Positions 1 through 64,000 of a stretch of DNA of 64,000 nt are shown piece after piece. Under the pieces are notes generated by a model. The model searched no databases, was not told the origin of the DNA, and worked only from the letters and a program-made list of their open reading frames with translations. The stretch is from Toxorhynchites rutilus septentrionalis. Lineage: Eukaryota; Arthropoda; Insecta; Diptera; Culicidae. The stretch spans positions 93,060,575 to 93,124,574 of the forward strand of contig NC_073746.1 of the NCBI RefSeq assembly GCF_029784135.1. The letters run 5' to 3'. The first letter of the stretch is position 1. Each line of letters starts with the position of its first letter. The position numbers were made by a program, and so were the translations under genes.

Positions 1-1017
1 AAGAAACCCAAACTCGTATCGATTATGTGTGATTTTCATGAAGAAAAATCGATTTGCATTTACTAGTTGCGTAGAAACACCCAAAATCGGACAAACCAAG
101 ATCATTTACGCTACAAACATTTTGATTTATAAATTTTAACTCTGACGGGCCATCCAAAATGTTGGGGTCTCTCATATGGTGTTAACTTTTTTGAATCTAC
201 TTTCTGTGCCTCAGTCCACGCCCGGTCCTTACCTTCTAGATCCAATGGCTTCGCTGTCGTATCCTTCTGAGTACCTCGCGTCGTCTTATGTTTTCGTTAA
301 TCCTTAACCTACACTTCTCCACGCTTGGTCCTCGATTATGTCGGGTTATACAAAGGCAGACAGCTGCAATTATGGATGCGTCGTTTCTTAAGGCAACCCT
401 GATACATTCGAAGATCCTATACCATGGCCTTTGGGTCATGTTGGGCCCTCAATCTGAGGGCACCGGCATATGATGTGTTCTTCTGACTGGTAGACAAGAC
501 GCAGACTGCGCTTGATTTGGAAGACACCTCAGGTTGTAGACGAACGCCGAATGCCCTGAAAATTGCTTTTTGATCACGGAGATCCCAAGGGATGTACACA
601 CCTTGGAGTGTTTGTCGTGATTTTGCATATGCAGAATTCTTGGGTCGTTAGGTTCATCTTTCTTTGAACTCACATTTCTCAATTTCATGAGCCAGGACGA
701 GTTTTGTAAAGAGTGTTTGTTATCAGAAGGTAGTGAATTTATTTGCAGAAACAAACCTAAACTTGATCAGAGCATCTCCTCGAGCAGTGGCGGTGGTCCA
801 TTACGTCTCCCCGTTCAAGTCGGCAACCTCGCTAGAACCTTCATGTATAACTTTCGAGCCCGTGATTTGTCCAGATGTATTGTGAACCGTCCATCCACAA
901 TTTTCCGTTTGAAGAAAAACTTAAAAACATTGAAGGCAGATTTATCCAAAACCGACGTTTTCGCTTTTTTCAAAATTTACCATATTTACAGATTTTGGAC
1001 GAGGGCGTCCTTTTTCA
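1..1017. other. No recognisable gene; degenerate sequence
   Basis: I see no gene here. Several overlapping open frames exist on both strands (for example 687-1055 on the plus strand and 449-754 on the minus strand), but none has a recognisable domain and all are interrupted by stops. The minus-strand frames over 240-750 could be an old retroelement remnant, but no diagnostic motif is visible. Confidence 0.4.
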
Positions 1018-2097
1018 AACGGTTTTATTTAGCTTGCCCTGTTACATGTTTGTAACGTGTTTGTCTGTAGCTCCCCACATTAATCCCACATTAATAGAAA
1101 TTTGACCTCCTTCCTGTTGACCGATTGATCAGAAATTTGGAACACACCTTTATCTCTGCAGTCACTATAAAACTGCGTATTTCATGATCCTAAAAATCCA
1201 AGATGGCGGCCGCTACAAATAGCGGATCACATATTTTCTTAGAACTCTATCAATATGGGTATCAAATGAAAGGGCTTGACTAGTAGAACACAGTTGTTTA
1301 TGAAAAATGCAAATCCAAGATGGATGCCACTACAAAATGGCGGATTACATATTTTCTCAAAACCCCAACAATATGGGTATCAAACGAAAGGGCTTGACTA
1401 GTAGAATCCAGTTTCTTATGGAAAAATACAAATCCAAGATAGTGGCCACTATAAAATTGCGATAAATATATCCCAATACCCCATTAATATGGGTATCAAA
1501 TGAAAAGAATTGATTAGTAGAACGCAATTATTCATTAGAAAAGCAAACTCAAAATGGCCACCTTTACAAAACGGCAACAAATATATTGTTTTTCAAAACC
1601 CCATCAATATGAGTATCAAATGAAGGGGATTGACCAGTAGAGCACAGTTATTTATGAAAAATGCAAATTTAAAATGGCCTCCACCACAAAATGACGATAT
1701 ATATTTTTCTCAAGGCCCAGTTATTATGGGTATCAACGGGCTTGAATAGTAGATCACATAACTTGAAAACTCTAAACGCAAGAAGGCCTCAATCACAAAA
1801 TAGCAAATTACTTTTTTAAACGCTTTTATTTAACTTTAACTGATTGTTTGTATGTATATATGTCTATATATGGTTGTCCCACAATAATAGAAATTTGACC
1901 AATTGGAAGTGACCGATTGTTCTGAAATTTATAAAACACCTTTTTCTCTGCTGTCATTGTGAAACTGCTTATTCCATGACCTTGAAAAATCCAATTTGAC
2001 CGCCGCTACAAAATAGCTGATTCCATATTATCTAAAAAAATGTTGATTGGGATATGTGTATCAAACGAACGGACTTGACTTGGAGAACAAACTGAAA
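1018..2097. repeat. Interspersed repeat with ~118-bp tandem core
   Basis: A short phrase (AATATGGGTATCAAA-like) recurs near 1252, 1370, 1486, 1606 and 1723, giving about five units of 116-120 bp that also share 'AATCCAAGATGG' and 'GACTAGTAGAA'. A head block (from about 1018, containing 'AATAGAAATTTGACC') is repeated at about 1818-2000 and followed by one more degenerate unit, so the locus holds two partial copies in direct orientation. There is no coding capacity. It looks like a non-autonomous dispersed repeat with minisatellite core; its transposition class is unknown to me. Confidence 0.7.
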
Positions 2098-2102
2098 TTT
2101 TT

Positions 2103-3132
2103 ACGTTTCATATTAATCCGTTTAGTCGATTTTTTTCTAGTGGATCAATCAAAGTTTGCAGTAAATAAGAGGATCTCTTTATCGCAAATTTTACCAGAAG
2201 TACAATATGTTAAGCGTGACCTCGGAATGAACGATTCATAACATTCGTTTTAATGCATTTTTGGTATGTGGATTACGAGGAATAACGATACTCACACATA
2301 TACATACGCAATACTAGATATACACATACTCCTTACTGCCTTCGATTCGTGGTGCGATCATCCTTCATCCGACGGGGATTAGTGATGATGATCATGTTGT
2401 CTTGAATTATAGGAGATTCAAACTTTTTCAGTTTAATAGCTTCTTATCTTGAACAAGGATAATGTGGAAAACTGGGGGTCTCCGTAACCACATTGGTTGC
2501 GCGTTCGCTTAGTAAGCGATCGATCGTGAGTTCAAAACTCAGGGCCCTCATTTACCATCTTTGTGTTGTTACAGAATAACTACGTCCACGCAACAATCAT
2601 CAACGATGGAGATCGATCCACGGTCGAAATAAGATCGATTCATCCATATAACTGCTCTGCTCTGCAAGACACATCGGGCTGCTGATCTATAAAATAACTC
2701 AACAATGATCAATCAACTGTCTCCGCTGTCCGGTCTAACTGGATAATGGAAGGAACAGAAGAAAAAATTCTTACGCCTAAATGGCTACTGTATAAATGTG
2801 TACCATATGCAATGGTGTAGAAGGGAATACTCTAACAACATGATCATCATCCCTAATCCCCGTCGGTTGAAGGATGATCGCACCGCGAATCGAAGGCAGT
2901 AAGGAGTGTGTGTATATCTAGTATTGCGTATGTATATGTGTGAGTATCGTTATTCCTCGTAATCCACATACCAAAAATGCATTAAAACGAATGTTATGAA
3001 TCGTTCATTCCGAGGTCACGCTTAACATTTTGTACTTCTGGTAAAATTTACGATAAAGTGGTCCTCTTATTAACTGCAAACTTTGATTGATCCACTAGAA
3101 AAAAAAATCGACTAAACGGATTAATATGAAAC
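2103..3132. repeat. Foldback element with ~298-bp inverted arms
   Basis: Bases 2103-2400 are matched as reverse complement by 2834-3132. Examples are 'CGTTTCATATTAATCCGTTT' on the left and 'AAACGGATTAATATGAAACG' on the right, with only scattered differences over about 298 bp. The spacer (2401-2833) contains a tRNA-like SINE fragment. The outer end of the right arm continues into a repeat (3098-3880) also found at 11911-12540, so this may be an inverted duplication of part of that repeat and not a self-contained transposon. Confidence 0.8.
2473..2700 (+). mobile_element. tRNA-derived SINE fragment
   Basis: Lies in the loop of the inverted-arm element. It has Pol III promoter-like boxes: an A-box-like TGGTTGCGCGTTCG at about 2494-2507 and a B-box-like GAGTTCAAAACTC at about 2528-2540, with tRNA-like spacing. 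The acceptor stem and anticodon arm do not fold well, so it is a SINE head and not a tRNA gene. The 3' limit is uncertain. Confidence 0.5.
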
Positions 3133-3880
3133 GTTCACAGAAGTTTTGGGTATACACTAGACTAAAAATTTGTCTGCGAACATTATAGTAAGTATCTGCA
3201 GAATCAAGATTTAGTAAAACATTTCAAAAACCCTGCTTTGCAATCATTTCAAAGAGAATCAATAAATTATTTTTTGTCAAAGTAGCAAATTGGTCTTGTA
3301 TTTGTTTGAGTTCTCAAAACTGCCTTTCGACTTTCGGTGCAATAATTAATTATTGAATTTTTGGCTTAAAATCTCTTTGTTTCTAAATTTTGTTTACATT
3401 ACATTACATGTTTACATATACATCTTTATGTTGCAATGATAAATTGTGCATATGATTTTCATGCAGGACTTGATATTGCTTGACATTAATTTTTATGATA
3501 CACATTATTCAATTGTTTCGTATTCCTATTGTAAAATCATTGAAGGCGAAGGGAAATTTTTCATTCAAACAAAAATACTTCTGTATTGAAAGGCGCTACA
3601 TGATCGTTATTGGAATCAAATGAAAGATGTTTGATAAGTTTAAATGAATTTGCTATAGACTTAGTAGGCAAAAAATTGTCCACAAAATCTTCATAAAAAA
3701 CAGAAAGAAATCGATATTTTTTTATTTCTCCCTGATATATTTGTTCACTACATCTACACACACACACACACACACACCAAAATAAGAATACGTTCACAAA
3801 ATATTCCAAAACTTAAAAGTTGAAGCACTAAAATGATGCACGACCCATCTCCATGCGTTTATTTTTCACGAAGGTACATC
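3098..3880. repeat. Interspersed repeat shared with 11911-12540
   Basis: Runs of near-identical sequence occur in the same order and orientation in both places: 'ACACTA..CTAAAAATTT', 'TCATTCAAACAAAAATA', 'AATCAAATGAAAG', 'CACTACATCTACA' and 'ACATCATTTC'. The second copy lies inside a piggyBac-like element, so this may be a fragment of that element or a passenger. No coding potential seen. Confidence 0.6.
3755..3778. repeat. (CA)n microsatellite
   Basis: About 12 CA dinucleotides. The related copy near 12415 has only a short CA tract, so the array expanded after the copies separated. Confidence 0.9.
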
Positions 3881-4724
3881 ATTTCGAAAATCCCCCAAAA
3901 ATGTCGGCTCCTAACTCTGTGCCTTTATTTTTTTTTTGTCTATTGTAGTTTAGATGTTGTATTAAATTGATCTTGTTCATTATCGGGAGATTTGACGAAA
4001 CTTTTAATCTTTTTTCCAGCATTTTTCCTTGTCCATTCTGGTAAACATTATACAAAAGCGTTACATTCGGACAAATGTGATAAGGGTAAACGTGTTTCTG
4101 GTGAATGGTATCCGGGTAAATGTTACCCAATCGATTGAACAAAAGGTTCTGTCGTTCGCTAAGAGACGCCACTTTGGAACTTTTTTTTTCTAATAAAATG
4201 TAAACATTTTTTGATTATAGTTGAGCCCTGAATCGAGTTAGTGTTAAGATATCGCCCAATAAGATTAGTATCCGTTTTTGAGTTCCACAGTAAACTCAGG
4301 TTGTTGTTGTAACCAAAAAATAATTCCGTGCAGACATGCAACACAAAACTGTGAAGTACATAATAATCTCCTTCATATTTCTGATAATAAATATAACTTG
4401 TTAGCATAGAAACCTCAAAAAAGAACTGAATAAACTTTTAGATGTTCAGCATCTATCTTGCAGAATTGAGTTTAAGCCTTAGTTGCTTGAGTTCATTCAA
4501 GCCCTTTTAAAAACTACAATCTGCATTACGGTTTTCACTCTGAATTTCTGACAGATTATTCATTCTCATCGATTATCAGTTGAATAGTAATCATTGGAAT
4601 AATAATCGTTGTAAAATGTTTTTAATTAGATAAAATTCCACAATGATTCTCCGCACGAAATGTTCACTGTTTTTCCCTTAAATAAGTAATTTGTGTTCAG
4701 ATATTATTTTACTAAATCCAGATG
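3881..4724. other. No gene seen; AT-rich DNA
   Basis: AT-rich DNA. Open frames on the minus strand at 3879-4172 and 4159-4407 have unrecognised, low-complexity translations. Nothing further identified. Confidence 0.4.
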
Positions 4725-5006
4725 TGCTCCCGTGGCCGAGTGGTTAGCGTCATAACTAACATGCCGGGTGTTCGGGTTCGATTCCCGTTCTGGTTGGGGG
4801 AATTTTTCGTCAAAGAAATTTCCTCCGACTTGCACTGTGATCACGCGTATCTAGAGCTTGCCACTCAGAATGCATTGCAAGGCGTGTCATTTGGCATAGA
4901 AATCTCAACTAAGTACTAATAAAAATGACGCAAGTAATACTACGTTGAGACGGCGAAGTTCCTCTAGGAACGTTAGTGCCATTAAAGAAGAAGAAGAAGA
5001 AGAAGA
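4725..5006 (+). mobile_element. tRNA-derived SINE with (GAA)n tail
   Basis: The head is strongly tRNA-like: 'GTGGCCGAGTGGTTAGCG' gives an A box at about 4732 and 'GGGTTCGATTCCCG' a perfect B box at about 4774-4787. A body of about 200 bp without coding content follows, and the element ends in a GAAGAAGAAGAA tract at about 4986-5006. These are the head, body and simple-repeat tail of a Pol III-transcribed SINE. The acceptor stem does not close, so it should not be annotated as a tRNA gene. No clear target duplication is visible. Confidence 0.85.
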
Positions 5007-6849
5007 GTGTTTCCCCGCTTTATTTTGATTCCCTCATTTTGATTATCGAAACGGGTCAAGGACAATAAAACTGAGACTTTTTCGAATTTTCAATAATACT
5101 TCTGAACGCGGGAGGCGCAATAACCAAAAAGAAAAATTGACTGCACAGCACAACTGACGTAAACATAATTAAAAATATCAATGTGCCAATCAAATAATCA
5201 TTCTCGGTTTTAAAGTGCATACTGGTGAACGACGGGCATCGAGCAACGAGTGTCGCGATGTACACCCCATCCATCTATCACCGGGGGCGATTCGTCTTTT
5301 TTTTTATTCTTGCAGAACAGTTAATAAATGGTATCACAGGTGTACACGGTCGATTGACGCTTCCACAACCCACCTACCTGAGGGGAAAGGTGAGGGGCAA
5401 CTCGTGGGAGTCACACCTCTCTTCCGCCGCTCCCTTGTGTGTGTGTGTGTGTGGACGATGACACACGACAGCGCTGGCGACGTTGACGGTTATCATGAAA
5501 ATGTGATATGTGCTGTCAGTTGTGTTTTTCGGCAAATCGATTATCGATAGGCTTTTCCTGTGAGCGGAGGTGGAAACAGGGCAGAATGGACAAATAATGG
5601 AGTCGCGCTCAAGATGTTCGAGCATGTTTATAACACATATCCCTGTTGTTCGATTGTATATCGGAAGAAGTGTTCTGAATTCTTGAATGTAAAACGAAAT
5701 TTGGACTAATCTCTGATAAATCAGTTTACAGTTATAAGCGCCACTTGAAAAAAAAATGTTTTCGGAAAGTCATATCAAACGTTGCATTCCATACGGCGAG
5801 TGAGAATGACAACTGGTTAAATATCACCCAGTTAGGACACAAACACATATTTTGTCAGATAATTTCAATGTCATCAGCAGTTCACAAGGATCGAAGCAAA
5901 TAAACACAGCACAACAAACACCCCAACAAAGGCACACTTGCACGCTCGTATAGTTTCGACGACGGAGACGACCTTCAAGCAAAACTGAGTCCGGGCAGCA
6001 GCGGATTAATATATCTATCACTCTCTCGGCTCGGGACGAAACCGAAGATGTCCTTGCTGCTCACGCTCCTCTGCTTGATGGCTTTGGGTTTCGTCTGCCG
6101 TTGTCACATCACATAATACACTTAATGCTACTGGCGGCGGTGAGTTTGATGTTGATATAAATTAAATAGGGTTGAAGTTGAAAGAGTCTGGGCTGTCTGA
6201 CTGTCTGTCTGAATGTGTCAGTGTCTATCCGTCTGTTCCCCAAATAGCGCACATCTCCGGAATTACTGATGGATGGTCGAACTGCGAGTGACAGCTGAAT
6301 CACAATTCAATCAACGATACGCGTTTTCCGTTCTGGGGCGCACGAATGAGGACTCGCTTCGCGCGGTGAACGGATGAGGTGAGGTGGCATTTTTTGAAGG
6401 GGTGTGACAATCATGCTGCATGGTTTGCGGATTTTAGTGCTAGCGTAACTTCCTTTGAATTTGAACCCAATGTGGGTTATTTGTTACAATCGTCCACTTT
6501 TAACCGTGTAGCCACTATTTTTTTTAAAGTTGCTACTCCTAGACTTTTTGCATTGATTCTGTCATTAGAATTTCGTGAATTTGGAAAATTCCATTGATAT
6601 AGAAGTGTCTAGATTGTTGAAAATTCATTTAGCACTTTAGCCTAGTCTCTAAACGAAAAAAAAACAGAAAAAAGCGTACAAATTATTTCAATGACATTAC
6701 TGCTATCATTTTTTCGTACAACTTTTTTCCATCTTCATTATTTTTTTTTTTAGAACTGCGTCAGCATAGTCTTTAGCGATGTTTCCAGTATTTGACCCAG
6801 ATATACAGCTTAGAAGAAAAACTTTACGCCTTCTCGCAACAGCTCTTTA
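5007..6849. other. Low-repeat, relatively GC-rich stretch
   Basis: This segment contains no mobile element that I can recognise and is richer in GC than its surroundings. It has a GT/TG microsatellite at about 5432-5452 and several short open frames on both strands (5215-5550 plus, 5824-6021 minus) with no domain. Text such as 'CTCTCTCGGCTCGGGACG' near 6020 followed by a short hydrophobic reading frame at 6048 resembles a gene leader. It may be an intron, promoter or 5' exon of a host gene lying mostly outside the window. Confidence 0.35.
6048..6116 (+). CDS. Candidate 22-residue signal-peptide-like reading frame
   Basis: ATG at 6048 opens a frame reading MSLLLTLLCLMALGFVCRC and three more residues before TAA at 6114. 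The translation has the leucine-rich hydrophobic core and small/cysteine residues of an insect secretion signal, and it follows what looks like a GC-rich leader. A good splice donor (GGCG/GTGAGT) lies about 20 bp after the stop, in a frame that another ATG (6125) could use. It could be the first exon of a secreted-protein gene, an upstream ORF, or chance. I found no continuation exon, so confidence is low. Confidence 0.15.
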   Translation: MSLLLTLLCLMALGFVCRCHIT

Positions 6850-7740
6850 TTAACCCTCCTGTACTCGCGTGCAAAATCATAACACGTATACTCGCGCACG
6901 GTGTCACAGACCGAAAATTTAACTTCTCTGTAATGTTTCCATTGTGTATTTTTCAAGCTTTATTGGCATTTATTTTGAGAACAGGGGGATGATTGAATGA
7001 AAAAGACTCCAAACAATATGTTTTCTTCGTCTTTATTATGTTTTAATAGCCATCTAATTCGGCCTCCTCAAAATAGAGTAATTTTTGATACTCCAACACA
7101 AATAACGAAATTCGAATTTTTCACTGTTATTAATTAAAAGTAGGCAACTGAATATAATTCATGGAAGTATAAAGAGCTATAAAATAACATAAAAACATAT
7201 TAATCGATTGTGACTTCATTGGAGTAAGAATCAGAACATAGCATAACTCGAAACAAACATATTTTTTATATTTCATGCAGTTGTTGCGTGTTTTTCGGGT
7301 CTTTTACCGAAGAGAAGGATTTATAACGACCTTCTAGATAATTACCAGATGATAAAGATTCTGGAATATAAAGTTTGCATATTTCTAATACTCTTTGTGT
7401 GTTTTCTTGGTAAACTAAGAATTAATGCCTTTTGTTAGATGGGGCATAAAAGGATGGTATAAAAAGATTTCTAGGAACTTCCTTTTCTTTTTCTTGTTTC
7501 CTTGTCGATATTCTCCATTATAAAAAAGACGGGTGGGTAATGTCGGGGACATAACCGGAGTGACGTAGGACTATACAAAGGGGACAGTTTTTGTTAAATA
7601 TATGTTTTAAATATATTGTTTTATTTTCTTCTGATACGTGAATACCTACCTATCTACCTGAAAAACGGATTAGTTTACTGTTTACTCTTTATGAACATGT
7701 TGGTGGTTCTGAAAAGAACCTTTGGCGTTTTGTTTTTGCG

Positions 7741-8752
7741 TTTTGACGTAGGACTACGTCTTTCATTTCTATACTGGGGTGTAAGTTCAATCTTTCGAAA
7801 ACGAAAGCGTTACGCCGGAGAACGAGATTTTGAGCGTTCATAGCTCGTAAACAGCTGAACGAAATTGTTTGATAAACACTTCATTCGAAAGATAAAATGT
7901 CTACGCGTTATATGCTTGTTGCTTTTTGATCCAAAATTTCGTTTCAATAGACCTAAAATTGCTTTCAAAACAGACTATTGAAATCACACCAATCGGTATA
8001 TAAGCGAGTGCCGCTCGAAAATCCACTCAGTTATAATTGCGCAACGATTGAGATACGATCGCTGGAATGGATGGATGTTTCCATAACACAGACTTCAAAA
8101 CCATGGAGCCAGGGGAAATCGGCATTGCAAAATAGATGTAAGCAGTGTATACTTTTGTACTCGCTTGCGTATCTGGAAATTGGAATGTTCCCCTAACACA
8201 GACTACAAAATCATGAAGGGTACTGTGGGTACTTTTGTACTCGCATGCGTTTCTGCAAATCTGCAATTTCTAAACCATGGAGCCAGGGGAAATTGGCATA
8301 GAAAATTAGATGCAAGCAGCGAGTACTATTGTACTTGGATTGACTATGGATTTGATATGGTATGATACGGTGTAGTGGATCTGATCAAAGTGGTTTTATA
8401 TTACATATCGAAGCAGTCACATTTATAAAAGCAGCGTTATAAAATTATTTGTTTACGAATGCTGCAATCGATCGTCGTTATTGAGAAGTTGGAATTGTTG
8501 CGAAGAGGGTCTTATTTTCGCTGTGTAATTCCGAGGAAGAATCCATTCCTTGCGCTGGGTATTTCCGAGGAGGAATCGATTCCCCCTTTGAATGTTAATA
8601 ATTCTTTTCCAGCTAAACGAAGTGGTATAATAATCACTTTATTCGAAAGATGAAACGTCTAAGATTTATATGCTTGTTACTTATTGATTGCTAAGTCAAC
8701 GTTAGTCCTACGTCCACCTTGCGGTCATATCAAAGATATAACCCACTTCTAG
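7741..8752 (+). mobile_element. HX element, promoter-plus-satellite type (nested in H2A-type copy 1)
   Basis: Starts TTTT then the palindrome GACGTAGGACTACGTC at 7745-7760, followed by a 5' block beginning TTTCATTTCTATACTGGGG. It then has a CCAAT sequence, TATATAAG at 7997 and a TCAGT initiator at 8027, followed by about three units of the ~95-bp minisatellite (8080-8340). It ends with the inverted motif TAGTCCTACGTC (8703-8714), a hairpin with arms GGTCATATC and GATATAACC (8723-8743), CCCACTTCTAG and a T-run. It splits the 3' part of the H2A-type element. Confidence 0.75.
7990..8035 (+). promoter_or_regulatory. Core promoter-like module in HX element
   Basis: CCAAT at 7989-7993, TATATAAG starting at 7997 and TCAGTT starting at 8027 (initiator A about 32 bp after the first T of TATA). 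This spacing is canonical for insect TATA plus initiator promoters. Whether it is active is unknown. Confidence 0.5.
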
Positions 8753-8895
8753 TTTTTTTATGAAGGCTCACCACCTAGCCCCGTACATGGAATACATCTT
8801 TACATTGTCTTTGATCCCCATGTACGTCCATCACGACCATTTGTTTTAGAAAGCATTGAACTGTATTTCCTAAACTCTTTTTTAGAAGGTTTAAT

Positions 8896-9336
8896 GGCCC
8901 TGAAAAGCGCCTTGTTTTATGGAATGGTTCCAATTTAGAAAACTTAGTACTCGTGGTTTTGAAAAAAACCATTTTCGAACGCCCTCGATTCCGCCTTGTT
9001 CTGGATTTGCCACCAAAGCAGTTTATATAAAGAACAAACTTTTTTCTTCTGCTACCTGATGCCGTTTTGCGATTGCGTTTGCCACTCGCCACTCGCTGCA
9101 ACTGCCTGTTGTTGTCTTGATGTGTTTTGTTCTGAATGCGAGTTTTATTATCGTCGCGATCAGCTTTACCAGCCAACTCGATCACTTCGGCGGCCGAAAC
9201 TATATAACGCCGGCTAGGTGGACTGGTGCACTGGTACTAACGCGCTCGGCCTAGCTACGGGAAAATCCAGACCAACACGGTTCGAGCGGGATTTTGCCTT
9301 TCCCTTCACTTTTCCTCCTTTGCCATGTCCAGACAT
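8896..9336 (-). pseudogene. Histone H2A pseudogene captured in HX element, copy 1
   Basis: From ATG at 9336 (minus strand) the translation reads [20 protein letters not shown] followed by VGLDFP, almost the exact N-terminus of insect histone H2A (nucleosome core). Bases for the next 12 or so residues (up to the RKG part) are deleted. Further on are [13 protein letters not shown], matching the AERVGAGAPVYLAAV region, then ELAGKADRDDNKTRI, matching the alpha-2/L2 region, in shifted frames. The tyrosine before AERV is a TAG stop. The copy ends with a histone-type 3' stem-loop at 8896-8911 (GGCGCTTTTCAGGGCC on the minus strand, one stem mismatch). It cannot make H2A. Presence of the stem-loop and an upstream promoter means genomic gene capture, not a polyadenylated retrocopy. 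Confidence 0.85.
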
Positions 9337-9415
9337 GGCTGCTTGGGTTGGTTTGTTGATGTGTTGTGATGCGAACTGATGTGGTGTACGGTTTGAATGA
9401 GAATGATCGTTACGG

Positions 9416-9616
9416 AAGGAAGGAAGGAAGGTCTTGTATTATAGAGACTTTAAACTTTTGCAGTTCATTCGTCTCTAGTCTTGAGAAAGGCCCTTTGAAA
9501 ACTCTACTACTCTACTCCAGCGCTACCACCTCCGCCCTCTTGCCTTGAGAAAGGCACTCGATCCCTCACCGTACAGCTCGTCCAGCAACGATGTTGTCCA
9601 GTCGGTGTCCACACAA
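9416..9616 (-). mobile_element. S1 short retroposon inside H2A leader, copy 1
   Basis: About 200 bp inserted in the H2A-type element and flanked by perfect 16-bp duplications AGAATGATCGTTACGG (9400-9415 and 9617-9632). The same insertion at the same site exists in copy 3 (60821-61019) and is absent from copy 2 (about 17001), which shows the empty site. The element contains two small hairpins built on CCTTTCTCAAGG and ends in a GGAAGGAAGG tract. Long duplications and a simple tail indicate LINE-mediated retroposition. A third copy lies at 36332-36534. Confidence 0.8.
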
Positions 9617-9634
9617 AGAATGATCGTTACGGCT

Positions 9635-9685
9635 TGCTGGTCTTGAATTAAAGAGACTTTAAACTCTGAGAGTTCATTCGTCTCT
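9635..9685 (-). mobile_element. Second short insertion at the same target
   Basis: About 51 bp, related to the 3' end of S1 (contains AGAGACTTTAAACT and GTTCATTCGTCTCT), flanked by ATCGTTACGGCT at 9623-9634 and again at 9686-9697. It re-used the target already hit by S1 and is found only in copy 1. Confidence 0.6.
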
Positions 9686-10839
9686 ATCGTTACGGCTGCG
9701 GAGCGGGGATTTTTAAGCTGACTGGCTGGCTCGAGAATTACGCATGTGTGAGACTGCGACCAATGTTTCGTTCATATTTTTTATTTTTCCTTTCCAATCG
9801 TGCTTCATTCTATTTCGCTGCTGCTCTGGTTGCCCGTTTTGGTCGGTACGATTTGAGGAGCACAAAATGGACCAATCAAAAATGGGCGCATAGTGCATTT
9901 GGACAATGCTTGATATTTCACAATTATTCAATTATTTATCTCAAGAAAAATGAAATGTTATTCGTTATGATAGATGCGTAGATATATTTCCTATCAATTG
10001 ATGCAAAAACCTTTGCGATCTATTGAGAAATGCTCGAGTTATAAGCGTTCCAAATCTTGCATTTTTTCCTACTTGTTCAGTGCCTAGATTTCCATTTCAC
10101 CCCCTATATCTTCCGGTTAGACGTAGTCCTACGTCAAAAAATATCCCCGAAACTGTAACTGTTAAAAATTACCATAAGCCACCGATTAGTTTATAGTTTA
10201 CTGTTTACAATTCTTCCACAAGTGTGTATATGTATGACTATTATATTTAGCGAATAACGATACGAAAGTCAAACATTAATATTTTGCTATTGAACGTATG
10301 AATCTAACGACGAATATATCGACGAATAGTTAATATATGGATCCGTTCAAACCAGTTACAAAAGGACTGAAATCAAACAAGAATAGTCCGGTAATGATCT
10401 TATGCATTATATTCAATAAATATTCCACGCCACTAACTTTAATTTATATATTTCATTCAACAATATTCTAGAATATGAAAAAAGGCACCTGTCCAAAAAA
10501 GTTACTCCTATACTCGCGTCGGTGTGTCAGACCGAAAGTGTTAAAAAAGTGACACACGTTCCCTTTGTACCAACACATGCGATACGCTAAACGATGACGA
10601 ACGACGAAAAACGAAGCTAGGGAGAATCGCAAAGCCGTAGTGTTGATATTTTCTGAGAAATGAACGAATTATTGATTTCTCGGTCTGACAGACCAATGCG
10701 CGAGTATAGGAGTGTTAACACGTTCGTCGCCCACTGCGATTCGGTAATGCTTCTTGCAGAGCTAGAATTGATTGTCGGTATGCTAGATAGTAATCAGAGA
10801 AATAAACGAGAAACAATGATTGTTCAGCACAGTTATTAA

Positions 10840-12757
10840 CACTAGAACTACCAACCGGTTAAAATGACCGGTTATATAAATTGTTCGCAAGATTTTGTAT
10901 TGTATTTTTTTTTTATATTTTTTAATAATGTCATGACTTTTTCTAAATTCATGTGTTGATCAATATTATAAATTATTTTGGTCTCTCACTCCCAATTTTT
11001 CTGATATACATATGTGGTATACCTATTTATACCGACCGGTCAAAATGACCGGTCGTAATTTTCAATGTTCTAATACCTAATACCAAATTACGGTGCCAGC
11101 CAATCAAAATTTTCGGAACAATTACTGCTTCTAAACCACACAATTTGGGAAATTTTTAAAATTTTGTAATATATTTGGCAGGGGCCTTTCGGATGCACAT
11201 CTTCACTCTTTGGTTTATCGTTACCAACTAACTTATGATACTTATTTTGATTCCTCCTTTGTTCATACATGTTCTTATGTTCTTAACATCTACTTATTCT
11301 ATTTTGAACCTACTCTACCTGCTTATTTGTGTTGCTTAGTGATGCCATGGGACGCTAAATCCTAGATAAACAATGTCGAGACGATAATGATCGCTCGTAC
11401 CACAACATATTGTGATGCAATTTTATTTTTTCATTGGCAGTTGCTGTATATGGTAGAAATAGGTTATGTTAAATTCAGTGCAGTTAAATACTCACAATAT
11501 TGTGGACAATTGGGTTTATTAAACTTAACCCTAAAATTCCGAGACACCCGAACATATCTATAGTTTTAGTGGACATAACAGATTCGAGAGAAGACTTTTC
11601 CGCTATCGATCAAGGTGTTTATGAAAATAAATTCTTAAATTTGACCAGTTTTTGAAATATAGATGATCAATCATAAGAAAAAATGTTTGTTTCATCAGAA
11701 ACCAATAGTAAAGAGAAACAATTTACTTAAACCAAGAAGAATGTTGATACTGTCGTCATCTTCGGATGAGAATGATCATCAACAAGCAGAAATTTCTGCT
11801 GATGGAGCTATCTGCACAAAAATCTTAATGCACTCCAGGAAGGATATAAATAAACAGCATTTTCAAAGCAATAATTGGAGAGGTGGAGTGTGTGTAAATG
11901 TGTAAATGGCTAGAAAAAACGGCTGAACGTATCAATATGAAATGTTCCCAGGAGTTTAGGGGATACACTATGCTAAAAATTTACCTAACATTAAAATTTA
12001 CTGCAATATTTGCAAACTTACAGAAAATTTATTAAAACACTATAAAAACGTAATTTTGACACTTTTATAAAATTGGTGCAAAAAATTTAAATTATTTTGT
12101 CCGTCAAAGCAACAAATCAACTTTATACAAAATTTATTGGAGTTTTAAAATCTACCTGTCCGTTTGCTGTGCGATAATTATTTATTCAATTATTCATCAT
12201 CAAAAACTATGGGGTCATTCAAACAAAAATATCTTTGTACGTAAAGATCCTACATGAACGTTATAGGAGAATCAAATGAAAGCTGTTTAATAAGGTTAAT
12301 TGGATTTGTTATTGAGTTGGTTAGCAAAAAATTTTGTTAGTCTACAAAAAGTTTGAAAAAAACAGAAAGAAAACGATTTGTTATTACTTCCTGACATTGT
12401 TGTCCACTACATCTACATACACCCAGATAAAAATGTGTTCATAACATATTCCAAAACAAGAAAGTTTAAGCTTCAAAATAATATGCATCCCATCTTCAAA
12501 CATTGATTTTTCAAGAAGTTACATCATTTCAATATTCCTTTTGCACTTTGCACTATGTTTCCCTAACTGACAAATAAAATACTACATTTTATGCAAATAG
12601 ATGTAGTTATCATGTACTTGCAATATTAGAATGAAATATAGTTTATTCTCTGTGAAAAATTTTTCAAACTTTTATATTTTGACAACTAAACATCACACCG
12701 GTCAAAATGACCGGTTTGGTAGAAATAGGTATATAACAAGTGTCGGTAGTTCTAGTG
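10840..12757. mobile_element. piggyBac-like element of a second family
   Basis: TTAA at 10836-10839 and 12758-12761 flank perfect 13-bp inverted termini CACTAGAACTACC and GGTAGTTCTAGTG. Just inside lie copies of a 19-bp imperfect palindrome, ACCGGTCAAAATGACCGGT or a close variant, at 10854-10872, 11035-11053 and 12697-12715. The interior has two short open frames (11088-11270 minus; 11663-11905 plus, with an acidic SSSSDEND stretch reminiscent of piggyBac N-termini), but no DDD transposase core. Most likely a decayed or internally deleted piggyBac-type element; 11911-12540 is shared with 3098-3880. Confidence 0.75.
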
Positions 12758-12761
12758 TTAA

Positions 12762-13205
12762 ATAGCACTGCACTGCAGAATAGCACTGAATCGATTAAGG
12801 AATGATCGATTGTAAAAAAAGGTGAATTTAGTGATTTCTGTTAGAGTATAATGAAAAATTGAATTGGGAAAATGTGGGAGCAGCAGATTGAAGCAAGATC
12901 TTGTAGGCCGGCCTACTATACGTGCTAGTTCGGGCAACAAATTATCCGAATCTGGTCTTCTGTCGTAAAATTCAGTGATTTTGACATTGGTGTTCAACTT
13001 TTCATCCACGAACTATTCGATATAAGCGTAAATTCATTCATTTATCAGTTTAATTTTGTTTTGTTAATTATACAGGATGGACAGGATACTGACTCGATTA
13101 TATACAGTTTGAAAAAACTTTTTTTTTAATATTTCAAATATGACTTATTTCCAGGAAAAATGTAATATTTCAACATTAAGGTGAAATTTAATTGCCTATT
13201 ATAGG
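12762..13205. other. No gene seen
   Basis: AT-rich linker between the piggyBac-like element and the next repeat. A minus-strand open frame at 12758-13009 has no recognisable domain. Confidence 0.4.
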
Positions 13206-13651
13206 TGCAGTGAAGTAAAACTGCCCACAGCCCACCCTAAAGAGGGGGGAGGAGTATCTAACCACCATAGAATCATTTATTGCACCCTAAAACCTCCACA
13301 TGCCAAATTTCGTTTCATTTATTTGATTAGTTCTCGAGTTATGCAGAAATTTGTGTTTCATTTATATGGAAGCTCCCCCTTAGAGTGGAGGGATGAGTGT
13401 CTAACCACCGCAAAAAAAATTATTGTACCCTAAAATCTTCACATGCCACATTTGTTTTCGTTTGTTTGATTATTTCTCGAGTAATGTAGAAATTTGTGTT
13501 TCATTTGTATGGCGGCGCCCCCTCCACCACACTTTAGAGAGAAGAGTGGAGTGTCGAGCCACCATAGAAACATTTCTTGCACCCTAAGACCTCCACATGC
13601 CAAATTTCGTTTCAATTGCTTGAATAATTCTCGAGTAATGTAGAAATTTGT

Positions 13652-13712
13652 CTTTTTCCTTTTTCTTTTGGCTTTAAGAGGGTTTAAACTTTCCAGTTCA
13701 TTCGCCTCTAGG
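13652..13712. mobile_element. 61-bp S1-related insertion
   Basis: Contains GGGTTTAAACTTTCCAGTTC and TTCGCCTCTAG, like the 3' part of S1. It is flanked by GAAATTTGT at 13643-13651 and 13713-13721, as expected for a target duplication. Confidence 0.55.
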
Positions 13713-13766
13713 GAAATTTGTGTTTCATTTATATGGCAGCCCCCCTTAGAGTGGGGGGAGGGGTCT

Positions 13767-14206
13767 CAATTTATTTTATTTATTTATTTATTTATTTTGA
13801 CTTAACGTCTTTACAACATGGCCTGATTCACAAGCTTCTTGTGTATCGTTCGTTGCTTGGTGTTTCAGTGGTGCGGCTTGCAAGGCCTGCGACTAACCTC
13901 ACTATCTCGCAGGAGGACCGTCGTGATACTGCTGCTTTACGTCCCGAGTACCACCAGGACTGGGCGAAGACGCTTATAGCGGCGTCAATTCGCTTAGAGG
14001 AGCTGTTTCTGGGTTTTTGTGGCTTTTCTCGGGGACTGGCAACGCCCAATGCTCATCATCCCACCACACCCTAGACAGCTCCCCTTTACCTGTGCCAGTT
14101 AGAAAAACGATCTATGACGATAGAATTCCTGACCCGAACGGGAATCGAACCCGAAGTCCCCATCTTGGCAAGCACAACGCTTACCACTAGGTCATGGGGA
14201 CCACCA
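13767..14206 (-). mobile_element. tRNA-derived SINE (tRNA-Gly-like head)
   Basis: On the minus strand the head begins at about 14203 with an A-box-like GACCTAGTGGTAAGCG and a perfect B box GGGTTCGATTCCCG. The anticodon-loop-like TTGCCAA suggests a tRNA-Gly(GCC) ancestor. The element ends in a TAAA-repeat tail (13773-13798 on the plus strand). It is flanked by exact 9-bp duplications GAGGGGTCT at 13758-13766 and 14207-14215 inside the tandem-core repeat. Confidence 0.9.
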
Positions 14207-14350
14207 GAGGGGTCTTAAACTATCATGAAAGCCTTCCCCGGCCCCAAAAACCCCTACACACCAATTTTCATGTCGATCGGTTCAGTAGTTTCCGAGTCCA
14301 TAAGAATCAGATAGACAGACGGATATATATACCATTTATATATATAGATG

Positions 14351-15396
14351 TTTTGTCAGTATGTTTACTAAATTTTGTGTTGATTTAATTGAAATTGAAT
14401 CCCTTGAAAGAAATAATATTTTTCGCTGGGATCTCATTATCAGTGTACAATTAATTCTGTCCGCCCGCTTCCATCATACTAACATTGTTTCATTACTCCA
14501 TTTATTGTAATTTGGGCTTTATTATGAAAAAAAATATATTTCTAAAAATAGTTGAGATATTCCATTTTTAAACATTATTTCAATTTTATTTTGACAAAAC
14601 AGTTTTTTTAGTTTGTACATTTTTCCAGAACCGCATAAGTATGATCTATAACTTTTCCTGAGACACCATTTCGATCAAATAGCCCGTTTTGGCGTTATAG
14701 TTTATTCCCTGGAATGATACCATTTTTGCATGAGCCCTATCCAATATTGATCGGGATCGTATTTCAAAAACTAATACCGTAAAATGGCATTGTTTCTAGT
14801 GCCGAGCAAGTTGGCAAAATTTCAACTAAATGAAAAAAAAAATGCGATAAAAAGGGTTTCATGTTGATTGGTGGATTACATCTACTGCATTTCAAGCCTC
14901 ACCTTATTTACGCTTGCACAATATATTGCTGCCTTCTTCTCACACTCAATAACGATAATATAAATCCCTTCATTTTTCACACCGAAACGAGATTTTTAAT
15001 CGTCATTAAATCGTCAGTAAATTGAAAGTTTCTTTGTCACCTTCGAAACATACTTACTGAATCTAATGAAAGTAGTGAAGTGAAAGGTTATACAGCAGAC
15101 CGGTGTGAATAATCATTTACCAGGTAGAGCTAAGCGTGACTGACATGCTAACCCGTGCATCTTTTAATACCACTTTTTTGGAGGACAGTCCGCGAAAATT
15201 TAATCTTTCAAATGAATAGTTGTGAGTGTTCTTTTGCATAAGAAACAAAACAATTCGGTTCAATCGTTAATAAAAAATTCTACCTTCAAAATTGGAACTA
15301 AACGACAGCAGGATTGAACGAAATAGCAAAATAGATATTCCAGTATTCGTTGACACGCGATTTCACTTCATCGCGATATACTAAAATGAATCATTC
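14351..15396. other. No gene seen
   Basis: AT-rich sequence with no recognisable ORF, repeat boundary or RNA gene. Confidence 0.4.
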
Positions 15397-15468
15397 AAAA
15401 AAAGACGGGTGGGTAATGTCCGGGATATAACCGGAGTGACGTAGGACTATACAAAGGGGACAGCTTTT

Positions 15469-15794
15469 TTTTTTTTTAATTCGTTTATTTTTACTGGCTC
15501 AGTTACTTAAGTTTAAAGGAGCCGAATTCTTAAATATAATTTTAAAACTATATATATAAACAATTTTCTTACATCTATGGTTAGTAAGGTGGAAAACCGA
15601 TTACTCGCGGTGTACTCGAGTTTAGGAGGGTGACATATTTTTAGGAGAAGGATGGGATATAAGGAAATTGTAACAATGTTGATGAACACTCAATTTATAA
15701 ATCTATTCGTATATCTATAGTGTTTTTAAATTTCAACTTATTCTACTATTTATAGCAAGGGAACGAATTACCCGCAAAGGATGGAAAGGAGGGT
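15469..15794 (-). mobile_element. 5'-truncated retroposon fragment with poly(A) tail
   Basis: A T-run at 15465-15477 (poly(A) on the minus strand) starts a 326-bp insert flanked by exact 13-bp duplications GGGGACAGCTTTT at 15456-15468 and 15795-15807. No coding motif is visible in this short fragment. It is probably the 3' end of a LINE. Confidence 0.8.
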
Positions 15795-16477
15795 GGGGAC
15801 AGCTTTTGTTAAATATATATTTTAAATATATTGTTTTATTTTCTTCTCCTACGTGAATCTACCTGAAAAATGGATTAGTTTACTGTTTACTCTTTATGAA
15901 TATGTTGATGGTTCTGAAAAGAACCTTTGGTGTTGTGTTTTTGTTATCACTCGATATTCCCATCTTGTTCGGTTAAACCTTCCTGTTTAGCTATTGCGTT
16001 TGCCACTCGCCACAGCTTTCACAGTTGGAAAATTTCTTCCCATCCAGCTTGTGACATATTTTACAGTAAATTACATTCAATGGCACGTCGCATTACCACC
16101 ACTCAATATCGGATTGGAGGTAATTTTAACCTGTAATTGAACATTTGCGATGACATTGGTACAGTGTCGACTTTCAATGTGGGGTCATAATTTAGACCCC
16201 GAACTCTATGTTTCAAAATGTCCAACTAAACATGTCGCATTACAGGTCCGTCCAATTAGCTAAATGTCGAGATAAGTGTAAATTACTGACTTTCAATCTA
16301 GAAGCAATTTAAGAATTGGTGAAAATCAATAAGCTAAGAACAACTGCCAAATTCACATACTCATCATATCCTGGCAAACAAATTATGAAAAAATCAATTT
16401 GTGTTTTATTTTATTTTGGATATTGTTTTAGAAAGCATTGAACTGTATTTCCTAAACTCTTTTTTGGAAGGTTTAAT

Positions 16478-16936
16478 GGCCCTGTAAAGCGCCTTGTTTT
16501 ATGGAATGGTTCCAACTTAGAAAACTTAGTACTCGTGGTTTTGAAAAAAACCATTTCGAACGCCCTCGATGCCGCCTTGTTCTGGATTTGCCACCAAAGC
16601 AGTTTGTATAAAGAACAAACTTTTTTCTTCTGCTACCTGATGCCGTTTTGCGATTGCGTTTGCCACTCGCCACTCGCTGCAACTGCCTGTTGTCTTGATG
16701 TCCACCGAACCGAATGTGTTCTGTTTCGAATGCGGGTTTTCTTATCGTCGCGAGCAGCTTTGCCAGCTAACTCGATCGCTTCGGCGGCCGAAATTATATA
16801 ACGCCGGCTAGGTGGACTGGTGCACTGGTACTAACGCGCTCGGCCTAGCTACCCTTGCGGGGAACTCCAGATCAACACGGTTCGAGCGGGATTTTGCCTT
16901 TCCCTTCACTTTTCCTCCTTTACCATGTCCACACAT
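16478..16936 (-). pseudogene. Histone H2A pseudogene captured in HX element, copy 2
   Basis: ATG at 16936 (minus strand) gives [20 protein letters not shown] then VDLEFPARVA, again the H2A N-terminus with about nine residues after FP missing. Downstream, in other frames, are [13 protein letters not shown] and AIELAGKAARDDKKTRI. The same TAG stop replaces tyrosine before AERV as in copies 1 and 3. The 3' stem-loop at 16478-16493 is GGCGCTTTACAGGGCC on the minus strand; the loop T has changed to A relative to copies 1 and 3. Non-functional. Confidence 0.85.
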
Positions 16937-17456
16937 GGCTGCTTGGGTTGGTTTGTTGATGTGTTGTGATGCGAACCGATGTGGTGTACGGTTTGAATGA
17001 GAATGATCGTTACGGCAGCGGAGCGGGGATTTTTAAGCTGACTGGCTGGCTCGAGAATTACGCATGTGTGAGACTGCGACCAATGTTTCGTTCATTTTTT
17101 TCTTTTTCCTTTCCAATGCTTCATTCTATTTCGCTGCTGCTCTGGTTGCCCATTTTGGTCGGTACGATTTGAGGAGCACAAAATGGACCAATCAAAAATG
17201 GGCACATAGTGCATTTTGACAATGCTTGATATTTCACAATTATTCAATTATTTATCTCAAGAAAAATGAAATGTTATTCGTTATGATAGATGCGTAGATA
17301 TATTTCCTATCAATTGATGCAAAAACCTTTGCGATCTATTGAGAAATGCTCGAGTTATAAGCGTTCCAAATCTTGCATTTTTTCCTACTTGTTCAGTGCC
17401 TAGATTTCCATTTCACCCCCCTATATCTTCCGGTTAGACGTAGTCCTACGTCAAAA

Positions 17457-20029
17457 AAAAAAAACTCCGGTTGTAGAGAAAGAGATAACTGAAAATTCAT
17501 TTTCAATTCCTAATTTCGAAAACGATAAGGCTTGGTTGGAAGTGTTTTATGCATCGACCTCATAGTAGCGAATTATTTTGCACAGCAAAAAAGCTTGTGA
17601 AAATTTACAGTTTTATTTTTTGACCAAACAGCTAGGAGTCTCGACGTCATTCACCCTTGATAGGGCTACCAAATAAGTTACTTAGCTCTTAAATTTATAT
17701 AATGTATGTTTTCGTCGGCACTAATTTCATAGTCCGGTAGAAGTCTTGACATTTACGGAAACTAATGGATTGCTTTACCGATAAGCATCTTAAAACATTA
17801 TGTATATCAGAATCAATCATCTCACTATAGAAATAATAATAAAGATTTCTCTCCAACTTCAGAAAACACCGCAAATCATAACGAGAGAACGATATTCTGT
17901 TCAAATCTATAAAATAAAGTGCACAGTGTCCGTTGTTTTGATTGATACTAATACGACGGAGAGTTATCTTGTCAATTATTCAGCACACTCTCGACGGAAC
18001 AACGGGAACATACACCAGGCAGATAATTCACCACTTTCTATCCCATAAGATGTCCATCCGCTACAGGTCACATCACTCAGAAGGGCAAAAGGTGGTAGAG
18101 GGAAGTGATTGAGATGATCATCATCATGTGATGAGATATAGCTTCATGGTGGTTATTTGGATTTGCCCAGCACAGATTATGAACAGACGCGCGGGCGCGC
18201 GTGTAATGTCCCGATTCTCCGCCGCCGAGGAGAGTCGCCAACGGTGTCAATCTCGTCGTGCTCATCCGTTCTTGCGTGCCGGTGCTTCAAATGGTGATTG
18301 AGAGCGAGCCTTTCGCTGTCAATCATAATCGGAATCCCCTCGAGCTGACTTGGGGCATCATCATCAACTCAGGCTCAGCCGGAGCCAAGCGTCGTCATCG
18401 AAGTCCAACGATGAGCAGATCGGCGCTCGGAATTGCCAAGTGGGGGTGAATAATTTCCAACCGGACATTAATGGTGATGATTTTCAAATCGTAACTCTTG
18501 TTTGCAGCAACGAATGCGAGTTGCAACGGTAATGGCAATAAACTTGATGTGGGAATGAAATCCGATATCCAAATGCACAAATCTATAATACAAAGTGCCA
18601 TAATTTGACAAAGTCGACGAGTATAATAAGTGTCAAGTGAAGCTTCACCTTTTGTCGTGCAATTCGCGTCGTTAAATTTTCTTATCTCACTTAACGAATC
18701 AATTCGATTATAAATTATCCCATCAGTGATTAATCGTGCTCAATTACGATGATAGTTTTCCCGCACCTTCCAAATGTCCCCGGATTCCCTATTTGACCAT
18801 CATTCAGAGTCCGGTGTAATAACTTCACCAAGCCATCATAAATTATACTTGTCCAACTAAGCAAACATCATCAACGCTGTCGTTTCCCCTCGTCCCACGG
18901 TCCGATACCACCCAAATGATTCAACGCAGGAAGACGACTAACTGTCAACCTTTCCCGTCATCATCAACAAACGGCAGAAGAAAGAGTGTCCCCACTGCAG
19001 CTCCGTTCAATCAATCCTTCTACCAGGCGTCTCATTCGCCTTCCTTCCTTCCTCCCCCTTCCTGCACCCCGTTCTCTGTCCAGGAAACAAGCGGAAAGAC
19101 GCGCAGAGGTCGTGATAAAGATGTGAATCAGCCACCAACGGATATAATTCAACGGGCGACGCTGAAATTGATTGACGATTTAGCATTTTTCATGACACAC
19201 TCATACCCACGGACGGATGACGGCGGAGAAAGTGAGAGATCGAGCACCGGGGATGAGACATGAGGATTTGTCACCCCTGGGTCCGATTGATCGTGGAGAA
19301 TGCATTTCCTTCTGCAGCATCCACTGGACCATGGACTTCTGGAAGAGTGCAGCGTCTCAGCGCGAGCGACGAAAAGCGTAAAAATAAAACGAGATGACAA
19401 TCTGATGTTCTATTATCAAGATTGCACTTTCTCATCACTGCGAATGCCCTGCTCGGTTACACGGGCGGCGGTTCGTCCAGATGACCGACGATTTATTACT
19501 GTCCAGCAGTTTAGGTCACGTTGATGCTAGGCGAGAAAGGTTCATATATTTGTCGGTGTGACTTGACAACCTTTTGACAGGTTTTTAAGTATTTTCAGGT
19601 AAAAAATAACACATTTTTGGAAGAATAACCCATGTTATCATAAAACTGAGAACATTTCCTATAAGAATCATCGGTTATATGATACTTTTGTGACGTGCCA
19701 ATTCCCGAGTCTTTGTGTTTTGTTACTTTTGATGTCCCTAGGGTAAACATTTTTCTTTTGATTGCTAGTTAGTAAATGTTTTCTTCTAAAAAATCACGTT
19801 TATTTATTCTAGATACTCAAATTTAGTCAAACAATTCATAGCTCAAGAAGAACGATTACAAAAATCCAAAATAATTGTTTTTCTTATAGAAAACCTTCAG
19901 AAGGTAATGATCCATATCACATTCATTATAAATATATAGGGTAAGTGACCCAATTAAGATAGTTTTCCCGCATTAAGCTTTTGAATGGCGAACAAAGTAG
20001 CTTGTGTGCAAATTGTGCTCCGTTCAGTT
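17457..20029. other. Low-repeat stretch without identifiable gene
   Basis: No known mobile element recognised. GC content rises between about 18000 and 19500. The longest open frame is 18916-19263 on the plus strand, with a serine/proline-rich, low-complexity translation and no domain. Tracts such as 'GATGATCATCATCATG' and 'CTTCCTTCCTCC' are simple-sequence. It could be regulatory or untranslated sequence of a host gene. A donor- or acceptor-bounded coding exon is not visible. Confidence 0.35.
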
Positions 20030-20586
20030 TGATATTTTGCATTGTGAAATTGTGTGCAAACGCGAAATAAATTGTGTTCAACGTTCAGCTAAATTGATGA
20101 TTTATCCAGATAAGTATAAGTGCATGCTTTAATTTACTCTGGTGCTCATCAATTGAATAAATAATAACGCTACGGTCTGCTATCGATTTGGTGGCGACTG
20201 TAGCGGCATTATTGTTTGAACGTCCTTTTGTGTTTAATGTGTGTTTTTGTCTCGGCTGTTGCTGCCAGTTATACGGGTTATTGCATGCAAGATGAGTGTG
20301 AGGATTTGCGGTGCTCGATATCACCGACGCTGCACATCTCTTACAAAGCGGCTGCTAAGTTGATAACGGAGAATGAAAATATTCAGTTTAAATGTAACGA
20401 ATGTTTGTTGAATAACAATAATTGTGCGTGAGACGATGTTCTGGACTGTTCGATGAGCGGTTAGTGGAACAGGAAACGGAGAAACTTTTCAGATCTTTCG
20501 ATGAACTTCTAGCGCAGAAGATTGGAAGTATTGAAATCAGTATTTCCCAACATTTGAAGGATTTAAAAAGTTTGTTTAATGAAAAA

Positions 20587-21940
20587 AATCACAGGAGGGT
20601 TGTGTCTGAGACACGACCGCATAGTTGACGTAAGATTCCGTTAGGCTAGCTGTTGATTTTGGATATGTTTGAAGAATTTAACTCTTTGATAATGATTTGG
20701 TGGCCCCTAAAAGGGTCGTTTTGTTTGGTTGTGGGGTATTGTTTGTACACTCCACAACACTGTTTACAACCGAGTGATGATGACAGACGGATGGTAATTA
20801 GTCTTTAGAAGGTGGTATCAGATAGAAGAGGCCGAAGTGAAATGAGATATGATGAAAACCGCCCTCTGTGACCCTAGACGAGATGCCTCCTGTGTTATGT
20901 ATGGATGAAGAAAGAAAAAAAATCACCAATGTTATATAAGTGAATTATGAATACCGAACAAAATTATCAATTTTTCTCATCAGTAAAAACATGTTACTTT
21001 AATATAGAGAAAACACATTTGAAATGGAAAAGGTAATTTTCTTTTATGATTTCTAGTTCCTGAGTGTTTATTCAACCCAATGCAAATTTCAATTGGACTA
21101 ACAATACCTAATACTATATGTAGACCATATGGGAAATCACTTTTTCGAATATTTCTTCATCTCTCCAACTTTTCTCGCCGTATGAACTTTCCTTGAGTGA
21201 AAATGAACAAAACCAAACCGACAGCTTAAACCGAACGACACGTTCTCGAGCGGGAACACACCTTGGTTTTTATTTATGAAAATTAAAATAAACCGTTCCA
21301 TATATCAAGTCATTTTTAAAACAACTGCTACCATATACAATTTTACACTCATGCTAAATTCTTCACAATACACGATCGGTAATTGATATGAAATTTCACG
21401 AAGCAACCAACATTAAAGTTCCAAATTTAAATTTAATTTGGTAGAATTAATCGTATCACTTACCTTACTAGCAATATAAAAATGCCCCCGACTTGCATAT
21501 ATTTGCAATGCCGATTTCCCCCGAGTACCTTGGTTTTGATGTCTCTGTTTGGGAATACATTTCGGTGGGAACAATAACTCCCCCTACTTTCATGTGTTTG
21601 CAATGTCGATTTCCCCCAGGCAGCTTGGTTTTGATGTCTCTGTTAGGGAACCACCGCATGTGTCATCAATTCCGACCACTCAGAAGTGGGTATTTCCGTT
21701 AGGATAGGGGTTGAGATTTTTCAATTGTTCGATGATTAGTTTCATGACATATACTATTTTATTGAACATAAAAAAATGTTATGGAGTGCCGAAATCAATT
21801 GACGCAAAAATTTCATCAATCCATAATGAAATGACTGAACAGTAAACGTTTGAAATTGGACAAGTTTCACGATGTGCTCGATTTTCGATTTTCAATTTGT
21901 ACCCCAATATGTTCCCGAAAGACGTAATCCTACATCAAAA
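20587..21940 (-). mobile_element. HX element, satellite type, nested in LINE A R1
   Basis: 5' end (minus strand): degenerate palindrome at 21921-21936 followed by TTTCGGGAACATATTGGGG. Two minisatellite units lie at 21490-21660. 3' end: GTTGACGTAAGATT at 20624 preceded (plus strand) by the hairpin with arms GGTTGTGTC and GACACGACC at 20598-20618, then ACAGGAG and an A-run. The flanking LINE sequence is continuous across the insertion when compared with R2 near 24752-24790, which fixes the boundaries to within a few bases. Confidence 0.8.
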
Positions 21941-22549
21941 ATCATAATGAAGAAAATTAGCTGGGATGAACAGAAAACGGGCTCTGAGTAGTAGGACGGG
22001 TAGTTCTGAACCTGACTGCCCGAGTAGGAAGAAAAAAAATTGTAATGAATCAGCGCTAAGAACCGATTCAAGTAGAAATTACCGATACAGAAAATGATGA
22101 CAATGTTGTGGTAAAAAGCACAACTATTAAACCAAAACTTGAAAAGAAACATAAGGCTTGCCCTGTAATAGTGATCAAGCCAGTTGAGCCTTCGCAAAAT
22201 AATGACGAGACAATGAAATTTTAAAAAAATAAAATGAATCCAAGAATCCATAAAACTAGTAATTTTAGGAACGGGAAAGACGGCTCGATTATAGTTGAGT
22301 GTGCCACAGGGGATGACATTGAAACTGTGAAGAATAGCATTGGAAGCAATCTGGGAGATAGGTTTAACGCTGTTGTTCCCAAACCGGTAGAACAAAAATT
22401 TTAAATATTGGGAATGAGTGATCAATATTCCTCAGATATTTTAATTGACCTTTTGAAAACCCAAAATGAAGATATCGCGTTCCGAGAAGTTATAATTATT
22501 GCAAAATATGAAAATCCACATTTTAAATATAACAAATACAATGTAATTA

Positions 22550-23842
22550 AAGAGTGTGTCACATCAAATTGCATCACGGAAAAAACGCTGTAAAAAATCG
22601 CCCAGTAGACCGATCCTTTTGAAAATTTTAGACAGTAAAATGAAAACTATTAAACAACTTTTGGCATTTTCTTTTTATTCATACTTCGAGCCCAAGCCCG
22701 TATGCTCGCACCTTCCTCTTTATCCCGTCCATAAGGTTCTGTACAACTTCAGGTTGTAGTTTTTTTTGAACAGAAATCCATTTTCTCTTGAAGTCCGCCT
22801 CCGATTTGACAACTTTTGGGTTCTTCCGGAGGGCCTGCTTCATAATCGCCCAATATTTCTCTATTGGGCGAAGCTCCGGCGCGTTGGGCGGGTTCATTTC
22901 CTTTGGCACGAAGGTGACCCCGTTGGCTTCGTACCACTCCAACACGTCCTTTGAATAGTGGCACGAAGCGAGATCCGGCCAGAAGATGGTCGGGCCCTCG
23001 TGCTGCTTCAATAGTGGTAGTAAGCGCTTCTGTAGACACTCCTTAAGGTAAACCTGCCCGTTTACCGTGCCGGTCATCACGAAGGGGGCGCTCCGCTTTC
23101 CGCAAGAGCAGATCGCTTGCCACACCATGTACTTTTTGGCAAACTTGGATAGTTTCTGCTTGCGAATCTCCTCCGGAACGCTGAATTTGTCCTCTGCGGA
23201 GAAGAACAACAGGCCCGGCAGCTGACGAAAGTCCGCTTTGACGTAGGTTACGTCGTCCATTACCAGGCAATGCGGCTTCGTCAGCATTTCGGTGTACAGC
23301 TTCCGGGCTCGCGTCTTCCCCACCATGTTTTGCCTTTCGTCGCGGTTAGAAGCCTTCTGAACCTTGTATGTACGCAGGCCCTCCCGCTGCTTGGTCCGCT
23401 GGACGAATGAACTTGACAAATTCAGCTTATTGGCGACATCCCGGACCGAACTTCTCGGATCACGTCTAAACTGCTTAACTACGCGCTTGTGATCTTTTTC
23501 ACTGACGGAGCATCCTTTTTTGCCGTTCTTCACCTTCCGGTCGATGGTTAGGTTCTCGAAGTATCGTTTTAGCACTCTGCTGACCGTGGATTGGACGATT
23601 CCCAGCATCTTACCGATGTCCCGATGTGACAACTCCGGATTCTCTAAATGAGTGCGCAGGATTAATTCACGACGCTCTTTTTCGTTCGACGACATTTTTC
23701 CAACGAAAAATTGACAGTGAAGCATGGCCAACGTGATCTATACACTCTTATCTGATTATAAGCGAAAGCTGAAGATATAATTCCTAAAAATTAAATTTCT
23801 ACAGCGTTTTTTCCGTGATGCAATTTGATGTGACACACCCTT
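22550..23842 (-). mobile_element. ITmD37E (Tc1/mariner superfamily) transposon, copy 1
   Basis: 1293 bp, flanked by TA (22548-22549 and 23843-23844). Terminal inverted repeats start AAGAGTGTGTCACATCAAAT on the left and AAGGGTGTGTCACATCAAAT read from the right, and extend through about 40 bp to the CGCTGTA region. It carries one transposase gene on the minus strand. It sits inside the zinc-knuckle-proximal part of LINE A R1 ORF1; the homologous uninterrupted site is at about 25350 in R2 ('GATAATTGAAGTTGACC'). Over 95% identical by eye to copy 2. Confidence 0.95.
22679..23695 (-). CDS. DD37E transposase (ITmD37E), full-length reading frame
   Basis: Catalyses cut-and-paste transposition at TA. 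The start chosen is the ATG at 23695 (MSSNEKERRELIL), because copy 2 begins at the equivalent codon; an upstream in-frame ATG at 23731 is also possible. Residues 1-110 form paired helix-turn-helix domains (SHRDIGKMLGIVQSTVSRVL, then SSVRDVANKLNLSSSFV). The DDE core has D in MDDVTYVK, D in WPDLASCHYS and E in ELRPIEKYW, with 37 residues between the last two, which defines DD37E. Length of 338 residues is normal. No stop or frameshift. Oddity: the first acidic motif reads DDV where copies 2 and 3 have DDE; the catalytic D itself is retained. Whether it is active cannot be told. Confidence 0.9.
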   Translation of the reverse strand: MSSNEKERRELILRTHLENPELSHRDIGKMLGIVQSTVSRVLKRYFENLTIDRKVKNGKKGCSVSEKDHKRVVKQFRRDPRSSVRDVANKLNLSSSFVQRTKQREGLRTYKVQKASNRDERQNMVGKTRARKLYTEMLTKPHCLVMDDVTYVKADFRQLPGLLFFSAEDKFSVPEEIRKQKLSKFAKKYMVWQAICSCGKRSAPFVMTGTVNGQVYLKECLQKRLLPLLKQHEGPTIFWPDLASCHYSKDVLEWYEANGVTFVPKEMNPPNAPELRPIEKYWAIMKQALRKNPKVVKSEADFKRKWISVQKKLQPEVVQNLMDGIKRKVRAYGLGLEV

Positions 23843-24204
23843 TATTGAAGTCGACCATGACACTTATGGATGAAGACTCCCAAAGTAAGCATCGGATGGG
23901 ATAAGTGTATGGTAGTTGAGGCCTTTAATGTTCTACGTTGCTTCAAATGCGGAGAATTCGGGCATAAGAGCAAAGTTTGCCAAAATGAGCAAAAATGCTC
24001 AAGATGTAATGAAAATCATAAAACATCTGAATGCTCTTCAACTGAATTTAAGTGCGCAAATTGTTTAAAATGTAATAAAGAACAGAGAATAAAATTGGAC
24101 ATTGCCCATCCTGCTTATAGTACACAGTGTACAGTGTATCGGAGACTGTTAGAAAAGAAGAAAAGCAACGTTTTTTCCAGTAAATAGCAATCCGAGGAAA
24201 GACC

Positions 24205-24345
24205 ATGTGAGAGGAGGTTAGAAATAATTTACTTCAATATTGCTGGGCTTTCTACAAATTATGTTGCAATGCGACAACTTGTAGAGAATTTCCGTCCACG
24301 ATTAGTCTTTCTTTCTGAAACTCATATTGTTGATGAGAATTCATT
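24205..24345 (+). pseudogene. LINE A copy R1 ORF2 start (endonuclease N-terminus only)
   Basis: Reads IIYFNIAGLSTNYVAMRQLV and then RPRLVFLSETHIVDENSFD, the first strand and metal-binding glutamate (SETH) of an apurinic-type endonuclease. It is cut off where copy R2 ORF1 begins. Compare 25730-25850 in R2. Confidence 0.8.
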
Positions 24346-24347
24346 TG

Positions 24348-25700
24348 ATGAGCGAGTGCAAGGCGTGCGACGGCAAAGTAATGATCAGTGATGATCCTGT
24401 TGTTTGTGTAGGTAAATGCGGTGTTCGATTTCATCGGCGCTGTACTTCGCTTACAAAAGCAACAGCGAAACTGATAACAGAGAATCCGAACATTCAGTTT
24501 ATTTGTGATGAATGTTTGTCGGACCAGAAATGTGGCGTGCGAGGTGATGCTTTAGACGTTGGTGGATTGCAAAGGGAGATGGAAAAGATCTCACTTTCGC
24601 TCTCTGATGTCCGAGAAAGCTTCACCGAGCAAATAAACATCGCGTTTGAGAATGAGCGAGATAAGCTTATCAGATCTTTCGACAAGCTTTTCAAAGAGAA
24701 GTTGGCATGCTCCGAGAGCAGTGTTGTCAAAAAGTTGGAAAATATGAAAAGCTTATTCTCTGAAAAAATAAATGTTGACAGAAATTTAGCTGTGATGAAC
24801 AGGAAGCGACATGTTAGTCCGAGCTCAATTAGTGCTAATTTGGACACTCCGAGCAAGAAAATTATGTTAACGAATACAAATAATGATTTGAAAGAAAAAA
24901 TGTTTAGAAATAATAATAATAATATTGAAAGTTTCGCTAATGTCGTGGCTCGTAAGGCTCGTCCAGTCATTGTGGTAAAGCCAATAGAGTCTGACAAGAA
25001 AAATGATGATACAAGAAAAATGTTGAAGACTAAATTAGATCCTAAAATACACTAAATAGAGAATTTCAGGAACGGTAAAGATGGCTCGATTATTGTTGAG
25101 TGTGCAGCAGGGGATAATATTGAGCAAGTGAAAAGTGGAATTGAAAGCTATCTTGGAAAAGGGTTTAGTACTTTTATTCCAAAGACAATAAAACCAAAAT
25201 TAAAAATTATTGGGATGAGTGATCGATATTCCTCTGATGTTTTCATTGACTACTTAAAGAGTCAAAATGAAAACATTTCGATCAAGGATGTCAAGGTCGT
25301 TGTTGAATATGAAAATCCACGCTTGAAGTATAATAAATACAAAACGATAATTGAAGTTGACCATGATACTTACAGAAACCTGATGACTGCTAGTAAAGTA
25401 AGTGTCGGGTGGGATAAATGTAGCGTGGTTGAGGCCTTTAGTGTTTTGCGCTGTTTTAAATGTGGAGAATTTGGGCATAAGAGCACAGATTGCAAGAAAG
25501 AACAAACATGTTCAAGGTGTAATGAGAAACATAAAACATCTAAGTGCTCATCAACTAAATTGAAATGCATAAATTGTATCAAAGTTAATAATGAACAGAA
25601 GTTGAATTTGGATGAAAATCATCCAACTTATAGCACCCAGTGTCCTGTCTATCGGAGACTGCTGGAGAAGAAAAAAAGCGTCATTTTTCAAACCAAATAG
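24348..25700 (+). pseudogene. LINE A copy R2 ORF1, one in-frame stop
   Basis: About 450 codons. Begins MSECKACDGKVMISDDPVVC: a complete PHD-like finger (C-x2-C ... C-x3-C ... H-x3-C ... C-x2-C, residues about 4-60). A charged coiled segment follows (about 80-170), then a linker, then a conserved region (NFRNGKDGSIIVEC) and zinc knuckles CFKCGEFGHKSTDC and CSRCNEKHKTSKC near the C-terminus. Bases 25053-25055 are TAA, but the frame is otherwise open on both sides. Gag-like, it would coat LINE RNA. The single stop makes it a young pseudogene. Confidence 0.85.
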
Positions 25701-25721
25701 CAATTCAAAAAAAATATATGT

Positions 25722-28019
25722 GTGAATAAAATAGCAATAATTTATCTGAATATAGCTTGGCTTTCTACTAATTACGCAGAAATGCGATATCTTGTAGAAA
25801 ACATGCGTCCTCAGATGGTTTTTCTTTCTGAAACTCACATAATCGATGGAGAATCATATGATCAGTACAAAATGGAAATGGAAATAGATGGAAATAGAAT
25901 AAAAATTAAAAACTGGAATAGATATTCCAAAGAAGCCATGTCTCAGCTTGTTTCGACAAGCCTGGATTTTGAAGCAATGACGGGACATCTGAATGATAAA
26001 GCAGCTGTTCTGACCGATATTCTGAGAGAGTGTTCCAACTAATTAGTGGTTGAAAAATATATTGAATTAAACAATTTGAACAGCTGGTACTCTTTTGATC
26101 TGCTGCGTCTCAAACGCAAAAGAGATAAAAAGTACAAAAAGTTTATAAAGACTAATTTAGAAAATGATTGGAATAGGTACACCTTCGCGCGGAATATATA
26201 TTCACAGGTCTTGAAAAGGACTAGAAGTGAATATATACAGAGGAAAATCGATGAACATCAAAATAATAGCAAAGAACTATGGAAATTATTGAAAAAGTTA
26301 TTAAATTCTAAAAATAGTACACCGCGATCCATAGTTTTCGAAGGGTCAGAAGAACAGTCAGACCAAACTATTGCCGATAAATTCAACAGTTATTTCGTCA
26401 ATAGTGTTCTGCTGATCAACCAAAGTATTGACTTGGTCAGCGAACCTGACGAAATAATACAGCCGATTAATATCAATTGTAGGCTAGATTGTTTTTCACC
26501 CATCACTTTTGCTGAGTTAAGAGATATTTGTTTTTCATTGCAAAAATCGGCTGGTATCGATAATGTCAACGCAAAAGTGATACAAGATTGCTTTCATGTC
26601 ATTGGACACGATCTACTGGACCTAATTAATGAATCTTTACGAACTGGGCACGTGCCAACGGTTTGGAAGGGATCCCTTGTGATTCCGATCCCCAAAGTTA
26701 ATGGGACGGATAAAGCCGAAGAGTACCGCCCTATTAACATGTTGCACACATTAGAAAAAATACTAGAACTTGTTGTGAAAGTCCAGCTGATGCATTTTGT
26801 AGATAACAACAATTTGCTAATACCGGAACAGTCGGGATATCGAGAGGGACACTCTTGTGAAACCGCTCTGAATCTGGTGTTAGCAAAATGGAAAGAGAAT
26901 ATCGAAGCGAAAGAGACTATATTTGCGGTATTTATGGATCTTAAACGCGCTTTTGAAACAATTTCTAGGCCCTTATTGTTACAAACATTGGAGCGCAATG
27001 GAATTGTAGGAATGTCGTACAAATGGTCCGAAAGCTATTTGTGCGACAGAACTCAAAAGACTCGTTTTAATGATTCTATTTCCGATCCCATCGGCAACTC
27101 ACTCGGGGTGCCGCAGGGAAGTGACTTAGGGCCCATTTTGTTTATTTTATATATAAATGATCTGCGACGGGTTTTACGATATTGTGATATTAATTTGTTC
27201 GCGGATGATACTGTCCTGTTCATCGCAGCTAAGGATATAAAAGAAACCGAGGATCACATAAACGAAGACTTGCATTCTCTGGCTCAGTGGCTTAAATTTA
27301 AACAATTGAAATTAAATGTTGGCAAAACAAAATACATGCTGATTTCTTCAGCAAACTCCAGTATTGACGTAAATTTCGAAATAGATGGTGAGACATTAGA
27401 ACGCGTGAATGAAATCAAATACCTAGGAGTTATCATTGATGACAATTTAACTTTCAAGTCTCACATTAATAATGTCATCAAGAAGATTGCCAAGAAATAC
27501 GGCGTTTTGTGTCGTTTGAAAAAAGAACTGACGGTGAACAGTAAAATTAAATTGTATAAATCATTGATCTCACCGCACATAGACTTTTGCTCGTCGATCC
27601 TATTCCTTGCAAACAATACACAATTAACGAGATTGCAGCGTTTACAAAATAAGATTATGCGTTTTTTTTTAAGATGTAGTAGATACACTTCCTCTAATTT
27701 GATGTTGGACGCGCTACAGTGGCTATCTGTGAAGCAAAGAATTTGTTACTTGACAATGGTGTTCGTCTTCAAAATTTTAAACGGTATGCTGCCTCGATAC
27801 TTGTGTGATCGAATTGAAAGAGGAAGTGATGTTCATAGATACAATACTAGAAACGCGGATGATGCAAGAACACCTAACTTTATATTCAGTAGGTCGCAGA
27901 ACTCGTTGTTATACACAGGAACACATTTTTTCAATTCGATGCCCGGAGAAATAAAACGTGCGGCAACAATGGCAGAGTTTAAGAGAATGTGTATTTCCCA
28001 CGTAAAATCTGTTTTGTAA
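25722..28019 (+). pseudogene. LINE A copy R2 ORF2 (reverse transcriptase), endonuclease deleted, one stop
   Basis: Residues 1-45 are the endonuclease start (IYLNIAWLSTNYAEM, FLSETHIIDGESYD), but the text jumps directly to its far C-terminal side, so most catalytic residues are missing. TAA at 26040-26042 is in frame. From 26046 the frame is open for 657 codons and contains a full RT: RPINMLHTLEKILE; motif A VFMDLKRAFETI; motif B GVPQGSDLGPILF; motif C NLFADDTVLFIA; then a thumb and C-terminal YNTRNADDARTPNF region. Without an endonuclease and with the stop it should not retrotranspose autonomously. Confidence 0.9.
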
Positions 28020-28195
28020 ACAGGTTTTCGTAATTTTTGTCAAATGATTTATTTATGTTTAATATCAATTGAAATTAGAAAAAATATTTACTATCTCGTA
28101 TCTCAAACTGCCATGTTCGTACTGATGATGATGATGTTTTTTTGTTGTTAAATTTGTATTGTTAAATTTGTTAAAATTGTAGATTATTATAAAAA

Positions 28196-28739
28196 AAAAA
28201 TTAGCGTTGTCTACGAAAGTTTGAGCCTCGCGCGCGTTTGGTGGGCCTGGACGAATGTTAATAATGAACACTGGCAGAAAACTGACACATAATGAAATTT
28301 TTATATAGGGTCTGGAGGGGAAACTGGAATTGGGATAGCTCATTCGGAATTGTCGTAAACTATCTTTCATCAGATGGTTATATCGATTATTTCTGATTGT
28401 AGCAGATCTCTTTTATGTTCTAAGTAGAAACTTTTAGATATTGGGTTCAATTCCCAATCAGTCAAGGATCTTCCCGGGTTGGAAATTTTCTTGACATGCC
28501 TTAGAAAAAACATTGGGCCTGAAGTTGAGACTATGACTATGTCAATGTCAATATGGATAGGAACATTGTTTGTTTTTTCGCAGTTTGTGCCTATTTTTAC
28601 TGTTCTATTAATAGATATTTATGCCTGCAACAGATCCAGTTCGCTTGGTTTTTTTTATAATACTGGTCTCTTGATATTTTTAAACTTAATTATTATCTAT
28701 AAGATAAATCGTCCTGCTCAAACCTTTGTAGGGGTACGA
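28196..28739. other. Linker with SINE fragment
   Basis: A B-box-like GGGTTCAATTCCCA at about 28443, followed by 'TCCCGGGTTGGAAATTTTCT', resembles the head of a tRNA-derived SINE (about 28395-28520). GTCTACGAAAGTTTGAGC near 28209 and GCTCAAACCTTTGTAG near 28716 are inverted with respect to each other and may mark ends of a small element of about 520 bp. This is not certain. Confidence 0.4.
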
Positions 28740-29910
28740 GGTGGGCCATCATCATCATTCATTCTATATAACATCCCGGGTTACAAAGTTGCTTTCTGCC
28801 TTTCATATTCCAGACACACTGGAGGAGTTGCTATTTACGCAAAAGAATCGATTAAATTCAAAATTCGGTTAAACGAATCTGTTGAAAATAATTGGTTCTT
28901 GGCAATTTCAGTTGAAAGGGGTATGCAGATGGGAAATTTTGGAATTCTATATCATTCCCCCAGTTCAAGTGACCAGTATTTTTTAGAAATCTTAGAAAAG
29001 TTTTTTTTTTGAAGAGTTTCATTGATTGTAGCAAATTGAATGTAATTGCTGGTGATTTTAACATTGATTGGCTCAATATTACGAATTCGAACCAATTGAA
29101 GCATCTATCGTATTTTTACAATTTAAAACAGACTGTTCCGGAATTCACTAGAATAGCAAAAAACAGTAGAACTTTGATTGATCATGTTTTCTCCAATGTT
29201 GATACAGTTCATGCTCTGGTAGAAGCCAAATTTAAAATAACGGACCATGAGACAAGCGTAAACGAGATAAATAGTACGTAAAGTTTCGGAGAAGCAATTT
29301 AGAAAACGACTGGAATAGGTACACTGCTTTGCGGAACATGTATTCACAAGCCTTGAAAAAGACTAGATGTGAATATATTCAGAGGAAAATCGATCAACAC
29401 CAGAATAACAGCAAGGAGCTATAGAAAATTTTGAAAAGTTTGCTTAACACTAAGAGTAGCTTATCGTGGTCCATAACTTACGACGGTTCAGAACAAATAA
29501 TAGCGGAAAAATTCAACAGTTATTTAGTGAACAGTGTTCAACTGATTAATCAAAGTATTGAATTGGTCAGTGCGCCTTACGAAATAATACAGCCGATGAA
29601 TAACAATTGTAGATTAGAATGTTTTCTACTCATCACATTTGCAGAGTTGAAAGATATTTGTTTTTCCTTGCATAAATCGGCTGGTATCGACAATGTCCAC
29701 GCAAAAGTGATTCAAGATTGTTATTGGACACGAGTTGCTGAGCCTGATAAATGAATCATTGCAAACTGGGCACGTGCCTAAAGTTTGGACGGAATCTTTC
29801 GTGATTCCTATCCCCAAAGTTAATGGGACGGATAAAGCCGAAGAGTACCGTCCTATTAACATGTTGCACACAACAGAAAAAAATTTAGAACTTGTAGTAA
29901 AAGGCCAGGC
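28740..29910 (+). pseudogene. LINE A copy R3, internal fragment (endonuclease C-terminus and RT start)
   Basis: Carries the endonuclease part missing from R2 (YNIPGYKVAFCLSYSRHTGG; then IAGDFNIDWLN and TLIDHVFSN), followed by the region before and into the RT (SAGIDNVHAKVIQDC; ESFVIPIPKVNGTDKAEEYR; INMLHTTEKNLELVVK). At least two frameshifts and several stops interrupt it. It breaks off at about 29910, inside a piggyBac-like element, before RT motif A. Confidence 0.8.
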
Positions 29911-31372
29911 TTTATTGGCATTTATTTGAAGAAGAGAGTGTTATTGAATGAAAAACTTGAAAAAATATGTTTTCTTCGTCTTTAATCCATTTTAATAGTC
30001 ATCTAATTCAGCCTCCTCAAAACAAAGTAATGTTTGATACTGAACGAAATTCGAATTTTGCACTATTATCAATTAAAAGTACGCAAATGAATATAATTCA
30101 TGGAAGTATAGAGAGCTATATAATAACATAAAAACGTATTCATCAATTGTGATTTCTTAGGAGTAAGAATCAGAACATAGCATAACTGCATGCTCGAAAC
30201 AAACATATTTTTTACATTTCATGCAGTTGTTGCGTACCTTCTAGCTAATTACTTAGTTTTTGTCTCTGTATTCTTGGGAAAATAAGACATAATGTCTGTT
30301 TTAGATGGGGCATAAAAGGATGATATAAAAGGATTTCTAGGAACTTCCTTTTCTTTTTCTTGTTCTCTTGTCGATATTGTCCATTATAGAAAATATACCC
30401 GAAACTGTAACTGTTAAAAATTACCATAAGCCACCGATTAGTTTATAGTTTACTGTTTACAATTCTTCCACAAGTGAAATTCTTTCACAAATATAATTAT
30501 ATTTAGCGAATAACCATACGAAAGTCAAACATTTATATTTTGCTTTTGAACGTATAAATCTAACGACGAATAGTTAATATATGGATCCGTTCAATCCAGT
30601 TACAAAAGGGACTGAAATCAAATAACAATAGTCCGGTGAAGATCTTATGCATTATATTCAATAAATATTCCACGCCACTAACATTTATTTATACATTTCA
30701 GTCAACAATATTCTAGAATATGAAAAAAGCACTTGTCCAAAAAAGTTACTCCTACACTCGCGTGAAGCGCTCCTCTTAGGAATAAATATTGTAAATTCAA
30801 TAATATATATAATTGGAAAAATTAGAATTGTATAAGAATTTCGACTTTTATAGATTTTTTTTAGATTTTAAGATTTTTGTCCGCAAAAAAAATTTTTTTT
30901 GTCCGCAATGTGATACCTCCCACATTCACAGTTAATGAGTAGAATACGAAAAAATAAATAAACAGTAGGAAGCAGACTAGGAAAAACTCCGCCTCCACAG
31001 TTCAGGCGGCGATGAGTAGGATAGTATTAGTTACTGAATTAGATTCCTCATCCTTAGTGATAAGGAAAATAAAAAGGTGAAAATAAACAGAGAGTCTGGA
31101 TTGTGTAACCGAGAGAAACGGTTGTGTTATTTCGTTCGGAAAGAAAAAAAAAACCCGCTCGGTGCGCGTGCAGGCGTCGGTGTGTCAGACCGAAAGTGTT
31201 AAAAAAGTGGCACACGTCCCTTTTGTACTAACACATGCGATACGCTAAACGATGACGAACGACGAATAACGAAGCTAGAGTGAATCGCAAAGTCGTAGTG
31301 TTGATATTTTCTGAGAAATGAACGAATTATTGATTTCTCGGTCTGACAGACCAATGCGCGAGTATACGAGTG
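29911..31372. mobile_element. piggyBac-like non-autonomous element, copy 2 (left end missing)
   Basis: Homologous to copy 1 from about 6955 onward (CTTTATTGGCATTTAT) through to the right terminus, AGTATACGAGTG followed by TTAA at 31373-31376. It has no HX insertion and so shows the empty site near 30390. It is interrupted by a solo LTR at 30763-31172. The left terminus has been lost at the junction with LINE A R3. Confidence 0.7.
30763..31172. mobile_element. Probable solo LTR
   Basis: A 410-bp block present here and absent from the homologous site in copy 1 (about 10520). It begins TG (TGAAGCGCTCC) and ends CA (GCGCGTGCA), contains an AATAAA signal and ends in a purine tract. Flanks are CGCG and GGCG, compatible with a 4-bp duplication with one change. 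This is what recombination between two LTRs of a Ty3- or BEL-like element leaves. No internal region is present. Confidence 0.6.
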
Positions 31373-31376
31373 TTAA

Positions 31377-31485
31377 CAATTTTCTCAAATGCTTTCGATA
31401 GGGAGCAAAGAATGCTTACCGGACGAAGGTTATTTAAATAAGAACCTCTGGGACGATTACGAATTGGTATAACTTTCGAAGATTT
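31377..31485 (-). pseudogene. LINE reverse transcriptase fragment
   Basis: The minus strand reads KVIPIRNRPRGSYLNNLRPV then SILCSLSKAFEKI, the conserved start of a LINE RT domain (KVIPI, LRP(I/V)S, SKxxEK). It ends exactly at the TTAA of the piggyBac-like element, which probably inserted into it. Only about 35 residues remain. Confidence 0.6.
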
Positions 31486-33985
31486 CGAAAAATTTATTAT
31501 TCATTATTCGGCAATTTTTGCCTAATTTTTGCTTTGATCGATTTTTGGCTTCTTCACGCAGTTTCTCCGCCAAAACGACTAAATAATCAGTCGGGCGTTT
31601 TAATCGCTATCTCCCTCTACCGACTCGACTATATCATTTCATTATTCCCAGTCAAATTGTGCGTGTACGTGTGCATGCATCGGTGTTCGAGTTCAACGTG
31701 GTTTGACATTCGCTACAGGTGAGCTAGATTATTGTGTATCGTACACGAAAATTACTCACACGTATGAAATAGCGTGCAGTGTGTGTGCGCTATTTTGCAC
31801 GCTATTTACTAATACTAACACGAGGACCTTTATAGCATACATGATAAATGTCTAAGTTCGTTGTTTGAGTTCACGATGGGTAGACAATAAACCATCCATT
31901 GATGGGGTAACTACTTTTTTGCATCAGTTTTCGTGCCTCTTCATATGGACGTAAAATAAGATTGCGTACGAGGTTATAAAATTAGTGTCAGGGGGAAATG
32001 GAAGTGTGGATTGAACTCAGTTGAATGAAGAGGCAGATTTGTATTCATTAGTCGCGTCAGGTAAAATAACCACTGACTGGACTAGTTCACCAGTCATCCT
32101 CGCTAGTCAACGCTAGTCAATTCATTTTCTAGTCAAGTCACTTTTTGTTGGCGGCGACCGCCGAAGCAGTTCTAGTCGAAGCGAAGCTACGGAAAGTAGA
32201 GTCGGTCTTCATTTTTCACCTTCGAAGATTTCGGGTCCTGCTACTGAGCGTTCAAAAGCGCTCTATGATATGCAATAGCACAGCGTGAAAACGTGAGGTA
32301 CAACCGTGATAGCATAACAACCATACATAGCAACCATAATAGGAACATAAGGGAAAAGCGGTTAAAATGAACACCCTAACGAATATGGGCATTTACTGCG
32401 TCCACATACCGCTACAGTCTCCGTTCTTCGAAGAATATTATAGCTAAACTAATTGTTGTTCAAGATATCGAACGGTTTCTATTATAAAAAAATAAAAAAG
32501 ATGTAAAATCGAACATGTTTTCATCGTGCGGTTAAAATGATCACATGGTGGTGGTAAAATGAACAATTACAAATATCATGCTAAGTGGGATAGATTTATG
32601 CGTTTTTCCTTATCTAAATTTGTTCAAATCATTATTGAAATAGTAGGTACATGCATGAATCAAGCTGAGCCTATTCACCTAGAGTAGGAATTAGAATTTT
32701 CTCATACGTACAAAAACGTAGTAAGAAACACATAACGTTCGTATATTGAGGTTTGGTTTTGATTGGGGTGGCATATTTTTCCAGGATCAAAGCCACAAAA
32801 GGAACGCTTTGAAAAGTAACATGTGATGAGGTAGATCAGCTTTGAAAACATAACATTATTAGTCATTATCTAGTGGTGGCCCATTTTACCCCAAACAACA
32901 AAGTCATTTCGAATGCGAATTAATCACTGAAACCAAACAAAATATTTGTTTACCTCTCATTGAATGTGTGAACAGTTGTCTAGACTGATGATTTGTCGAA
33001 GATATCAGGTCGAATAATTGAAGTTTCACGGGAAAATTCTTAAATACGATGCGCGCAAAATTACATCCGAATGGCTACGGAGAAATTTGTGTTTTATTTA
33101 TAATATTTTACATTTGAAAGTTTCATGCATTATCGGGTGTCTTAAATAGCTTCAAATGTTCTAAGAATAGGATAATGAGTATCAATTGGTTTTTAGTTTA
33201 ATTATCGATTTTTGAGCACTGGTTCATTTGACCAACCCTATTCATTTTAACTAAATCTATCTACTGATCAACTTCTCACCCGTATTCTGAAATTCGATCG
33301 AGTCAGAATTTCCCAAATAGATTGCAATTTTTCGTTCTGTAATCCATTCGACTCAAGTCCAATCCAATTATGCAAATGTGACAAACAAATGTGACACGCA
33401 AATCGGCATAGAATTTCGTTTTCCATTTCTAGGAAGAGAAAATGGTAATGAATTTTCAGGTGGATTAAACACGCTTTAAAAAACAATAAAATATAACTTA
33501 AAATTTACTCTACCCTATAAATATGTTTCTATGTAACGGAGTAACACATTTTCTCTGTAAGTGGGGGAAATCCTTGAACGAAAAATGTGTATGATAATGA
33601 TTTCAATGTATGGATAAAATTTTGTCTGAAATGTAGGGGAAATCATAGAAAAATTGTTATGTTAGGGTCAGGATTATGTTTTCAAAGTGTTCAAAAAATA
33701 TCATATAAACATTCAAAAACTTAAACAAAAAACAACAATTTAAAATTCTTTTCGGTTCTTCCAATCTGATAAAGAGTAAATTGCTCCACAAATATGGATG
33801 AATTATTTTGACGTTTGTTTCGCGTCAAGGCAAAGTCACCACATTTGCATAGAACGATTAAACTTGAGTCGAATTTCAGATTGCCAAAGTCGATTCCGAT
33901 CGAATCGCGAATTCGTAACGAATTTCAAACCAATTCTTGAGTATGGGTAACTGTTCGATATCGTTATCACAAACATGGTTCGTAG
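31486..33985. other. Low-repeat stretch, no gene identified
   Basis: No recognisable mobile element or domain. A plus-strand open frame at 31534-31722 and a minus frame at 33268-33486 are unremarkable. Segments near 32090-32230 ('GGCGGCGACCGCCGAAGCAG') are GC-richer than the rest and may belong to a host-gene leader. Confidence 0.35.
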
Positions 33986-34215
33986 CAGATGCGGTCACCC
34001 TAAACTTTTATTGCTTTACATAACACAAAAAGTTATGAAGTTCATTTCTGGAAAACGGAAAAAAAAATTTTTCGAACCTCCCTAAAATGGAAATGGTCAC
34101 CATAACAAAAAAAAAAAAGAAAAATACGAGTCTAATATTTTGCGATAAGGAACTAAACTACCAATTCAGTTTAGCATGGGATGGCTGCACATATAAATGC
34201 TTCAAATGCATTTAC
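33986..34215. repeat. Single arm related to the 50.2-51.7 kb foldback
   Basis: Shares 'AAAAATACGAGTCTAA.TTTT', 'GCGATAA' and 'GATGGCTGCA' with the right arm at 51545-51660. Only one arm is present, without a partner. Confidence 0.5.
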
Positions 34216-35763
34216 TAAAATGGTATTTATTTTCTACTGCCATTGAATAAAAAAAATCGATACGGGTGTTTAAAAAACTCCCCGTTATAGGGGTTTAATT
34301 GTTTTTATGAAGGTATACTTTCGTCATACAAAACCTAGAACTGCTGATTCCACTTTTGATTCATGTGACTTTCATCATTCGTAAGCGTTTAATTTACCGC
34401 TATAGGTCAGCAGACTGGTAAGCAAGAAAACGTGGCGCAATTTACACATCGCCGCACCTCTTGAAAGGTACACATTTACAATTATTCCCGAAAAACCAGC
34501 AATCACTCACAGTCCATCTTCAGTTGAAATCACACGACAACTGATGCCCCCGGGCAGCTGTGGCCATCACCGAGGTGGACGGGCAACCGTCACCGCCATC
34601 AGTCAACCATTCTTCAAAGCCAAAACACGGGCGAACATGAGTCAAAATGGGGGCAAGAAAGTAGACCGCGCGCTAGTCGGAGGCCGATTAAAATTTATTA
34701 CCGCCAATTAATCAACGAAACAACGAAAAACACACGAAAAAATGTGCGTCAACCGCTCGCGGCTCAAAAATTGCTAGTCTGGGTGAGGGGGGAATTTTTC
34801 AAACAGTAAAAATGCCACCCTTCTGCCTTACCTTCTTCGCCCACTCCAAAAACAACAACAGCAGCAAAATAGAAACGCCAACCGCCAACCGACTGGAGAC
34901 TGACTGACCGAAAACCGAAACGATTCTGAATTTTCTCGAAACGATCAACAACTCACTTGACGAATCCCTGTGAGCGTCAAGGTTCTAAATCACTCACTCC
35001 GTTCGTTTCGCACGCCGCGGTGGAAAATTTGAAAAATAGCAACCATCTCATCCGAATGAATGTCGGACAGAGAAGCGGGGCGACAGCAGCCAGCACTTAA
35101 TTTGATGTGGCCATGTCTGCATTGTACCGAGGATCATCCATCAAAAATTGTTGCCATTTTTCATTTGCGCGCTGCCCCACCAAACCTGAAGCTTGTGAGG
35201 AAGCGGAAAATAAATAAACAGGCAGTGTAAAGTATTTAGTCTATTTTCAGTTTTTTTTTGTTTTCGGAAAGATTTTCACTTTCAGCAATCGTTTGCATGG
35301 GACAAATCAACTGCGAAATCTGACTTGAGCCGAAAGACGAATAAGATCCCTGGTTGGAGTTGCACAGGAAAGCAGATAAAACTGAATTTCTCACCGTTGA
35401 TCGGAACTATGATGACACTTTGATGGCAATAGTAGAACATGATCCATCACCAATGAATGTAGAGATTATGGATTAGATGTATTTTAGTGAAAAATGTTAC
35501 TGTTAACGGAATTAAATGCATTGAAACTCTGAAACGAGCGATTTGAATGATCGGGAGATTCATGATTTGAGTATGCAAATGCAGGTTACGACACATTCCA
35601 TGAGTTAATGCACCAGAGAACCAAATTTCAAATCATATTTTAGGAGAAAATTGAAAACGTTATTTGAATAAGCACTAGTTATATTAAAAATTCTCTGAAA
35701 CGAATTTGATTTTTATGCACCAACCTTTGAGATGAATTTGAAAAACTACATGTAGCCAATCGT
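34216..35763. other. Low-repeat stretch, no gene identified
   Basis: A relatively GC-rich region at 34430-35190 contains 'GCCCCCGGGCAGCTGTGG' and 'CACCGAGGTGGACGGGC'. No ORF with a recognisable domain was found; it may be a promoter or leader. The rest is AT-rich and featureless. Confidence 0.35.
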
Positions 35764-36082
35764 TTTTGACGTAGGATTACGTCTTTCGGGAACATATTGG
35801 GGTACAAATTGAAAAACGAATATCGATCGCATCGTGAAAAATGCCCAATTTCAAACGCGTATTGCTCAGTCATTTCATGACGGATTGATGAGATTTTTAC
35901 ATCAAAACATTGCGGCACTCTATAACAATTTTTCACCTTGAATGAAATAATATATATATCATGTAATTAACTATCGAACAATTAAAAAATCTAAACCCCT
36001 ATCCAAACGGTACTGATTGGTCGAAATTGACGTCATTTCTTTTTCGCCTGCTTCGCTTCTTTCGTTCCCCGATAAGTCAAAT

Positions 36083-36140
36083 ATTTGCATGGCGAGCGAG
36101 TGGGGGCGCCTATTTCTCACATACCAGCTGATATAAAAGG
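36083..36140 (+). promoter_or_regulatory. Octamer plus TATA promoter-like module
   Basis: ATTTGCAT at 36083-36090 and ATATAAAAG at 36131-36139, 41 bp apart, following an inverted CCAAT (GATTGG at about 36016). Octamer plus TATA is typical of histone H2B promoters in animals, but no H2B coding sequence follows, so the origin is only a guess. Confidence 0.4.
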
Positions 36141-36168
36141 ATGGTAGCATTTTTGGATTTCTCCAGCC

Positions 36169-36323
36169 CAAGCAAACCATTTGTCATGACAATTGTCATG
36201 CGTAAATGCGAAAACAGAATAGAAACATACGGTATGAGGCATGATGTCGACGCCAACCTCTCTCAGTTTCTATTCTGTTTTCGCATTTTCGCATGACAAT
36301 TGTCATGACAAATGGTTTGCTTG
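36169..36323. mobile_element. 155-bp hAT-type MITE
   Basis: Inverted repeats of about 56 bp: CAAGCAAACCATTTGTCATG on the left and its complement ending GACAAATGGTTTGCTTG on the right. It is flanked by perfect 8-bp duplications CTCCAGCC (36161-36168 and 36324-36331). Eight-base duplications point to hAT transposases. There is no coding capacity. Confidence 0.9.
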
Positions 36324-36331
36324 CTCCAGCC

Positions 36332-36534
36332 GCATTCTTTGTATGGACACCGACTGGACAACATCGTTGCTGGACGAGCTGGACGGCGCGGAATCGAGTG
36401 CCTTTCTCAAGGCAAGAGGGTGGAGGTGGTAGTGCTGGAGTAGAGTAGAGTTTTCAAAGGGCCTTTCTCAAGGCTAGAGACGAATGAACTGAAAAAGTTT
36501 AAATCTTTATAATACAATACCTTACCTTACCGGG
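36332..36534 (+). mobile_element. S1 short retroposon, copy 3
   Basis: Matches 60821-61019 and the reverse of 9416-9616 (GGACACCGACTGGACAACAT, the two CCTTTCTCAAGG hairpins, GACGAATGAACTG). Ends in ACCTTACCTTACC. GGATTTCTCCA occurs before (36155-36165) and after (about 36536-36546), consistent with an 11-bp target duplication; the MITE then landed at its left edge. Confidence 0.75.
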
Positions 36535-36643
36535 ATTTCTCCAAGGTGCTACTGACACTTGACCGCAACGGTTATGTTTTTAGCGCCATTCTAGAAGAGA
36601 ACAATAGGAATAGAAGTTTTCTCCTACTACCGAATGCAAAGCT

Positions 36644-37078
36644 TTTTGACGTAGGATTACGTCTTTCGGGAACATATTGGGGTACAATTTGAAAATCGAA
36701 AATCGAGCACATCGTGGAAATCGTCCAATTTCAAACGCGTCACCCGTTTTCGGCACTCCATAACATTTTTTATGTTGAAGAAAATAATATATGTCATGAA
36801 AACAAATATCGAAAAATTGACAAATCTCAACCCCTATCCTAACGGAAATACTCATTTCTGATTGGTCGAAATTGACGACACATGCGGCAGGTCCCTAACA
36901 GAGACATCAAAACCAAGCTGCCTGAAGGGAAATCGGCATTCTAAATACATCAAAGTAGGGGGAGCTTTTGTTCCTACCGAAATGTATTCCCTAACAGAGA
37001 CTTTAAAAACGTGGCGCCCAGAGGAAATTGGCATTGCAAATATATGCAAGTCGAGGGCATTTTTATGTTGCAAGTAAG
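36644..37078 (+). mobile_element. HX element, satellite type (3' truncated)
   Basis: Palindrome GACGTAGGATTACGTC at 36648-36663 after a T-run; 5' block like 35764; then two minisatellite units (about 36890-37070). It stops at GCAAGTAAGGTG, where LINE B begins, so the 3' hairpin is missing. The copy at 20587-21940 is its closest relative, with the same unit order. Confidence 0.7.
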
Positions 37079-37094
37079 GTGAAAAAGCTGGTGA

Positions 37095-37390
37095 AAAAGG
37101 AAACCAACCTGACAAAAGTTCGTGTCATTTAAAGTCGACCCGAGCCCGAAGAACATGGCAATGGACCCTTCCACATGGCCCGCTGGGATATTCTTCAGGG
37201 AGTTCGACGAGGTTCGTTTCCACGGTTTTCGGATGGCGAGTACGACAAAGCTGCCTCGTCTGGACCAGACCACTCCATCCGATGTTCGGTCACCTCAGTC
37301 TGCTCAACTGTCGAACACGCTACCTCAGTGATGGATTTACCGCCGGAGGATATTGAGGGCCATCGGGCCCTCATTCCAGATAAGTCATAG
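37095..37390 (+). pseudogene. LINE B ORF1 C-terminal remnant
   Basis: Frames read KKETNLTKVRV, then MSFKVDPSPKNMAMDPSTWP and AGIFFREF. This resembles the C-terminus of ORF1 proteins in mosquito non-LTR elements (SFKVGV..ALDPSTWP.GI.FREF). There is a frameshift at about 37125 and no upstream ORF1. Confidence 0.6.
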
Positions 37391-37783
37391 CTTTCAGAAA
37401 AATAACGGAATGTCTGTCCCCCATAGCTTATCATCTCCAGTTGATCCTGTATTCGCCATCTACTACCAAAACGTTAGGGGATTACGTACGAAGACTATGG
37501 AGCTCCGATTGATGCTTTCGACGTGTGACTACGACGCTCTAGTTCTCACTGAAACCTGGCTTCGAGCGGACATTCCGGATTGTGAACTCTCGGCTGATTA
37601 TCAAATCTTTCGCTGCGACCGCAATCGAGCTACTAGCCAATATTCTAAAGGAGGTGGTGTACTCGTTACGGTGAAATCCAACTATTCGTGTGTTGTAGTA
37701 ATGCTCGAGGACTGCGGCCATCTTGAGCAAGTGGTTGTGCGCATTAGTCTACTGCACAGATTACTATATATCGTAGCTATCTA

Positions 37784-39089
37784 AAGGGTGTGTCACATCA
37801 AATTGCATCATGGAAAAAACGCTGTAGAAAATTTTTAGGAATTATATCTTCAGCTTTCGCTTATAATCAGATAAGAGTGAATCGCTCACGTTGGTCATGC
37901 TTCACTGTCAATTTTTCGTAAATTTGGAAAAATGTCGTCGAATGAAAAAGAGCGTCGTGAATTAATCCTGTACACTCATTTCGAGAATCCGGAGTTGTCA
38001 CATCGGGACATCGGTAAGATGCTGGGAATCGTCCAATCCACGGTCAGCGGAGTACTAAAACGATACTTCGAGAACCTAACCATCGACCGGAAGGTGAAGA
38101 ACGGCAAAAATGGATGCTCCGTCAGTGAAAAAGATCACAAGCGCGTAGTTAAGCAGTTTAGACGTGATCCGAGAAGTTCGGTCCGGGATGTCGCCAATAA
38201 GCTGAATTTGTCAAGTTCATTCGTCCAGCGGACCAAGCAGCGGGAGGGCCTGCGTACATACAAGGTTCAGAAGTCCTAACCTAATCATCCTAACCGCGAC
38301 GAAAGGCAAAACATGGTGGGGAAGACGCGAGCCCGGAAGCTGTACACCGAAATGCTGACGAAGCCGCATTGCCTGGTAATGGACGACGAAACCTACGTAA
38401 AAGCGGACTTTCGTCAGCTGCCGGGCCTGTTGTTCTTCTCCGCAGAGGACAAATTCAGCGTTCCGGAGGAGATTCGCAAGCAGGAACTATCCAAGTTTGC
38501 CAAAAAGTACATGGTGTGGCAAGCGATCTGCTCTTGCGGAAAGCGGAGCGCCCCCTTCGTGATGGCCGGCACGATAAACGGGCAGGTTTACCTTAACGAG
38601 CGCCAACAGAAGCGCTTACTACCACTATTGAAGCAGCACGAGGGCCCGACCATCTTCTGGCCGGATCTCGCTTCGTGCCACTATTCAAAGGACGTGTTGG
38701 AGTGGTACGAAGCCAACGGGGTCACCTTCGTGCCAAAGGAAATGAACCCGCCCAACGCGCCGGAGCTTCGCCCAATAGAGAAATATTGGGCGATTATGAA
38801 GCAGGCCCTTCGGAAGAACCCAAAAGTTGTCAAATCGGAGGCGGACTTCAAGAGAAAATGGATTTCTGTTCAAAAAAAACTACAACCTGACGTTGTACAT
38901 AACCTTATGGACGGGGTAAAGAGGAAGGTGCGAGCATACGGGCTTGGGCTCGAAGTATGAATAAAAAGAAAATGCCAAAAGTTGTTTAATAGTTTTTATT
39001 TTACTGTCTCAAATTTTCAAAAGGATCGGTCTACTGGGCGAATTTCTACAGCGTTTTTTCCGTGATGCAATTTGATGTGACACACCCTT
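37784..39089 (+). mobile_element. ITmD37E transposon, copy 2
   Basis: 1306 bp flanked by TA (37782-37783 and 39090-39091). Inverted termini AAGGGTGTGTCACATCAAAT at both ends. Almost identical to copy 1 but in the opposite orientation. It lies in the LINE B endonuclease; removal restores the reading frame LLYIVAI/YLRPLSS. Confidence 0.95.
37932..38960 (+). pseudogene. DD37E transposase with 12-bp insertion and stop
   Basis: Same protein as at 22679-23695, with MDDETYVK, WPDLASCHYS and ELRPIEKYW all intact and 37 residues between the last two catalytic residues. At about 38268-38300 the text reads AAGTCCTAACCTAATCATCC where copy 1 has AAGGCTTC: a 12-bp in-frame insertion that looks like a local duplication and introduces TAA at 38277-38279. 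The rest of the frame is open to 38960. Otherwise recently active. Confidence 0.9.
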
Positions 39090-40989
39090 TATTTGCGCCC
39101 ACTCTCCAGCCCTGCTCTCTACACGTCTCATATCAACGCGCTACAGAGAGTCATGAAGGGGTCTTCGAGTGCCGATGTTATCTTGCCACTAGGCGACTAC
39201 AACCTCCCGTTTTTGAGTTGGATCTTCGACGAGGACATGAATGGTTATTTACCAACAAATGCATCTACTGAACAGGAACTGGCTCTCACCGAACCGATGC
39301 TGACTTAGGGATTAATTCAAGTGAATTCACTTAAAAATTCGAACGACAGACTTCTCGATTTGGCGTTCATCAGTGAACCGGACATTGCGAATCTCATTGA
39401 GCCTCCGGTCCCGTTATTGACAAGCCCATCATCTTGAACCTGGACGCCCTTTCCAGTTCGTCCAACGTTTCTGACTATGTGTCTCTTCCACCTGCATTGA
39501 ATTTCAGGTTATGCAATTTTGACTCGCTGAACAATATGTTGTCCTCTATCGATTGGCTTGAGCTTCTGGACGGAGGCTCGGTTGATGCAATAGCTGAACA
39601 TTTCTACGACAAACTGTATGAAATTCTCTATGAGCAAGTTCCCCTCCAACGCGAGCTTCTTCCAGTCATTGTACAATTCAACTGTGCCTCCTCTGCTTGC
39701 TGCAAGTTTTGATCGCATCCAGGAGCACAACTTGAATTTCTCTCCGGGTGAAGTCATGAAAGCTTTGCATGACCTAGACGCTAAAGGGTCTGGAGTTGAT
39801 GGCATTCCTCTATCTCTGCTGAAACACTGTGATCACTCGCTCGCTTTTCCAGTGTCTTGCCTATTCAACCGTTCTTTGAGGGAAAGAATTTTTCCAACTG
39901 TTTGGAAAAAAGCTTGAATAATCCCAATTTACAAAGCGGGTAATCGGAACCGCGTGGAAAACTACCGTGGAATATCGCTTCTCTGCTGCATTAGCAAAGT
40001 CTTCGAAACGGTAGTTCGAACGCTTTGTACAATGCGATACATCCAATTATATCGGAGTTCCAGCATGGTTTCGTCCAGCATCCGTCCACCACAACGAATC
40101 TGCTCTGTTACACAAACACATTGTTCCGCGAAGTCGAAGCCCGGCGGCAGGTCGACTACATCTACGTCGATTTTTCGAAAGCGTTTGACACCGTTCCGCA
40201 TCTGTATGCATGTAAAAAAAAATAAAGGAGGTTGTGTCCAAAATACGACCGCATTGTTGACGTAGAACTACGCTGTAATTTTTTATAAGTCGCTTGTATA
40301 TACCTTCGGATATTATTCTACAATGCTGTGAAATTTTAGAAACAACTGCTTAGTAGAATAATCTCTGAAATGGTTTCTTCATTGTAGAATCAGTTGACGA
40401 TAATTGATTGATGATTCATTCTTGCCAAGCGCCATACAAGCGTTGGCCATAGCGCGCATACAGAGCCCTACATTGGTGGCTTGAAACTACTAGGAATATA
40501 AACACTTCTCATAATTTTGCGCTATTCTCAAAAGAAACGCTTCTGTTAATATTACTGGCCTCAAAAAAAAAGTTGCATTACTTTCTCATGCTCGAGAGAA
40601 GCGCAGCTGTCACCCTTATTGGAGGAAGTTTTGCTACTGGCAAGCGAAACGTAATCACATACAAAATTCCAGAACGACATTTACTTTCTTGGTGACTAAA
40701 CAAGCGAAATAAACTCTTTTTGTTAATATCAACAACCTCGAAAACGGTAGCAATGCTTCATTATGATCAATATTAGCGCAAATGCAATCCTAGTTGAAGG
40801 CAGTTTTGCGACTGGCACGCGAAAATACCTTATAACTATAACTATAATAAATAACTTATAACATTCCAGTAAGACATTCAAGATACTTGGTATTCCCCAA
40901 ATTATTTTTTGGAGCACAATATTAACGCCTGCTTCGCCATAACGTCAGTTTAATGCATTCATGCATTCTCAAAGGCACCAACGAAGCCC

Positions 40990-41265
40990 TTATGATAACG
41001 GAAAACAGACAATGTTAACTGCTTGGAAAAAAAACTGAATTATGCCACACAGCTTGTACTCTGCTGTAGCATCCATCGATGGGAATTCGCTAATGAGTTT
41101 GTCAAGAGCGACCGCCTTCACCACCTGCGGGGGGAGCTTGATTTTGGTTGCTGCCTGGGTAACAGCGTTTACATTTTCGACCGACGCGCCGAAATCGCCT
41201 ACTTCGCTATTGTTCGATGCGGTGTCACACTCGCGAAGGCTCGGTTCAGTGCGAGCGCTTTTCAC
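40990..41265 (-). CDS. Unrecognised 91-codon ORF downstream of an HX promoter
   Basis: The minus-strand frame starts MKSARTEPSLRECDTASNNS and continues with a mixed polar sequence (KIKLPPQVVKAVALDKLI, then MDATAEYKLCGII). It ends in the inverted arm. I do not recognise a family. Codon composition looks more protein-like than neighbouring frames, and it lies about 300 bp downstream of a TATA plus initiator in the same orientation. It may be a fragment of a captured host gene. It could also be chance; only one copy is visible in the window. Confidence 0.25.
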   Translation of the reverse strand: MKSARTEPSLRECDTASNNSEVGDFGASVENVNAVTQAATKIKLPPQVVKAVALDKLISEFPSMDATAEYKLCGIIQFFFQAVNIVCFPLS

Positions 41266-41554
41266 TGCATCAACATCGCGTGCATCATTAGATGACGCTT
41301 GCCTCGAAATTTTATTTCCCCTGGCAAATGGGTTCGTTTTTTGCAGGGCTCGAGCCTGCCTTCCTCTTCTTCTTGCTCGTCACACACTACGTGAAGCGTC
41401 CAATTTATGACGCGGAAAGAAAAACACACGATACGAATAACGCGAAAAACGAACAGAAAAACCAAACGACGATATCCAAGTTGGATTACCACTGGTGGGG
41501 TCCAATCTTAGATCGAAGAAAAAGCAAAGTGGACTGGATTGCTCAACAGTCCGT

Positions 41555-41600
41555 TGCCGAATGAGAGTTTGCCTCAGCGAGACCCACTGTTTATACACTT
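41555..41600 (-). promoter_or_regulatory. TATA plus initiator module, foldback copy a
   Basis: On the minus strand: TATAAACAGTGGGTCTCGCT, with initiator TCATTC whose A (41562) is 34 bp after the first T of TATA (41596). The same phrase TGGRTC.CGCTGA and the same 34-bp spacing recur at 42669-42705 and 43315-43352. Confidence 0.55.
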
Positions 41601-42668
41601 GGCAAATATTCCCCTTCATTCTTCTACTTTTCCTTTGTTCACGGAGACTTAAAATCCTACGATTTCCCCTCCGTTGGTCGTCGATAGGTTGCTCGTTATT
41701 GGCATCTCTGTTCGGGAAAGCACACAAATAGACAGAACAAATGTATGGGAAAATGGAAACGCTTAAAGTTGTCATGAATTTTAACCATTTACAAACCAGG
41801 GGATTCTAATGTATAGCATATTAAACAAATCTTACGGAATTTCCGATTCGTTTAGTATGTAAATCGCCAAAATCCGTTCGCGGAAAAAATAGTTATTAAC
41901 GTTAACTTTATTTCATAAAAACGTGACCTGTTTTCTGATTTGGCACCCTTAATGAAAGACTTAGTTCTACGTCAAAATTCAGTGCTATGGGATTCCCAAG
42001 TTGGTTGGTTCCCAAGGTACGCGCACATGGCTACGGATACATACAAAGAGTTTATCAAAAGTTTCTGATGGCAAACTCAAATGCGTTCCCCCGGTAGTGG
42101 GCGCCACTCGACGAACCAGCCATGTGCGTGCCGTTAATGGCAAGTATTAAAAGCTAACACAATGTTAAAACTGGGGGTCGGGATCACCCCGACTATTTCC
42201 AAATAACGGCATCCCGTGTACTACAAGTAACAGGTAGATTCAATTTATATAGCTCATTTTGATGAACATACCAATTACTTTGTTTTGTTATGTTTCGCTA
42301 TTTTAAAGAACATTGATCTCATTTCCTATATAGATCAAAAATATTTGTTCTCTGTTTATGAAACAATGGAAACGCAAAATGGCACTAAAACGCTAGAATG
42401 AAAAGAGCCAGAAAATGTCACCATATTATCAAATTGTCAACGTTGCGATACTTTTCATTTCACTGAAAATTCAATAGGAAGCACCGTTCATGAAATGCAA
42501 AGGGAGGTAGACTCAGGACTACCTACTCCTAAAGGATTGACCTTTGAGGAGCGGAGATCTCAGAGGAATGTGAGAAGTATTCAGGATGAAAACTAACAAA
42601 TTATCGGTGAGCAACGAAGGCAAGTGATTCAAAGTCAAAGAAAAAGAACGAAGAGGAATAGCCTAGAG

Positions 42669-42706
42669 CATAAATATTGGATCTCGCTGAGAAAAAACCT
42701 TCAGTA
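42669..42706 (+). promoter_or_regulatory. TATA plus initiator module, foldback copy b
   Basis: CATAAATATTGGATCTCGCT from 42669, then TCAGTA with its A at 42703, 34 bp downstream. Preceded by AGAGGAATA as in copies a and c. Oriented outward, away from the foldback centre. Confidence 0.5.
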
Positions 42707-43314
42707 TCGTTCTAAATACGAAGCAATGAACAACGCTTGTTCTTGCTTGTTTTGCGTTATCACATGTCTTCGTTTCGGATTGAGCTGTGAACGAGACCAA
42801 TTTACTTACTCGCTGATGTCTCTGGCATTGCAATCATTAAATCAAACTGACGCCATTCCACTAAGATTCTGAACTACACAATTATCATCAGCTCACCAAG
42901 AAAATAATTGTTCAGAAATTTTGTGTGTGATTTGGTTTCGCATGATAGTAGCAAAACTATCTCCACCAAGGATGACAGCTAAGCTAATCGAGACCGGAAA
43001 TATTAATGAAAAGGGCCTCTGTTGAGAAGAGCGCAAAATGGAGATAAGTGTGTGTATATTTATATGTATATTCGATATATGGCTTTGTGTACGTATGTGC
43101 GTGCTTCATAACCCGTATGTACACATAAGACATCTTCGTTACGCTGAAACCACATTTGAATCTGCCCCCGTGCGCATTGGCCCTGTAGCGATGCAACAAT
43201 CTCCTCATATTTTGATGCTATGATTGATGATTGTTTGGTAGTGCAAATTATGCAGCCGCGATAATAAATATAAACAAAGAGGGAGGTAGCGGAAGAGGAA
43301 TATTTACGCTAAGG

Positions 43315-43352
43315 TATAAATAATGGATCGCTGATGCGGCAAATATTCAGAC
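43315..43352 (+). promoter_or_regulatory. TATA plus initiator module, foldback copy c
   Basis: TATAAATAATGGATCGCTGA from 43315 and TCAGAC with its A at 43349, again 34 bp. Lies immediately before the right inverted arm. Confidence 0.5.
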
Positions 43353-44330
43353 TTTTTCTTTATTCGAAGCAGTTAACATCGTATGTTTTCCTTCATCATA
43401 AGAGCATCATTGGTGCCTTGCATAAATGCATCGAAGTGACGCTATGGCGAAGCAGGCATTAAGGTTGTGCGCCACATAAATATTTGTGGAATATCAAGCT
43501 AAACCATAGTGAATGTCTTGCTGGAATATTGTTATTTGGTTTCGCGTGCCAATCGCAAAACTGCCTTCAACAAGGATGGCATTTGCGCTTATCTTGATCA
43601 TAATGAAGCAATTTTCTAGGTTATTGAGATTTACAGACATGATTTATTTCGTTTTTTTAGTCACCAGGTGTCGTTCTATAGTTTTGCATGTGATTAGGTT
43701 TCGCTTGCCAGTAGCAAAACTTTCCTCACTAAGGATAATATTTTGCGCTTATCTCGAGCATGAGAAGGTACACAACATTTTTCGGGGCCAGTAATATTAA
43801 CAGAAGCGTTTCTTTTAAGAATAGCGCAAAATGATGAGAAGTGTTCATATTCCTAGTCGCTTCATGCCACCAATGTATGACTCTGTATGCATGCTAAGTT
43901 GACCGCTTGTTTGATGCTGGTTGGTTTTCGTTGTACGAACGATGTCTAGAGGTACGATTCTACTGAGACAATAATAAATAACATGTAGCATGATATTCTT
44001 CAACTGATTCTACAATAAAAAAAACATCACAGGGCGACCAAACCGTCTACTAAACAGTTATTTCTAAAATTTCGCAGCATTCTACAATAAAATCCGAAGT
44101 TATTACCAAGCGACTTGAACAAAATAACAGCGTAGTTCTATTTCAACAATGTGATCGTGTCTTGGACACAACCTGCTATAAATTTTTTTGTATCGCTTGC
44201 AAAGCTCAAATACGAATTCTCAACGCAATCGATGGTTTTAAAATAATTATCAAGTCTGTCAGAAGTCAAACGTTTGCCAATTTGAGATTCACAGAACTCA
44301 AGATGGCTGCTTTGAGCTACAAAATTTTAA

Positions 44331-44569
44331 ACATATAGAATATATACATCCAATGTCCTGGAAAAAAAAGGTAATGAAGAGTTTCGAGCGACATAGCATG
44401 CGCTGCCATAACTATTTCGCAAATAGTGACGTCAGTCGTTGTGTTTATCTTTGATTGCCCACCGCATCCATGTAAAAATGCTATTTTCAGGAAGTAATTC
44501 ATCATTTAAAAACGTACATTTTTGTAGAGCTCCCGCTGAATATGAGGCTAATCACATCAAATCAAATCA
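44331..44569. other. No gene seen
   Basis: Short linker after LINE B. Contains 'AATCACATCAAATCAAATCA', a simple tract. Nothing else recognised. Confidence 0.35.
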
Positions 44570-45040
44570 CATCGAAGAAGACGGATGAAAGTGATATTTC
44601 CATGAGCCATTTTCACTCCCCCACGTTCATAGAAACAAACGAAGTTTCATTATTTTACCGTTATGAAGTTGATGTTTCGAAGGCTCTCAGTGTCGGTGTG
44701 TATGTTGTGAGATAATAATCGCCAATTAATCAAAATTTCACCGAAAATGTTACTGCTTTCGAGAACTAAGCATACGACTGCTCTCTGGACCTTTTTACCA
44801 CATGAATAATCGAAATAAGCCACGATATAATTTTCATCTGTTAAAAAACAACCAGTTGAATGATTTCATGAGAATTTTGGCTCAAATTATCATGCAACCG
44901 TGAGTACTTTCAATATTGTTTTGTTTCTTCCATATACATTCCATATTGAATGCAAATAATTACGACACGATATGTTGCTTGCCAATACAGATACACTTCG
45001 CCTACTGCTCCACCTTTATATGTACCTCATTGGTATACAT
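44570..45040 (+). repeat. Diverged partial copy of the HX element at 47680-50163
   Basis: Shared landmarks in the same order: TTTCACCGAAAA..TACTGCT, TTGATGATTTCATG-like text, CGTGAGTA.TTTCAA, TTCTTCCATA or TTCTTCGCCATA, and GTACCTCATTGGTAT or GTGTCCCACTGATAT. The paralogue at 48330-49910 carries a DD37E insertion that this copy lacks. Neither a 5' palindrome nor an adjacent 3' hairpin is visible here. Confidence 0.5.
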
Positions 45041-47440
45041 CGTATTGAGAGCATTGCGAAATTCGTAAATCCAAAAATAACACTTTCAGCACAGTCGTGT
45101 ACATGTTGGTTTTTTTAATAACCTCTAGTGTATAATTATAGATAGTGTAAATTTGGATAGAAAACATATGCTTTATCTGCAAATCCATTAAGCATAAATC
45201 GGATGATCGTTCGGGTTGACCATTATGAACCAACCATAAAAAAAATAATCTCTGGGACAATCGCTTTAGTTTTTTCTTCATTTTATCAAGTTAATTGCGA
45301 TATAAACCTCAACGTAAAATATTATTTGGGATGAATGTTAGATATGCAAAATGCGTTTGCTTGAAATGTTGAGACAAAATAGCTCAAATTACCCAAACCA
45401 AAAGTCGGCTGTGGTGAATCTAGAGATCCTTTGAATAAAAAATAAAATCATCAACACTGTATTCAAAAACTATATCAAAACACAAAGATTCTGAATCCAT
45501 CCTTATTTTTTCGTGCTGACAATTGAAGACCGGCAACGGAGTCATCGGCCATCGCCCGATAATGCAATTAGCGAACGCATTAAATTCAATTCCAACGCCT
45601 GTAACGATTTGCACGCTTCAACAGCTCCGCACGTCAACACGCATCGAAATAATGCGTCTCAGGAGACGCACACACAAAGCGAGGGATATCGGAGACATGA
45701 ATCTGCTCGCGAAACACAATCGGCTTTCTCGGCGGGGGCGTAATAAGTCACGGAATAGACGTTTAGCGACCGCATGTCAGAGTGCACTCATATTTTATGA
45801 AGTCTATCACAGCTCAAGCACCTGAAAAGTGGGTGGTTGAATTGTTGTTTTTTTTTGTTTGCGGCTTCCGTTTTTGTGGGTGGTAAGTTCTATTTTTTTC
45901 TCGAATGATTAATTATATTAACCTTTTTCCACCAGTTCATTGAATATCTCTAATCTTCTGATCATCATCGTGTTGTGGTGATCAGAAGATTATAAAAACA
46001 TTAACGAAATATGGGTAGCACAAAACTCCAAAACGGTTATAAATCTGCCTGGTGCGGGCAGCTGAATATAAACTTTGATGTATTGATCATAAATTGGCGT
46101 ATCTGTTTTCCTCACAATCTCAGGAAAAAAAGTTCAATTGATTAGGTCTCAAAAAAAGCAACAGGTGTCTAGACTGGTTAAAAGTCAAAACAATTAAAAA
46201 TCTCTTCTACCAGGATACGTGATTGTGTTTATGTATGAAAATCGACTAAACAAAATCGCATCATTAGGAATCGATAAAACTAATCGATTCCAGATGCTAT
46301 TAAGCGGAATCATATTAGCATTGGGGGAATGCTCATGCTATTAATCATAACAACAAAAATATTCCAATAAAATATTAATAAGGCTGTTCGAAGTCCTGTT
46401 GTTGTTTCATCACAGCGAAAAGAAATCAATTTCACGACGCTTGTGTTTCGGGGGGACGAGGCCTTGAACGATTGCTTTCGCCTGAGTGGAAAGAAAACCG
46501 GTCAACGTATTGCTGTTCAAAAGTCGCCTTAATTAAATTTAGCGGAACCCCATTCAATCAACGCATGCACAATGATCCAGCACGCATCGTTCGTGCAGCC
46601 TCCTGTGTAGCTGTGATCACACTGACGGCCCAGTGGTCAACGTCCAGCCCCGCTTGTGATGGCCCATAAATCACGAGATATTATTTCCTGTTCGAAATTG
46701 ATAAAACATAAAAATCCAGCACCAGCCGTATATATCATCGCCGTCATTCCAGTTTATCACTCATTAAACGGTGATCAAGCCATGAAACAGGGACCGTTTG
46801 TTCCCTCGCGTCGCCTGACGCCCGGAATAGAGAAACATGCGTCAATACGCGCAAAATGTCCGGAGCCCCTTCCCGCCTTCCATTCTGTAAATGACTTATC
46901 CCGGCGAGAAACGGTTGAGTTACGTTATCTGATTTGCATTCTCACCGGACCTAGTTATGGGTTGCTCTTCCAAGCAAGATATTTGCGTGGAATTGAAATT
47001 GTTATGTTCTTTCTTGCTCTTAATTTATAAAAAGTCTTTTTCAAAGTGTTGCTACACCTGTGTAGACTTCGGTCATATAAAGTCATATTTTGTCTTCTCA
47101 CGAAGCACGATGGTTAGTCATGAACGATAACAAACAAACATATTATTTGGGTTTGGCCTTGACGATCGGCTGTTTTTCCGTTTTGATCATGTAATTATTG
47201 GAGTTGTCAGTCCAATTGGAATTCACCTTGACGCATTGGTGTGGTCTGGAGCGTGAATACGAATTGAGAAACTATTTATTCACCCTCCATATATATTTTT
47301 CCACTTTTTCGTCCATACCAGCTTTCTGCATATCTCATTCCACTTTGGCACCTTTTATCGTGATATGCACCATCCAACTACTAATCACCATGCTTCTGTC
47401 ATCATCACTCGATTGTACTCGATTGATGGATCGAACAAAT
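45041..47440. other. Low-repeat stretch, no gene identified
   Basis: Contains GC-richer text at 45520-45840 and 46430-46990 with open frames on the plus strand (45523-45825, 46656-47030), none with a recognisable domain. A strong hairpin lies at 45951-45992. Likely intergenic or intronic host DNA. Confidence 0.35.
45951..45992. other. Perfect 14-bp stem hairpin
   Basis: TAATCTTCTGATCA and TGATCAGAAGATTA flank a 14-base loop. No T-run suggests a Pol III terminator, and it does not resemble HX or histone stem-loops. Function unknown. Confidence 0.5.
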
Positions 47441-47463
47441 GATTCCTATCAATCAAACTAAAC

Positions 47464-47612
47464 GGCTCTTTTTCGGACTACAAAATTATAAGATAATTCA
47501 ATACTGTTATGTTTCAAATACATCCACAATCAATACGATGCGAATAGCCTAAAGAAATCCTACGTCAACTATGCGGCCGTGTCTCCGACACAATTCTCCT
47601 GTAACTTTGTAT
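47464..47612 (+). mobile_element. HX element 3' end with stem-loop-like sequence (5' part not identified)
   Basis: TCCTACGTCAACTATGCGG at 47559, then the hairpin arms CGTGTC and GACACA (47578-47592) and TTCTCCTG, matching the 3' ends at 20598 and 44154. About 110 bp upstream is AAACGGCTCTTTTTCGGACT (47461-47480), similar to a histone 3' stem-loop with a decayed right arm. The body upstream is not clearly HX. Confidence 0.6.
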
Positions 47613-48433
47613 AATTAGCATTATCAAAGCACTCTTGAACAACAAGAGTATTACGGTCAACTTCCCAAAAGGGTAACTTTTTTGACGTAGGACTACGTCT
47701 TTGATTTCTATATAGGGGTGTCACTCTACGAAAAATGTAACGTTTATTATGAGTTTTCAAATGCATGCTACGCAGAATCGTTCTTACGGTATATGATAAA
47801 TACCGTTAGACGGCAAATTTACCCAGAATTTTATTATTTTTTTTCGCCTGAGACATCAACAGTGGAAATAATTAAACAAGTGAGCAATTTAACAAATAAA
47901 AGAAGCATTTTTTGCGAGCGGATGCGAAGGTAAATCATGTATTACGCATTCTTTCTTCCAACTTCGTACCCATGAATGTTGTATGTAACACAAAATTGCT
48001 ATCGTTCTATCTGACAAGTTAGCAAGATGTTAAAGTAATCAGATGCAAGATTTCATGCATCACTGAAACTTCATGCAAGATTTCAGCAAAGCAACGAGGA
48101 AAGTCTCGCCCATACAGTGATCGTTCATTATTTAGGAGGAGGCTGCGATTATCATGCGAAGACTTACTGAGATCGGCATTACATAGCATCACAAAAATGA
48201 AACGAAATGAAATATTACTATTCTTCATGACACATATTCATAATTCTCAATGACTCAATTCCTTCTATGATAGATTGAGCAGTACAACCAATACGACTTG
48301 ATTGTGATAGTCTGCAAACGATCATTATTTCACCGAAAAAGCTACTGCTCCCGATACCGACAATGGAAAGAAATCACAATACCATAGTTAACCATTAAAA
48401 ATAAAGCAACTTCATGATTTCATGTGTATTTTA

Positions 48434-49732
48434 AAGGGTGTCCACGATGAAATTGCCACACTATGAAATTGCTCTAACTTTGTAACCGTTGGGTAGAATT
48501 TAATGAAAATTTGGGTGGATTTAGTTCATAGTGCATTGTTTACATACTGCAAGTTTTAAAGTCCTGTGATCAAAACTCGCGGAAATGGAGTCGAAAGAAC
48601 AGCTCGTGCGTGATAAAATCTTGCGCATTCATCACGAGAACAAGGATCTCTCGCATCGTTCCATCGCTAAAACGTTGGGAATCGCGAATTCCACGGTGTC
48701 GCGAGTGATTAAGCGGTTCGAGAAACGATTGAAGCCCAGAAGTGAAGGAAAAAGTATTCCGTACAACACCAAAAATCACAACCGCGTAGTTGGGGCCTTC
48801 AACCGAAACCCGAACGCCTCCGTTCGGGATGTGGCTAAGAAGCTGCACCTAAGCCGAAGTTTTGTCCAGAAGGCCAAAACTAAGGCTGGGCTTCGAACGT
48901 TCAAGGTACAAAAGGCCCCTAATCGCGACGAGAAGCAGAACAAGTCCGCCAAAACCCGTGCCAGGAAGTTGTACCTCAACATGCTGACGAAAGTTGAATG
49001 CTGCATCATGGACGACGAAACATATGTGAAGGCCGACTTTAAACAGATCCCCGGCAACCTGTTTTTCACGGCTAAGGATGAGTTCAGCGTTCCGGAGCAT
49101 GTCCGCACTCAGAAGATGTCCAAATTTGCGAAGAAATTCCTGGTTTGGCAAGCCATCTGCACGTGCGGGAAGCGGAGTGCACCTTTCGTGACCCAGGACA
49201 CGATGAACGGACAGGTGTACATGAAAGAGTGGCTCCAGAAGCGGTTGCTTCCTCTCCTGAAGGCCCACAACGTCCCAACAATCTTCTGGCCGGATTTGGC
49301 CTCATGCCACTACTCCAAGGACGTGCTGAAGTGGTATAAGGACAATAAGGTCAATTTCGTGCCGAAAATGTTCAACCCTCCCAACACTCCGGAGCTCCGC
49401 CCCATCGAGAAGTACTGGGCGATTATGAAGCAGCACCTTCTTAAACGACCTAAGGTAGTGAAGACAGTCGAGGAACTGAAGAAAGTATGGGTTTACATGC
49501 AAAAAACGGTTGATTCACAGGTTGTGCAGAATTTTGTGGCCGGGGTTAAGGCCAAGGTGAGGGCATTTGCGTATGGACTGTAAATAAAATACGAGTAAAA
49601 TGGTAAAATGAAGTGTAATAGTTATTTTTCAATCTCTTTTTTTTTTTTTTTTGAAAATTTGATGGCAATCGGATGAAAACTAGAATTTTGCGAATCAATT
49701 TTGTGTGTGGCAATTTCATCGTGGACACTCTT
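48434..49732 (+). mobile_element. ITmD37E-type transposon, copy 3 (different subfamily)
   Basis: 1299 bp flanked by TA (48432-48433, 49733-49734). Termini AAGGGTGTCCACGATGAAAT on the left and AAGAGTGTCCACGATGAAAT read from the right continue through GCCACAC. Termini and transposase differ from copies 1 and 2 but share the family's GTGTC start. Internal text has no truncation. Confidence 0.95.
48585..49583 (+). CDS. DD37E transposase, intact
   Basis: 332 codons from MESKEQLVRDKILRI. Two helix-turn-helix regions (SHRSIAKTLGIANSTVSRVI at about 23-42; ASVRDVAKKLHLSRSFV at about 77-93), a basic linker (KAPNRDEKQNKSAKTRARKL), then the DDE core: MDDETYVK, WPDLASCHYS and ELRPIEKYW with 37 residues between the second D and E. 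All catalytic residues are present, and length and both termini are intact, so this is the best candidate for a recently or still active gene in the window. It moves DNA by cut-and-paste into TA. Its nearest relatives here are the transposases at 22679 and 37932, which align throughout. Confidence 0.95.
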   Translation: MESKEQLVRDKILRIHHENKDLSHRSIAKTLGIANSTVSRVIKRFEKRLKPRSEGKSIPYNTKNHNRVVGAFNRNPNASVRDVAKKLHLSRSFVQKAKTKAGLRTFKVQKAPNRDEKQNKSAKTRARKLYLNMLTKVECCIMDDETYVKADFKQIPGNLFFTAKDEFSVPEHVRTQKMSKFAKKFLVWQAICTCGKRSAPFVTQDTMNGQVYMKEWLQKRLLPLLKAHNVPTIFWPDLASCHYSKDVLKWYKDNKVNFVPKMFNPPNTPELRPIEKYWAIMKQHLLKRPKVVKTVEELKKVWVYMQKTVDSQVVQNFVAGVKAKVRAFAYGL

Positions 49733-50229
49733 TACTTCAAAATATCCTGGAATCGTGAGTATTTTCAACTTGTTTTTTCGTTTCTTCGCCATAAATTTCA
49801 TAGTCAATGTAATCAATGACTATATATATTTTTTTGTTTTCCGATACACATATACGTCACATCTACTATTCCACCCTGTTATGTGTCCCACTGATATTCA
49901 TTAATCATTTTCAGTTACACAGTTGAACTTCCTGCCAGAAGCTTATTGTTTTTATTTGTTTTGTTCATATCAAACCGTTTGAAGGTTATGAGTACATACA
50001 ACAAACGGCTCTTTTCAAGGTTACTATTCACAGTTTCAAAAGAGTTAAACTAACAGATTTCTGAACAATGAAAAGAATTACATATAAAATAACCAAGTGT
50101 TCTGAACCTTCACAGTCCTACGCCAAACTTCCGTCCGTGCCCCTAGGCTCAGACCCTTCTACTTTTTTATTTCAAATGACTTACGGCAAAACGGAAATAT
50201 TATTCCACATTTTTGATGATTTTTCGAGT

Positions 50230-51675
50230 ACATATAGTCAAACAGCCATGCCATGTCAAGCCGATACAGTGGTACACAGATTTTCGTCAAAAGTGGTGAT
50301 AATTTTGTTATTTATTTTTTTTTTATTTTTTATTAGGATGCTTATTTTAGGGCGGTCCGAAAAAACATTTTTCTCCACTTTTTCCCAAAAATGACTTTTT
50401 CTTAAATTCATAACATTTGAACCACTGAACCGATTTAAATGATCGACATATCGAATTGAAGACAATAAGCTAGCCTTTATTTAAAAATTATTTAACTTGC
50501 CAAAAAAATGAATTTAGTTTAATTATTGATAATTATTGATTGTAGTCGTTTTTTTTTTGTTTTCATGGCTTTGGACTAGAGTGCGCTATATTTTTTTATA
50601 TTTTTCTTGAAAGCTGAGGATTTTTCACATAACATATCTCGATATCAGTGATGCTTTTTTCGTTTGTGAGATATGATTTTTCAAATTTAACCGATGGCTC
50701 GAAGAATCCATGTTTACCCCTTTTTTTCAACAACAAAAATTCATAACTTTTTTTTAAAGCAACAGAATCGTCTTCCGTAGCTTACTTTTTAATGTAGAAC
50801 CAGTTTGAGACAACAGAGTCCGAAACAAAAAAAAGTTCTATAACTCTGTCATTGTTGAAATCCGATCATATGCGTAAAGGATTTTTTTCATCATATATGG
50901 TCGTCTATCATCTCCTTAGAGAATCTGGATAAATATTTTTTTTTTCATGTTTTTTTCAATCAAAAATCCAATTTTTCTTTTACATTCAAAACATGAAAAA
51001 TACATGCAAAAAAAATAATAAAATTTTTTTTTTTGATTTGATTATATACCGTGAGAAGAAATCAGAAACTGTATATAATCAAGTCCACGCTGTATTACTA
51101 TGTGACTAGAATAGACCTATACGACTAGAATCCAATCTTCCCGCAAGTGTGATATTTTTTTTAAAAGAAGGTTAGGTTCATTGGTTTCAATTTAATATAT
51201 CGGTCATCTAAATCAGTTGAGCGGTTCAAATGTTATAATTTTTTAGCAAAAGTCATTTTGGGATAAAAGGGGATAAATGATTTTTTCGGACCACCGGTTA
51301 GCTTCAAAAAATCATATCTCGAAAACAAACAAAAAATAGCATCTCGGATATCGAGATATGTTATGTAAAAATCTGAGGATTTTTCAAGAAAAAATATAAA
51401 AAATATATAGCATCCTCTAGTTCAAAGCCAACAATTAAAAACGATTACAACCAATAATTACGAAAATAAAATCCATTTTCATTGCAAATCACATATTTTT
51501 TAACAAAGGGTAGCTCATTGGCTTCAATTTAATATGTCGATAATCTAATACGAATAGAAAAATACGAGTCTAAGGTTTTGCGATAAAAAACAAAATTACC
51601 ACTTTTGACGAAAATCTGAGAACCACAATACCGGTTTGGTATGGAATGGCTGCAAACTATGATTTTAAACATTAA
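50230..51675. repeat. AT-rich foldback with ~490-bp inverted arms
   Basis: The left arm (about 50230-50720) matches the reverse complement of about 51180-51675: CAGATTTTCGTCAAAAGTGG, CATAACATATCTCGATAT, TATATTTTTCTTGAAA and GAGATATGATTTTT. Arms differ by several indels, so it is old. The centre (50720-51180) is AT-rich with long A and T runs. No coding capacity. A single related arm is at 33986-34215. Confidence 0.7.
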
Positions 51676-51702
51676 ACATCTTATTTTGATAATTTATTGT
51701 TT

Positions 51703-52425
51703 ACTAGCTGACCCGGCAAACTTCGTCCCGCCCAAAATTTGTTTTTCGTTATCACATTCACGTTTTCTTAGTGAGCGCAAGTTCATGAGTCCAGTCGCAG
51801 AACTGTTCATTGATTGATCTTCTAATCGACCCCGTTGAATTTACCTTTTAATATAAAATTCCTAGTACTTCTACCAAAACTCATCATTATAATAACATAT
51901 TATTTTAAGACACAATTATCGTTCAAGATTTTTCAACCACTTGCAAATAACATGTTTCTCCGTTACATGGAATAGATGTTTGATACAGAAAATATGATAG
52001 AATAAAGACAGACCCCTCCCCTCTTCTCCCCTTAGAGAAGGGAAGGAGTGTCGAACCACCATAGAAACATTCATTACATCCTAAAACCTCTCAGAGAGAC
52101 GGGAGGAATGTCTATTCACCATAGAAACGTTTTGTGTGCCCTCTAACCACCGTGAAAACAACTTCCATATACTTAATTTGGTTTCGTTTGCTTGATTAAT
52201 TCTCGAGTAATGCAGAAATTTGTGTTTCATTTGTATGGCAGCCCCTCCTTAGAGAGGGGGGATGGGTTTCAAACTATCATGAAAACCTTCTCCGGCCCCA
52301 AAAACCCCTACATACCAATTTTCATGTAGATTGGTTCAGTAGTTTCCGAGTCCATAAGAATCAGACAGACAGACAGAAATCCATTTTTCAAGTTATTTCA
52401 AATCTATATATATAAGATTTGAAAT
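51703..52425 (+). repeat. Tandem-core interspersed repeat, copy 2
   Basis: Begins ACTAGCTGACCCGGCAAACT and ends AATCAGACAGACAGACAGAA followed by an AT tract. In between are about two and a half degenerate units of ~150 bp with CCACCATAGAAAC, TTCTCGAGTAATGCAGAAAT and CCCTCCTTAGAGAGGGG. Same family as 13206-14350 and 57598-59475; its class is not known to me. Confidence 0.75.
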
Positions 52426-52916
52426 AACTTGAATCATCTTAAAAATTAATCTGGATTCCAAAGCGATTTTTTTATATTCTTTATACTAATTATAAACGTT
52501 ATAAACACATTACATAATGATGATATTGTGCATTACTCTATTTCCATATCGTCAAATTCAAATTGTTGTTCAATTTTCTCGACTGCTTCCAGTTCCTCCA
52601 TTGCATTGCAATAATTTGTGTTCGCTATTGATCAGTTCCAGAAGTTTTCAAATAAATGAAAAAGGGTGGGATCAGTGTTGCCATATTTTAATCTGTACTA
52701 GTGTGGTTAAAAATCTTTCTCATCTGTATTTTTTTCCAAAAATCTTTATCATCAAAAATATTCGTCGTAGAGAAAAAACTAGTTTATTAGCATGAAAACA
52801 TATTCATTTATTTACCTCAAATAATACATTTACATTTGCAAGTCATTCGTGTGTTTGATGATGCTTATACATAGTTTTCATGAATCTAGAAATGAATCTT
52901 GCATAATATCATTTAT
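52426..52916. other. No gene seen
   Basis: AT-rich linker. A plus-strand open frame at 52517-52795 has no domain. Confidence 0.35.
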
Positions 52917-53331
52917 TTAAATTTTCGAGCTGCCGCCACGATGATTAATCAAATCTTTTGATCTTAAAATAGCGTTCATCGTATCGTTGCTGTGTTGATT
53001 TCGAATTATATTCAGAAAAAAATCGCTCGACAGTTGTGAGGAGTGAGGAGTGAGGCATAGTGAGAACGTTACAAACAAGACAACGAAGCGCCGAAAATGC
53101 CAACCGTCAAATCTTTTTAGGCATCCAATTTTTGTCCACCAATCCTGCAAATGCTCGTTCTCTGAAACTGTGATTTTCTTAAGGAGTAGTTTTACCTTTA
53201 GGGTACGGAATTAATTACCCATATCTTGTATATTCCCATCGTAGAACCCTGGAAACGCCTCTAACTCAACGTTAATGCTTGTCAAAATGGAAAAGTTTCG
53301 AGGATTTGACATCGCCGCAGCCTTGAGCCTA

Positions 53332-54957
53332 TTTTGACGTGGGACTACGTCTAACCGGAGTATATGGGGGGTAAAATGAAAGCCTAAACAAGGAACATGC
53401 AAGAAAAAATGAAAGATTCCGAATGCTTAGAACTTGAGCATTTCTTACTAGAACGGAAAGATGTTTGCATCAATTGATAGGGAATATTTCTACGCTTCTA
53501 TCGCAATTAATAAAATGTTATTTCTCATTAGATAAACAATTGAATAACTGTAAAATGTTAAGTGTTATCTAAACGTCCTAACTGCCTCGTTTTGATTGGC
53601 CCGATTAACGGTTTCCCCAATACAGCCATCAAAACCAAGCAGCCTTGGGAAAATCGGCATGGCAAATACATGGAGGTACGGGGACTTTTGTTCTCACCGA
53701 AATGTGTTCCCTAACACAGATTTCAAAACCAAACAGCGTTGGAGAAATCTGCATTGCAAATACACGAAAGTTGGGGGGTATTTTTGTTCCGACTGGAATG
53801 TGTTTCCCAAACACAGACTTTAAATCCATGGAGCGTGGGGAAATTGGCGTTGCAAATTCATGCAAGTCGGGGGCATTTTTGTTCCGACAGAAATGTGTTT
53901 CCCTAACACAGACTTGGTGTCCAAGAAGGAGTCTTGGGAAATTGACATTGCTAATTAATGCAGGTCGGGGGTATTTTTGTTCCGATTGAAATGTGCTTAC
54001 TTAACACAGACTTCAAATCCATGGAGTGTGGGGAAATTGCCATTGCAATTGCCAGTCGGGGACATTTTTATACCGGTTGAAATGTGTTTCCACAACACAG
54101 ACTTCAGAACCAAGGTGTTTGAAGAAATTGGCATTGCAAACCCACGCAGGTCGGGGGTATTTTTGTTCCGACTGAAATGTGTACCTAATGTACCTAACAC
54201 AGACTCCAAAACCAAGATTTCATCATATCAAACGTAAAAGGACTGTCATTAAATTTACTTGTAACGAAGAACACAATCTTGGTAAGCATGGGTAAGTTTA
54301 TAACAAGTGCGAATCTCATGAAGAGGAAAGTTCCCCACTTCCATCGTGCCTATCTTATCGGACAGAAATGATTGCTGCTGACAGGTGAGGCAGAGAGTTT
54401 TCGTTGTCTGTGAACAGGTCGGAGTATGTTAAGGCATATGCTAACCATATTTTGTTTATTTTTAGGTATCAATTCTCGATACATAAATTATGGCACCCTA
54501 CAGAGCACAAATAAATAGCTTTACTCTCGTTTTTTCTCCCATCGATGATTGCTTTCAGATTGTACCGAAGTCCCAGACTGCTGCACGAATTGTAATGTAT
54601 ATTGCCCCAGGCTCGGGTTGAAAGAAAAGCTCTTCTGTTGATGAGTGCTATGTGATGCATATGCGGCATATTTCTGCCAAAGGAGAAGCAGCACAGACTT
54701 CAAAACCAAGATGTCATCATACTAAACTTACTGTCATTAAATTTACTTATAACGAAGAACATAAACTATCACAATGCATTAATTGACCTTACATGGCATT
54801 ATACAACCTTTTTACTCACAAAGCAAATATATTGGATTCAATCCAATTTAGAAATTATTTTATTCTATCAAAAAATTAATCAATACAAACAAATGATTGC
54901 TAAGTTAAGGTAGTCCCACGTCAACCTTGCGGTTATATCGTAGATATAACCCACCCA
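53332..54957 (+). mobile_element. HX element, satellite type, nested in hAT pseudogene
   Basis: TTTT then GACGTGGGACTACGTC (53336-53351), a 5' block almost the same as in the H2A type (CTAACCGGAGTATATGGGGG; TTTGCATCAATTGATAGG), then TTGATTGGCCCGATTAACGG and six to seven minisatellite units. A partial duplication of the post-satellite segment follows (CTGTCATTAAATTTACTT at about 54243 and 54733). The 3' end is TAGTCCCACGTCAACC at 54911, the perfect hairpin GGTTATATC/GATATAACC at 54931-54951, CCCACCCA and a T-run. Both copies of the motif carry the same G (GTGGGAC). Confidence 0.85.
53621..54215 (+). repeat. ~95-bp minisatellite, 6-7 units
   Basis: TAACACAGACTTCAAAACC-like text recurs at 53621, 53712, 53810, 53904, 54002, 54093 and 54195 (spacings 91-102). 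Each unit contains GGGGAAAT.GGCATTGCAAAT, GTCGGGGG.ATTTTTGTTCCG and GAAATGTGTT. Units differ by 10-25%, so this is not a CRISPR-like array and has no unique spacers. Confidence 0.85.
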
Positions 54958-55385
54958 TTTTTTCTCATTTGCTTTATTACCTCCACGAAAAAACTGCGAC
55001 AAATATACTTTGAAAGGATCTGCCTTTCGCTGTCGATTGTTCAGATAATTTTATCTGCTGCTATTCCAACCTGAAATTTCTTGCCGCTTTTCAAATGATC
55101 TTCAAATTTAATAGCATTGGACACTGAAACAACGTAAGATTCCTCGCAGATATGAGTGAGAATTATGAAATAAAAATCTTTCAGCTCTCCATGTAGCATA
55201 GTGAATTCTGGATTTTCCGACTGGAACAAACGATTCAATCTACGTCGCACCGTCCGACGCGAATCCTTTCAGACGATCCTTGTAAGGAATTCCGTCCTTA
55301 TGAAACTGATCAATCATTGCATTGTAAATGCTTTCATGATTAGCAGCACCTAGCGATACTGCGACGTAAAAGTCATCATGTACCT

Positions 55386-57597
55386 TTATGTTACTTTGTT
55401 CAAATATAAGAAATTTAACCTACAAAACTACAAGTGCTACAAAAACTGTACCGTTGGTCTTGTTGGATTCGATTTTTGTTGGTTTGTGATGTGTTTTTAT
55501 TGCATTTCTACACAATTTTCCATTCCTTTCTCACATCCTTCCGGCTTCTTCTTCCTCTTGGTTTGTTTTACTGCGATTTTGTACTTGAACACTCAGTCGC
55601 CGGGGATGTTTTGGTATTTTTTTTTTCTATACTGCATTTATATCCCACTGGCTCGACAACATGACTTGGTGATGACGATGACACTCTCTTGAATTGTAGA
55701 GGCTTTAATTTTTTTCAGTTCATTTGTCAAGGCTTGTTTATTAATATTAACCTTAGTTCTCGGCCTTGGGAAAGGCCGTTTTAGACGCCCTCATCGCCGC
55801 TGCCAACTTGTTGTTAGCTGCCTTAAAGGTTGGTACATAAAAATCAAATTCGTTTTAAAGAATTTATGTAATAACTAGTGCTTATTGAGATAACGTTTTT
55901 CGTACTTTTCATTTTTTTTTTTTGCACGCCGTTCTCAATAGTTTCAAAATAAAGCAAATGAATACTATGGTGTATCAAAAATTGAAGTACAGTCAAACCT
56001 TTTTTTGTGCGAGGATAGGGACCGCACAAAAAATCGCATTAAAAAATCGTACAAAACTTCACCAGTAGCTTTGAAAAATAGTTTTCGGTATACAATTTGA
56101 TTTTTTTTGTGCGGTAGATAGAGACCGCATAAAAAAGTTTTCCCAAGAAAATAACTCAAATCCACGCCTTTTACCATTCGGTTTCCTTTCGTTTCCTCGC
56201 TTTGCGATGGGACAGTTTGCCTTTTCGATTGCCCGTGACTGTGTTGTGCTTTTAGTTGCATATTGAACCTTGTTGCTATCATAAATCATCTCATGCGCAA
56301 CTTAAAGCATTTTATGGAAGGAAGTGGATAATTTAGACGCAAATATGCTTTTTTTCGCACTGAAATGCATATAAAACATTGAAAAAAAAGTAAATGGACG
56401 ATAAATGGTCAAAAATGCAACTTTTCAAATACCGCACGAAAAAAAAGCCCAAAAAAGCCTGTACAGCCAGATTTTTTACGAGTTTTTTTCACGCGGATTT
56501 TCCAATTAACGCAGTTTTTTACGCGGGTTTTCCATTTAACGCGGGTACCGCGTAAAAAAATCAGAGCAATATTACATCTCTCTCTCTCTCTCAGCTCACG
56601 TTTCTTCTTCATGTTCCCTCAGAGCATATGAAGGTAATCAGTGTTTGCGACGGAACTTAGTGCTTATGACGGAAATTAGTGCCGCACTCTATCACTATGC
56701 TTACGTAGATTTAAGGTGACCTGGTTTTTTATCACGCGGGTTTTCCAATTAACGCGTTTTTTTTTACTTTTTTTGGGATTTAAAGATTCCATACTATTCT
56801 AATTAACATTTAAGTATATTTCTACGCCTTGTCTAGATATGTGTATTGTTTTCAGAATTTTAACAGTGTTGCGCGATACAAACAAATATATTTCCGAATT
56901 TTGTTTTTTTCCGAGAACTGCGCGAAAGAAAATATCTAAAATTTTATTTTAATACTTTTTCATGAAATCTATATTTCTATTATGTTCTAATGTTCGTAAA
57001 ATACCCGCTATGGAAAAATATTGTATAAGGTACCAAATTAGAAGATTATGTAATTTTTATGAATCCGTGTATGGTTCACTATAAGAGCTATAGTGAAAAA
57101 CGTAGCTTTCCTATTTTCCTCGATTCTCAATAGGCTTGGAAATGAAAATTTGAGAAAATATTCGAAATGCTGTAATATTCCGCAACAAATTATAAAAAAA
57201 ATCCATCGAAATCAAAAGTTTTAAAATTTAGGTAATTTTTGTTTGGTGTTTCGATTTTTTTTTGATTTTTTTTATTTCTAGATCCATTAAAACATAATTT
57301 TCATTTTAATGTACGTATTTTTTATATGTGATGTTTTTCTTTTCTGAATATTAGAGCGTTGTTCGGTACAATTTTTTGGTCATTCGAAATTTTGAAATTT
57401 ATGTCTCGTTAAGCCCCGAGTTTGTCTTGCTACGCTTTCCATTCAGCGCGTATCAAGAGCGTTTGCACAATATCAGTGTCGGTCCCAGTTCCCAAAAATA
57501 CTTATTGTATAAATAGTGAATAGTCAGCAATTCAACTAGAAAGTAGTCACATTCTGTAAAACATCCGAAAACAAACCGTATATATTTTTATTTTATT
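55386..57597. other. No gene identified; AT-rich DNA with short repeats
   Basis: At 55670-55800 there is an S1-like remnant (AATTGTAGAGGCTTTAA, TCAGTTCATTTGTC, CGGCCTTGGGAAAGGCCG). At 55990-56160 the phrase TTTTTTGTGCG..AGGGACCGCA recurs, and at 56470-56760 TTTTTTACGCGGGTTTTCCA recurs. The open frame at 55378-55692 is hydrophobic but arises from T-rich sequence. Confidence 0.4.
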
Positions 57598-59475
57598 ACT
57601 AGCTGATCCGGCAAACTTCGTGCCGCCCAAAATTCACATTCACGTTTTCTTACTAAGCGCACGTTCATGGGTCCAATCGCAGAACTGTTCATTGATTGAT
57701 TTTCTAATCTACTCTTTGAAATTACCTTTTACTATAAATTTCCTAGTACATCTGCCAAAACTATTTATTATAATATCAGATTATTTTCAGACACAATTCT
57801 CGAAGATTTTTCAACCACTTGCAAATAACATGTTTCTCCGTTACATGGAATAACATGTTTCTCCGTTACATGGAATAAATGTTTGATACAGAAAATATGA
57901 TACAATAAAGACAGTCCAAAATCGGACAATCCCTTTCTCGAGTTTTGCTATTATCAACACTTCAGGTGATCCATTTTTTTATTTAGATAGAAGACTATAT
58001 AAGAGTGTGTTTTATCACACTAAAATCCATTTCCACCTTCGAACAAAAATCAATTTCGTTAGCGCAAACATCAAATGGACTAACAACGCTTGTCGCTATG
58101 TAATTGTGGAAAAAATGCGAGTATGTATTTTCCTAATTTTATCATTTTCCTTCAAAGTTTTCCGAAATTTTTCAATTGTTATGTTTGGTTGAAATATGTG
58201 TATTATTTTTACTGGACTCCCGCACCATTTCAGAGGAGAAAGGGGTGTCATACCATCATAGAAACAATTCTCGTATCCAAAAACTCTCACATACCGAATT
58301 TAGCTCCATTTGCTCGATTAGTTCTCGAGTAATGTAGAAGTTTGTGTTTCATTTGTATGGCAGTCCCCTTGCCTTTAGAAAGAGAAAGGATTGTCAAACC
58401 ACCATATAAACAATTATTGCCACCTAAGTTGCCAAATTTGTTTCCGTTTGCTTGATTAGTTCGTGAGTTATGCAATTTTTTTTTCATTTGTATGGCAGTG
58501 GAGGGCTGCCATTGGAGAGGAGGGAAGGGGTATGTAACCACCATAGAAATATTTATTGCCCCCATGCCGTGGCATGGCATCCCGTGGAGGCGATCTGGCG
58601 AAGTAGTAACATACACACCTCTCACGCAAAGGTCACGAGTTCAATTTTCACTTCCGACATTCTTTCAAAAATGGAAGTAAAACGTGATGAACCAGCCAGA
58701 AGTGTTGAAAGTTAGTATAATAGAGATAAAAAAAACTTCCACATGTCAAATTTGGCTCTATTTGATTGATTTCGAATTATGCAGAAATTTGAGTTCCATT
58801 TGCCATTAGAGAGGGGCGAGGAGTGTCGAACCACCATGGAAACGTTCATCGATCCCTAAAACCATTATATGCCAAGTTTGATTTCACTTGCTTGATTAGT
58901 TCTGGAATTATTTAGTCCCCCCCCCCTCTTTACAGAGGGAGAGGAGTGTCGAACCATCATAGAAACATTTATAGCCCCCCTAAAACCTCCACATGCCAAA
59001 TATGGCTCTGTTTGCTTGATTAGTTCCTGAGTTATAAAGAACTTTGTACTTCATTTATATGGCAGCCCCCTCTTAGAGAGGAGGAAGGAGTGTCTATTCA
59101 TCATAGAAACGTTTCGTGCCCTCTTAAACCTTCACACGACAAATTTGGCGCCATTTGATTGATTATTTGATTAGTTTTCTCCCTTAGGGATAGGGGTGGA
59201 ATATCTAACTACCATAGAAACATTTATTGCACCCTAAAACCTCCAGACGCCAAATTTGGTTTTGTTTCCTTGATTAATTCTCGAGTAATGCAGAAATGTA
59301 TGTTTCGTTTGTATGGCAGCCCCCCCTTAGAGAGGGGGAGGGGTCTCGAACTATCATAAGAACCTCCCCCGGCCCCAAAAACCCCTACATACCAATTACC
59401 ATGTCGATCGTTTCAGTAGTTTACGATTCCATAAGAATCAGACAGACAGACAGAAATCCATTTTTATAGATATAA
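57598..59475 (+). repeat. Tandem-core interspersed repeat, copy 3 (long array)
   Basis: Starts ACTAGCTGATCCGGCAAACT and ends AATCAGACAGACAGACAGAA plus ATTTTTATAGAT. About eight units of ~150 bp, each with CCACCATAGAAAC, CACATGCCAAATTTG, GCTTGATTAGTTCTCGAGTT and a G/C-rich CCCCCTTAGAGAGGGG core. A 42-bp tract is duplicated at 57824-57870 (AACATGTTTCTCCGTTACAT twice). One unit contains a SINE. Confidence 0.8.
58565..58745 (+). mobile_element. tRNA-derived SINE in tandem-core repeat
   Basis: A-box-like GATCTGGCGAAGTAG at about 58590, B-box-like TCACGAGTTCAATTTTCACT at about 58632, then TTCTTTCAAAAATGGAAGTA, CCAGCCAGAAGTGTTGAAAG and an A-rich tail at 58725. The order matches a tRNA-headed SINE. 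Boundaries are approximate. Confidence 0.65.
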
Positions 59476-60373
59476 ATTTTGTGACTAGGGACCGACGCAG
59501 GGCTCAACGTGTTGAATAAAAACACGTGTTCGGATGTGTTTTTTATATTTATGTTTTTTTTTTTATAACGTTTCGAGGATTGAACGTACTTTTTCCTCTA
59601 ATAATTCTGCATTTCTCTGCATTTTTGAAAACCGTCTGCATTTTTGTATATTTTAATGAAATCCATGGATTTATTGTGTTCGGGGATTTAAATTTGAAAG
59701 ACTGTAGATTTATCCAATTTCAATATTTTCAATATTTCCAAACATTTAAAAAAATTCAATATTCAAGATTTTTATAGTACTTCAATTTTTTATGAAAAAA
59801 AATTGATAATATTTCTCGATACACGATAGTAAGATGCACTTTCAGTATTTTTTAAAATTTTTATTTCGAAGCTATTGAGATTGGCGTGCAAAAAATTGGT
59901 AATGCACACAGGGGTTCAAAAAATAAGTCAAAATTTCTTATTTGGTACCCTATACAATATTTTTGGTTCTTTGGTTCTTTGGCGCATAACCTCATGGAAT
60001 GGGTCAGACTATATCAAATATTGCACGATCACTTAACCGCGAAAAAGATTTCTTCTTGTTGATTCGTGCACAGTCTGACAAAATTTCGAAAATGGCCTAT
60101 AGAAAAGATGAAATTGATTCAAAATCCATGTATGAGAATGTTAAGTCCAGTTTATGGGTATTTCAAAATCAAAAATATAAGAAGTTGATATCATTCGAAA
60201 AACTTTAGAATAGAAGGCCGCCTGTTCGTTCTGAAAAACTTTTTTACTTTTATTTTTTTTTTGTATAGAGCTTATAATCAGTCGAAAAGAAAATTGTTCT
60301 TTGTGGGCTTGTTAATACATCGTTTCTGTCATTGTTGAAGCGATGTTGTATCGGTGAATATTAGAGTTAATGA
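59476..60373. other. No gene seen
   Basis: AT-rich sequence. Plus-strand open frames at 59526-59777 and 59999-60208 have no recognisable domain. Confidence 0.35.
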
Positions 60374-60779
60374 TTTTGACGTAGGACTACGTCTAACCGG
60401 AAGATATAGGGGGTGAAATGAAAATCTAGGCACTGAACAAGTAGGAAAAAAAGCAAGATTTGAAACGCTTATAACTCGAGCATTTCTCAATAGATCGCAA
60501 AGGTTTTTGCATCAATCGATAGGAAATACTTCTACGCATCTATCATAACGAATAACATTTCATTTTTCTTGAGATAAATAATTGAATAATTGTGGAATAT
60601 CAAGCATTGTCCAAATGCACTATGTGCCCATTTTTGATAGGTCAATTTTGTGCTCCTCAAATCGTACCGACCAAAACGGGCAACCAGAGCAGCAGCGAAA
60701 TACAATGAAGCACGATTGGAAAGGAAAAAGAAAACATTGATCGCAGTCTCACACATGCGTAATTCTCGAGCCAGCCAGT

Positions 60780-60820
60780 CAGCTTAAAAATCCCCGCTCC
60801 GCTGCCGTAACGATCATTCT
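60780..60820 (+). promoter_or_regulatory. Histone-like core promoter of captured H2A
   Basis: CTTAAAAATCCCC at 60783 (TATA-like) and TCATTC with its A at 60816, about 32 bp downstream. A leader of about 80 bp (without S1) reaches the H2A ATG, which is normal for histone genes. S1 inserted right at the presumed start site. Confidence 0.5.
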
Positions 60821-61019
60821 TTGTGTGGACACCGACTGGACAACATCGTTGCTGGACGGGCTGGACGGCGAGGGATCGAGTGCCTTTCTCAAGGCAAGAG
60901 GGCGGAGGTGGTAGCGCTGAAGTAGAATAGAGTAGAGTTTTCAAAGGGCCTTTCTCAAGGCTAGAGACGAATGAACTGCAAAAGTTTAAAGTCTCTATAA
61001 TACAATACCTTCCTTCCTT
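60821..61019 (+). mobile_element. S1 short retroposon in H2A leader, copy 2
   Basis: Flanked by CCGTAACGATCATTCT at 60805-60820 and 61020-61035 (16 bp, exact). Same insertion point as at 9416-9616. Includes hairpins TGCCTTTCTCAAGGCA and GGCCTTTCTCAAGGCT. Confidence 0.85.
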
Positions 61020-61098
61020 CCGTAACGATCATTCTCATCCAAACCGTACACCACATCGTTTCGCATCACATCACATCAACAAACCAACACAAGCAGCC

Positions 61099-61585
61099 AT
61101 GGTTGGATATGGCAAAGGAGGAAAAGTGAAGATAAAGGCAAAATCCCGCTCGAAAAGTGTTGGTTTGCAATTCCCCATAGGTATATTCGCCAATTGCTCC
61201 GCAAGGGTAGCTAGGCCGAGCGCGTTACTACCAGTGCATCAGTCCACCTAGTTGGCGTTACATAGTTTCGGCCGCCGAAGTGATCGAGTTGGCTGGCAAA
61301 GCTGCTCGCGACGATAAGAAAACCCGCATTCAGAACAGACCACATTCAGTTCGGGGACATCAAGACAACAACGAGCAGTTGCAGCGAGTGGCGAGTGGCA
61401 AACGCAATCGCAAAACGGCAGCAAGTAGCATAAGAAAAAAGTTTGTTCTTTATACAAACTGCTTTGGTGACAAATCCAGAACAAGTCGGCATCGAGGGCG
61501 TTCGAAAAGGGTTTTTTTTCAAAACCACGAGTACTAAATTTTCTAAGTTGGAACCATTCCATAAAACACGGCGCTTTTCAGGGCC
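61099..61585 (+). pseudogene. Histone H2A pseudogene captured in HX element, copy 3
   Basis: Starts MVGYGKGGKVKIKAKSRSKS then VGLQFPIG, aligned to the H2A N-terminal tail. After a 1-base deletion the next frame reads LLRKGS*AERV followed by SVHLVGV (H2A [21 protein letters not shown]). A further shift gives SAAEVIELAGKAARDDKKTR (AAEVLELAGNAARDNKKTR), then DNNEQLQRVASG for RNDEELNKLLSG; the docking domain beyond is unrecognisable. The same TAG as in copies 1 and 2 replaces tyrosine. The 3' stem-loop GGCGCTTTTCAGGGCC at 61570-61585 has one G-G mismatch. This copy keeps residues deleted in the other two. Confidence 0.9.
61570..61585 (+). terminator. Histone mRNA 3' stem-loop, remnant
   Basis: GGCGCTTTTCAGGGCC fits the metazoan histone consensus (6-bp stem, 4-base TTTC loop) at 15 of 16 positions. 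In live histone genes stem-loop-binding protein uses it in place of poly(A). Equivalent sites are 8896-8911 and 16478-16493 on the minus strand. Confidence 0.8.
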
Positions 61586-62134
61586 ATTAAACCTTTCAAA
61601 GAAGAGTTATTAAAAGTTTTTCACAATACCAATGCATTCTAAAGTGACATAATATGACATATAATATAAACTGATTTATTTTGTTTATGCTTGTTTTTGA
61701 ACTTATTGGTGGTTGGGGTCTTTCAAATTGATCATTCAGTTTTCACAAACCCATGCATGGTTTCCGAATTAAAAGTGGCTTCAAATTACAACACATTGTA
61801 TGCAGGTTGGTATTAACTAATTTTCTCGGTAGCAAGAACTGCCTTCTTTGGTTGATAACTGATGTTGAAATTTGACTGACGTTACATCTGCATTGTATAG
61901 AAAAAAAAACTACGGAGCAACATGATGAGCTATGTATTTCCTGCTGCTCTGTTCTTATTTTAAAGGACTTTAATCCGAAGGTCATCCATCCCTGTATTTA
62001 CTGTTGGTTTGTCAGAACGCTTATAGCTCGTAAGAAAATAAAACAATATATTTAAAATATATATTCAGCAAAAGCTGTCCCCTTTGTATAGTCCTACGTC
62101 ACTCCGGTTATGTCCCCGACATTACCCACCCGTC

Positions 62135-63450
62135 TTTTGACGTGGGACTACGTCTAACCGGAATATATGGAGGGTAAAATGAAAACCTAAACACAGAACA
62201 TGCAGGAAAAAATTAAAGATTTCGAATGCTTATAGCTCGAACATTTCGTACTGGATAGGAGAGATGTTTGCATCACTTGATAGGGAATATTTCTACGCAT
62301 CTATCGCAACTAACAAAATGTTGTTTTTCATTAGATAAACAATTGAATAACTGTAAAATATTAGGCGTTATCTAAACGCCCTAACTGCATCGTTTTGATT
62401 GGCCCGATTTACGGTTTCCCTAACACAGCCATCAAAACCAAGCAGCCTTGGGGAAATCGGCATTGCAAATACATGAAAGTAGGGGGACTTTTGTTCTCAT
62501 CGAAAAATGTGTCCTAACACAGACTTTAAAACCAAGCAGCGAAATCAGCATTGCAAGCACACGAAAGAAAGGCGAGTGAAACTTAAAGCCAAAAAGAAGA
62601 AAAAGAACACACGAAAGTAGGGGGAGCTTTTGTTCCCACCGAAATGTGTTCCCTAATAGAGATTTCTAAACCAAGGTGCCTGGAGAAATCGGTATTTCAA
62701 ATTCATGCAAGTCGGGGGTATTTTTGTTCCGACTGGAATGTGTTTCCCTAACACAGACTTCAAATCCATGAAGCGTGGGGAAATCGGTATTGCGAATTCA
62801 TACAAATCGGAGGTATTTTTGTTCCGATTGAAATGTGTTTCCCTAACACAGACTTCAAAAACGAGGTTTCTGGGGAAATCGGCTCTGCAAATAAATGCAA
62901 ACTGCGAGTACTTTTGTCCTCGCTTGCCTTTGTGCAGAGTGGAATATGTCTGTCCTAACATGATCTTCTATACTTAGGAACCTGGGAAAATCGTGCAGCC
63001 ACTAGAAGCGAATGAACTTCCCAGTTTCAAGCAAATTCGAGATTCGAGAAGTATGTACACTTTTGGGATGTAAACTTCAGAGGGAAATGTAAAATAAAAT
63101 AATCGTTTGATATTTTTTTTTTTGTCTTTATTGGAAAGATTTTCAGCCTTAGGCTGGTTCATCAAACGTTTGATAATTCTTCCGTACATATATTTTGTTC
63201 TAGTCATCATACCAAACGTAAAAGGTCCGTCATTAAATTTACTTGTAACGAAGAACAATCAATCACAATAAAGGAATTGACTTTACACGGCATTTGTTCA
63301 TTTTTTTCACTCACAGAGCAAATATATTGAACTCAATTGAATTTGGAAACTGTTTCATTCAATCAAGAATTTAATCAATACAAACGAATGATTGCTAAGC
63401 TAAGGTAGTTCCACGTGAACCTTGCGGTTATATCATAGTTATAACCCACT
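62135..63450 (+). mobile_element. HX element, satellite type, abutting H2A-type copy 3
   Basis: GACGTGGGACTACGTC at 62139-62154, 5' block as at 53332, about five minisatellite units (62415-62900), CGTCATTAAATTTACTTGTA at about 63228, inverted motif TAGTTCCACGTGAACC at 63406, hairpin GGTTATATC/GTTATAACC at 63426-63446 (one mismatch), CCCACTAA and a T-run. It shares the T-run with the preceding H2A-type element, giving a head-to-tail pair. Confidence 0.85.
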
Positions 63451-64000
63451 AATTTTTTTTCAATTAAATTTCAAATGAAAGGATTATTACTATTCACAAA
63501 CAGATGGTTGGTGTAATTGGCGCATCACTAACCCGTGACAGAACTGTGCCCAAAATAAAAACAAGAGACATAACAAGGGGATGAGCACTACGCGCTAACC
63601 TTGAATTATGGGTATACAAACTGCAAATAACTTCTATCGTACACAATTTAGTCCTGTTACAACAACAGCCAGCAGTATAAAACATTCGCTTCGGTGTCCC
63701 ATCTCTCGCAGCCCGCGAGTTCCATTTGACAACCAGACAAAGACAAGCACTGTCCGGATGGATATAACAAGTCTCAGAAAAGCTGCGTTCCCATTTGGCG
63801 TGAAATTATTTCATTCTTGCTCGTAACATAATTCAGACCGGGCACCTCCAAGGGTGGAGTGTGATGTAGTGATCCAGTGAACCAGACTCTGTGTGATTGG
63901 TGAACACTCGCCAGTCGCGGAGAATTCTTTGTTTTTCGGTTCCAAACTACTACACCAGTCAATAAGAGATGGCCCCCTACCGACCAACAAAATCCAACAA
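63451..64000. other. Possible host promoter region at window edge
   Basis: After AT-rich linker the GC content rises. TATAAAA stands at 63676-63682, followed by GC-richer text (TTCGGTGTCCCATCTCTCGC) of the kind seen in leaders. Open frames 63608-63826 (plus) and 63774-63962 (minus) have no recognisable domain. A gene might start here and run past the window end. Confidence 0.25.

Follow-up and report, generated by a model that had tools for sequence, protein, structure and literature searches.

Three copies of one dispersed element, each carrying the remains of a histone H2A gene, lie in the window, that is, in the whole stretch of 64 kb analysed here. Judged by their ends and anatomy, these copies (c1, c2 and c3) are Helentron-type non-autonomous elements (HINEs), and the reading favoured here, with a probability of about 0.9, is that a Helentron-type element took a divergent H2B-H2A pair as DNA, that the genes decayed and the H2A was duplicated, and that the dead passenger spread as a HINE. 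The initial annotation had placed one such element at 7527-10138, 15397-17456 and 60374-62134; H2A is found in all three copies, and their first 450 bp agree pairwise at 93.7-97.8%. The copies and their histone-related features are the following:

7522..10141, reverse strand: c1, a reverse copy carrying a nested HINE (about 7741-8759)
9336 (ATG) to 9058, reverse strand: H2A-1 of c1
8975-8930 and 8916-8870, reverse strand: loops of c1
7725-7681, reverse strand: 3'-most loop of c1
15397..17460, reverse strand: c2, a reverse copy with a SINE-free leader
16936 (ATG) to 16639, reverse strand: H2A-1 of c2
15930-15886, reverse strand: 3'-most loop of c2, 41.0 bits
60374..62138, forward strand: c3, HINE-type element, with T-runs at 60374-60377 (5') and 62135-62138 (3')
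60651..60816, forward strand: stretch preceding H2A-1 of c3, with TATA-like TTAAAAAT (60784-60791) and no homology to the sampled histone promoters
60815..61021, forward strand: SINE-like insertion within the leader, with GTAACGAT on either side (60807-60814 and 61022-61029)
61028..61098, forward strand: leader of H2A, whose homology to the parent-type cluster L050 starts at the cap-site-like ATCATTCTC
61099..61419, forward strand: H2A-1 pseudogene of c3, residues 1-106 recognisable, with shared 1-nt deletions and a TAG stop
61565..61610, forward strand: decayed histone 3' stem-loop of c3 with AAGAAGAG downstream, 25.0 bits

The identity of the gene is well established. Fly H2A gave summed tblastn E values of 3.9e-16 (7527-10138), 1.4e-15 (15397-17456) and 5e-14 (60374-62134), and frameshift-aware alignment, spanning H2A residues 1 to 106-107 in each copy, scored 220, 225 and 252 for c1, c2 and c3, the best of 12 shuffles each reaching 44, 40 and 36. 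Chance similarity to H2A is ruled out by these shuffles, and the recognition of H2A in all three copies can be upheld. The 49-residue open piece at 61099-61245 matched PDB H2A chains (E 2e-6); Pfam gave no family for it, and a large protein collection no match for the 51-codon piece from 61099. As regards H2B, H3 and H4, nothing convincing was obtained in the window by tblastn with the fly histones (best: H4 on the H2A start, E 0.03).

The homology of H2A-1 to L050 begins at ATCATTCTC (61028), which we take to lie near a histone cap-site motif, and tapers off from residue 85 to residue 107. The TATA-like promoter described earlier is retained in part: TTAAAAAT is present, but the window copies show no match to the sampled histone promoters, since 60651-60816, compared 7 times with stretches of promoter from three clusters, was matched in score by 36 to 370 of 500 shuffles, and the promoter claimed for the H2A of the window thus reduces to a TATA-like sequence. 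The control, the H2B/H2A-2 promoter, scored 228 against at most 41 for its shuffles; a kept histone promoter is found in the longer relatives described below (bidirectional, between H2B and H2A), but not in the window copies. The SINE-like insertion of the leader is present in c1 and c3, while c2 has the clean site, a distribution which suggests that copies kept multiplying after the insert had landed. The repeat, with a (CCTT)n tail, lies at 60815-61021, at about 9418-9686 in c1, where, judged by eye, two insertions hit almost the same position in the H2A leader, and at 36333-36528 in another HINE; it also occurs in two histone arrays (L049, 6516-6593, and L051, 2418-2563).

Longer relatives were found by a search of the whole genome with the H2A piece (902.6 Mb in 514 contigs; C1, C2 and C3 of 206, 345 and 333 Mb). 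Its 4806 first-look candidates are unverified and do not constitute a copy count; the 40 that were scored, the window copy included, were all significant, and the piece has at least 40 matches. The 39 matches other than the window's own are 92-98% identical to it and, with repeated places removed, provide a sample of 29 distinct loci. Between the same ends, the long relatives hold H2A-1 (plus strand), an antisense H2B and H2A-2 (plus strand). Antisense H2B was detected (tblastn, E<=1e-3) in 15 of the 20 loci of eight kb, and 13 of these 15 have another H2A behind it in sense orientation; no H2B was found at E 1e-3 in L034, L037, L040, L042 and L043. Loci with H2B and both ends (L029, L030, L035, L036, L038 and L039) span 3.4-4.25 kb (about 4.3 kb at most), and frameshift-aware scores in L036 were 279 for H2A-1, 351 for H2B and 224 for H2A-2, as against 34, 44 and 46 for the best of 10 shuffles.

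Relative to the L036 element (element positions), c3 retains 1-457 plus 439-1029, 2590-3061 and 3338-3430, so that H2B, the bidirectional promoter and the body of the second H2A are missing from it, and its deletion joint falls within a 50-bp stretch present in both H2A 3' loop regions. Positions 1-1594 and the 3' end are retained in c2, and the 5' part up to 1058, the nested HINE and the 3' end make up c1. Since no more than parts of the L036 element are retained, the window copies are regarded as internally deleted descendants. A MITE-like stretch in c2 (16030-16423) is part of the long element's H2A-1/H2B interval, and the nested HINE of c1 (7741-8759), of a further type, has TATATAAG together with a CCAAT-like box in the 5' portion.

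The H2A was dead before the element multiplied, because one frameshift is common to 32 of 32 copies and a stop to 31. These lesions were scored in 32 distinct copies (44 rows, less 12 repeats; c1 excluded by a length and identity filter), which are the best matches to c3 and therefore biased toward its relatives. The second 1-nt deletion of H2A-1 is present in 32/32, the first in 31/32 (in c2 it is masked by a larger deletion) and the TAG stop in 31/32, L024 having TTG instead. Among the copies examined there is no open histone frame, so that the hope of finding one with an open H2A was disappointed, and a functional H2A supply is ruled out by the lesions which these copies have in common. The mean difference among H2A-1 copies is 5.1%, and that of their consensus from L050 18.6%; substitutions among copies amount to 4.0, 3.1 and 3.2% at the three codon positions. 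Given the shared lesions and this flat profile, the histone DNA would be a hitch-hiker without coding function. Furthermore, H2A-2 has the second frameshift of H2A-1 in 17 of 17 distinct loci, lacks the first in 6 of 6 readable loci and has the TAG in 5 of 8 readable ones. Because both share a frameshift, one captured H2A is considered to have lost its frame and then to have been duplicated in the element, a course of events with which sequence exchange between H2A-1 and H2A-2 (gene conversion) would look alike.

Matches to the histone 3' stem-loop, which the initial annotation describes, exist in all three copies, but that of c3 is decayed, its 25.0 bits being below the gathering score of Histone3 (RF00032), 34 bits. 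Seven matches at E<=0.022 were obtained in the 64 kb, six within c1-c3 and one outside (20722-20676); two of the seven, the 3'-most loops of c2 (41.0 bits) and c1 (40.5 bits), are above the gathering score, and five (24.2-26.5 bits), that of c3 among them, below it. An assignment of the 3'-most loop to H2A as its own tail was not supported: for c2 10 of 200 shuffles were equally good, and in L030 it sits some 700 bp past the H2A-2 loop. Near the 3'-most loop of L031, no H3 or H4 coding sequence rose above shuffles (5 shuffles only).

It could be argued from these loops, several per element and the 3'-most intact in c1 and c2, that the histone parts were retained because they serve the element, with S-phase transcription supplied by the promoter and non-polyadenylated ends by the 3' loop, the more so as the ends, the promoter stretch and the leader vary slightly less among copies (3.3-3.5%) than the H2A-1 coding part (5.5%). 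This explanation is nevertheless quite improbable: the differences between regions are small (and the H2A-2 row of this comparison mixes in H2A-1), the bidirectional promoter (4.2%) is unremarkable, inspection by eye shows a broken 3'-most loop in L034, L037 and L042, none of the remaining loops reaches the gathering score, and the open histone frame is missing from every copy examined.

Capture at the DNA level, as was initially proposed, is borne out by the long relatives, which hold H2A, antisense H2B, a shared promoter and decayed loops on both strands. In L030, L031 and L037 (three of five loci searched), minus-strand loops lie behind the H2B place and plus-strand loops behind H2A-2, every one under the gathering score; for L035 and L036 no minus-strand loop was reported. 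A core-histone family search, in which 150 of 7890 candidates were scored, revealed several arrays, and parts of three clusters, all with divergent H2A/H2B and divergent H3/H4 pairs, were compared. Clearly the closest of the three is L050, which lies on the same contig (C3:233.68 Mb). Positions 1664-2453 of the L036 element align to 2072-2949 of L050 with 73.8% identity over 893 columns (E 7e-171), in a single piece covering H2B, the intergenic promoter and H2A-2; the L030 element, without the start of H2A-2, reaches 79.7% over 639 columns, and the H2B/H2A-2 promoter 80% over 200 columns (E 5e-44). With the other two clusters, similarity comprises coding parts (68-73%), plus SINE and short loop stretches. 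Likewise, the segment 61028-61329 of c3 aligned to L050 with E 9e-62, and to the two others with 5e-28 and 2e-27. Nevertheless, L050 is the closest relative among the clusters compared and not necessarily the source itself, because two of its genes are frameshifted:

2060-2470 of L050: H2B, frameshifted near residue 13 (decay or assembly error)
1241-1300 of L050: H4, frameshifted in the last three codons (decay or assembly error)

The H2A and H3 of this unit are intact, as are H2A, H2B and H4 in the other two clusters.

Since H2B, the shared promoter and H2A align to L050 in one piece, capture of DNA is to be preferred to that of a processed mRNA. Histone mRNA is cleaved before a purine-rich downstream element, which the mature mRNA does not contain; the purine-rich sequence present downstream of the loops points to DNA-level capture, as do the promoter and the antisense gene. 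The same features make it highly improbable that processed H2A retrocopies landed in a repeat, even if H2A-1 resembles the closest cluster from near the cap site onward, as a copied transcript would: the long relatives hold an antisense H2B, and a bidirectional promoter between the genes.

The assignment of the captured DNA to a HINE is based on palindromic subterminal inverted repeats (subTIRs), a 3' palindrome, T-run borders and one empty T-run site. The terminal features of c3 are:

60378..60393, forward strand: 5' palindromic subTIR, GACGTAGGACTACGTC
62089..62100, forward strand: 3' subTIR, TAGTCCTACGTC, 12 bp, reverse complement of the 5' repeat
62106..62126, forward strand: 3' palindrome, GGTTATGTCCCCGACATTACC, 8 nt ahead of the terminal T-run

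Thus, c3 starts with TTTT-GACGTAGGACTACGTC and finishes with TAGTCCTACGTC, GGTTATGTCCCCGACATTACC, CACCCGTC and TTTT (62135-62138); with this border included, it ends at 62138 and not at 62134, and a further HINE-like unit abuts at 62139 with no gap. The motif GACGTAG occurs 25 times in the window versus 2.7 expected, about nine times the frequency in shuffles, and the histone DNA lies inside the units, in keeping with the GACGTAG-type ends first ascribed to them. The subTIRs of c3 (GACGTAGGACTA / TAGTCCTACGTC) are alike at both ends over 12 bp, where at least 11 bp are called for; those of the sister copy at 53332 (GACGTGGGACTAC / GTAGTCCCACGTC) are altered at both ends together relative to c1-c3, and in the unit at 62139 the 3' subTIR is decayed. 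According to PMC4067079, the distance to the 3' end in mite HINEs is 8-35 bp for the palindrome and about 38-60 bp for the 3' subTIR. Here, the palindrome, with 9-nt arms and one mismatch, lies 8 nt ahead of the T-run, within that range, and the 3' subTIR 34 nt ahead of it (36-39 if 2-5 Ts are counted in), on the border of the published range.

With respect to the target, the 5' end is visible in 20 of the 29 distinct loci and at least TT precedes all 20; both ends are visible in 16 of the 29 (1.7-4.25 kb, repeated rows removed), and the 30-nt flanks of these two-ended copies differ (by eye). In L034, a copy sits inside a T-run that belongs to the H2A 3' region of a different copy, a site which is empty in c1 and c2; GAAATGGTTTTT precedes the insertion, a T-run with CAAAACCACGAG follows it, and the usual CCGTC is missing before the 3' T-run of the inserted element. 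Insertion at TT, with variable T borders and no other target site duplication, is therefore observed (20/20 5' ends; one filled/empty pair). A canonical Helitron (5' TC, 3' CTRR, A/T target) was rejected, as the ends are TTTT-GACGTAG and CCCGTC-TTTT. The dispersed, non-autonomous and rolling-circle-like nature proposed earlier accordingly takes the more precise form of the Helentron/HINE type. Histone arrays are numerous and scattered in this genome, but the least probable explanation is that of histone orphons or segmental duplications of an array later hit by HINEs, with no transposed cassette, given the 16 distinct two-ended copies of one kind with differing flanks and the copy in a T-run that is empty in others. 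Two sister HINEs (53332-54965 and 62139-63455, ends by eye) are 77-79% similar to c1-c3 in the first 275 bp and have tandem repeats (CCCTAACACAGACTTCAAAACC...) where c1-c3 have histone DNA.

Capture by a Helentron-type element, the preferred reading, could have proceeded as follows. An element of the Helentron lineage, presumably moved in trans by a Rep/helicase/endonuclease, would, within a histone array, have continued copying beyond its own terminus or changed template. The alignment shows that the divergent H2B and H2A were taken up as DNA together with the promoter between them and their 3' processing signals, the loops being found in decayed form; the captured genes decayed, and one H2A was then duplicated inside the element, as the frameshift found in both shows, gene conversion apart. 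The dead passenger would have spread as a HINE into T-runs, to which the borders and the empty site point, probably by a rolling-circle mechanism, the three copies of the window being later, internally deleted descendants.

The supposed novelty of histone capture by a rolling-circle-like element was too strong a claim. In 2014, a Helentron present in eight copies in Culex quinquefasciatus, Helentron-Cq-32A, was described as carrying fragments of H4 and of H15 (H1-type), with 84% and 83% similarity to their putative parents (Thomas et al. 2014, PMC4067079). Both elements have palindromic subTIRs, a 3' stem loop, T strings and broken histone genes (two in the Culex element) copied in a mosquito genome; they differ in that H4/H15 and eight copies there stand against H2A-H2B-H2A with a bidirectional promoter and decayed 3' loops here, where the H2A piece has 40 matches or more and the H2A-1 consensus is about 81% identical to the closest cluster. 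HINEs of the DINE-1 kind share subTIRs, 3' palindrome, T-run target, head-to-tail neighbours and, in the sister copies, central tandem repeats, whereas no gene fragment was found in the mite HINEs studied in PMC4067079, in contrast with the histone cargo here. Helitrons of maize and bats, per the same source, also pick up gene pieces as DNA and amplify them, but with TC and CTRR ends and insertion between A and T, whereas the elements here end in T-runs. Apart from PMC4067079, titles and abstract beginnings in the open-licence PMC literature disclosed no capture of H2A or H2B by a Helentron or Helitron. PMC7754599 considers histone genes from the angle of tandem repetition and has no bearing on the matter. 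Since the Culex element is in print and no later report appeared in that search, the present one is a further case of histone capture by a Helentron and not the first, although it surpasses the Culex element in both cargo and copies.

That mosquito Helentrons capture histone genes repeatedly, with H4/H15 in Culex, H2B-H2A here and perhaps a third case in another HINE family of the window (loop at 20722-20676, scoring best, if weakly, to an H4 tail), is rather doubtful; if true, histone arrays would be a capture hot spot, or promoters and loops would give S-phase-tied transcription. A larger histone capture with a nameable closest cluster allows borders, age and mode of capture to be read from the sequence. 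Moreover, the element may spread histone promoters and 3' loops, and the thousands of unverified H2A-like candidates may cause false histone genes and misplaced histone reads.

A second HINE-like family is present in the window at 20585-20860 and 40180-40990 (reverse strand) and at 47323-47608 and 43395-44189 (forward strand), with the palindrome GTTGTGTC..GACACGAC. Toward their 3' ends, two of its copies share a histone-like loop in decayed form (20722-20676, 24.9 bits), that of the partner copy not being reported by Rfam, and no coding match to any of the four core histones was found in the family. With the loop included, one copy scored 65 with the H4 of L050, where shuffles did not exceed 38, and also 61 with the H3 of L049, which was the best fit of the other copy; with the loop removed, the H4 score was reached by 2 of 500 shuffles (best of 22 comparisons) in the former copy and by 298 of 500 in the latter. 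An H4 origin of this loop is suggestive at most. Exact-pattern scans of viral contigs and of genome contigs gave 0 matches each. Finally, by eye, the long ORFs at 22679-23737, 38280-38960 and 48570-49583 resemble mariner/Tc1-type transposases, and that at 26043-28019 a non-LTR reverse transcriptase.
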